Source of the DNA: a virus
DNA length: 34,039 nt
Reading direction: 5' to 3' (one strand)
Virus record (IMG/VR): IMGVR_UViG_3300025892_002264
Span: 1 to 34,039 of that record
Part shown: positions 1 through 34,039 of the stretch, piece after piece
Position numbering within the stretch: the stretch's first letter is position 1
How the letters are laid out: every line of letters starts with the position of its first letter
The notes under the pieces: model-generated
What the model was told of the DNA's origin: nothing
Databases searched by the model: none
The model's input: only the letters and a program-made list of their open reading frames with translations
Made by a program: the position numbers and the translations under genes

Positions 1-1
1 A

Positions 2-814
2 ATTATGGTTGCTCACGGTGGTAATGGTGTATCATACTTGCTAGACAAGGTTGATTACAACTACTTTGACTATGAACTAATTGGTTCAATGAACAACGAC
101 ATCGTATTAGGTAAACACGCAGGTGCCCAAGAAAAAGAAGGAACTTGGACAATTGCGGGCGGCTCAGGTTTTGAACCAGATGCGGCGGCAGTTGCAATGT
201 TACTATGTGGACCACAAGGCGACAACACTGTCGATGAATACTTGGCATGTTGGAGAGAGCGTGTTATTTGGGTTAACGGTGTATCAGGCGGTGAAAAGCG
301 CCTAGGATTTAAAAACGGAGAATTTGATGTTGCCCGTGAATCACCAGCGGCTTGGAAACGCTTTTACGAAGGCATCGCTGGCAACGAACTTTGGTTTACA
401 CACGGTATTCTAGATCTAGAAAACAATGTACAAATTGCAGATCCAAACTTTCCTAACACACAGTTTGAAGATGTTTATGAGTCACTATGGGGCGAAAGAC
501 CTTCAGGCGATTTATATAACGCATATAAACTTACTCGTAACTGGCGTGATGCAATACAAAAATCACTTTGGATGAACAAAGGTAATCCAAATGCGGCAAA
601 AGTTAAAGCGGCTGTAACTGCAATGATTAATGATCCGGTTGCATCAGCAGAAATTTACGCAAAGACGGGAGTATATCCGTGGATTCAAGATGGTCCATCA
701 TTATTGGCGGCACTAAAATCTTTAATTACAGAGAAAGCCCTTAGGGACGCAGTTAGATGGAACCAAGAAGCGTATGGTTTCCCATCAGTTTATAAGCCTG
801 AACTTTTAGACTAA
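2..814 (+). CDS. TctC-type solute-binding protein of a tripartite tricarboxylate transporter, 5' end missing
   Basis: The frame is open to the left edge, so the N-terminus (signal peptide and first lobe start) lies outside; the first visible ATG at 5 is internal. About 270 residues remain, against about 300-330 for the TctC/Bug family. The early visible segment (HGGNGVSYLLDKV, then a strand leading to GTWTIAGGSG) and the downstream TctA permease support a periplasmic binding protein that captures an organic acid or similar small solute. The stop lies 4 nt before the TctA start, so the two are probably co-translated. No TctB-like small membrane protein sits between them, as it would in the common tctC-tctB-tctA order. 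The assignment rests mainly on context and general resemblance; the ligand cannot be read from the sequence. Confidence 0.6.
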   Translation: MMVAHGGNGVSYLLDKVDYNYFDYELIGSMNNDIVLGKHAGAQEKEGTWTIAGGSGFEPDAAAVAMLLCGPQGDNTVDEYLACWRERVIWVNGVSGGEKRLGFKNGEFDVARESPAAWKRFYEGIAGNELWFTHGILDLENNVQIADPNFPNTQFEDVYESLWGERPSGDLYNAYKLTRNWRDAIQKSLWMNKGNPNAAKVKAAVTAMINDPVASAEIYAKTGVYPWIQDGPSLLAALKSLITEKALRDAVRWNQEAYGFPSVYKPELLD

Positions 815-818
815 AATT

Positions 819-2327
819 ATGGATTATGTTATCTGGGCGTTAGTTGGCACCGCTTATGGAATGTTAGTAGGAATTATTCCTATAGCAGGTGTTACTACCG
901 CCTTGATAACTGTCTTTAGTATGGGCGCATACTTTATGGCTGATCCTTATCTAGGATTGGTCTTTTTAACTGCTATTGTAGCAAGTTGCGCCAGTGCTGA
1001 TAGTTATACTAGTATTCTTACTGGTATACCTGGCGCAAGTACAACAGCGGCCTGTGTTATTGACGGCTATCCAATGGCAAAGAAGGGCCAGGCGGCGAGA
1101 GCAATGGGAATTGCTATTGCTGATTCAACATTTAATGGTGTCGTATTTGCGGCATTAACTTTCTTTTTACTTCCATACTATGGAAAAATTATAGTATTAT
1201 TTGGACGTCCGGAGTTTTTAGGATTTATGACAATGGCATTAGCCTGCGTAGGCTTTGTAGCCAGCAAGAGTATCTTCCTAAGCACTTGTGCTATTATATT
1301 TGGACTAGCAGTGGGTATGGTAGGAGAAGATGTCGTAAGTAATCCAAGATTAACTTTCGGTTGGGAATACTTACAAAATGGAATTGGAATGGTTGTGTTG
1401 CTTTCAGGATTGTTTGGAGTTCCAGAATTATTAGACGGATTTAGAAGGCAATTAAAATCAGCGGCGCCACCACTTGAAGGTAATTACTGGAAAGGCTTAA
1501 AGCAAGGCTTTGGTGACGTTAGAAAAAATTGGAAAGATATGATACGCGGTGGCTTAATCGGGTTTGTTACTGGATTATTACCAGGTGTAGGAGGAGCAGT
1601 AGGCGACTTTCTAGCATACGGCGCCACAAAAGCGGCACACAAAGAAGATGATCAAGAAGTTCCGTTTGGTGAAGGCAACCCTGTTGGATTGCTAGGCTGT
1701 GAAGGAGCAAATAACGCACAAAAAGTATCTAGTATGATACCTGCGTGTTTATTTGGAATACCAGCCGCACCATTTGCGGCTATGGTTATGGCAATTTGTA
1801 TGTATTTTGGTATGGAAATTGGCACGCCTAGTCTACTAGACGATCTACAGTTTACAAACAGTTTAGCATTTGGTTATATATTTGGAACAGTGGGTGTAGC
1901 ATTATTAAGTATATTCTTATACAAGTATATTCTAAAAATCTTAGAAGTTCCTTTTTGGATTTACGCAACATTTATTCTAGGAGTAATTGTCTACGCTAAT
2001 ATGCAATATACAGGTGGTTGGGAAGATTTGGCACTATTAGCCATTCTAAGCGCGATTGGTGTTGTATGTAAAATGTTTAACATAAGTAGGCCGGCTATTC
2101 TTGTCGCATATGTTGTAGCATTTAAGATTGATGAGTATTTTTGGGGAACATTGCAACTATATGGATATAAGCAATGGAAGCCTGGTCTCAGTTCAATGGC
2201 AGATTTTAGATGGCTTGAACTGTTTAATATATACAATCATCCTATTTTTCTTATTTGCATTGTAATTAGCATTGGTATTTTAGTAAATAGTATAGTAAGA
2301 AAAGACAAAGGACTTGATTATACATAA
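819..2327 (+). CDS. TctA-family large permease subunit of a tripartite tricarboxylate transporter
   Basis: The 502-residue product matches the usual TctA length (about 500) and is hydrophobic throughout, with roughly 10-12 membrane segments. Two internal half-repeats carry the family's glycine-proline signatures. The first half has ILTGIPGAST followed by DGYPMAKKGQAARAMGIA (residues about 67-103). The second has GLLPGVGGAVGDFLAYG, then FGEGNPVGLLGCEGANNAQ and FGIPAAPF (about 253-325). In bacteria TctA is the channel subunit of a secondary, ion-driven uptake system fed by TctC in the periplasm. Here it directly follows a TctC-like gene, and its stop overlaps the next start by one base (TAATG). 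A complete secondary transporter subunit in an otherwise phage gene string is unusual. The substrate could be a di- or tricarboxylate or another small molecule. Confidence 0.85.
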   Translation: MDYVIWALVGTAYGMLVGIIPIAGVTTALITVFSMGAYFMADPYLGLVFLTAIVASCASADSYTSILTGIPGASTTAACVIDGYPMAKKGQAARAMGIAIADSTFNGVVFAALTFFLLPYYGKIIVLFGRPEFLGFMTMALACVGFVASKSIFLSTCAIIFGLAVGMVGEDVVSNPRLTFGWEYLQNGIGMVVLLSGLFGVPELLDGFRRQLKSAAPPLEGNYWKGLKQGFGDVRKNWKDMIRGGLIGFVTGLLPGVGGAVGDFLAYGATKAAHKEDDQEVPFGEGNPVGLLGCEGANNAQKVSSMIPACLFGIPAAPFAAMVMAICMYFGMEIGTPSLLDDLQFTNSLAFGYIFGTVGVALLSIFLYKYILKILEVPFWIYATFILGVIVYANMQYTGGWEDLALLAILSAIGVVCKMFNISRPAILVAYVVAFKIDEYFWGTLQLYGYKQWKPGLSSMADFRWLELFNIYNHPIFLICIVISIGILVNSIVRKDKGLDYT

Positions 2328-3076
2328 TGCACACTACAGATTGGAATAAAAAACTAACAGATCCTGCTACATATAAAAGCAGTTGGGATTGGACAGTTTC
2401 AAACAGCGAATATCATTTCGATAATGAAAGACAAGATAAAGAAGGTGAGTGGTTTAAGATCTTAGGAAGATTTCCAAATCCAGAATCTTGGCAACAAGAA
2501 ATGCAAACAATTATCGATGAGAGCAAAGCAATTAGTTGGGAAACTAGAAAGTATTTTGGCGATTATGATGATGTGTCTCCGATGCTTGAGCAAGAAGAAT
2601 ATGATATTCTTCAAGGCCACGGCGATCCTAAATTAGAACTATCTAATATGCTTGACGACTTTTCAAACTTACCAGTGCTTAAATCTATGTGTGATTACTT
2701 TGCACTAACTGAATCCACAGACTTATCAGAAGGATTAAAGAAAAAATATCGCAGTCATGTCCAACACACTGGACAAATGTTTAACAGACATATTGATAAA
2801 CTATGGGATTGGAAGCCATCGAATCCAGAACAAATCTGCAGAATATCAATATTTCTTACTGACTGGGAACCTGGTCAGTTTTATCAGTACGGAACATATA
2901 CGTATACAAACTGGAAAGCAGGTGATTGTCATACATTTGATTGGGCTAATGTTCCTCACGCAACAGCAAATGCTTCTAATACGCTTAGAACTACACTATT
3001 ATTGACAGGTTTAAAAACAGATCGCACCAGGGAAATTATAGAATCAGGAAACGCTAATAATATTTTTATGGTGTAA
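2327..3076 (+). CDS. 2-oxoglutarate/Fe(II)-dependent oxygenase-like protein
   Basis: The C-terminal half shows a double-stranded beta-helix pattern with the expected metal and cosubstrate ligands. His155 and Asp157 form the HxD motif (RHIDKL), the distal His211 is in VPHATAN, and Arg221 (TLRTTLLLTG) fits the 2-oxoglutarate carboxylate anchor. FLTDWEPGQFYQYG and the WKAGDCHTFDW turn before His211 fit the aspartyl/asparaginyl-hydroxylase-like branch. Such enzymes hydroxylate protein side chains or small molecules, and T4-like marine phages often carry several. The start ATG overlaps the TctA stop, so it is translationally coupled to the transporter. The substrate is unknown. Confidence 0.7.
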   Translation: MHTTDWNKKLTDPATYKSSWDWTVSNSEYHFDNERQDKEGEWFKILGRFPNPESWQQEMQTIIDESKAISWETRKYFGDYDDVSPMLEQEEYDILQGHGDPKLELSNMLDDFSNLPVLKSMCDYFALTESTDLSEGLKKKYRSHVQHTGQMFNRHIDKLWDWKPSNPEQICRISIFLTDWEPGQFYQYGTYTYTNWKAGDCHTFDWANVPHATANASNTLRTTLLLTGLKTDRTREIIESGNANNIFMV

Positions 3077-3080
3077 TAAA

Positions 3081-3626
3081 ATGGATTTAGAACAAAAATA
3101 TATAGAACAATACAAACAAGCACACACTGACAGTGATAAGTTTCCTGGAGTAAGTTTAGGTAAAGAAATACCTCAAATTGAGATACTAGTAAACAAGCAC
3201 AATGCTAAAACTGTATTAGACTATGGATGTGGTAAGGGTAGGCAATACACTGATAACCATGCTAATAGACGTTTTAATATTGATGATGAAAATATATTCT
3301 TGTATGATCCAGGATTTCCAGAGCATAGCACGTTACCAGATGGTACATTCTGCGGTGTTATTTCAACTGACGTATTAGAGCATATTCCTGCGGTAGCAAT
3401 ACCAAAAACACTAACGCAAATGTTTGAAAGAGCAGAGAAATTTGTATATCTTGCTATATGTACAAGACTCGCTATACAAATATTGCCTAACGGTGAAAAC
3501 GCACATTGTACAGTAGAGCATCCAGACTGGTGGGAAGAGCATATACTAAAGGCTAATACTAAAAACTTACATACAGAAGTACATTGGTACGGTGGTCCTA
3601 GAGACTACCGTAGATACTTTAATTAG
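3081..3626 (+). CDS. class I SAM-dependent methyltransferase
   Basis: The 181-residue protein has the SAM-binding motif I, VLDYGCGKG (residues 45-53), followed by an acidic strand end (LYDPGF). Near residues 91-103 it has the post-motif segment GVISTDVLEHIP, typical of Methyltransf_11/25-like small-molecule or protein methyltransferases. It starts 4 nt after the oxygenase gene and is likely co-translated with it. No DNA-methyltransferase catalytic motif (DPPY or PCQ) is visible, so DNA is not an obvious target. The acceptor is unknown. Confidence 0.75.
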   Translation: MDLEQKYIEQYKQAHTDSDKFPGVSLGKEIPQIEILVNKHNAKTVLDYGCGKGRQYTDNHANRRFNIDDENIFLYDPGFPEHSTLPDGTFCGVISTDVLEHIPAVAIPKTLTQMFERAEKFVYLAICTRLAIQILPNGENAHCTVEHPDWWEEHILKANTKNLHTEVHWYGGPRDYRRYFN

Positions 3627-3634
3627 TATAAATA
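3627..3634 (+). promoter_or_regulatory. T4-type late promoter box TATAAATA
   Basis: An exact TATAAATA octamer lies just after the methyltransferase stop. T4 late promoters place this box at -13 to -6, which puts the transcription start at 3640, exactly the A of the ATG of the next gene. The resulting mRNA would be leaderless. Confidence 0.6.
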
Positions 3635-3639
3635 AGTAT

Positions 3640-4188
3640 ATGAAGCAAGATAACAGAATTAAACTGTATGATGTTCTAGATAATACCAAAAATGTTTATA
3701 TGAGCGACAACGCATTACAGAATCTATTAGATTTTGAGCGTGTATTAGACAATCTTGATCTATACGTTTTTGATAACTGGAAAAAGGGCGAATTAATTAG
3801 TGGGCCGGCGCATGGCAGACATTTTGTAGAGTGTGCATTTATGTGGCCATATAAACTAATGCCTAATCCGTTAGGAGCAAAACGATTGTTAGATTATGGT
3901 ATTACTGTTACCTATGAGAAAACAAATTTAACAAGGCCAGTTAAAGATTTAGAATCATACCCAAGACGCCCTGTGGGTGACAATACGAATTATGAAGATA
4001 TTAAAACAATTGAATCACCAATTTGGACTGTTACTATTAAAATACCTAGAGACTTAATGACTAGTATTGAGCGTGGTTCTATTGAATATGCTGGAGAAAC
4101 TATTGATCTACAAGACGTTGAAGAAGCAGAACAGCAAAACTTAGATCAAGCGGCGGCCGCTCCTGAAATGGAAGAAGAACTAATATAA
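3640..4188 (+). CDS. phage protein of unknown function, virion-type
   Basis: This 182-residue protein is not recognised. An in-frame ATG exists upstream at 3592, but it would overlap the methyltransferase by 35 bases, and the late box ends at 3634. I therefore prefer ATG 3640, whose product starts MKQDNRIKLYDVL. The middle carries DNWKKGELISGP, HFVECAFMWPY and a run of charged and aromatic beta strands. The tail is acidic and Ala/Gln-rich (residues about 155-182). The late promoter and TAATG coupling to the next gene suggest a structural or assembly role, which is inference. Confidence 0.6.
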   Translation: MKQDNRIKLYDVLDNTKNVYMSDNALQNLLDFERVLDNLDLYVFDNWKKGELISGPAHGRHFVECAFMWPYKLMPNPLGAKRLLDYGITVTYEKTNLTRPVKDLESYPRRPVGDNTNYEDIKTIESPIWTVTIKIPRDLMTSIERGSIEYAGETIDLQDVEEAEQQNLDQAAAAPEMEEELI

Positions 4189-4679
4189 TGAATCAGTTAA
4201 ACGAAGATCTTACCGAAGGCGATTTGGGCGGATTAGTAAACTCCATTGTTCGTGTTGACAAACACAAAAGTAAAGTAGGTGACGATAGAGATATTATTGT
4301 TATAGCATTTTACGTTAAAACTAAAAATGCAAGTGAAGATATGGTTTCATTTTTAGAAAGAGGTTATACGGAAATAATCGACGCTGATAATGTATCAAGT
4401 GAAAATATTGACGGCGACTTTGTTGTGTTTGTAGAATCTGAAAGAAGCGAAAATTTCCCTACAATGTTTCAGGAAGTTTTAGATGGTTTAGAGAGACTTA
4501 CTAGTGTTGAAAAATTTTCATTTAAGCATTATAAAAGCGAAAAAACTCTTAACTATCAAGAACTTATCTCTAGAATTCCTCTAAATGCTGAAGATTATGA
4601 CTTGTTTATGGCAAGACAGCAATCTATGCTAAAAGAGTTAGAACAACTCAAGATCAACGCCCGAATCCCCTTTAAGTAG
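4188..4679 (+). CDS. conserved-type phage protein of unknown function
   Basis: The 163-residue soluble, acidic protein has alternating beta strands (IIVIAFYVKTK, GDFVVFVESER) and a helical, Glu/Lys/Gln-rich C-terminus with the segment MLKELEQLKIN. It has no signal peptide or membrane segment. Its ATG overlaps the preceding stop in TAATG, so it is translated with the gene before it and probably functions with it. I do not recognise a family. Confidence 0.6.
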   Translation: MNQLNEDLTEGDLGGLVNSIVRVDKHKSKVGDDRDIIVIAFYVKTKNASEDMVSFLERGYTEIIDADNVSSENIDGDFVVFVESERSENFPTMFQEVLDGLERLTSVEKFSFKHYKSEKTLNYQELISRIPLNAEDYDLFMARQQSMLKELEQLKINARIPFK

Positions 4680-4686
4680 TAAATAC

Positions 4687-4715
4687 TTGACACATCAATA
4701 AATTTATAGTATACT
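4687..4715 (+). promoter_or_regulatory. consensus sigma-70 promoter for the spanin pair
   Basis: TTGACA at 4687-4692 and TATACT at 4710-4715 are separated by exactly 17 bases. The predicted transcript starts near 4722 and reaches a Shine-Dalgarno-like AAGAGG shortly before the ATG at 4743, so this gene has a normal leader. The -10 region sits in a near-palindrome (AGTATACTTAGTATACT, 4708-4724) that could also bind a regulator. Confidence 0.7.
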
Positions 4716-4742
4716 TAGTATACTAACAAGAGGACTCTATTT

Positions 4743-5231
4743 ATGTTTGGATTTAACTCAATACTACTCTTAATCGTTCTTGCAGGTGCTGGCGGTGGTT
4801 ACGTATGGTATCAAAATAACGAGGAAGAAAAAGCACGTATGATTGCGGAAATGGCTATTAAAGAAACGCAATTAGCCTTAGCAGAAGAAGCAAGACTTCG
4901 TGCAGAAGAAGACCGTATGCTTATGACACAAGTTTTAAACGATCTTGAAACAAAGTTTGATAACGCCCAAGATAGTTATGACAGACTTGAAAAGAAATTT
5001 AACAAAGTGTCTAAGTATTTTGGCACACGCGATATCGGCAAACTTGCTGAAAATAAACCAGGGCCAATTGGTAAGGTCATTACTAATGCATCCAAAAATG
5101 CACTGAGGTGTTTTGAAATATTAAGCGGAAGTCCGCTTAGTGAAGCAGAAATAGCGGCAGTAAAACCAAGTCAAATCAACTCTGAATGCCCTTCACTAGC
5201 CAATCCTAACTACAAGCCAGAAGAGGAATAA
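4743..5231 (+). CDS. i-spanin-like inner-membrane coiled-coil protein
   Basis: The 162-residue product has one N-terminal membrane segment (residues about 5-23, LLLIVLAGAGGGYVWY). A long charged helix follows (about 28-95, rich in Glu/Ala/Lys/Leu with heptad-like spacing), facing the periplasm, and then a short C-terminal part with two Cys. This is the architecture of Rz-type i-spanins. The next gene encodes a small lipoprotein, and together they would link inner and outer membranes and fuse them in the last step of lysis of a Gram-negative host. Identification is by topology and gene pairing, because spanins share little sequence. It lies behind a sigma-70 type promoter. Confidence 0.65.
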   Translation: MFGFNSILLLIVLAGAGGGYVWYQNNEEEKARMIAEMAIKETQLALAEEARLRAEEDRMLMTQVLNDLETKFDNAQDSYDRLEKKFNKVSKYFGTRDIGKLAENKPGPIGKVITNASKNALRCFEILSGSPLSEAEIAAVKPSQINSECPSLANPNYKPEEE

Positions 5232-5234
5232 AAG

Positions 5235-5606
5235 ATGAAAGGAATAAAATTATTTACAATTGCTTTGATCATATCTACATTTGCATTGCAAGGATGCTCA
5301 TTAACTCCCAAAAAAGGTAACAAACCTGTAGTCGTGCAACCTGTTGAAAGAATTGATATAGAACTACCATCAATTAAACCATTTGAGGCAAAAGACGTCG
5401 AATGGACTATTATCACTGTTGACAACTACGAAGAAGTTTTTTACAAACTTGAAAAGAACAACATCGATGGTGCTATATTCGGTCTAACAGATAAGGGTTA
5501 TGAGAACCTAAGCATGAATATAGCCGCACTTCGTAAGTTAATTCAACAACAAAATGCGATTATTGTTGCTTACGAAAAATACTATAAACAAAATAACGAA
5601 AAGTAG
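5235..5606 (+). CDS. o-spanin-like outer-membrane lipoprotein
   Basis: The 123-residue product has a basic start (MKGIKLF), a hydrophobic signal segment, and a lipobox ALQGC with Cys21 as the lipidated residue. A Pro/Val-rich mature stretch and a helical C-terminus follow. Ser at +2 after the Cys favours outer-membrane sorting. It starts 3 nt after the preceding gene with a GAGGAATAAAAG ribosome-binding region. A membrane-anchored coiled-coil protein followed at once by a small lipoprotein is the hallmark of a two-component spanin. An unrelated phage lipoprotein is the alternative. Confidence 0.65.
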   Translation: MKGIKLFTIALIISTFALQGCSLTPKKGNKPVVVQPVERIDIELPSIKPFEAKDVEWTIITVDNYEEVFYKLEKNNIDGAIFGLTDKGYENLSMNIAALRKLIQQQNAIIVAYEKYYKQNNEK

Positions 5607-5637
5607 TTCATCTAACTGTTACACTGGTTAATATTCG

Positions 5638-5645
5638 CATAAATA
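5638..5645 (+). promoter_or_regulatory. T4-type late promoter box CATAAATA
   Basis: The box matches the T4 late consensus at 7 of 8 positions. Using the T4 geometry, transcription would start at about 5651, at the ATG of the small membrane protein (5650), with no room for a leader. Confidence 0.5.
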
Positions 5646-5649
5646 CTAT

Positions 5650-5844
5650 ATGTGGATATTAATCAGAGTAATACTCCTTAACATAATAGCATCAGCATTT
5701 TGGATGTGGTTTAAAGACACCAAAATGGGCGTATGGTTTCAACGAAAAGTTGACAACCTTTTGACTCACATCGCTAATAAATCTGATGTCGACTCATTAA
5801 AGGATGCAACCGATGAACAAAACCCTAAAAGTACTGACGTCTAG
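5650..5844 (+). CDS. small membrane protein between spanins and holin
   Basis: The 64-residue protein has one strong N-terminal membrane helix (residues about 2-20) and then a polar, charged tail ending in Asp/Lys-rich sequence. It lies inside the lysis block, so a lysis-accessory role is possible, but nothing in the sequence proves it. No Shine-Dalgarno is visible; a late promoter box directly abuts the start codon. Its end overlaps the next gene. Confidence 0.55.
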   Translation: MWILIRVILLNIIASAFWMWFKDTKMGVWFQRKVDNLLTHIANKSDVDSLKDATDEQNPKSTDV

Positions 5845-6445
5845 TCATCTGTGGCAAGATCTAGACGACTTTATATACACAATCGATATAAAAGACTACG
5901 ATTTGTGTTTCTTCCAAAAACTTCCCTATCCAGTAGCATTTAAAACATTTGATGTGCCAATGCAGTATGTTACAAACTATAAACCTACTGATAGTAGCGA
6001 TTGGGAGACTATAGGTCTATGTTTTACTACTAGCCAATACCCCACAATTGGTTCTGGTTGTAGATGTGCAGTTACCGAGTTTAAAAATTATGAGGAAAGT
6101 GACAGTTTGACTGGCAGACATATGCAGTCATATCATATAGGTGAAATTTGTATTACAAATTGCTATCCTTTTTCTAATAACAATGATATAGAAAAGAAAT
6201 ATACGCAGGAAATACTAAATACATGTAGTGCTAACACATTATTTGTTGGCGTAATAAACGAAGAAAAAATAGATCGTACTTTTATATATAAAGGTCTAGT
6301 CAATCACTCCAAGAGTGTCAATAAAGTAATAACACGTAAAGACTCTAATATTACGATTACCGATGTAGATGTACAGGAGAAATACACTACATTTAATATG
6401 ACATTTAAGGTAGATTATGGCAAGATCAAGAACGACGGCTATTGA
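5813..6445 (+). CDS. unknown phage protein, possibly a degenerate endonuclease/exonuclease/phosphatase fold
   Basis: About 210 residues. ATG codons at 5804 and 5813 are in frame; AAAGG at 5799-5803 is correctly spaced only for 5813. The opening KVLTSSHLWQDLDDFIYTID, then DYDLCFFQKLP and later EICITNCYPFS, loosely follows the strand order of the DNase I-like (EEP) fold. The glutamate of the usual QE motif is replaced here (FQKLP), so activity is doubtful. This fold reading is weak. The 3' end overlaps the holin gene by 29 bases. Confidence 0.5.
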   Translation: MNKTLKVLTSSHLWQDLDDFIYTIDIKDYDLCFFQKLPYPVAFKTFDVPMQYVTNYKPTDSSDWETIGLCFTTSQYPTIGSGCRCAVTEFKNYEESDSLTGRHMQSYHIGEICITNCYPFSNNNDIEKKYTQEILNTCSANTLFVGVINEEKIDRTFIYKGLVNHSKSVNKVITRKDSNITITDVDVQEKYTTFNMTFKVDYGKIKNDGY

Positions 6446-6842
6446 ACATGAGCAAATTGATAACATAACAGTAACACCTATTGCTCCAAACCCAGGCGAT
6501 TCAAACGGTCCTATTTCTAAATGGCTTCGCAGTATGTGGAGACCATTATCCGCAGTTACATATTTGTCAATATGTATCTTTGACTTCATTGTAGCACCCT
6601 ACTTAATACAAGCACAGCCAAACGACTTGGCTGAAATTTTCCGCTATGTATTACAAATGCCTATCGAGCAACAGTCCGAAGCACTAGCAATTATGTATGC
6701 TAAAGGACAGTGGAGTTCACTAACACTACAAGGTGGTGGATTATTCCACATCGCATTTGGTGCTATACTAGGAGCGGCGGCTTGGACACGCGGCATGGAA
6801 AAACGAGAGGCGGTAGTAATAGACCGCGCATCAGGAATATAA
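6417..6842 (+). CDS. holin of the GTA/3TM type
   Basis: The 141-residue protein has a soluble N-terminus and a membrane segment at about 44-64 following the RPLSAVTYL motif. A polar middle and a second hydrophobic stretch at about 107-124 (GLFHIAFGAILGAAAWTRG) follow, then a basic tail. This resembles the holin family first defined in alphaproteobacterial gene-transfer agents, with an RP motif before the first helix and a Gly-rich helix followed by R/EK near the end. Such proteins make the inner-membrane holes that release endolysin. With the spanins upstream this gives a lysis cassette, although no endolysin is visible in the window. Confidence 0.6.
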   Translation: MARSRTTAIEHEQIDNITVTPIAPNPGDSNGPISKWLRSMWRPLSAVTYLSICIFDFIVAPYLIQAQPNDLAEIFRYVLQMPIEQQSEALAIMYAKGQWSSLTLQGGGLFHIAFGAILGAAAWTRGMEKREAVVIDRASGI

Positions 6843-6843
6843 T

Positions 6844-7869
6844 ATGTCATTAACGAGTCCTTTATCAGCACAAATTAACTACGACGTACATAATGTGTCA
6901 GATCCACTTGTCAGAATAAACAGTGACCAGTCTGGTACAAATACTAACGACATTGGAACCGTATTTGAAAGAGGCGCATTAACAAATGTTGCACTTATAT
7001 GGGACGAAAGTGCAGATGAGTTTGTTCTTATTAGCACTACAGAAGATGGAACCACAAGCGGTAACGTAACTATTGCTGGATATAGCGACTTGCAAGTCGC
7101 TACATTAAATACCTCTAGTTTAGAACTAAGTAGCACAGCAGTTACAGCAACAGCAACACAGTTAAATATACTAGATGGTGCTACTATTTCGACAGCAGAA
7201 CTTAACACATTAACAGGATTAACCGCCAATACAAGCGAATTAAACACACTAAATGGTATCACTTCAACAACAACTGAACTTAATATTGTCGATGGTGATA
7301 CCGCCGCTACAGCAACAACAGTAGTTGATGCAGATAGATTAGTATTAAACGATGACGGCACAATGGTGCAAGTTACTGCTGATGACTTGAACACATACTT
7401 AGCAAGTAAAGTTGCAACACTAACAAACAAAACACTAACAAGTCCTGCAATTAATACAGGAGTTTCTGGTACAGCAGTTTTAGATGATGATACTTTTGCT
7501 ACGGCTACCGATACGACAATAGCAACAGCAGAGTCTATTAAAGCGTATGTTGATGCACAAGTAACAGCATCTGATTTAGATTTTACGGGCGATACTGGTG
7601 GTGCCCAAAGTGTAGATTTAGACAGCCAGTCTCTTACAGTAACAGGTGGCACAGGTATTGATACAGTTGGATCTGCACAGACTGTGACTATTAGTATTGA
7701 AGATGATGTAACATTGCCAGGAACAGGTGCAATAATTATTCCTATCGGTACAACAGTTCAACGCCCAGGATCACCATCAGCAGGTATGATGAGATTTAAT
7801 TCAGACGATAGTAGATTTGAAGGATATAATGGTACTACATGGGTACCAATTGATACACTGTACAGTTAA
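6844..7869 (+). CDS. fibre-like virion protein with ELN-type repeats
   Basis: The 341-residue product has an N-terminal module (residues 1-95; QINYDVHNVSDPLVRINSDQ, then NVALIWDES). It continues with Thr/Ala-rich tandem repeats of about 13-14 residues around LNILDG, LNTLTG, LNTLNG and LNIVDG (residues about 100-157) and a beta-rich middle. The C-terminal module is QRPGSPSAGMMRFN, FEGYNGTTWVPIDTLYS. The repeat class and this short C-terminal module are common in marine phage tail fibres and other virion appendages. The next gene carries the same N- and C-terminal modules around a different centre. It begins one base after the holin gene ends. Confidence 0.75.
   Translation: MSLTSPLSAQINYDVHNVSDPLVRINSDQSGTNTNDIGTVFERGALTNVALIWDESADEFVLISTTEDGTTSGNVTIAGYSDLQVATLNTSSLELSSTAVTATATQLNILDGATISTAELNTLTGLTANTSELNTLNGITSTTTELNIVDGDTAATATTVVDADRLVLNDDGTMVQVTADDLNTYLASKVATLTNKTLTSPAINTGVSGTAVLDDDTFATATDTTIATAESIKAYVDAQVTASDLDFTGDTGGAQSVDLDSQSLTVTGGTGIDTVGSAQTVTISIEDDVTLPGTGAIIIPIGTTVQRPGSPSAGMMRFNSDDSRFEGYNGTTWVPIDTLYS
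7158..7314 (+). repeat. tandem fibre repeats, four copies of about 39-42 bp
   Basis: Four diverged in-frame copies encode an LN-(I/T)-(L/V)-(D/T/N)-G core followed by Thr/Ser/Ala residues. The phase is kept, so they are coding repeats of a fibre shaft rather than a non-coding array. Confidence 0.7.
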
Positions 7870-7895
7870 AAGAAAATTATAAAAAGGATTAAACG

Positions 7896-8990
7896 ATGGG
7901 ATTAACTAAACCAAGAGCAGGGCAAATTAACTTTGACGCAACCAACATAACAGATCCACTTATTAGAATTAATAGTGGTCAATCTGGAGCAAACGATAAA
8001 GACGCAGGTTGGGTTGTAGAGCGCGGTAGTGATACAAATGTTGCTCTTATCTGGGATGAAAGCACTGATAGTTTTGCAGTAATAAACACTAGTGAAGATG
8101 GATCAACCAGTGGCAATGTTACTATCAGCAGTTATGCTGACCTTACACTTAAAAAGATAACACAGTCTGAGCAACAGTATACAACTTCAAACATGATGAA
8201 GTTTAACCAGATATACACTGGTGCCAGTGCTGGCAGTTATTTTACACAAAACGAATATCAAAAGATTATAACTATTACACCTAGTGCTAATAGCCAAAAC
8301 TATCAAGTCAGTGGTCGCATCATGGCACAGAGTGCTGGTAGTATACAGATAGTGCATTTTAATGCCGCACTTAGATCTGAGACACTTCCTGCACTATATT
8401 ATAGTGTGACTTACACAGATCAACACAATGGCACAGCATTTGTAAAACCACAACTATGGCACAAACAAACAACCACTGCAGGATTTGTAATTGCATTTCA
8501 GTATATTCATAACGCTAATTTATACGGTACTGTTACTGTAGACATTGATGTAATACCTAGAGCAAGTGACCAAAAGTCTAATGTGGTTATAAACTCTACA
8601 CAAGACAGTGAAACTACTACTGTAGACACAGGATTTACTGCGGTTGACATGACGAAAGTCATGGAGATTGACGGTGATAATATTAATATTGCGGCACATG
8701 ATGGCAGTGCAGACGGACTTGAATTAGCAGGCACATTGGTTACAGCAACAGCAACAGAACTTAATTATGTCAGTGGTGTCACAAGTGCTATTCAAACACA
8801 ACTTGATACTAAAGCACCTGCGGAAGGCCCCACATTTACAGGCACAGACGGCATTGTTATTCCTTCAGGAACTACAGCACAGCGACCAGTCTCTCCCGCT
8901 ACCGGAACAATCAGATTCAATACAACCGACAGTAGATTCGAAGGATACAACGGAACTGCCTGGGTTCCAATTGATACATTGTACAGTTAA
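7896..8990 (+). CDS. fibre-like virion protein, modular paralogue of the preceding gene
   Basis: The 364-residue product repeats the N-terminal module of its neighbour (residues 1-90; PRAGQINFDATNITDPLIRI, NVALIWDES) and the same C-terminal end (TAQRPVSPATGTIRFN, FEGYNGTAWVPIDTLYS). The centre (about 95-215) differs, with Gln/Tyr/Ser-rich beta sequence that may form a receptor-binding knob or a trimerisation domain. One ELN-type repeat (TATELNYVSGV) precedes the C-terminal module. AAAAAGGA precedes the start. The pair looks like a duplication with exchange of the central domain, which would allow different receptor specificity. Confidence 0.75.
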   Translation: MGLTKPRAGQINFDATNITDPLIRINSGQSGANDKDAGWVVERGSDTNVALIWDESTDSFAVINTSEDGSTSGNVTISSYADLTLKKITQSEQQYTTSNMMKFNQIYTGASAGSYFTQNEYQKIITITPSANSQNYQVSGRIMAQSAGSIQIVHFNAALRSETLPALYYSVTYTDQHNGTAFVKPQLWHKQTTTAGFVIAFQYIHNANLYGTVTVDIDVIPRASDQKSNVVINSTQDSETTTVDTGFTAVDMTKVMEIDGDNINIAAHDGSADGLELAGTLVTATATELNYVSGVTSAIQTQLDTKAPAEGPTFTGTDGIVIPSGTTAQRPVSPATGTIRFNTTDSRFEGYNGTAWVPIDTLYS

Positions 8991-8995
8991 AAAAA

Positions 8996-9024
8996 TAGAC
9001 TTTCCTGTTATTTTATGCTATAAT
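8996..9024 (+). promoter_or_regulatory. extended -10 sigma-70 promoter for the dnaJ-def-clpA operon
   Basis: TAGACT (8996-9001), a 17-base spacer and TGCTATAAT ending at 9024 form an extended -10 promoter (TG at 9016-9017). The predicted start near 9031 leaves a leader of only about 4 nt before the ATG at 9035, and no Shine-Dalgarno. Confidence 0.65.
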
Positions 9025-9034
9025 TACGTAGTAT

Positions 9035-9904
9035 ATGGATCCAAATAAAGACTACTATAACATACTTGGCGTAAGCGCAGATGCAGATGCCTCCACGATT
9101 AAGAAAGCATATCGTAAGTTAGCACAACAAAACCACCCAGATAAAGGGGGTAATGCTGACAGGTTTAAAGAAATAAACGAAGCAAACGATGTGCTATCAA
9201 GCGACAAACGACAAGAGTACGACCACTTACGAAAGTATGGAGCACCACACGCTCATAACTTTGGCCATGGCCCACACGTATGGTCTACAGGTGATGCTGA
9301 ATACCCGTTTAATGTAGAAGATATATTTGGTGAAATGTTTGGAAACGGAAGGAGTCCTTTTAGACAACGCCACCAGCAAACCCGTAATAGAAATATTCAC
9401 ATAAAAATAAACGTATCATTGCGAGAAGCATATGAAGGTTGCACTAAGAGAGTAAAGTATAACGCTGGCAGTGAAACAAAAACGCTAGACGTTCAAATAC
9501 CAAAAGGTGTTATAGCAGGGCAAACGATGCGTATGCGCGGGTTAGGAGATAACGCGGCAAATGGAGCACCTGCTGGTGATTTGCTAATAGCGATTGATGT
9601 AATAAACGATCCGCACTATGAAAGAAGCGGACAAAATTTATTTACAGTTATAAACCTAACCTGCTTTGAAGCAATGCTTGGCACAGAGAAAATTATTAAA
9701 ACATTAACAGAAAAAGAACTAAAAGTTAAAATACCTAATGGCGCTCAACCCGGGCAAAAAATGGTTTTACGAGGACAAGGTATGCCCATTATGGACAGTA
9801 ACGTCTACGGAGATTTATTAGTAGAATTAAAAATAAGCATACCAACAAACTTGACAACAGAACAACAGAATCTAATACAAGACATACTAAAAAATATAAA
9901 CTAA
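9035..9904 (+). CDS. DnaJ/CbpA-like J-domain co-chaperone without zinc finger
   Basis: Residues 1-70 form a J domain (DYYNILGVSADADASTIKKA) with the essential HPD at 34-36, the motif that stimulates Hsp70 ATPase. A Gly/Phe/His-rich linker follows (about 70-110), then two C-terminal client-binding beta domains with VQIPKGVIAGQTMRMRGLG and VKIPNGAQPGQKMVLRGQG. The Cys-rich zinc-finger domain of true DnaJ is absent, as in CbpA (E. coli CbpA is 306 residues; this is 289). It heads an operon with peptide deformylase and ClpA. It presumably recruits the host DnaK, since no hsp70 gene is in the window. Confidence 0.9.
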   Translation: MDPNKDYYNILGVSADADASTIKKAYRKLAQQNHPDKGGNADRFKEINEANDVLSSDKRQEYDHLRKYGAPHAHNFGHGPHVWSTGDAEYPFNVEDIFGEMFGNGRSPFRQRHQQTRNRNIHIKINVSLREAYEGCTKRVKYNAGSETKTLDVQIPKGVIAGQTMRMRGLGDNAANGAPAGDLLIAIDVINDPHYERSGQNLFTVINLTCFEAMLGTEKIIKTLTEKELKVKIPNGAQPGQKMVLRGQGMPIMDSNVYGDLLVELKISIPTNLTTEQQNLIQDILKNIN

Positions 9905-9912
9905 ATATTATT

Positions 9913-10365
9913 ATGGAGCGAAAACTTAAACTTACTAAAAGAGTTCTACGGAATAAAGCTAAAGAAGTAAAATTTGATAAGCCATTCCAACTACAAAAGT
10001 TAGCAGTAGATATGATTTCTTTTATGGTTGAAAACAAAGGCATTGGTCTAGCCGCACCTCAAGTAGGTATAAGCAAGCGGTTGTTTGTTATGTATGGCGA
10101 AGATTTAAAGGATGGATTTATGTATTGTTTTAATCCATCTATAGAAGAAGAGAGCGATCAGTGCGAACTAGGACAAGAAGGATGTTTAAGTTTTCCAGGA
10201 GAAATAATAGAAGTAAGCCGACCCAATTCCATTAAAGTAAAATTTTGTGATTATTTAGGCAACGAAAAAAGAATGGATTTAAAAGGATTGTCTGCAAGAT
10301 GCTTTATGCATGAACTAGACCATCTAGATGGTATAACTTTTCACGAGAGAGAAAACAATGTTTGA
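9913..10365 (+). CDS. def: peptide deformylase
   Basis: The 150-residue enzyme removes the formyl group from nascent proteins. All three family motifs are intact: GIGLAAPQ (43-50), EGCLS (89-93, Cys91 a metal ligand) and HELDH (133-137, His133 and His137 as ligands and Glu134 as catalytic base). It is shorter than the E. coli enzyme (169 residues) because it lacks the C-terminal helix, a known feature of marine phage deformylases. It starts 8 nt after dnaJ and its end overlaps clpA by 8 nt, so the three genes form one translational unit. Confidence 0.95.
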   Translation: MERKLKLTKRVLRNKAKEVKFDKPFQLQKLAVDMISFMVENKGIGLAAPQVGISKRLFVMYGEDLKDGFMYCFNPSIEEESDQCELGQEGCLSFPGEIIEVSRPNSIKVKFCDYLGNEKRMDLKGLSARCFMHELDHLDGITFHERENNV

Positions 10366-12667
10366 TCAAAACCCCGAGATAGAAGCAATAGTAGAAGAAG
10401 CAATGGAAATTGCTTTAGACTATAATCACAAATTTGTTGCAACTGAGCATCTATTGTTATCATTATTGAGAACAAAGAACTTTAAAACAATGCTAGAAGA
10501 GTTTGGCGTTGATTACAATAATTTAGTTAACGAACTTGAAGGCATACTTGAATCTCGTTTTGAAGATATTGTAGATGTAACAGAAGTGCGTCCAAAGAAA
10601 ACACATGCACTAGAAAGAATTTTTAGCAGAGCATTTACGCAAGTATTGTTTAGTGGTAGACAAAAGTTCCAAACAATAGATCTATACGTTAGTATTACCA
10701 ACGAACATAGTTCTTATGCTTCATGGATTATGAGAAAATATGGAGTTCTACCCGAGGACCTTATTGAATTTTATAACAAAACTTATTGTGGTCCAAATGA
10801 TAAACAAGGTATACAAGACAGAGCGTTACAGATACTTGAAGAGTATTGCACTAATTTAAACAACCTCGTTAATGAAGAAAAGATTGATCCCGTTATCGGA
10901 AGACAACGCGAGATTAACGATATTGCTGAAACACTTGCTCGCAAAACAAAGAACAATGTTATTATGGTGGGCGACGCAGGTGTTGGTAAAACAGCAGTTG
11001 TAGAAGGACTAGCATATCGTATACAACATGAAGACGTTCCGCAAAATCTACTAGGCAATACTATTTTTAGTTTAGAGATTGGCTCATTACTTGCTGGCAG
11101 TAAGTATAGAGGTGACTTTGAAGAAAAGATTAAACATATTTTACACGCACTGGAAAAAGTAAATAACGCAATATTGTTTATTGATGAGGCACACATGATG
11201 AGTGGTGCTGGTCAGACCGGCAGCCAAGGTGGTGTTGATTTTAGCAATATGATAAAACCTGCGTTATCACGCGGAGCAATTAAAGTTATTGCGAGCACAA
11301 CTTGGGAAGACTTTAGAAAAAGTTTTGAGAAAGATAGAGCGTTGATGCGTAGATTCTTTAGACTAGTTATTGATGAACCATCACGCGACGATGCTGTGGA
11401 TATTTTACAAGGTATTAAAAAGTATTATGAAAAATTCCATAGTCTTGAAATACACAACGAGGCAATAGAGACAGCAGTTGATAAGAGTATTAAGTTTATC
11501 ACGGATAAAAAACTACCAGACAAGGCTATTGATCTTATTGATACCGCTTGCGCGAAACGCAGAGTGAGTGGTAGTAAAGATACTGTTATTACTAAAGAAG
11601 ATATTCTACAACAAGTAAGTAAAATTGCTCGTATGCCTATTGATCAACTTCGTTCTGAAAAAACTGAGAACGTTGTGAATCTTGAAGGCAACCTTAAAGA
11701 CGTTATTTTCGGACAAGACAATGCTGTTGATAAGTTATGTGAGAAAGTCTACATCGCTAAAGCAGGACTTAAAGATTTGAATAAACCAACTGCTTCGTTT
11801 CTATTTACTGGGCCAACTGGTGTTGGTAAAACAGAACTATGTAAACAATTGTCACATTTATTAAACGTAGAACTATTGCGTTATGACATGAGTGAGTATC
11901 AAGAAAAGCATACAGTTGCTAAACTTATTGGTGCTCCTCCAGGCTATGTTGGCTTCGAGGATTCCGAAATGGCTGGTGGTAAACTGCTAAATGATATTGA
12001 GAAAGATCCACACGCAGTATTGCTACTAGACGAAATTGAAAAAGCACATCCAGATGTTGCTAATGTTATGCTACAAATAATGGATAATGGTTACTTGAGT
12101 GGTAGTAATGGCAAACGTGTTGATATGCGTAATATTATTCTTGTTATGACGTCAAACTTAGGTGCGGCTGATATGGAACGTAATAGTATTGGTTTTGGCA
12201 CTTTAGAAAAAGAAGGCGAGGATGACAAAGCAATCGAAACATTCTTCCCTCCGGAATTTAGAAACAGACTCGATGCTATTGTTAAATTTAATAAGTTAGA
12301 TAAAGACGATATGCTATTAATTGTCGACAAGTTCATAGGAGAGTTAAATACATTACTGCTGGAAAAGAATATTTTAGTTAAACCAACACAAACTATGAAA
12401 GAGTATTTGTTAGATAAAGGCTGGAATCCAAAGATGGGTGCCAGGCCACTGAGTAGAGTTATTAATGACAAGATTAAAACTCCGTTGGCACAAAAGATAC
12501 TTTTTGATAACATAAGAAATGCTATTATAGAAGTAGATTTAGACGATGAAGAAAATGTTAAATTTGACATTAGCGGTGAAAAAGAACAACAAACGCTACC
12601 AGACGAAGTTGTAAATAATGAAGGTGTTATTGTATTAGATCAATTTAAGCCTGAATCAACTGACTGA
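10358..12667 (+). CDS. clpA: ClpA-type AAA+ unfoldase
   Basis: The 769 residues match ClpA (758 in E. coli) in length and order. An N domain (1-140, VATEHLLLSLL) is followed by a first AAA+ module (Walker A GDAGVGKT at about 206-213, Walker B ILFIDEAH, FEKDRALMRRFF). A second AAA+ module follows (Walker A GPTGVGKT at about 485-492, DMSEYQEKH, GAPPGYVGF, Walker B VLLLDEIEKAHPDV, FPPEFRNRLD). No long ClpB middle domain is present. The loop after Walker B2 holds SIGFG (about residues 609-613). This corresponds to the IGL/IGF tripeptide that docks on ClpP, so the protein should be a protease partner and not a disaggregase. A ClpP gene lies at the right end of the window. Confidence 0.93.
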   Translation: MFDQNPEIEAIVEEAMEIALDYNHKFVATEHLLLSLLRTKNFKTMLEEFGVDYNNLVNELEGILESRFEDIVDVTEVRPKKTHALERIFSRAFTQVLFSGRQKFQTIDLYVSITNEHSSYASWIMRKYGVLPEDLIEFYNKTYCGPNDKQGIQDRALQILEEYCTNLNNLVNEEKIDPVIGRQREINDIAETLARKTKNNVIMVGDAGVGKTAVVEGLAYRIQHEDVPQNLLGNTIFSLEIGSLLAGSKYRGDFEEKIKHILHALEKVNNAILFIDEAHMMSGAGQTGSQGGVDFSNMIKPALSRGAIKVIASTTWEDFRKSFEKDRALMRRFFRLVIDEPSRDDAVDILQGIKKYYEKFHSLEIHNEAIETAVDKSIKFITDKKLPDKAIDLIDTACAKRRVSGSKDTVITKEDILQQVSKIARMPIDQLRSEKTENVVNLEGNLKDVIFGQDNAVDKLCEKVYIAKAGLKDLNKPTASFLFTGPTGVGKTELCKQLSHLLNVELLRYDMSEYQEKHTVAKLIGAPPGYVGFEDSEMAGGKLLNDIEKDPHAVLLLDEIEKAHPDVANVMLQIMDNGYLSGSNGKRVDMRNIILVMTSNLGAADMERNSIGFGTLEKEGEDDKAIETFFPPEFRNRLDAIVKFNKLDKDDMLLIVDKFIGELNTLLLEKNILVKPTQTMKEYLLDKGWNPKMGARPLSRVINDKIKTPLAQKILFDNIRNAIIEVDLDDEENVKFDISGEKEQQTLPDEVVNNEGVIVLDQFKPESTD

Positions 12668-12671
12668 GAAA

Positions 12672-13391
12672 ATGAGAAGCATCAATAAAAATATAAATGG
12701 TTCTGTAAAAATAGAACAATCTTACCAATTATGGTATAACAAATACCTATACAAGTCTATCTTTATTATTCCAGGCATACATGTATTACGCCACTATTAT
12801 AGTGAATCAGAGATAGAGGCAAACGTACAGGATCTTAAAGAAGTAGGATGGAAACGTGCTTTATATAGCCGGTTTGTTGAATCATACTATGAAAATAAAG
12901 AAGATATATTAAAGTTTGCAAATTTAACTGGAGATGCAAGATTGTCAAAGGACCTTTTTATTCGTATACAAGATCCTCGAGTAAGTATATTCTCAAACGA
13001 TTTAGAATCACATACTAGAATGGAAGAAGCATTTCCAAATGCATTGATTAGTGTATCTCGTCCTAATGAAAAATGCATTCCTGCGTTATTAGAAGGAAAA
13101 AATGTAATGGTTGTTAGCAATTTGCCGCATAACAGATACAAATACAAGGTAATTATTAATAACTATTCCACATCACATTCAATACCAAAGCAATTGTATG
13201 AATGGGGTAACGCACAAGGCAATGCTGTAAAGTTCTCTAGAAAGACTGAAAAGTATTTTAAATCACCAGGGTTATACTTAGATCAAGGTTTTTTATATGT
13301 TGAGGACGAATCCACCTTAACAATGTGCAATATGTTTTTAACCAAGTGCCCAAAGCGTGTTGTCAGGTATGTTCTCGAGTCCGATTTATAG
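12672..13391 (+). CDS. phage protein of unknown function
   Basis: The 239-residue basic protein starts 4 nt after clpA (GAGAAAATG). It has a Tyr/Ile-rich opening, a helical acidic middle and a Lys/Tyr-rich C-terminal half with PHNRYKYKVIINNYS and CPKRVVRYVLES. No membrane segment or known catalytic motif was seen. The position at the end of the dnaJ-def-clpA operon could indicate a substrate or adaptor for the protease, but this is only context. Confidence 0.6.
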   Translation: MRSINKNINGSVKIEQSYQLWYNKYLYKSIFIIPGIHVLRHYYSESEIEANVQDLKEVGWKRALYSRFVESYYENKEDILKFANLTGDARLSKDLFIRIQDPRVSIFSNDLESHTRMEEAFPNALISVSRPNEKCIPALLEGKNVMVVSNLPHNRYKYKVIINNYSTSHSIPKQLYEWGNAQGNAVKFSRKTEKYFKSPGLYLDQGFLYVEDESTLTMCNMFLTKCPKRVVRYVLESDL

Positions 13392-13400
13392 TATATTAAC

Positions 13401-13412
13401 GATAAATATAAT
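13401..13412 (+). promoter_or_regulatory. overlapping late box (GATAAATA) and TATAAT -10 element
   Basis: GATAAATA (13401-13408) overlaps TATAAT (13407-13412). Late geometry predicts a start at about 13414, leaving 19 nt and a CGGAG Shine-Dalgarno before the ATG at 13433. No good -35 was found for the TATAAT, so late use is more likely. Confidence 0.5.
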
Positions 13413-13432
13413 ATACAAGTCGGAGAACAAAA

Positions 13433-13597
13433 ATGGCCAAAATCAACGAAGACATGGTTGTCATCAAAGTTAGCGAATTGCTCAAAGATGATGCTCAAAT
13501 TGATCCTATAATGAACGATGAAGTTTTAAGTGGATTAGAAGCGATCGTAGCAGAACTAGTTGGCGCCGGAAAACTAATAGAAATAATAAGAGAATAA
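13433..13597 (+). CDS. small acidic phage protein
   Basis: The 54-residue ORF begins MAKINEDMVVIKVSELL and ends in a hydrophobic/charged helix (KLIEIIRE). It has a late-type promoter box and a clear ribosome-binding site (CGGAG). Its stop is one base before the next ATG, which argues that it is translated together with the following virion-type gene. It has no recognisable family; a predicted all-helical fold is likely. Confidence 0.6.
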   Translation: MAKINEDMVVIKVSELLKDDAQIDPIMNDEVLSGLEAIVAELVGAGKLIEIIRE

Positions 13598-13598
13598 T

Positions 13599-14168
13599 AT
13601 GTCAAACAGTTTAACACTTCTTCCTAATACATCACATGTTGCTAATAAGACAGGCGCAGTGGTTGCATTTAACGCTGTTAATAAAACACTGGTAACAAGC
13701 GATACGGGCATTATTGCTTTCAGTGACTTCACTGATGGTGATATTGTTGTTATAACAGGTAGCGGAAGTAATGATGGAACTTACACTGTAAGTGGAACAT
13801 CTACAGCAACAACAATGACCGTGCTAGAAGATGTAACAACTGAAGTAGAAGGCGCAACTATTGTGGTAGACTACCAAGGAACTACTGGAACAAAACAAAA
13901 AGCAGACGGATACTATGGATACACTGACGGCCTACATACAGCGGCATATACACTAAATGCCTTTGTAGGAACAGTAAAAATACAAGGAACGTTGGTAAAA
14001 GAACCTACTGTAAGTGATTGGTTTGATATTACTGGCACAACTGCCACGTATGCCACTGCTGAGACATCCACAACAGGATATAACTTTACAGGAAACTTTA
14101 TCTGGGTAAGAGCTGTTGTTACTGGTATGACCGAAGGCTCTGTTACTAAAATATTATATAATTTCTAA
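13599..14168 (+). CDS. virion-type beta-rich protein
   Basis: The 189-residue Thr/Gly/Val-rich protein has two beta domains. Residues about 30-85 (FTDGDIVVITGSGSNDGTY) fold like short decoration repeats, and residues about 100-189 carry FVGTVKIQGTLVKEP and NFIWVRAVVTGMTEGSV. Such low-charge beta sequence is typical of phage fibres, baseplate or capsid decoration. It is coupled to the small gene before it and shares its last base(s) with the next gene (TAATG). Confidence 0.6.
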   Translation: MSNSLTLLPNTSHVANKTGAVVAFNAVNKTLVTSDTGIIAFSDFTDGDIVVITGSGSNDGTYTVSGTSTATTMTVLEDVTTEVEGATIVVDYQGTTGTKQKADGYYGYTDGLHTAAYTLNAFVGTVKIQGTLVKEPTVSDWFDITGTTATYATAETSTTGYNFTGNFIWVRAVVTGMTEGSVTKILYNF

Positions 14169-15055
14169 TGAGTAACTTTATTCGTCTAATATCAAACGAT
14201 CTAAACAATAAGTCTATTGCTGAGTTTGCCTCAGTAGTAGCAACGCATACTGATTCAGTAATTACCGAATCCGACAACGAAAATGATTATATTGACTTGG
14301 TTGAATATGACACACCTGAGGGTAGTGTTGTAGAGATTGCGTTATCAGAAGATCTCACAGACGAACAAATTGACCTCATAGTAGAACAAATTAACATACA
14401 AGACTTTGAAATACAAGCAAGTTTAACAGAAGCAACAAACGAAAAATTAGTTGTGGTTTATCCAGGCAGATTCCATCCTTTCCACAAAGGACATGCTGGA
14501 GTTTATAATACCCTAAAAAAGCAATACGGCGGTATTGCTGACGTTTACGTTGCCACTAGCGGTAAAACAGAACCTAACAAATCTCCTTTTTCTTTTGCCG
14601 AAAAACTAGAGATGATGAAACTAACAGGCATTAATCCTAATGCTGTAGTTCAAACAAGACAACCATATGTTGCAGAAGAGATTACAAACAAATATAATAT
14701 GAACAATACTGTTGTGTTATACGTAGTAAGTGAAAAAGACATGGCAGAAGATCCAAGATTCAATTTCCCCACAAAAGGTCCAAATCTTAAGAAAGATGGT
14801 CAACCAGCGCATATGCAAAAATGGAATGGGTGGGATAACGCAAGGTCACTAGAACACCATAGTTATGTGACTACTGTACCAACAACCAAATTTAATGTAT
14901 TAGGTGAGCCAGCAACAAGCGCCACTGAAATTCGTCAACGATTTCCTATGTTAAGTAACGATCAACAAAAAGCATTTATTACGGATTTGTTCGGTAACTA
15001 CTCAGATAATGTTTTAAACATTATGAGAAATAAATTAGGAGATAACAATGAATAA
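14168..15055 (+). CDS. nucleotidyltransferase (NMN-adenylyltransferase-like) with an added N-terminal domain
   Basis: Residues about 93-290 form a HIGH-type nucleotidyltransferase. They contain VVYPGRFHPFHKGH (His103, His106 and the HKGH ending at His109), a GKTEPNKSPFSFAEK loop, and the C-terminal signature ATSATEIRQRF, equivalent to ISSTxIR. The family transfers AMP or CMP to NMN, nicotinate mononucleotide or similar acceptors, so NAD+ salvage is the likely pathway. The first 90 residues are an acidic extension of unknown role. T4-like phages often carry such fusions, sometimes called cytitidyltransferases. Substrate assignment is inference. Confidence 0.8.
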   Translation: MSNFIRLISNDLNNKSIAEFASVVATHTDSVITESDNENDYIDLVEYDTPEGSVVEIALSEDLTDEQIDLIVEQINIQDFEIQASLTEATNEKLVVVYPGRFHPFHKGHAGVYNTLKKQYGGIADVYVATSGKTEPNKSPFSFAEKLEMMKLTGINPNAVVQTRQPYVAEEITNKYNMNNTVVLYVVSEKDMAEDPRFNFPTKGPNLKKDGQPAHMQKWNGWDNARSLEHHSYVTTVPTTKFNVLGEPATSATEIRQRFPMLSNDQQKAFITDLFGNYSDNVLNIMRNKLGDNNE

Positions 15056-15164
15056 GAAATATTTTATAATTGGCGTAGTAGCTGTCATTGCCATCGCATT
15101 ATGGGGCGAATCACAAGGTTTGTGGGAACTCATTCCTTTCGTAGGCGAAGGCTCAGAAAAATAA
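15048..15164 (+). CDS. 38-residue single-pass membrane peptide
   Basis: An ORF starts inside the end of the preceding gene (8-base overlap) with AGGAGA well placed upstream. The product MNKKYFIIGVVAVIAIALWG continues for 18 more residues: a basic start, one membrane helix (about 5-19) and a short polar tail. The good ribosome-binding site and the strong terminator downstream support a real gene. The function is unknown. Confidence 0.6.
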   Translation: MNKKYFIIGVVAVIAIALWGESQGLWELIPFVGEGSEK

Positions 15165-15191
15165 GCAGAATTTAACAAAATTCATAATGGG

Positions 15192-15216
15192 GAGCCCCTA
15201 TAGGGGCTCTTCTTTT
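15192..15216 (+). terminator. strong rho-independent terminator
   Basis: The perfect 18-base palindrome GAGCCCCTATAGGGGCTC (15192-15209) is followed by TTCTTTT. It forms a GC-rich stem with a tight loop and a U-tract, ending the transcription unit of the genes before it. It is the most GC-rich hairpin noticed in an otherwise AT-rich window. Confidence 0.9.
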
Positions 15217-15232
15217 ATAAGAAAATCGAATT

Positions 15233-16363
15233 ATGACAGGATGTTGCTTAATACCAAAACAAATTATCGAGATTGAAACCAACGGAGATATATATCTTTG
15301 TGGTTGTTCCGAATATCTACCTAAAGTCGTAGGCAACATTTTAGATATAGATTCGTTTGAAGAAGTTCATCAACTTGAATTGGCTAAAAAAGTTATACAT
15401 TCAACCACTATTTCTAAAACATTTGAGCATTGTGTTAAGATTCCACTTAGTGGTAACCTTCTTTGCGGGTTTGACAAAACCCATGATAAAACGTTAATGA
15501 AAGGTGTAGATGGTACAAAACCAGAAGAAATTAAAATAGTGGTCGGTTATGATGATAGTTGTAATTTAGAATGCCCTAGTTGCCGTTTATACCCATTATC
15601 AAACTATACAAAAACTGTAGGCAACGTACTATTTAATAGTGACAAATTTAGCAATACTGATCTTATATATAAAGCTATACAGAAACACGGAAAAGAATCA
15701 GTGTACAATGTTGCAAAGAGATACAAGACTATTGCTAGAAATTTTAATGATATAAAAGAACTTGATAAAAAAGTAGTACAATTAATTAACAATTATAAAA
15801 AGCCTGCACAAATTGAATTTGGAGCAAGTGGTGATGCATTTTTCAGTCAATCAGTAAAAAATTGCATTGACAAATTAGAATATAACTCGGAGCATCGATA
15901 TAGTTTCAAAACCAATGGACTAATGATGAAGTCGATTATTCCCACATTAAAAATAAAAGATTCTATTGCCAATATTAACATCAGCATTGATGCAGGAACT
16001 AAGGAAACACATGAACGATTAAGAACTGGAAGTAGTTGGAATCAACTTTTAAGCAATATAAATTGGTTAATGCAACTTCCTAATAGACCCACAGTCATGG
16101 GCGCGTTCGTATTGCAAAAAGACAACTTTCGAGAAATACCTAAAATTTTAAAGTTATTTTTAGGCGATATTGGTATAGATAATGTATATTTTATACCTTT
16201 AAGAAAACCCTCTCACTGGTCCGATGCAGAATATACAGAAAAAAATATTTTATCAAAACTACATCCCTGCTATCAAGAATTTACTGAAATAATTAATTCT
16301 ATACCTAGGGTCTACAAAGATCGCACAGATATATTCAAATATTTACAATATTTACAAAAATAA
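15233..16363 (+). CDS. radical SAM enzyme with N-terminal SPASM-like region
   Basis: Cys110, Cys114 and Cys117 (CNLECPSC) form the CxxxCxxC site that binds the SAM-cleaving 4Fe-4S cluster. The barrel continues with IEFGASGDAFFS, YSFKTNGLMM, NINISIDAGTKETHERLRTG and GAFVLQKDN. Residues 4-80 (CCLIPKQIIEIETNGDIYLC, then GCSEY, VVGNILDIDSFEEV, C67, C78) follow the pattern of a SPASM auxiliary-cluster domain, which normally lies after the barrel. Enzymes with SPASM domains usually modify peptides or proteins. The gene stands alone between a terminator and a new promoter, and has no clear Shine-Dalgarno. The substrate is unknown. Confidence 0.8.
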   Translation: MTGCCLIPKQIIEIETNGDIYLCGCSEYLPKVVGNILDIDSFEEVHQLELAKKVIHSTTISKTFEHCVKIPLSGNLLCGFDKTHDKTLMKGVDGTKPEEIKIVVGYDDSCNLECPSCRLYPLSNYTKTVGNVLFNSDKFSNTDLIYKAIQKHGKESVYNVAKRYKTIARNFNDIKELDKKVVQLINNYKKPAQIEFGASGDAFFSQSVKNCIDKLEYNSEHRYSFKTNGLMMKSIIPTLKIKDSIANINISIDAGTKETHERLRTGSSWNQLLSNINWLMQLPNRPTVMGAFVLQKDNFREIPKILKLFLGDIGIDNVYFIPLRKPSHWSDAEYTEKNILSKLHPCYQEFTEIINSIPRVYKDRTDIFKYLQYLQK

Positions 16364-16426
16364 GCATTAAAATTTATTAAATTTTTTATTTTCCTTTAAA
16401 ATCAAACACTTACGTTACTTTTTTTC

Positions 16427-16454
16427 GTGACTTTTTAGTCAGATACTGTATAAT
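16427..16454 (+). promoter_or_regulatory. sigma-70 type promoter with hairpin over the -35 region
   Basis: GTGACT (16427-16432), 16 bases and TATAAT (16449-16454) form a promoter for the small genes from 16488 on. The inverted repeat TGACT-TTTT-AGTCA (16428-16441) overlaps the -35 and spacer and is a candidate operator. The predicted start near 16461 leaves a 27-nt leader with an AGGGAAAGA ribosome-binding site. The rest of the 16364-16487 gap is AT-rich (TTAAAATTTATTAAATTTTTT) and may act as a weak terminator for the radical SAM gene. Confidence 0.5.
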
Positions 16455-16487
16455 GTATATATACGCTAAAGAAACAGGGAAAGATAA

Positions 16488-16751
16488 ATGGCATACTACA
16501 AATTTACCAAAGATCCAATTGGTTGCTTCATTGAAAAGGAAGAAGGCAACTATTTCGAATACTCCGTCAACGACGACGACTTTGACTTTTGTAAAGAGTT
16601 TGCCCATAAGGTTTGGGTAGACGATGGATACCGCTACGCCAATGTCAAAAAGACTGTCGCTTACATTTCCGTAGACGAAGACGAATTCGGATTGCCTGTA
16701 GTAGAGAAATGGTATACTAAAAAGAACTGGGAGTATGACTTAAATGGTTAA
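16488..16751 (+). CDS. small acidic aromatic-rich phage protein
   Basis: The 87-residue protein is rich in Asp/Glu, Tyr and Phe (EGNYFEYSVNDDDFDFCKEF) and has no membrane segment. It is the first gene behind a sigma-70 promoter with a good ribosome-binding site, so it is likely expressed early, as are many small host-directed phage proteins. Its last codons overlap the next start by 8 bases. No family is recognised. Confidence 0.6.
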   Translation: MAYYKFTKDPIGCFIEKEEGNYFEYSVNDDDFDFCKEFAHKVWVDDGYRYANVKKTVAYISVDEDEFGLPVVEKWYTKKNWEYDLNG

Positions 16752-16890
16752 GGTAGAAGAATTAGCAAAGAAGTTAATTGAGGCATGTAACGAAGAAGTA
16801 TCTCATGACAAGATTAACTTTGTTTTGTGGGCTGTTGAAGCCGAACCATTTATTCAAGACGAAGTTAATGAACTTATCAAATCACTTTAA
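16744..16890 (+). CDS. 48-residue helical phage protein
   Basis: The ORF overlaps the preceding stop (ATGGTTAA) and reads MVKVEELAKKLIEACNEEVS, then a Trp-containing acidic stretch ending NELIKSL. It is helical and acidic, with no known family. Tight packing on both sides (next ATG 11 nt after the stop with an AAGGAG site) supports coding. Confidence 0.55.
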   Translation: MVKVEELAKKLIEACNEEVSHDKINFVLWAVEAEPFIQDEVNELIKSL

Positions 16891-16901
16891 GGAGCATAAT
16901 A

Positions 16902-17129
16902 ATGAATAAGAAAGATTATTGGACAATACAGTATCGCAACATCGCTGGTAGTCCTCGAGAGACCAAAGTATATGAGGATTCTTTAATGGACGCCCTTCAT
17001 ATTTTTAACACCCAAAAAGAAACCTCTGGATTCGATACACCAATTCGTATGACTGCCTCTTATGGTGTAAATGGGCAGAGATACATTTTTACATTAGACG
17101 GCCGTTACGGTGTCCCGAGGAGAGTATAG
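16902..17129 (+). CDS. small phage protein of unknown function
   Basis: The 75-residue product opens MNKKDYWTIQYRNIAG and has a basic beta-rich end (GQRYIFTLDGRYGVPRRV). AAGGAG upstream gives a strong ribosome-binding site. The TAG stop shares its G with a GTG (TAGTG at 17127-17131) that opens a 10-codon mini-ORF. The gene is third in the small-gene operon from 16488. No motif is recognised. Confidence 0.55.
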   Translation: MNKKDYWTIQYRNIAGSPRETKVYEDSLMDALHIFNTQKETSGFDTPIRMTASYGVNGQRYIFTLDGRYGVPRRV

Positions 17130-17161
17130 TGTTTACCAAAGAGCGGACGTCACTAAAATGA
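17129..17161 (+). promoter_or_regulatory. 10-codon coupling or leader mini-ORF
   Basis: GAGGAG (17117-17122) is correctly spaced for GTG at 17129, which overlaps the preceding TAG. The frame reads MFTKERTSLK and stops at TGA 17159-17161, overlapping ATG 17158 as ATGA. It could hand ribosomes to the next gene or act as a leader. The alternative is that the next gene starts in its own frame at GTG 17110 and the mini-ORF is chance. Confidence 0.35.
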
Positions 17162-17997
17162 ACCAAAGAATTAAAGGATCAAGCACTAAAAATCCAGTAG
17201 TGGCTTATAAAATTTACAAGGATCTTCGAAGTAAAAAGCGATTCTTAGACACCAGACTTTGTATTGAGTTATCGTGTGCCGCATATCGTAAAAACGGTAT
17301 GAGCCATATTAAGAGTAATGACGCATATATGTCATACGTAAATTTAGATCATAGTCAAGTAGTGGCTGATGACAACGGCGTACCAGTTCATGTCACCGAA
17401 GCTGTACTAACACTGGCAAACAGAGATCATATAATTTTTTCTTTGTTTGATATTCTTAAAGGTGATGATAAAAGCAAACATATCAAAGAAGAAGATAGTG
17501 CGCTGGCAGAAGCAATGGTCAATCATTTCCAAGGGTTGTTATTTAAACATATAGCGGGAACTCTCAGTGAGTTTGATGAAAAGGTGTATAAACTAATTAG
17601 CACTAAGACAATGGACAGCACGGAGTTGGGATTAGTTGCCGCGCTACCAAAAACATACTTCTCTAATGTGACATGGAATAAACAAGCCGCATATGAACGA
17701 AAGTTGTCTGAAACTAGTGAATATGTTGGCACTGTAGGCAAACGATGCTCGTTTAATCTTAGTGTTATTTCTAAACGATATCTATCCAAACATGATTCAT
17801 ATATGATTACAACCAAGGACGAGAACGGAAACATTGTAAAGTTCTTTGCAGGTTATCACACCCTAACATTACCTGATGTCGGCGATAAGATGACTATTAC
17901 CGCATACGTTAAGTCGCACGGAGTGGGGAAATTCAACGGTGCTAAAGAGACAACAGTTAACAGAATCAAATGTACCAGTGGTGATATTATCTTTTAA
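17158..17997 (+). CDS. phage protein with C-terminal OB-fold-like domain
   Basis: From ATG 17158 the product has 279 residues; GTG 17110 would add 16. The N-terminal two thirds are mostly helical with no known motif. The last 85 residues (EYVGTVGKRCSFNLSVISKR ... FFAGYHTLTLPDVGDKMTIT ... KSHGVGKFNGAKETTVNRIK) follow a beta pattern seen in OB-fold domains of phage and plasmid replication proteins, with a YxGxxGKR opening and a KxHG...G...T.NRIK close. A nucleic-acid-binding role is therefore plausible. It is the last gene of the unit started at 16427. Confidence 0.6.
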   Translation: MNQRIKGSSTKNPVVAYKIYKDLRSKKRFLDTRLCIELSCAAYRKNGMSHIKSNDAYMSYVNLDHSQVVADDNGVPVHVTEAVLTLANRDHIIFSLFDILKGDDKSKHIKEEDSALAEAMVNHFQGLLFKHIAGTLSEFDEKVYKLISTKTMDSTELGLVAALPKTYFSNVTWNKQAAYERKLSETSEYVGTVGKRCSFNLSVISKRYLSKHDSYMITTKDENGNIVKFFAGYHTLTLPDVGDKMTITAYVKSHGVGKFNGAKETTVNRIKCTSGDIIF

Positions 17998-18011
17998 AAT
18001 TTATATAGAAG

Positions 18012-18019
18012 CATAAATA
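18012..18019 (+). promoter_or_regulatory. T4-type late promoter box CATAAATA
   Basis: It lies 14 bases after the preceding stop. Late geometry puts the transcript start near 18025, with AAAGGA (18024-18029) and ATG at 18038. Confidence 0.55.
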
Positions 18020-18037
18020 CATAAAAGGATTTATGCC

Positions 18038-18991
18038 ATGCGAATAAAAGAATTTTCACTACATTCCACAGTAAGTAAAACAATACAAGAACATATTGAA
18101 CGCGGTATTCCATTTACGGAATGTCTGTTTCGTCCAGGGTCAAAAGCATTTACAGAGTTTTACAGCCAAGTAAGACAGTTATATAATGAAGGCAAAATTG
18201 AACTTGATTGGCAAGACCAAGAACTATTAGAGTCCGACATTGGCCAATGTATTGTTGTAGAAGGTGAAACTTTTTCGTTAGATGTTCCTATTGAAATCGC
18301 AGAAGAAGATGCAGACGCAGTTCGCGAACTAGTCCTTTACGCAGACAACGACGGTGACCTATATCAGCAAAGCGCAGTTCCAATCATGAAGAATCTAACA
18401 CGCAAGTGGAGAAAGGGTGTATATGATTCCGAACTTGCCGCTAAGTTATGGTTGTACCACGCAACACGCGCCGCTAAAAACTACGCACAAGAATTTGGTT
18501 ATGCGTTTAGCGTACAAGATCGCAAAGACGCCGCTAAAGAGTTTGAAGAAAACTGGAGAGCAGAACTAGAAGCAGGTAATGCTATGGAGTCTGTTCAAGA
18601 AGGTGTTGAAATGTGTCCAAAAGCATGTTGCGGAAAACCTGTAACAGAATGTGAATGTGGGCCAGACTGCGAACATTGTGATTGCTATGAAAAGAATAAA
18701 TCACTAAGTGAAGCAGATTATCGCGGTAAAAATGTAGAACTTAATAAGCCAAAAAGAGGTGGTTCTAAAAAGTTTTATGTATACGTTAAAAATCCAAAGA
18801 CTGGCAATATTAAAAAAGTTTCTTTTGGTGCAAAGGGCATGAGTGTAAAAACAGACGACCCTGAGCGCGTTCGTAACTTTGTAGCAAGACATGATTGCAA
18901 AAATCGTAACGACAAAACTACAGCAAGTTATTGGAGTTGCAGACTACCAAGATATAAGTCACTAGGTATTAAAGGTGGACAGTGGTGGTAA
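18038..18991 (+). CDS. structural-type phage protein with Cys-rich insert
   Basis: The 317-residue product has three parts. The first is a helical N-terminal domain (1-185, acidic, with FRPGSKAFTEFYSQVRQLY). The second is a dense cysteine segment at about 194-218 (MCPKACCGKPVTECECGPDC followed by EHCDC) with nine Cys. The third is a C-terminal domain (about 235-317) with FYVYVKNPKTGNIKKVSFG and the ending ARHDCKNRND-KTTASYWSCR. This RHxC...YWSC ending recurs at the C-termini of many phage hypothetical proteins. The Cys segment could bind zinc or form disulphides. The late promoter suggests a virion or assembly role. ATG 18033 is out of frame and closes at once. Confidence 0.65.
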   Translation: MRIKEFSLHSTVSKTIQEHIERGIPFTECLFRPGSKAFTEFYSQVRQLYNEGKIELDWQDQELLESDIGQCIVVEGETFSLDVPIEIAEEDADAVRELVLYADNDGDLYQQSAVPIMKNLTRKWRKGVYDSELAAKLWLYHATRAAKNYAQEFGYAFSVQDRKDAAKEFEENWRAELEAGNAMESVQEGVEMCPKACCGKPVTECECGPDCEHCDCYEKNKSLSEADYRGKNVELNKPKRGGSKKFYVYVKNPKTGNIKKVSFGAKGMSVKTDDPERVRNFVARHDCKNRNDKTTASYWSCRLPRYKSLGIKGGQWW

Positions 18992-19254
18992 AACCATACA
19001 CTCAAAAATATACAAATCCATACACAATATACAGAACGTTCAAACACGATACAGACAGCGAAGAACTATGCTGGCATCGTGATCGTGAAGAACGCGAAGT
19101 TCGTGTATTACAAGGATCTAACTGGAAGTTACAGTTAGACAATCAACTTCCTGTTGTTCTAGAGCACGGTAACCTTTATGTAATACCCAAAAATCGCCAT
19201 CATAGAATAATTAAGGGCGACAAGGATCTCGTTGTAGAAATAACACTAAAATGA
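18982..19254 (+). CDS. small cupin-fold protein
   Basis: The 90-residue protein has a single cupin-like barrel. ELCWHRDREEREVRVLQG matches motif 1 (H-x-D plus a Glu) and LYVIPKNRHHRII matches motif 2 (P...H). These could supply metal ligands for a dioxygenase, isomerase or binding protein. It overlaps the preceding gene by 10 bases and the following FAD gene by 4 (ATGA), so the three are co-translated. The role is unknown; a partner of the FAD enzyme is possible. Confidence 0.6.
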   Translation: MVVKPYTQKYTNPYTIYRTFKHDTDSEELCWHRDREEREVRVLQGSNWKLQLDNQLPVVLEHGNLYVIPKNRHHRIIKGDKDLVVEITLK

Positions 19255-20309
19255 ACATACACGTTATAGGCGGCGGCATAATAGGTATGAGCACAGCATA
19301 CCATTTAGCAAAAGACGCAAGCGTAACAGTATTTGAACGAGACAAACAATATAGTGAAAGTAGTTTTGCAAGAAGTTGCGGTGGACTGCGACACCAGTTT
19401 TTCACACAAACAAACGTAGAGTTAAGCCGCTACGCAATAGACTTTATAAAGACACAAACAAACGTAGGCTTTACACCCAATGGTTATCTCATGTTGTTTA
19501 ACGATAATCAACGAGACGATCACGATAAAAGCATTGCGATGCAGAACGCTTGTGGTGCTAATACGCAAAGTTTAGAACCTAACGAACTGCTAAAGTTATT
19601 TCCACAGTTAAATGTAGATGATGTATATAGAGGTTGTATTACAACAGACGATAGTGAAGGATGGGTAGATCCAGTAACATTACACAATTGGTTTCGTAGC
19701 GAAGCACAAATAAACGGCGTTAAAGTAGTTTTTGAGGATGGCATAACTGCTAATCATAACGATGCAGACGCTATTGTAATCGCCAGTGGATGCTGGAGTA
19801 ATGCTGTGGGCAATGCGTTTAACATTAACATACCGGTCAAAGGTCACAAGCATACAGTGTATAATGTTAGCACACAAGCACCACACATACCAAACCTGCC
19901 ACTAGTAGCAGATCTTATTACTGGCATATACTTACGCCCAGAGGGTAATAGTTACATTGTTGGTTATGATGGCAACGGTGATTGGGACGGTGTTGATTTA
20001 GATCCGGACTATAATAGTTGGGACGATGTATGGGCACACTTATACCATAGATTTCCCAATGTATTTGACGCCGCTAAAATGGACGGAGCATGGGCAGGGT
20101 ATTATGACAGTAGCACTATAGACAATAATGCTATCATTGACCATGTTGATAATGTATACTTTGCTACAGGATTTACAGGGCGCGGGCTTATGCATAGTCC
20201 TGCTGTGGGTTTACTATTGCGTCAAATGGTATTGGGAGAAACATTGACAATTAACATAGATGGCTATAAACTAAATAGAACACCTGATGTGGAATTATAT
20301 GTAATATGA
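19251..20309 (+). CDS. FAD-dependent oxidoreductase of the D-amino-acid/sarcosine oxidase (DAO) family
   Basis: The 352-residue product starts with a Rossmann dinucleotide site HVIGGGIIGMSTAYHLAK (Gly7-Gly12), followed by the acidic strand end VFERD and the SSFARSCGGLRHQF segment, where DAO-family proteins hold FAD. The C-terminal signature VYFATGFTGRGLMHSPAVG matches the second FAD contact of sarcosine/glycine oxidase-like enzymes. The length is close to monomeric glycine or sarcosine oxidases (about 370-390). The reaction would be oxidation of an amine such as glycine, sarcosine or a D-amino acid. It overlaps its neighbours by 4 bases at each end. Confidence 0.85.
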   Translation: MNIHVIGGGIIGMSTAYHLAKDASVTVFERDKQYSESSFARSCGGLRHQFFTQTNVELSRYAIDFIKTQTNVGFTPNGYLMLFNDNQRDDHDKSIAMQNACGANTQSLEPNELLKLFPQLNVDDVYRGCITTDDSEGWVDPVTLHNWFRSEAQINGVKVVFEDGITANHNDADAIVIASGCWSNAVGNAFNINIPVKGHKHTVYNVSTQAPHIPNLPLVADLITGIYLRPEGNSYIVGYDGNGDWDGVDLDPDYNSWDDVWAHLYHRFPNVFDAAKMDGAWAGYYDSSTIDNNAIIDHVDNVYFATGFTGRGLMHSPAVGLLLRQMVLGETLTINIDGYKLNRTPDVELYVI

Positions 20310-20968
20310 ATATCAATATACACTTTTGTACGCCTTGTTATGGTGGTCAAATAAGCGAGTCTTGCTTCCAAAGTTATATTAAGTGGACAGTGTTTGGTAT
20401 GCAGAATAAATTAGCATTCCAAATAGACACTTTAAGCAACGAAAGCAATATTAATCGTGGGCGTAATAGTTGCGCCGCTAAATTTCTTATGGGTAACGGC
20501 AGTCATCTAATGTTTGTAGACGCAGATATTGGCTGGGCACCAGAGGATGTGGTTAAGTTAGTAACACACGATGTTGATGTCGCGTGTGGTGTATATCCGC
20601 AAAAGATTATTCCACCCAAGTACGTAGTAAATGTTAAAAAGAATGGCGAGCGTAGAGACGATTTAGTAGAAGCAGATAGTGCCGGCACTGGATTTATGCT
20701 TATTAAACGCCAAGTATTTGAGAAATTAATCGAAGCAGGTGCTACTAAGTATCATGATGACATTGGATTAGGCGACGAAACAAGCTTTCAATACGACTTT
20801 TTTAACTGTACTGTGGATGAAACAGGTCAATATTTAACAGAAGACTATAGTTTTTGCAGAAGTGTTCAACACGCAGGTCTCAAAGTATGGGTAGATAAGT
20901 CTATAGATCTGCAACACACTGGTTTTTGGCATTTCAATGGTGACCATACATTATTATCTAAGATTTAG
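20306..20968 (+). CDS. GT-A fold glycosyltransferase
   Basis: The 220-residue product begins with a beta strand and CTPCYGG, then INRGRNSCAAKFL. The metal-binding DxD follows at residues 72-74 (MFVDADIGW), then VDVACGVYPQK and GTGFMLIKR, the usual order in family 2-type glycosyltransferases. TEDYSFCRSVQHAGLKVWVD near the end matches the acceptor region with the ED motif. It could glycosylate a virion protein, DNA base or host surface glycan. It overlaps the oxidoreductase by 4 bases (ATGA), so the cupin, FAD enzyme and transferase form one cassette. Confidence 0.8.
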   Translation: MNINIHFCTPCYGGQISESCFQSYIKWTVFGMQNKLAFQIDTLSNESNINRGRNSCAAKFLMGNGSHLMFVDADIGWAPEDVVKLVTHDVDVACGVYPQKIIPPKYVVNVKKNGERRDDLVEADSAGTGFMLIKRQVFEKLIEAGATKYHDDIGLGDETSFQYDFFNCTVDETGQYLTEDYSFCRSVQHAGLKVWVDKSIDLQHTGFWHFNGDHTLLSKI

Positions 20969-20975
20969 ATAAATA
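20968..20975 (+). promoter_or_regulatory. T4-type late promoter box GATAAATA
   Basis: It starts at the last base of the glycosyltransferase stop. The predicted transcript start is near 20981, giving a 52-nt leader that contains a 14-base palindrome and an AGGAAAA ribosome-binding site. Confidence 0.5.
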
Positions 20976-21003
20976 TTACCTATAGCCAGTTTAATCAGAA
21001 TTG

Positions 21004-21017
21004 GTTTTCGCGAAAAC
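21004..21017. promoter_or_regulatory. 14-base perfect palindrome in a 5' leader
   Basis: GTTTTCGCGAAAAC reads the same on both strands and lies between the late box and the ribosome-binding site of the 21033 gene. It could be an RNA hairpin that affects translation or a protein-binding site. No U-tract follows, so it is not a terminator. Confidence 0.45.
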
Positions 21018-21032
21018 AATAGGAAAATAATC

Positions 21033-21575
21033 ATGAGCACGATTGCTTTTAATTTTAAAAAATATGAATCCTCTACAGAAGATTACGCCATCAAAGTATA
21101 CAAAGATGACGTTCTTATCCAAGGCGAGTTGGGTGTAAATGAAGTACAACCTGATTCAAATCCATTATCTGTAGCAATAACATCAATTAATGACGACAGT
21201 GCTGGTTCAGGACCACACACAATTAAATTCGAAATTTGCCACTCTGGCGGCGAAGATGAGAATTTAAATCCAGACGGAGAACTTGAAAATATTATTGTTG
21301 ACGACGTTTCACATGATGAAACTAATGATTTTTTAAGTCATGCTGTTACAATATATAATCCTTTAACAGCAGCTGCGGCAGCTAACATTGCTGACGGCAC
21401 AACTACAAGTTCCGGAACTGTTACTACAGATTTGAATATTGGCGGTGGTTCACAGCAATATTACACAGCAAATCCATGGGAAGATGGCGGACTAGTAAAA
21501 CTAGGTAGTGTTGTTGTTCTTGCATACGCAGGCAACTTTAACGAATGGTATGATGGTCTAGGCATTGGTGAATAA
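21033..21575 (+). CDS. beta-sandwich-type phage protein
   Basis: The 180-residue acidic protein has alternating strands (YAIKVYKDDVLIQGELGV, HTIKFEICHSG, LENIIVDDVSHDE). A segment rich in Ala/Thr/Gly follows, then a C-terminal WxxGGLVKLGSVV stretch. The order 'short binding-protein strand, HTIK strand, IxVDDV strand' recurs in the proteins at 21678, 22273 and 24956, pointing to a small carbohydrate-binding-like fold. It has a late promoter before it and a strong terminator after it. A virion appendage role is inference. Confidence 0.6.
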   Translation: MSTIAFNFKKYESSTEDYAIKVYKDDVLIQGELGVNEVQPDSNPLSVAITSINDDSAGSGPHTIKFEICHSGGEDENLNPDGELENIIVDDVSHDETNDFLSHAVTIYNPLTAAAAANIADGTTTSSGTVTTDLNIGGGSQQYYTANPWEDGGLVKLGSVVVLAYAGNFNEWYDGLGIGE

Positions 21576-21593
21576 TTAATAATTTTATACCAC

Positions 21594-21629
21594 AAAAAAG
21601 ACATAGTCACAAGCTATGTCTTTTTTTTT
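21594..21629. terminator. bidirectional rho-independent terminator
   Basis: Arms GACATAG (21600-21606) and CTATGTC (21614-21620) are flanked by six A before and nine T after. The stem extends through A-T pairs, and either strand ends in a U-tract. It closes the 21033 gene. Confidence 0.9.
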
Positions 21630-21648
21630 GAGTACATATCCGTATACT

Positions 21649-21656
21649 CATAAATA
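21649..21656 (+). promoter_or_regulatory. T4-type late promoter box CATAAATA
   Basis: It follows the terminator. The predicted start near 21662 leaves a 16-nt leader with no visible Shine-Dalgarno before ATG 21678. Confidence 0.5.
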
Positions 21657-21677
21657 ATCAATAACACATATAATACA

Positions 21678-22271
21678 ATGAGTTTAGAAACAATCCCACT
21701 TAAAATATACTTCAAACTAACTGACGATTTAAACGGAAATTTACCATTTCCGCGTTGCACTATAATGCTAAACGACACGGTATTAGAAGAAAACGTTGAA
21801 TTAGACAATCCTTCAAATCACACAACAGTCTGGCAAGACGGAAAAAAGATATCCATTAAAGAATATGACATCGAAGTAGACGATGATAAGGAAGACATCC
21901 ATACTATAAAAGTTATATACGAGTCTGACATGCAAGATGTTTGGGATCTACTTAAAACTAATCGTTTTACTGGCGGCAAGGAAGATTATGGTTTTTATAT
22001 TGTCGACATTGAAATTGATGAAATTTCAATTGAATCCGTATTGTGGGATAACGGCGTAACAGTAGCAGAAATATGTCCTGAATCTGAAATAGAAACACAC
22101 GGATTTATAGAATATCTTAGAAATAATGATATGATGAATGAGATTGCTGTAATAGACGGAAAATGTATATGGACTTCGTCTACCACATATTTAAATGTTC
22201 ATAAAAGTAATTATAGTATTGAATTTAAATGTCCGTTTTATCTTTGGCTTTTAGAAGAACTTTTACAATAA
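21678..22271 (+). CDS. beta-sandwich-type phage protein
   Basis: The 197-residue protein is acidic and beta-rich. Its order of elements is IMLNDTVLEENVELDN, YDIEVDDDKEDIHTIKVIYE, GFYIVDIEIDEISIESVLWD, then a C-terminal part ending FYLWLLEELLQ. It resembles the neighbouring 22273 and 24956 products in the HTIxV / hyDIxIDxVxL pattern. It may bind glycans or form a short fibre. It is followed one base later by the related 22273 gene. Confidence 0.6.
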   Translation: MSLETIPLKIYFKLTDDLNGNLPFPRCTIMLNDTVLEENVELDNPSNHTTVWQDGKKISIKEYDIEVDDDKEDIHTIKVIYESDMQDVWDLLKTNRFTGGKEDYGFYIVDIEIDEISIESVLWDNGVTVAEICPESEIETHGFIEYLRNNDMMNEIAVIDGKCIWTSSTTYLNVHKSNYSIEFKCPFYLWLLEELLQ

Positions 22272-22272
22272 C

Positions 22273-23139
22273 ATGCCATTCACATTGTCGATTGGTGTAA
22301 CTTACAATTGCACTTCTAAAAAAATTCCAACCTGGAAATTTTACATCATTGATCGCTACGGTAATATACCAAATGGCGATATGATGTATAACACTCTTAT
22401 CGAACATGATGTTCAAACTGGAATTCCAGAAGAAGGTTATCATTTTAAGTCAACTGTTGATATAGAAGATACTACAGAAAATGAATATACTTTGGTTATC
22501 GAACACCTTGGTGCTGATTACTCGAGTGATTATGATGAGGGACCATTTGGTATTGATATAGACTATGTTAGTTTATGTGAAGTGGATGTCTGCGATTTAA
22601 TACATCGTAGAGGGCATACATATTTAGATTGTACGCAAAATATCAATTATATCTTTGAACAATTAAACAATGATAATTTCTCTGTGGATATATTCCCGTA
22701 TGAAGTTAATAATAACAATAAAAACTATAGACTTTTAAATTACAGACATGATAAAGTAGTGGGCAATAATCCTAAGGTGTTTAATAACGAGACAGAAGAA
22801 TATACTGAATTCAACGGTTGTTTAATAACTGATGATGGTTATGTTATTAAAGGCAATAAGTTATATTACGATACTACTGATAATCTTTATTTTATAGCCA
22901 AACATGCAAACAATAAAAATCTTTATGTAGAAGGTGAGATTTATATTCCTAAATTTACATACAACGGTGTTGATAATGTAGTAATAGAAAATGTGTCGGA
23001 ACACATTCATAAAAGCAGATTAATTCATCATATACCAAATAGTTCTTGTTTAAGCCAAAATGGTAAATGGAAACTAGTATTTAAAACTCCACTCTATGGG
23101 TGGATCACAGATAATATTTTTGGCAATGATCTTGCTTAA
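22273..23139 (+). CDS. beta-sandwich-type phage protein, longer relative
   Basis: The 288-residue protein repeats the plan of its neighbour: [14 protein letters not shown], then [20 protein letters not shown], then [19 protein letters not shown]. The C-terminal half is Asn/Tyr-rich with an ending ([20 protein letters not shown]) like that of the 21678 product (YSIEFKCPFYLWLLEELL). This shared ending supports descent from one ancestor. The stop codon overlaps that of the convergent guaC gene. Confidence 0.6.
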
Positions 23140-23146
23140 TTGCCAA
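23120..23146. terminator. inverted repeat across two convergent stop codons
   Basis: TTGGCAA (23120-23126) and TTGCCAA (23140-23146) are perfect 7-base arms around a 13-base loop that contains both stop codons. It is followed on the + strand by only a broken T-run (TAGTATTCTTTT). It is a weak candidate terminator for the convergent pair. Confidence 0.35.
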
Positions 23147-24251
23147 TAGTATTCTTTTCGTATATTCCGTTATGTGTTTGTGTGCAACGTACAAAGGTGG
23201 TACATTTAGATAACTGTTTAAGTTTGTTAGCACCAGCGTAAGTACATGTACTTCTCACTCCACCTAAAATATCTTGAATTGTATTAGCAACCGCACCACG
23301 ATACGGAACTAGTACTTCCCTTCCTTCAGAAGATCTGTATTCTTTTAATCCACCAAAGTGTTTTTTATTAGCGGCAGTGCTACTCATACCATAAAACTGT
23401 ACAAACTTTTTTTCTTCTGTTACGAACGATTGACTGCCTACCAGCCTGCTCTTACTAGAGAGTTCATTCGTTGCGTATTGCTTGGTAATAATATTGCCTT
23501 CTCCTTCATCGTGTCCAGCAAGCATACCACCAAGCATCACAAAGTCAGCACCTCCTGCGAACGCCTTCGCAATATCACCAGGGTTAGTACATCCCCCATC
23601 AGCAATAATATGCCCACCAAGCCCATGAGCCGCGTCTGCACATTCAATAACAGCAGACAACTGAGGATAGCCAACCCCAGTTTGGAGCCTAGTAGTACAT
23701 ACGCTACCAGGACCGATTCCAACTTTAACGATATCCGCTCCATTTAATATTAACTCCTCTGTCATTTCTCCGGTCACTACGTTGCCGGCAATAATTGTTG
23801 TGCGTGGATATTCATCTCGAAACTTCTTTACAAACTCACTAAAGCGTTCTGAATATCCGTTTGCTACGTCAATGCACACATAACGCACTTCTGTATTTTT
23901 TCTAACTTCACGCCACTTTTCAAAATCACTATCCGTAATTCCAATACTCATCGCTACAGTATTAAGTTTTTTATAATGTGCGTCTTTAAAGTAATCAATA
24001 AGTTCTTTTGTATTATAAGTTTTTACAAGACACGTAAACAAGTTTAACTCTGTAAGTTTGTCGGCCATAGTAAACGTACCAACGCCATCCATATTGGATG
24101 CCATAATTGGAATAGTACTATACCTCCAATCACTGTTTCTGTATCTAAACTCTCTGTTTAAACTTACTTCTTTGCGGGATCCTAGCGTTGAACGCTTGGG
24201 ACGAATAAGCACATCTTTAAAATCTAACTTAACATCTGTTTCAATTCTCAT
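23136..24251 (-). CDS. guaC: GMP reductase
   Basis: The only reverse-strand gene. The product (371 residues from ATG 24251) has [17 protein letters not shown] near the start, [25 protein letters not shown] with the catalytic Cys185, and [20 protein letters not shown]. It has no CBS domains. The segment after the Cys ([13 protein letters not shown]) is that of GMP reductase rather than IMP dehydrogenase. The enzyme converts GMP to IMP with NADPH, recycling guanine nucleotides toward adenine, which would suit an AT-rich phage. An upstream in-frame ATG at 24287 lies in the -35 element, so 24251 is the start. Confidence 0.93.
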
Positions 24252-24258
24252 AACATAT

Positions 24259-24287
24259 ATTATATATGCTATCGTAAAATAAGTCAA
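24259..24287 (-). promoter_or_regulatory. sigma-70 promoter of guaC, leaderless
   Basis: On the reverse strand TTGACT (24287-24282) and TATAAT (24264-24259) are 17 bases apart. The predicted transcript start is 24252, one base before the ATG at 24251. Confidence 0.7.
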
Positions 24288-24299
24288 TAGTATTATGAG

Positions 24300-24307
24300 T
24301 ATAAATA
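24300..24307 (+). promoter_or_regulatory. T4-type late promoter box TATAAATA
   Basis: Exact octamer. T4 late geometry predicts transcription from 24313, exactly the A of an ATG in frame with the following gene. This makes the upstream ATG at 24295 an unlikely start. Confidence 0.6.
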
Positions 24308-24312
24308 CTAAT

Positions 24313-24912
24313 ATGAAAATGAGTCAAGTCGTCGGTTCTTCTTTGCTTAAAAACCATAACAGTGGCACTAAGAAGCATAAAGGCGGAAACAAATATAAGA
24401 TTGGTTATCAGCCTAGTCTATCTTATACCGAGTATGTTAAAGATATTTACGAAGGATTATCAGACTTACCAGACTTTCTTTTTCACGTTACTTTCACAAA
24501 GAATGTAGACAACATTAAAAAGAAAGGTTTAGAGCAGTTCCATCCAAGTAACTGGGTAAAAGGTCCAGGCGGTTCACGTTATAACGAAGATGCCGGCGTA
24601 TTTGCATTTGACAATCCAGAAGATGCTATTAACTGGGCAAGTAAGATGCGTTTTGACCATAAACAAACACCAATATCTATTGTAAGACTTACTATAGATC
24701 CGGACAATACAATATGGGACGAAGATCCAGCACAAGATCCTATTATGCGAGCAACACTAAAAGGCAGAGCCCTAAAAAGCGTCTCAAACATAAACGCAGA
24801 TCGTATTGTTGATGCTGTAGATTTTGATAGTTTAGGCACTCCAGGCAGTCATGATATGGACAGAGACGCATGGATCGAAAAGATTGCCATTCCCGCATTA
24901 AATGCCAGATAA
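24313..24912 (+). CDS. phage protein resembling ADP-ribosyltransferase-fold enzymes
   Basis: About 199 residues. A basic N-terminal tail (1-33, Lys/Gly/Asn-rich) precedes [20 protein letters not shown] (His58, Thr60). [20 protein letters not shown] and then [18 protein letters not shown] follow. The order 'HxT, helix with KGL, strand gVfaFd, helix with A..WA, strand' resembles the NAD-binding core of the ADP-ribosyltransferase / RNA 2'-phosphotransferase superfamily. T4 also uses ADP-ribosyltransferases (Alt, ModA, ModB), though those have a different R-S-E signature. The catalytic residue cannot be assigned, so the fold call is tentative. It is divergent from guaC. Confidence 0.5.
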
Positions 24913-24915
24913 CCA

Positions 24916-24944
24916 TTGACAAAAAACAAATTCGAATATATAAT
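24916..24944 (+). promoter_or_regulatory. perfect consensus sigma-70 promoter
   Basis: TTGACA (24916-24921), 17 bases and TATAAT (24939-24944) match both hexamers exactly. The predicted start near 24951 leaves about 5 nt before ATG 24956 and no ribosome-binding site. Confidence 0.8.
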
Positions 24945-24955
24945 ATATACATTAT

Positions 24956-25261
24956 ATGTCAGAACTTACAGAACTACACTTTTATATCGATAGCGAATGG
25001 GATTTTAAACCCCCAGTTGTTCGTATCTGGTTAGACGGTCTGCTTATTAGTGAAAGAGCCGTAACGCCTAAAAAACAAGATGGAAATTACTTAGACGAGA
25101 AGGTTCAGGTGAACTTAGAGCAGGGAAAACACAATCTAGTTATAGAAAATATTAAAGTGGCTCTAGCAGAAATACAATTACACGCTATTACAGCAAATGA
25201 TGTTCATATACCGTTTAAGTCATCTGATGATATTTACTACGAGGCGGTGTTTGAAATATAA
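24956..25261 (+). CDS. small beta-sandwich-type protein
   Basis: The 101-residue product has the core pattern of the group in its simplest form: VVRIWLDGLLISERAVTP, VQVNLEQGKHNLVIENIKVA, LAEIQLHAITANDVHIPF. This resembles small carbohydrate-binding modules, with a ligand loop before an H-x-L-V-I-E strand. It is driven by a perfect sigma-70 promoter and shares its last base with the next ATG (TAATG), so the two are coupled. Confidence 0.6.
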   Translation: MSELTELHFYIDSEWDFKPPVVRIWLDGLLISERAVTPKKQDGNYLDEKVQVNLEQGKHNLVIENIKVALAEIQLHAITANDVHIPFKSSDDIYYEAVFEI

Positions 25262-25995
25262 TGTTAAAAATAAAATTACAACAAGAACCCAACTCTAATA
25301 CTTGGTATAAGATTAAACTCAATGGTAAAATTATAGACTATGGAGTTTTACAAGATGACGAAGAAACACTTTGTTATAAGGGTTTGCAAATCGACGGTGA
25401 CGATAAAAGCTACGTAAGTATTTCCTGTTCTGATCAAAAAACTCTTGGAGTAAAAGAAATACATTTAAATAATTCAAAAATACTAGCAAAAGATGGCCGG
25501 ACTCAATATATTGTAAGTGGCGTTACTAAGAATATAACCGAAATACTACAAAATAATTTTTCCCACGCGATTATGTCCACCGAGATAGGAAGCAATGCTG
25601 AATGGTTTTTTACAGTAGACGCAAACGACATAATTTCAATTTTCCACAAAGAAGATGGATGGATAGAAATACATCCAGTAGAACCAGAGCCAAAAAACGG
25701 CGTATACGTATATGAAATGTTAGACGGAACAATATACGAGGGACAATTCGAAAACGATGTTATTAACGGATATGGAAAAATGATTATGTTTGACGAATTG
25801 ACTAGAGAGACTCTCTTAGACGGTGAATTTACTGATGGATTATTTGAAGAAGGAACCAAACATTTTCCAAGCGGTGAGAAGGAAATAGGTAAGTTTAGTG
25901 GTGATAATAAAAACATAAAACTTACAAGCGGAATATACATAGATGTAAACGGTATTAGTCACATAATAAAAAAGGAAAAACTCGATGAATCTTAA
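25261..25995 (+). CDS. beta-rich protein with MORN-like repeats
   Basis: The 244-residue product starts with a domain (1-85) like its neighbour (YKIKLNGKIIDYGVLQDD, LGVKEIHLNNSKIL). A linker with FTVDANDIISIFHKEDGWIE follows. Residues about 155-220 have MORN-like motifs: NGVYVYEMLDGTIYEGQFEN, NGYGKMIMFD, DGEFTDGLFEEGTKHFPSG. MORN repeats bind lipids or proteins and are rare in phage. The end overlaps the Lys-rich gene by 11 bases. The function is unknown. Confidence 0.6.
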   Translation: MLKIKLQQEPNSNTWYKIKLNGKIIDYGVLQDDEETLCYKGLQIDGDDKSYVSISCSDQKTLGVKEIHLNNSKILAKDGRTQYIVSGVTKNITEILQNNFSHAIMSTEIGSNAEWFFTVDANDIISIFHKEDGWIEIHPVEPEPKNGVYVYEMLDGTIYEGQFENDVINGYGKMIMFDELTRETLLDGEFTDGLFEEGTKHFPSGEKEIGKFSGDNKNIKLTSGIYIDVNGISHIIKKEKLDES

Positions 25996-26146
25996 AAGAG
26001 AAATGATGGCAGTCCATGATCGGCTTGCTAAAATTGAAAAATCAATTGCTAGTTTATTAAAAGAAACCAAACCAGCAAAAGAAAAAACTACTAAGAAAGT
26101 AGCAAAAAAGACTGCAAAGAAAACAACCAAAAAGGCGGAGGCATAA
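25985..26146 (+). CDS. Lys-rich basic peptide with histone H1-like tail
   Basis: The 53-residue protein has a short helical start (MNLKREMMAVHDRLAKIEKS) and a tail of Lys/Thr/Ala (KKVAKKTAKKTTKKAEA), with 15 Lys in the last 27 residues. The tail is typical of nonspecific DNA-binding H1-like or HU-extension proteins. It is immediately upstream of a DsbA-like DNA-binding gene, with AAAAGG (25975-25980 region) near its start. A nucleoid or packaging role is inference. Confidence 0.6.
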   Translation: MNLKREMMAVHDRLAKIEKSIASLLKETKPAKEKTTKKVAKKTAKKTTKKAEA

Positions 26147-26147
26147 A

Positions 26148-26408
26148 ATGGCAGGAGGAGTTTACACACCCGAAGAAAAAGCACGTTTATCACAACTAGT
26201 CAACGAGGGAACTCGTGTAATGCAAGAGGTAGACGATCTTAAAGAAGGTTTGAGAGATACAGTAAAAGCAATCGCAGAAGAAATGAGCGTAAAGCCATCT
26301 GTATTAAACAAAGCGATTCGTACAGCATATAAATCTAACTGGCAAGAACAACTTACTGATATTGGTGAATTAGAAGGCATCTTAGAGTCGGTTGGTAAAA
26401 CACTCTAA
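26148..26408 (+). CDS. DsbA-like double-stranded DNA-binding protein
   Basis: The 86-residue protein is all helical and charged, with LKEGLRDTVKAIAEEMSVKP-SVLNKAIRTAYK in the middle. T4 DsbA (89 residues) has the same plan: a helix ending in a DELGV turn, then F/LNxLxxLY. DsbA binds late promoter DNA and supports late transcription with gp33 and gp55, which fits the late boxes seen here. It begins one base after the Lys-rich gene. Homology is judged by pattern and size only. Confidence 0.55.
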   Translation: MAGGVYTPEEKARLSQLVNEGTRVMQEVDDLKEGLRDTVKAIAEEMSVKPSVLNKAIRTAYKSNWQEQLTDIGELEGILESVGKTL

Positions 26409-26411
26409 ACG

Positions 26412-26425
26412 TAACCCTAGGGTTA
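26412..26425. promoter_or_regulatory. 14-base perfect palindrome before the dehydrogenase
   Basis: TAACCCTAGGGTTA lies between the DsbA-like stop and the GTG at 26430. It leaves no Shine-Dalgarno and could form an RNA hairpin over the start region or be an operator. No T-run follows. Confidence 0.4.
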
Positions 26426-26429
26426 TCTA

Positions 26430-27545
26430 GTGATTAAATTAACTGACTACGCAATTGGCGGATACGAACGAGTAGTACGTGCTACTGACTCCACTACCGG
26501 ATTAGATGCATGTATAGCCATTCACAGCACACAGTTAGGTCCTGCTATCGGCGGTTGCCGTTATATGGAATATAAAGACTTTGATGAACAACGCTACGAT
26601 GCGTTGCGTTTATCGAAGCAAATGACGTATAAAAATACACTTGCAGGATTACATTATGGTGGCGGAAAAACCACCATTAATTCAAGAGCAGGTAAAAAAA
26701 GTCCGGAGTTTTGGAAATCATTTGCTGAAGCATTGGATCGTTTAAACGGCATTTACTATACTGCTGGCGACATAGGAACTACGCAAGATGACTTGTTAGA
26801 GTTACATAAGCATACCCAATATGCTTTAGGTTATCGTGGTAAAGACTCAGGATGGGCAACTGCTTATGGAGTATATAATTCAATAACTGGAGCATTTGAC
26901 TACTACGCTGGTCGCAAGAACGCCACAACCGCTGAATATGCATTATTGAACCGATCTGTAGCAATAATTGGTTTAGGAAAGGTAGGAAGTCGTTTAGCGC
27001 ACTTTCTAACATCACTGCAACCTGGCCTTACAGTTTATGCGTACGACATTGACAAGCAGAACTATGATAAAGCAAAAGAGCGTTTCAATAAATTGAAATT
27101 TAATGGCATGAGTCCGTCTCGTCTGCAATGGTGTGATAGTATAGAAGAAATTAACCAACTTCCAGTTGATATATATGCTCCTTGTGCTACAGGCGGTATG
27201 ATCACTGAACAATTTGCGAGCGAGACAAGAGCAAAAATAATATGCGGCGGAGCAAACAATCAGTTACTCGGCGATGCATCACAAATATTAAAAGATCGCA
27301 AAATATTATATGTTCCTGATTATTTGGCAAACTGTGGAGGAATAGTACAAGTATGTTCTTCATATAATATATCACATGATATAACGGCCAGTCTCAAAAC
27401 TGAATGGGATCATCCACTTGTAAAAGAAAAACTTGAGAACATTAGCACAAAAGTATACGACTTACTGTCTCAAAGTAAAATACAAAATAAACCCACAAAT
27501 ATTGTTGCAAAAGAAATAGTAGAAGGAAAGTTAAAATACTTGTAA
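26430..27545 (+). CDS. leucine dehydrogenase-type amino acid dehydrogenase
   Basis: The 371-residue product belongs to the Glu/Leu/Phe/Val dehydrogenases. It has IHSTQLGPAIGGCRYMEY, MTYKNTLAGLHYGGGKT with Lys68 and Lys80 at the positions used in bacillary leucine dehydrogenases, and GDIGTTQDDL. The NAD site is VAIIGLGKVGSRLAHF (Gly181-Gly186), followed by APCATGGMI and GGANNQL. Length also matches (about 365). The reaction is reversible oxidative deamination of a branched-chain amino acid to its 2-oxo acid, giving NADH and ammonium. It uses a GTG start. It lies between a DsbA-like gene and the DNA polymerase, with its own terminator-like repeat after it. Confidence 0.9.
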   Translation: MIKLTDYAIGGYERVVRATDSTTGLDACIAIHSTQLGPAIGGCRYMEYKDFDEQRYDALRLSKQMTYKNTLAGLHYGGGKTTINSRAGKKSPEFWKSFAEALDRLNGIYYTAGDIGTTQDDLLELHKHTQYALGYRGKDSGWATAYGVYNSITGAFDYYAGRKNATTAEYALLNRSVAIIGLGKVGSRLAHFLTSLQPGLTVYAYDIDKQNYDKAKERFNKLKFNGMSPSRLQWCDSIEEINQLPVDIYAPCATGGMITEQFASETRAKIICGGANNQLLGDASQILKDRKILYVPDYLANCGGIVQVCSSYNISHDITASLKTEWDHPLVKEKLENISTKVYDLLSQSKIQNKPTNIVAKEIVEGKLKYL

Positions 27546-27560
27546 AATTACAAGTTTTCT
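27538..27560. terminator. inverted repeat over dehydrogenase stop and polymerase -35
   Basis: ACTTGTAA (27538-27545), AA and TTACAAGT (27548-27555) form perfect 8-base arms, followed by TTTCT. The left arm contains the dehydrogenase stop (TAA) and the -35 hexamer of the polymerase promoter. It may end the upstream transcript, act as an operator for polymerase, or both. Confidence 0.5.
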
Positions 27561-27568
27561 GTTATAAT
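27540..27568 (+). promoter_or_regulatory. sigma-70 promoter of DNA polymerase, leaderless
   Basis: TTGTAA (27540-27545), 17 bases and TATAAT (27563-27568). The predicted start at about 27575 is one base before ATG 27576. Confidence 0.65.
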
Positions 27569-27575
27569 ATATTAT

Positions 27576-30230
27576 ATGTATGTAGACGCTTACCTAGACA
27601 GAGATCATGACAAAATACATGTCGCTGAGCGAGTCGACGGGCAACGCATCTATAAAGAATTTCCAGTAGAATATGTTTTTTATTTCGATGACCCCCGCGG
27701 CAAATTTCAAACTATACACGGCTTTCCTGTAAATCGATTTCACACTAAAAGCAAAAAAGAGTTCTCTAGAGAACTTAAAATAAACCGCGGTAATAAGGTT
27801 TATGAGAGTGATATTAATCCAATATTTAGATGTCTTTCTGAAAACTACATTGGAGCGGAATCCCCTCAGTTAAATATTTGTTATGTTGACATCGAGGCAG
27901 ACTTTGATCCGGAAAAAGGATTTAGTGAGCCAAGCGATCCTACTGCGCCTGTTACTGCTATTACTGTTTATTTGTCTCAATTGGAACAATTAATAACACT
28001 TGCGTTACGCCCTAAAGGTATGCCCGAAGATATTGGCAACAGTATTGGTAAAAACTTTGATAACACTTTCATCTTTGACTATAAAGATGAAAAGAAATTA
28101 CTTGAAACATTTCTTGATCTTATACAAGACTCTGATATTATCACTGGTTGGAACAGTGAAGGGTATGACTTACCATACTTAATTAATAGAACTACTAAGG
28201 TGTTAAGCAGAGATGACACTCGACGGTATTGCTTATGGAACTTGCATCCTAAAAAATACGAATATGAGAAGTTTGGAGGTAAGCAGGAAGGATATCAATT
28301 ACATGGCAGAGTACATTTAGATTATTTAGAACTATATCGCAAGTATACATATCATGAAATGCATTCCTATTCGCTTGATACTGTATCCGAATATGAACTA
28401 AACGACAGAAAAATTCCATACGAAGGCACACTTGACCAATTGTATAACAGAGACTTTGAGAAATTTATTGAATACAACAGGCAAGACGTTATGCTTATTG
28501 TGCGTATGGATGAGAAACTAAAGTTTATTGACCTCGCTAATGTGTTGGCACATGAAAACACAGTGCTTCTTCCTACAACAATGGGAGCAGTTGCGTTAAC
28601 AGAACAGGCTATTATTAATGACGCCCACGCCCAAGGACTTATTGTTCCTAATAAGCCAGACAGAGATAGTGAAAAAGCAACATCAGCGGCAGGTGCTTGG
28701 GTTGCTAAACCTCGCAAAGGACTACATAAATGGATCGGATCTGTAGATATTAACTCTCTGTATCCGTCTGCTTTAAGAGCACTTAATATGAGTCCCGAAA
28801 CTATTATTGGGCAACTACGTCCTACAATGACATTAAACCATATTAAAACTATTATAGATAATGGTAAATCTCACGCTGACAGTTGGGAAGGACTATTTGG
28901 ATCGTTTGAGTACGAAGCAGTAATGGGTCGGGAAAAGAATGTAGAGATTACAGTCGACTGGGAAGATGGTAAAATAGAAGTAATGACTGCTTTTGATGTC
29001 CACAAGATGGTATTTAATAGCGATAATAAGATTATCCTCACAGCAAACGGAACATTGTTTAGAAACGACAAGAAAGGTATTATTCCAGGATTACTGGAGA
29101 AGTGGTATGCAGAACGTAAAGTCATGCAAGGCAAACTAAGAGAAGCAAAGACTCCAGAAGAGATTGCTTTTTGGGATAAAAGGCAACTTGTTAAGAAAAT
29201 TAATCTAAACAGTTTATATGGTGCGTTACTTAATCCTTACTGTAGGTTCTCTGATAAGAGACTAGGGCAAAGCACTACGCTATCTGGTAGAACTATTACT
29301 AAGCATATGGCGAGTTATATTAATAAAATTATAACAGGCCAGTACGACTACGAAGGAGACTCTATAATATATGGCGATACTGACTCTTGTTATTTTTCTG
29401 CTTATAATGTTCTCAAAGAAGATATAGACAATGGAAATATTCCGTGGGATAAAGAAGCGGTTATCGAGTTGTACGACAAAGTAGCAGACGAGGTTAACAA
29501 AAGTTTTCCTGCGTTTATGAACCAAACATTTAATTGTAACAATGAATTAGGTGAGATTATTGTATGCGGCAGGGAAATTGTTGCAAGTAGCGGATTGTAT
29601 ATTACTAAAAAACGTTACGCGGCACTTATATATGATTTAGAAGGCAAACGCACAGACCAAGATGGCCCTGGTAAGGTAAAAGCAATGGGTATGGATCTTA
29701 AGAGATCAGATACTCCAGTGTTTATGCAAGATTTTCTAAATATATTATTGCTTGATGTGCTTACAGGAGTGCAGGAATCAGAAGTGATTGCTAAAATTAA
29801 AGAGTTTAAATATGAATTTGCCGACAAGCCTGGCTGGGATAAAGGTACTCCGAAGCGTGTGAATAATTTAACAATGTACACAAAAAAAGAAGAACGACAA
29901 GGCAAGGCAAACATGCCCGGGCACGTTAGGGCGGCAATGAACTGGAATACATTACGAGTTATGAACGGCGACAAGTACAGTATGCAGATTATGGACGGTC
30001 AAAAGACAATTGTTTGCAAACTTAGAAACAATCCGTTAAATATGACAAGCGTTGCGTATCCTATTGATGAGCAACGGCTACCACAGTGGTTCAAAGATCT
30101 TCCGTTTGATCACACAGCAATGGAAGAAGCAATTATTGACAAAAAAGTAGGAAATTTATTGAATGTTCTTAACTGGGATTTGCGGCAAGGCACCTCCAGA
30201 AGCACGTTTGATGATTTATTTGAATTATGA
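27576..30230 (+). CDS. 43: family B DNA polymerase (T4 gp43-like)
   Basis: 884 residues against 898 for T4 gp43. The proofreading exonuclease has CYVDIEADFD (Asp105, Glu107), ITGWNSEGYDLPYL and YNRQDVMLIVRMD. The polymerase has VDINSLYPSALRALNMSPET (motif A near residue 391), KKINLNSLYGALLNPY (motif B) and IIYGDTDSCYFS (motif C near 597-604). All catalytic carboxylates are present, so both activities should work. It overlaps the next gene by 4 bases (ATGA). It is the phage replicase, working with the sliding clamp downstream. Confidence 0.97.
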   Translation: MYVDAYLDRDHDKIHVAERVDGQRIYKEFPVEYVFYFDDPRGKFQTIHGFPVNRFHTKSKKEFSRELKINRGNKVYESDINPIFRCLSENYIGAESPQLNICYVDIEADFDPEKGFSEPSDPTAPVTAITVYLSQLEQLITLALRPKGMPEDIGNSIGKNFDNTFIFDYKDEKKLLETFLDLIQDSDIITGWNSEGYDLPYLINRTTKVLSRDDTRRYCLWNLHPKKYEYEKFGGKQEGYQLHGRVHLDYLELYRKYTYHEMHSYSLDTVSEYELNDRKIPYEGTLDQLYNRDFEKFIEYNRQDVMLIVRMDEKLKFIDLANVLAHENTVLLPTTMGAVALTEQAIINDAHAQGLIVPNKPDRDSEKATSAAGAWVAKPRKGLHKWIGSVDINSLYPSALRALNMSPETIIGQLRPTMTLNHIKTIIDNGKSHADSWEGLFGSFEYEAVMGREKNVEITVDWEDGKIEVMTAFDVHKMVFNSDNKIILTANGTLFRNDKKGIIPGLLEKWYAERKVMQGKLREAKTPEEIAFWDKRQLVKKINLNSLYGALLNPYCRFSDKRLGQSTTLSGRTITKHMASYINKIITGQYDYEGDSIIYGDTDSCYFSAYNVLKEDIDNGNIPWDKEAVIELYDKVADEVNKSFPAFMNQTFNCNNELGEIIVCGREIVASSGLYITKKRYAALIYDLEGKRTDQDGPGKVKAMGMDLKRSDTPVFMQDFLNILLLDVLTGVQESEVIAKIKEFKYEFADKPGWDKGTPKRVNNLTMYTKKEERQGKANMPGHVRAAMNWNTLRVMNGDKYSMQIMDGQKTIVCKLRNNPLNMTSVAYPIDEQRLPQWFKDLPFDHTAMEEAIIDKKVGNLLNVLNWDLRQGTSRSTFDDLFEL

Positions 30231-31138
30231 AACTAAAAGATTATATTAAAGAAAAAGCGTTGTTCGATAACATCAATACAGATGATATTAGAAAAAACTA
30301 CAAAGATATTAAACAATTTCTTAAGAAGAGTAAGATTGATTTAGATACTAATGTTTTTGATCTTTTTGAAAACAGTATTGTAGAATTAGAACAAGAACTT
30401 GATGCAGGAAACGAAAAACTACAACAAGAGTTTTATTCAAATGTTCAACCAAAGAATCTTTCTCGCAGTTATGATAATTATGAAGTAAAAAAATATGGAA
30501 AATTAAAGAAAATAGACGATAATCATTGGGACGATGAATTAAAATCATTAGTTTTAACTAACATTAAAAAGCAAATTAATTTTCAATTTCCTGGTTTGGA
30601 AATAACTCCGCGTAGTGATATATGGACTAAACATATGACTGGCATGGATCCTTTTTTCATTGCAAGTAAGGATTTAGATGTTGTTGAAGAAGTGACTGCT
30701 CAATTTCAAGAAGTTTATAAAAGAAGAGTTAGAGTATATCAGTACGAAGATGCTAATTTTGGCCAATTACCACAGGAAACATTTTCATTTGTTTTTAGTT
30801 GGAACTACTTCGAATACCTGCCCTACGATATGATAGACAAGTACTTTGCCAGCATTTACAACTTACTGTTGCCTGGCGGAATAGTGTTTATCAGTTACGC
30901 AGATTGTTTGCAAGCAAAAATAGCAGAACAATTTGAGAGTAACTATTATTGCTATATGACTAAAGAACTATTAGAAGGATTGGCAAATAAAAATGGGTTT
31001 GATTTAGTATCAGATGGCCATTACCAATTTAGAACTAGTTGGGCAGTCATACAAAAACCTGGCGAACTACCACAAGGTATTAAGGACACTCCAAGTCTTG
31101 GATACCTTAAAAATGTTGCTCAAGAGCCGTTGCCTTGA
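30227..31138 (+). CDS. methyltransferase-fold-like protein lacking the SAM glycine motif
   Basis: The 303-residue product has a Lys/Asp-rich helical N-terminus (1-100). The C-terminal region follows the second half of a class I methyltransferase: FSFVFSWNYFEYLPYDMIDK, IYNLLLPGGIVFISYADC, and a final helix-strand pair. The usual glycine-rich motif I is missing; the expected place has ITPRSDIWTKHMTGMDPFFI. It may be inactive or bind something else. It overlaps the polymerase by 4 bases, and its stop lies within the -35 of the clamp promoter. Confidence 0.5.
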   Translation: MKLKDYIKEKALFDNINTDDIRKNYKDIKQFLKKSKIDLDTNVFDLFENSIVELEQELDAGNEKLQQEFYSNVQPKNLSRSYDNYEVKKYGKLKKIDDNHWDDELKSLVLTNIKKQINFQFPGLEITPRSDIWTKHMTGMDPFFIASKDLDVVEEVTAQFQEVYKRRVRVYQYEDANFGQLPQETFSFVFSWNYFEYLPYDMIDKYFASIYNLLLPGGIVFISYADCLQAKIAEQFESNYYCYMTKELLEGLANKNGFDLVSDGHYQFRTSWAVIQKPGELPQGIKDTPSLGYLKNVAQEPLP

Positions 31139-31163
31139 CAAAACACACAAAATATTATATAAT
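31135..31163 (+). promoter_or_regulatory. perfect consensus sigma-70 promoter of the sliding clamp
   Basis: TTGACA (31135-31140), 17 bases and TATAAT (31158-31163) match both hexamers exactly. A leader of about 17 nt with AGGAG gives a standard translation start at 31187. Confidence 0.85.
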
Positions 31164-31186
31164 AATCAATTACTTAGGAGTAATAT

Positions 31187-31918
31187 ATGAAAGACATTTT
31201 AACAGACGTTATTAGCCACACACATTCTTTAGGCTTCTTAGATATTGTAAAAGTATCTGGTACTGAAGAAGGCACTGTGATTGAATCAATGGAGGAAGGT
31301 AGAGCAGTTGTTATGGTTGCTGATACACATGATCCTATTGCTGAATTTATTGGAACATTCGGTATGCCTAATCTAAATAAACTAGATACCCTGCTAAAGA
31401 TTCCTGCTTACAAAGAAGAAGCAAAGTTAGAGATCAATCAGCAAGAACGTAATGGCGTAGTAATACCAACAGGTATTCATTTTGAGACTAAGGAAGGAGA
31501 TTTCCAGAACGACTATAGATTTATGAACGCGGAAATCATTGAAAACAAACTAAAAAGTGCTAAGTTTAAGTTATCGGAATGGGATATTGAGTTTGAACCA
31601 TCCGTACATTCCATTCAAAAGTTTGCTTGGCAAGCACAAGTAAACTCAGAAGAAGATGTGTTTACTGTCAAAACTGATAGCAAAAACTTGGTATTTGAAT
31701 TTGGTGACCACAGCACACACGCAGGACAATTTACATTTGAGTCCAGCGTAGGCACTGCACTTAAAGGTAGTTGGTCGTGGCCAGTTCAGTTTGTACAAAA
31801 AATACTGAACCTAACTGGTGACAAAGTCATGTCTCTAAGCGACAAGGGCGCAATGCAGATTACTGTAGATAGCGGATTAGCAAAATACAAATATATCCTT
31901 CCAGCACAGAGTAAGTAA
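31187..31918 (+). CDS. 45: DNA polymerase sliding clamp (T4 gp45-like)
   Basis: The 243-residue protein (T4 gp45 is 228) is acidic with repeated beta strands and short helices, the plan of processivity clamps. MVADTHDPIAEFIGTFGMPN then LNKLDTLLKIP resembles the T4-like clamp region before the first domain turn, and the C-terminus KYKYILPAQSK is the usual exposed strand. It encircles DNA as a ring and tethers polymerase. In T4-like phages gp45 also activates late transcription, which agrees with the late boxes. It has its own perfect promoter and a shared base with the next gene (TAATG). Confidence 0.75.
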   Translation: MKDILTDVISHTHSLGFLDIVKVSGTEEGTVIESMEEGRAVVMVADTHDPIAEFIGTFGMPNLNKLDTLLKIPAYKEEAKLEINQQERNGVVIPTGIHFETKEGDFQNDYRFMNAEIIENKLKSAKFKLSEWDIEFEPSVHSIQKFAWQAQVNSEEDVFTVKTDSKNLVFEFGDHSTHAGQFTFESSVGTALKGSWSWPVQFVQKILNLTGDKVMSLSDKGAMQITVDSGLAKYKYILPAQSK

Positions 31919-33405
31919 TGAGATCTGATTTTAGGGATACGCAGAAAGATTACGCAACATACTTGCCAGCGATTAGTTCTTTCTATTCCGCATACGTAGG
32001 GAAACAAAGATATGAGGAATTTGTTCCTACTGATAGAATTCCGTCTAGGTTTACCAACGGCATAGAGGGACTAAACTTTCTTAATATGGACGAAGGATAC
32101 TTTAAGTATCCGTGGGCACTATATTCTGCAGGACATGCTAATATGGATCTGGAAAAGTTCGTTCCTAAGGAAGATATGGTAAGAAACAGAGACTCATTTC
32201 CAAACAATGTTCTCGTTGGTGACAGTGGTGGATTCCAAATCTCTAAGGGAGTTTGGGAAGGACAATGGTTAGAACCGTATGGCGTAGATCAAAAGACTGA
32301 CAAACTTCGTGAAACAGTTTTGCGATTTTTAGAAGGCACATTTGATTACTCTATGGTATTAGATTTGCCTACTTTTAGTGTTGCTCATGCTGATAAACAT
32401 GGTATTGATACTTGGCAAAAGTGTTTACAAGGAACTCTTATTAATAATGAGTTCTTTGCCCAAGCAAGAGAGCCAGGTGCTACAAAGTTTCTTAACGTAT
32501 TACAAGGTAATAATTGGGCTCAATGTGAAGAATGGTATGACGCAGTAAAGCCGTATAGCACTGGAGAGAAGGCAGACTTTGAAGGTTGGGCATTAAGTTC
32601 TATTAACAAACGTGATGTTGAAATAGCATTACGGCGTATAATTAGAATGAGAGAGGATGGCCTATTAGAAAAAACAGAATGGATGCATTACTTAGGAACT
32701 GGCGAACTATTATGGAGTATTGTATTAACTTGCTTTCAACGCAATTTACGAGAAACAGTAAATCCTAATATCACATTGTCGTATGATTGTGCATCGCCTT
32801 TTTTAGCAACTGCTTACGGAACGATATATACTAGTATACATACAGAACATTTACGTAAAGGTAATTGGACTTATAAAATGATCAAGGCTATTGATGATAA
32901 AAAATATTCAACGGATACGAGAGTTTTTGATTACAACATACATTATCCTGATGCTAAATGGGAACCAAGTGTGATTAGTGAACTACTTGAAATGAAAGAT
33001 GTTTGTCCGTATGGTCCTGGTGATTTAAATAAAATAGGAAAGGAGGGGAGAACGAGTTGGGATAGTTTTAGTTATGCACTACAAATGGGACATAATGTCT
33101 ACATGCATATACTAGCAACACAAAAAGCAAATGAGTGTTACGACAGTGGAATTTATCCGTCCGCACTTGTTGCTCCTAATGGAGCAACGTTTACTGATGT
33201 CGTAAATGACGTATTTAAACATAAAGATTATAACAATGCTATAGCAGAAATTGAAAAATATAGCAAATGGTTTGCAAGAATACAAGGCACACATACCTCT
33301 GAAGCAATGGCAGACGAGATGGGTATAGAACCTATGGGAATGGAGCAACCTGTTGTAAAAGAAAAATACAGCGCAAGTAAAGCGTTTAACGAACTATTCG
33401 ATTAA
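31918..33405 (+). CDS. TGT/DpdA-like transglycosylase
   Basis: The 495-residue product carries VLVGDSGGFQIS (Asp102 in DSGGFQ), the general acid/base region of tRNA-guanine transglycosylases. It also has YSMVLDLPTF, FLNVLQGNNW, WALSS, WMHYLGTGELLWSI and LSYDCASPF with Asp290, which fits the nucleophile of the D-C-x-P motif. The CxCxxC zinc site of bacterial Tgt is not seen, and the protein is about 120 residues longer. In phages this group (DpdA) exchanges guanine in DNA for a 7-deazaguanine, protecting against restriction. It sits between the clamp and ClpP genes, in the replication block. A tRNA target cannot be excluded. Confidence 0.8.
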   Translation: MRSDFRDTQKDYATYLPAISSFYSAYVGKQRYEEFVPTDRIPSRFTNGIEGLNFLNMDEGYFKYPWALYSAGHANMDLEKFVPKEDMVRNRDSFPNNVLVGDSGGFQISKGVWEGQWLEPYGVDQKTDKLRETVLRFLEGTFDYSMVLDLPTFSVAHADKHGIDTWQKCLQGTLINNEFFAQAREPGATKFLNVLQGNNWAQCEEWYDAVKPYSTGEKADFEGWALSSINKRDVEIALRRIIRMREDGLLEKTEWMHYLGTGELLWSIVLTCFQRNLRETVNPNITLSYDCASPFLATAYGTIYTSIHTEHLRKGNWTYKMIKAIDDKKYSTDTRVFDYNIHYPDAKWEPSVISELLEMKDVCPYGPGDLNKIGKEGRTSWDSFSYALQMGHNVYMHILATQKANECYDSGIYPSALVAPNGATFTDVVNDVFKHKDYNNAIAEIEKYSKWFARIQGTHTSEAMADEMGIEPMGMEQPVVKEKYSASKAFNELFD

Positions 33406-33416
33406 GGAGCAATAGA

Positions 33417-34039
33417 ATGGCAGCCAAAAAAGCAAAAGCAAAAGTACAAACACAAGAAGAAGTTAACGAAGACAAGAGTGGCCCAGCGGGCCCGCCAGTT
33501 GGATCAAGAGGTCAACCATTATCAGGTGACCCACTATATGACAACCATATACATATGTTTATGACTGGATTTAACGAGGAATCATGTGCGGTAGCAATTC
33601 GCTTTATTCTCGAGAAAAACATGCTACCAAAGAAACAGCGACCAAAGCATTTAACACTTATGATTAACAGTCCAGGCGGCGCAGTACATGCGGCTTTTGC
33701 TCTTATTGATGTTATGAAAGGATCTGCTATTCCTGTCAGAACTGTAGGGTTAGGAATGATTGCATCATGTGGTGTGCTTACATTTATGGCAGGGCAAAAA
33801 GGACACAGAATTATTACTCCTAATACTTCTATTCTATCACACCAATATAGTTGGGGATCACGTGGTAAGGAACACGAACTATTTGCAGTTGTACGTGAGT
33901 TCGAAATGTCAACAGATCGTATGATTACGCACTATAAAAAATGTACTGGACTTTCTGAAAAGAAGATTCGTGAAGTATTACTTCCACCACAAGATGTGTG
34001 GCTAAATGCTGAGGAAGCAGTGGAATATGGCATTGCTGA
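33417..34039 (+). CDS. clpP: ClpP-type serine protease, 3' end cut by the window
   Basis: The frame is open to the last base (207 codons plus two bases). Residues 1-40 are a Lys/Ala- then Gly/Pro-rich extension. The ClpP fold follows: LMINSPGGAVHAAFALIDVM, then GLGMIASCGV with nucleophile Ser117, ILSHQYSWG with His142, and PPQDVWLNAEEAVEYGIA with Asp193. The triad is complete, and the chain ends close to the usual C-terminus (E. coli ClpP is 207 residues including its propeptide). GGAGCAATAG precedes the ATG. The His environment (SHQYSWGSRG) is diverged from the usual HQP. It can pair with the ClpA encoded at 10358-12667 or with a host unfoldase. Confidence 0.9.
   Translation, partial: MAAKKAKAKVQTQEEVNEDKSGPAGPPVGSRGQPLSGDPLYDNHIHMFMTGFNEESCAVAIRFILEKNMLPKKQRPKHLTLMINSPGGAVHAAFALIDVMKGSAIPVRTVGLGMIASCGVLTFMAGQKGHRIITPNTSILSHQYSWGSRGKEHELFAVVREFEMSTDRMITHYKKCTGLSEKKIREVLLPPQDVWLNAEEAVEYGIA

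Follow-up and report, generated by a model that had tools for sequence, protein, structure and literature searches.

The window analysed here, 34,039 nucleotides of viral DNA (IMG/VR record IMGVR_UViG_3300025892_002264), codes near its end for a protein which is, judged from predicted fold, profile comparison and catalytic residues, a guanine transglycosylase of the TGT/DpdA type. In related contigs its gene is linked to genes for base synthesis and to a glycosyltransferase which resembles QTMAN and which was never found together with QueC in the loci sampled. We consider it very probable that the enzyme inserts a 7-deazaguanine into DNA. The location among replication genes, a DpdA-type histidine and the link to DpdA2 argue indirectly for DNA rather than tRNA as the putative substrate, and they support the suggestion of a preliminary description of this sequence that the genome may be modified.

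Gene and genomic context

The open reading frame is present on the + strand as previously described, and its position between a clamp-like ORF and the gene for ClpP, close to a family-B DNA polymerase, was confirmed (Table 1). Polymerase and dpdA are separated by two genes, coding for the methyltransferase-like and the clamp-like protein. A homologue of the clamp-like ORF lies upstream of dpdA in all 87 viral loci that have at least 1.5 kb of upstream sequence.

The dpdA-like protein was searched against Pfam (E up to 1), NCBIfam, PADLOC and, by phmmer, the PDB sequences (E up to 10), and none of them yielded a match. The only match in PHROG was weak and restricted to the C-terminus (phrog_8668, E 0.006).

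Table 1. Genes at the end of the window and codons of conserved residues. Counts out of 87 refer to viral loci. Counts out of 129 refer to the family alignment, which includes the window protein and some near-identical sequences, and from which 3 of 132 matches were dropped for being shorter than 380 aa.
Feature	Position	Strand	Remarks
Family-B DNA polymerase	27576..30230	+	PF00136, phrog_262; in 82/87 loci
Methyltransferase-like protein	30227..31138	+	303 aa; PF13489; in 36/87 loci
Clamp-like ORF, directly upstream of dpdA	31187..31918	+	243 aa; phrog_12062 (function unknown)
dpdA-like gene	31918..33405	+	495 aa, ATG start; predicted DNA-guanine transglycosylase of a DpdA2-related subfamily
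Asp102 codon (DSGGFQ)	32221..32223	+	D in 129/129; presumed general acid/base
Asp149 codon	32362..32364	+	aligned to Asp of Tgt M-x-LDE; D in 128/129
Gln196 codon (LQG)	32503..32505	+	aligned to Tgt QGG; Q in 127/129
His257 codon (MHYLG)	32686..32688	+	H in 129/129; motif as His196 of phage 9g DpdA
Asp290 codon (YDCASP)	32785..32787	+	aligned to Tgt FDC; D in 129/129; presumed nucleophile
ClpP-like protease, truncated at contig end	33417..34037	+	PF00574

Fold and profile comparisons

An AlphaFold2 model of the protein (pLDDT 89.2, pTM 0.88) was used for structural searches. The 20 best Foldseek matches in the PDB (E up to 1.4e-4) are 19 TGTs and, at rank 20 with E 1.4e-4, a bacterial DpdA that inserts preQ0 into DNA (7ui4); the next match reaches only E 0.03. 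Superposition, which had been suggested as a check of the TGT/DpdA-like identity, bears this assignment out: VIA-align gave Z 20.0 for T. maritima TGT (299 residues, 4.3 Å) and Z 19.1 for an archaeal TGT, and fold and Asp pair are those of bacterial Tgt (2ash; Zymomonas TGT; Z 19-20). With 7ui4 the identity is 14% and the global superposition is poor (TM 0.35/0.41).

Profile comparison, the other check that had been suggested, linked the window family to DpdA2 (97.3%, E 2.5e-11) and to Tgt (96.0%, E 4.9e-9); the Tgt profile excludes 4 of 18 Tgt loci without an ORF containing the string DSGGFQ, a choice that biases this set towards agreement in the motif. None of 16 control profiles exceeded 6.3%. 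DpdA1 was rejected as nearest kin (0.4%), but the DpdA1 profile, built from 7 sequences, also misses Tgt (0.2%), which weakens this comparison. No match to the window-family profile was found in Campylobacter phage CPt10, which we take to carry DpdA3.

By direct HMM search, the window-family profile finds 2 of 13 DpdA2 proteins (L353, E 3.5e-7; L374, E 1.3e-7). The DpdA2 of Vibrio phage nt-1 was missed by an HMM search of the nt-1 genome with the 51-member profile A3 (52 representatives minus L133 and L134, plus the window) and showed no similarity to the window protein in BLASTP, so that profile-profile comparison was needed. When A3 was searched against the PDB sequences, no relative was found and one chance match (E 1.3) was obtained.

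Beyond the profile match, nt-1 DpdA2 (YP_008125322) shares the Asp pair and a VH-LG motif with the window protein, and its neighbours code for FolE and QueD. A family member from Vibrio phage 2.275.O is similar to it over a short stretch (30% over 76 aa, E 8e-4). The gene order also resembles that of Enterobacteria phage 9g, which carries DpdA1 in the layout polymerase - clamp - DpdA - FolE - QueD - Gat-QueC - QueE. Unlike the relatives of the window, both nt-1 and 9g have QueC and lack the glycosyltransferase.

Catalytic residues

Both motifs that had been proposed as catalytic, those of Asp102 and Asp290, are placed as claimed (Table 1). Their roles are presumably those of the corresponding residues in Tgt, from which we carried them over.

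The motif around His257 is shared with His196 of 9g. In its loose form, this DpdA-type pattern occurs in 7/7 DpdA1 and 7/7 DpdA2 proteins, while 13 of 14 Tgts lack it and one matches. DpdA2 is described in the accessible part of Hutinet 2019 (PMC6884629) as being without the conserved His at 9g position 196. By motif, nt-1 DpdA2 has such a residue (His235), its equivalence to 9g His196 resting on motif and profile alignment.

Base-making genes past the contig end

The window had been described as devoid of folE, queD, queE and queC, and this is what we find. Pfam scans of 40 window proteins (E up to 1 in one scan, up to 0.01 in the others) detected no FolE, QueD, QueC or TGT family, and the QueE-like protein of phage Paride found nothing in the window when used as query. 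The genes for base synthesis are absent because the contig ends before reaching them. Contig L004 is 98.36% identical to the window contig over 12,125 nt and continues past the window end; beyond the overlap it codes for a GT-B glycosyltransferase (about 2.3 kb past that end), FolE (about 3.5 kb), a purine phosphoribosyltransferase, YhhQ, QueD and a QueE-like protein, with folE, yhhQ, queD and the queE-like gene lying within 3.5 to 8 kb. The earlier supposition that genes elsewhere supply the base is thus borne out on the phage side.

FolE and QueD of L004 score over the Pfam cut-off, and the NCBIfam matches of FolE, QueD and QueE are all below cut-off. The QueE-like protein matches phrog_2076 (E 1.8e-52) and is 35% identical to the Paride protein. 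QueC was not found in L004.

Among 89 viral loci, 36 have at least 9.5 kb of downstream sequence, and the glycosyltransferase is encoded in all of these, accompanied by FolE in 34, the phosphoribosyltransferase in 31, QueE in 27, QueD in 10, YhhQ in 4 and QueC in none. Reduced to 13 representatives at 75% identity, the counts are 13 for the glycosyltransferase, 12 for FolE, 8 for the phosphoribosyltransferase, 6 for QueE, 5 for QueD and 0 for QueC. A 396-aa protein near queD, found in 7 of the 36 loci and matched by phrog_25854 only (function unknown), was considered as a QueC replacement.

A glycosyltransferase related to QTMAN

In 15 records, the cluster glycosyltransferase is annotated as hypothetical 13 times and as a glycosyltransferase twice. 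The gene after dpdA had been guessed to code for a DNA primase from the annotation of phage Phosso; this was rejected, as the product is GT-B-like.

Group A of these enzymes aligns with QTMAN in hhalign at 98.75% (E 1.4e-16, 23% over 171 columns). In a search with group A, all 20 QTMAN proteins scored 29-54 bits and ordinary GT4 enzymes at most 10.2, with 25 of the 30 control loci having any scored ORF. A strict QTMAN-type motif was found in 13/20 QTMAN loci and in 0/25 ordinary GT4s. The catalytic GT4-type domain of group A is thus more similar to QTMAN than it is to other GT4s. The likeness has bounds: group B, found in the relatives L005-L007, reaches only 54.8% with QTMAN, and PF12038, the N-terminal QTMAN domain, is found in 0/27 cluster enzymes (E up to 0.1). 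Against PDB sequences, a mixed glycosyltransferase profile finds 8xsg (E 9e-4), while the group-A profile alone found no glycosyltransferase and gave one chance match (E 1.2). Folds of this type are common.

With the glycosyltransferase of phage ACP17 as query, 20 phage records were matched. Four of them (Ep032, PhiXhv-12, PhiXhv-15 and PhiXhv-16; 24.6%) are not among the matches of the window DpdA or of DpdA2. In 27 of 39 genome loci, the glycosyltransferase is not in view. In Shimia ponticola WX04 (L122), YhhQ, the glycosyltransferase and DpdA are encoded one after the other, and in phage Paride the dpdA-like gene is Paride_0115 and the glycosyltransferase gene Paride_0116.

No report linking such an enzyme to a DpdA cluster was found in searches of one open-access library. 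Phage PA5oct, which carries a DpdA of the window family (36.7%), has already been reported to have a system for deazaguanine synthesis and incorporation (PMC7824862); in its accessible part, that account mentions neither a glycosyltransferase nor the absence of QueC.

Glycosyltransferase and QueC exclude each other in the samples

Of 18 records, 11 have the glycosyltransferase without QueC over cut-off and 7 have QueC without the glycosyltransferase; none has both. QueC over cut-off is found neither in Paride and Phosso nor in six long contigs, three of which have sub-threshold matches. As the glycosyltransferase was already known from these six contigs, Paride, ACP17, X1 and BUCT-ZZ01, the comparison newly shows that the QueC records lack it and that Phosso has it.

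Two larger sets gave the same picture. None of 80 loci seeded with the glycosyltransferase, a set from which 7 contigs examined earlier, listed by hand, were excluded, holds both genes. In the 38 of these with 6 kb on each side, DpdA, FolE and QueE are each encoded 36 times and QueC is absent. Conversely, the glycosyltransferase occurs in 0/80 loci seeded with QueC, and DpdA in just 13 of these.

In the Bacteroidota contig L133, a DpdA-like gene is accompanied by QueE-, QueD- and QueC-like genes and no glycosyltransferase.

Proposed pathway and alternatives

In the pathway that we propose, FolE, QueD and QueE, whose genes L004 carries past the contig end, would make 7-carboxy-7-deazaguanine (CDG) from GTP. 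The carboxylate would not be converted to the nitrile of preQ0, because these phages have no recognisable QueC. The transglycosylase would excise guanine from DNA, with Asp290 as nucleophile and Asp102 as acid/base, and would insert the 7-deazaguanine in its place. The nearby glycosyltransferase would add a sugar to the inserted or to the free base. Guanine set free in the exchange may be recycled by the phosphoribosyltransferase of the cluster.

These steps differ in strength. It is likely that the base is made without QueC, which the host could supply. Glycosylation of the base has about an even chance. The pathway as a whole has slightly less, since it can be no more probable than this step and group B is the less QTMAN-like of the two glycosyltransferase groups. 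Guanine recycling by the phosphoribosyltransferase is a rather speculative addition. CDG as the inserted base, and a sugar on that base, are our best reading. CDG has no cyclopentene hydroxyl. The acceptor of the cluster enzyme must therefore differ from that of QTMAN, the tRNA-queuosine alpha-mannosyltransferase, which is described as acting on the cyclopentene hydroxyl of queuosine in the accessible part of the source (PMC12518689).

It seems rather unlikely, though far from negligible, that DpdA inserts an unglycosylated base (CDG, decarboxylated CDG, or preQ0 via host QueC) and that the glycosyltransferase acts elsewhere, for example on a pterin from FolE/QueD or on a surface glycan. In 2023, Cui et al. 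reportedly described dCDG as a base that occurs naturally in phage DNA. The structural matches of the glycosyltransferase in the PDB include tetrahydrobiopterin glucosyltransferases (5zer and 9v0l). As far as the available parts of these papers go, FolE, QueD and QueE suffice for CDG (PMC13329287) and plain deazaguanines are known from phage DNA (PMC6884629). However, 8 of the 39 genome loci, all alphaproteobacterial, pair the glycosyltransferase with a DpdA-like gene and YhhQ with no FolE, QueD or QueE in view; its separation from QueC in every sample and its preference for QTMAN over ordinary GT4s also speak against this alternative.

Modification of host or phage tRNA, in the manner of bacterial Tgt, is improbable. 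The enzyme has the fold and the catalytic Asp pair of Tgt, and at 392-393 it retains the HN of the Tgt zinc region (His392 is H in 127/129). However, the zinc motif CxCxxC is absent, so that the zinc site remains unseen as in the preliminary description, and PF01702 (bacterial Tgt) matched nothing in the window. The DpdA-type His is invariant in the family, the gene sits among replication genes, and the best profile match is DpdA2; phage nt-1, which has a DpdA2, contains dPreQ0 in its DNA according to the accessible part of PMC6884629. Furthermore, each of the 18 searched bacterial genomes that carry a family member has a Tgt of its own.

That an unrelated TIM barrel carries the motifs by chance can practically be dismissed in spite of the unmatched Pfam, NCBIfam and PDB sequences, because both Asp columns are invariant in 129/129 sequences, and the match to an unrelated barrel only, named earlier as contrary evidence, is not what was found: TGT and DpdA2 were matched, with E up to 1.4e-4 for TGT/DpdA structures versus at least 0.03 for other barrels, and the TIM-barrel IMPDH profile reached 0.15%.

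Spread and biological meaning

A relative of the transglycosylase is encoded in at least 594 stretches of IMG/VR, among 599 listed, and the system is therefore common among sequenced viral contigs. One of the phages concerned, Paride, is reported in the accessible part of its description to kill dormant Pseudomonas (PMC10761892).

If CDG is indeed the base inserted, it would be a branch point, leading via QueC to bases of the preQ0 type and via the glycosyltransferase to a base with a sugar. We tentatively suggest that many phages and some alphaproteobacterial genomes have such a glycosylated 7-deazaguanine in their DNA; perhaps the carboxylate stays and the sugar is placed directly on it. DpdA and the glycosyltransferase would then do in DNA what Tgt and QTMAN do in tRNA.

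A study from 2023 reportedly added four more 7-deazaguanine DNA bases, and to our knowledge none of these four bears a sugar. Those named in the accessible part of Hutinet 2019 are preQ0, preQ1, ADG and archaeosine (PMC6884629). From the replacement of QueC by a QTMAN-like enzyme one would expect a guanine analogue with a sugar in DNA, and the base-making genes of the relatives, together with their sugar-attaching enzyme, may thus point to a DNA modification of a new kind.

The transglycosylase and its relatives

The preliminary description had read the dpdA-like gene as a phage transglycosylase from two catalytic motifs. Asp102 and Asp290 are indeed found at the positions claimed, and the zinc site of bacterial Tgt is missing (CxCxxC is absent from the 495-aa protein). 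Direct database searches with this protein gave no named match. In the profile comparison that had been proposed, the window family (the protein and its relatives) matches DpdA2 (Vibrio phage nt-1 type) at 97.3% (E 2.5e-11) and Tgt at 96.0% (E 4.9e-9), while 16 unrelated control profiles from the same set of loci reach at most 6.3%. The DpdA1 profile (Enterobacteria phage 9g type) reaches 0.4%, a weak comparison since DpdA1 scores only 0.2% against Tgt as well. A predicted model (pLDDT 89.2, pTM 0.88; built from 51 sequences) superposes on T. maritima TGT over 299 residues at 4.3 Å (VIA-align Z 20.0). The best 20 PDB structure matches are 19 tRNA-guanine transglycosylases and, at rank 20 with poor global superposition, the bacterial DNA preQ0 insertase DpdA. 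An unrelated TIM barrel is very unlikely, other barrels being matched only at E 0.03 or worse, below TGT and DpdA. The enzyme kind is already known, with this transglycosylase a divergent representative.

By tblastn, relatives with 30-37% identity occur in 13 of 50,697 phage records: 11 from the PA5oct/Paride group, Vibrio phage 2.275.O and Sinorhizobium phage Phosso. A profile of eight sequences revealed relatives encoded in at least 594 IMG/VR stretches (594 of 599 among the matches listed, from which 80 were retained) and in 39 of 114 stretches of genome contigs. At one locus, L107, a phage integrase lies near the DpdA-like gene. Vibrio phage V07 (MT135025.1, 349,331 bases) is matched by both DpdA1 and DpdA2 queries; this record may represent two co-assembled phages.

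Source of the modified base

The window, which IMG/VR lists as a linear virus record (34,039 bases), ends 634 bases past the dpdA-like gene, within the ClpP gene. That the base would come from genes elsewhere or from the host had been proposed, and folE, queD and queE-like genes were found beyond the window end in the near-identical contig L004 (98.36% identity over 12,125 nt, reaching the last base of the window).

Features of the window and of compared loci
Locus	Position	Strand	Feature	Remarks
Window	819-2327		TctA-like tricarboxylate transporter protein	PF01970 E 4e-86
Window	9035-12667 and 33417-34037		DnaJ, peptide deformylase, Clp-type AAA+ protein, ClpP	
Window	15233-16363		Radical SAM-like protein	PF04055 E 2e-6 (slightly below cut-off), PF13186
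Window	23136-24287	-	IMPDH/GMP reductase-like	PF00478 E 3e-71
Window	26430-27545		Glu/Leu/Phe/Val dehydrogenase-like	PF00208, PF02812
Window	31918-33405	+	dpdA-like ORF	495 aa
L004	14462-15541		Glycosyltransferase	359 aa
L004	15603-16289		FolE	Above Pfam cut-off, below NCBIfam's
L004	16310-16852		Purine phosphoribosyltransferase	
L004	16888-17508		YhhQ, precursor transporter	Passes TIGR00697
L004	18085-18561		QueD	Above Pfam cut-off, below NCBIfam's
L004	20076-20948		QueE-like protein	phrog_2076 1.8e-52; below NCBIfam cut-offs
L005	14098-15312		Glycosyltransferase	
L122	6261-9311		YhhQ-GT-DpdA	Shimia ponticola
L170	8878-9981		Distant glycosyltransferase	Xanthomonas phage PhiXhv-15

Downstream of its dpdA-like relative, Vibrio phage 2.275.O encodes QueF, YhhQ, QueC and FolE, and Paride has a QueE-like gene 3 kb downstream. 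FolE and QueD are each present in 10 of the 11 records tested, and QueC (PF06508) only in 2.275.O and nt-1. The complete Paride and Phosso genomes gave no match to PF06508. None of six long window-family contigs has a QueC above cut-off, three being sub-threshold (E 0.001-0.005).

Mutual exclusion of QueC and a glycosyltransferase in the samples compared

Among 89 viral loci, 36 extend at least 9.5 kb downstream of dpdA. All 36 encode a glycosyltransferase (GT) there on the same strand, along with FolE (34), PRTase, the phosphoribosyltransferase (31), QueE (27), QueD (10) and YhhQ (4); QueC is found in none. In a test of 18 records, where several GTs were already known beforehand, the GT is present in 11 and missing from 7. 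QueC exceeds the cut-off in exactly the seven GT-less records (2.275.O, nt-1, 9g, pf16, Moby, VH7D and CPt10); none of the GT-bearing 11 reaches it (X1 is sub-threshold, E 6.6e-4). Such a split has a chance of 1 in 31,824 assuming independent records, which are, however, actually related. Within the window family, and likewise within DpdA2, some records have QueC and others the GT.

Loci seeded with either gene were also compared, in each case the best-scoring 80 rather than a random sample. QueC occurs at none of the 80 GT-seeded loci and the GT at none of the 80 QueC-seeded loci, 13 of which have DpdA in view. The 38 GT-seeded loci with 6 kb on both sides carry DpdA, FolE and QueE in 36 cases each and QueD in 14, and all 38 have at least one of FolE, QueE and QueD; excluding contigs used before, DpdA is found at 33 of 35.

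The glycosyltransferase

This protein is annotated as a glycosyltransferase in only 2 of 15 records and mostly as hypothetical. With E 0.1 as the limit, 18 of 27 members match Glycos_transf_1, the best at 9.6e-6. Against PDB sequences, a mixed GT profile found one glycosyltransferase (E 9e-4) and the group-A profile alone found none. The predicted model (pLDDT 90.6) matches GT-B enzymes with Z up to 25.7. Two homologous sequence groups, A and B, can be distinguished (99.2%, E 9.4e-20). The L004 GT belongs to group A and those of its 78%-identical relatives L005-L007 to group B; in L004 and L005 the different groups occupy the same pre-folE site, as if locally swapped. In Acidovorax phage ACP17 and Xanthomonas phage X1 a GT relative adjoins DpdA2, and in Synechococcus phage BUCT-ZZ01 one lies near it; the Phosso GT is located between the annotated clamp and FolE.

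Group A resembles QTMAN, which is described as mannosylating queuosine in tRNA (PMC12518689). In hhalign against 20 bacterial loci carrying PF12038, group A reaches 98.75% (E 1.4e-16) and group B 54.8%. All 20 QTMAN loci are hit by the group-A profile, with 28.7-54.0 bits, whereas no ordinary GT4 locus exceeds 10.2 bits (a score was obtained for 25 of 30). In single-sequence hhalign, every one of the 20 reaches 93.7% or better, and the 25 ordinary GT4s stay at or below 36.9%. A strict P-x-R-L-A-Y-x-E-type pattern occurs in 13 of 20 QTMAN and 0 of 25 ordinary GT4 sequences. The N-terminal QTMAN domain is found in none of the 27 GTs, which are therefore not named QTMAN.

A more distant GT (24.6%) in PhiXhv-15 adjoins genes annotated as GlmS-like aminotransferase and GlcNAc-malate deacetylase, possibly another sugar system; window DpdA and DpdA2 queries gave no match in this phage.

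Bacterial units

The GT is in view at 12 of the 39 genome loci, four phage-like (L096-L099) and eight alphaproteobacterial (L100, L104, L112, L114, L120, L121, L122, L126). YhhQ occurs in these eight and in no other of the 39, and neither polymerase nor FolE, QueD or QueE is in view there. In Shimia ponticola, YhhQ, GT and DpdA are consecutive. Such units would fit precursor import, followed by insertion and glycosylation; they may be prophages or resident islands.

DNA as the likely substrate

We consider it likely that the transglycosylase acts on DNA. D102, H257 and D290 are invariant (each 129 of 129 aligned sequences), and D149 (128), Q196 and H392 (127 each) nearly so. The His257 motif resembles those at 9g His196 and nt-1 His235. 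A loose version of this pattern is found in 7 of 7 DpdA1, 7 of 7 DpdA2 and 1 of 14 Tgt sequences; Tgts mostly have R-YLMGVG at this site. Judged from these motifs, His257 is likely, though not proven, to be equivalent to 9g His196, and is graded no higher because Hutinet et al. (2019) report DpdA2 without His196 (PMC6884629). Where viral loci extend 1.5 kb or more upstream of dpdA (87 cases), a clamp-like gene is always found in that stretch, and a family-B polymerase in 82. Gene order in phage 9g is similar, whereas in Phosso the dpdA-like gene is distant from polymerase and clamp and precedes genes annotated as primase and DnaB-like helicase.

Other genes of the window

The IMPDH/GMP reductase-like gene, on the minus strand, interrupts a run of plus-strand genes and might, for example, contribute to purine supply. 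The TctA-like protein is odd phage cargo, and DnaJ, peptide deformylase, the Clp-type protein and ClpP represent phage-borne protein quality control. The dehydrogenase-like gene lies immediately 5′ of the polymerase. A Paride QueE-like query did not match the Radical SAM-like protein.

Proposed pathway

FolE, QueD and QueE are described as converting GTP to 7-carboxy-7-deazaguanine (CDG), and QueC as converting CDG to preQ0 (PMC13329287). CDG seems to have two alternative fates, one through QueC and the other through the GT, and its carboxylate is perhaps what either acts on; carboxymethylcytosine is a reported precedent for a carboxylate as a DNA hypermodification handle (PMC12783734). DpdA would swap DNA guanine for the base thus made. 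The PRTase of the cluster, with purine PRTases as nearest known structures, may, as a guess, salvage the expelled guanine.

A deazaguanine incorporation system was already stated for PA5oct in 2021 (PMC7824862). In the open-access literature searched, as far as its text was available, no mention of a GT partner or a QueC swap was found. The QueC-less pathway coupled to a glycosyltransferase is a new variant.
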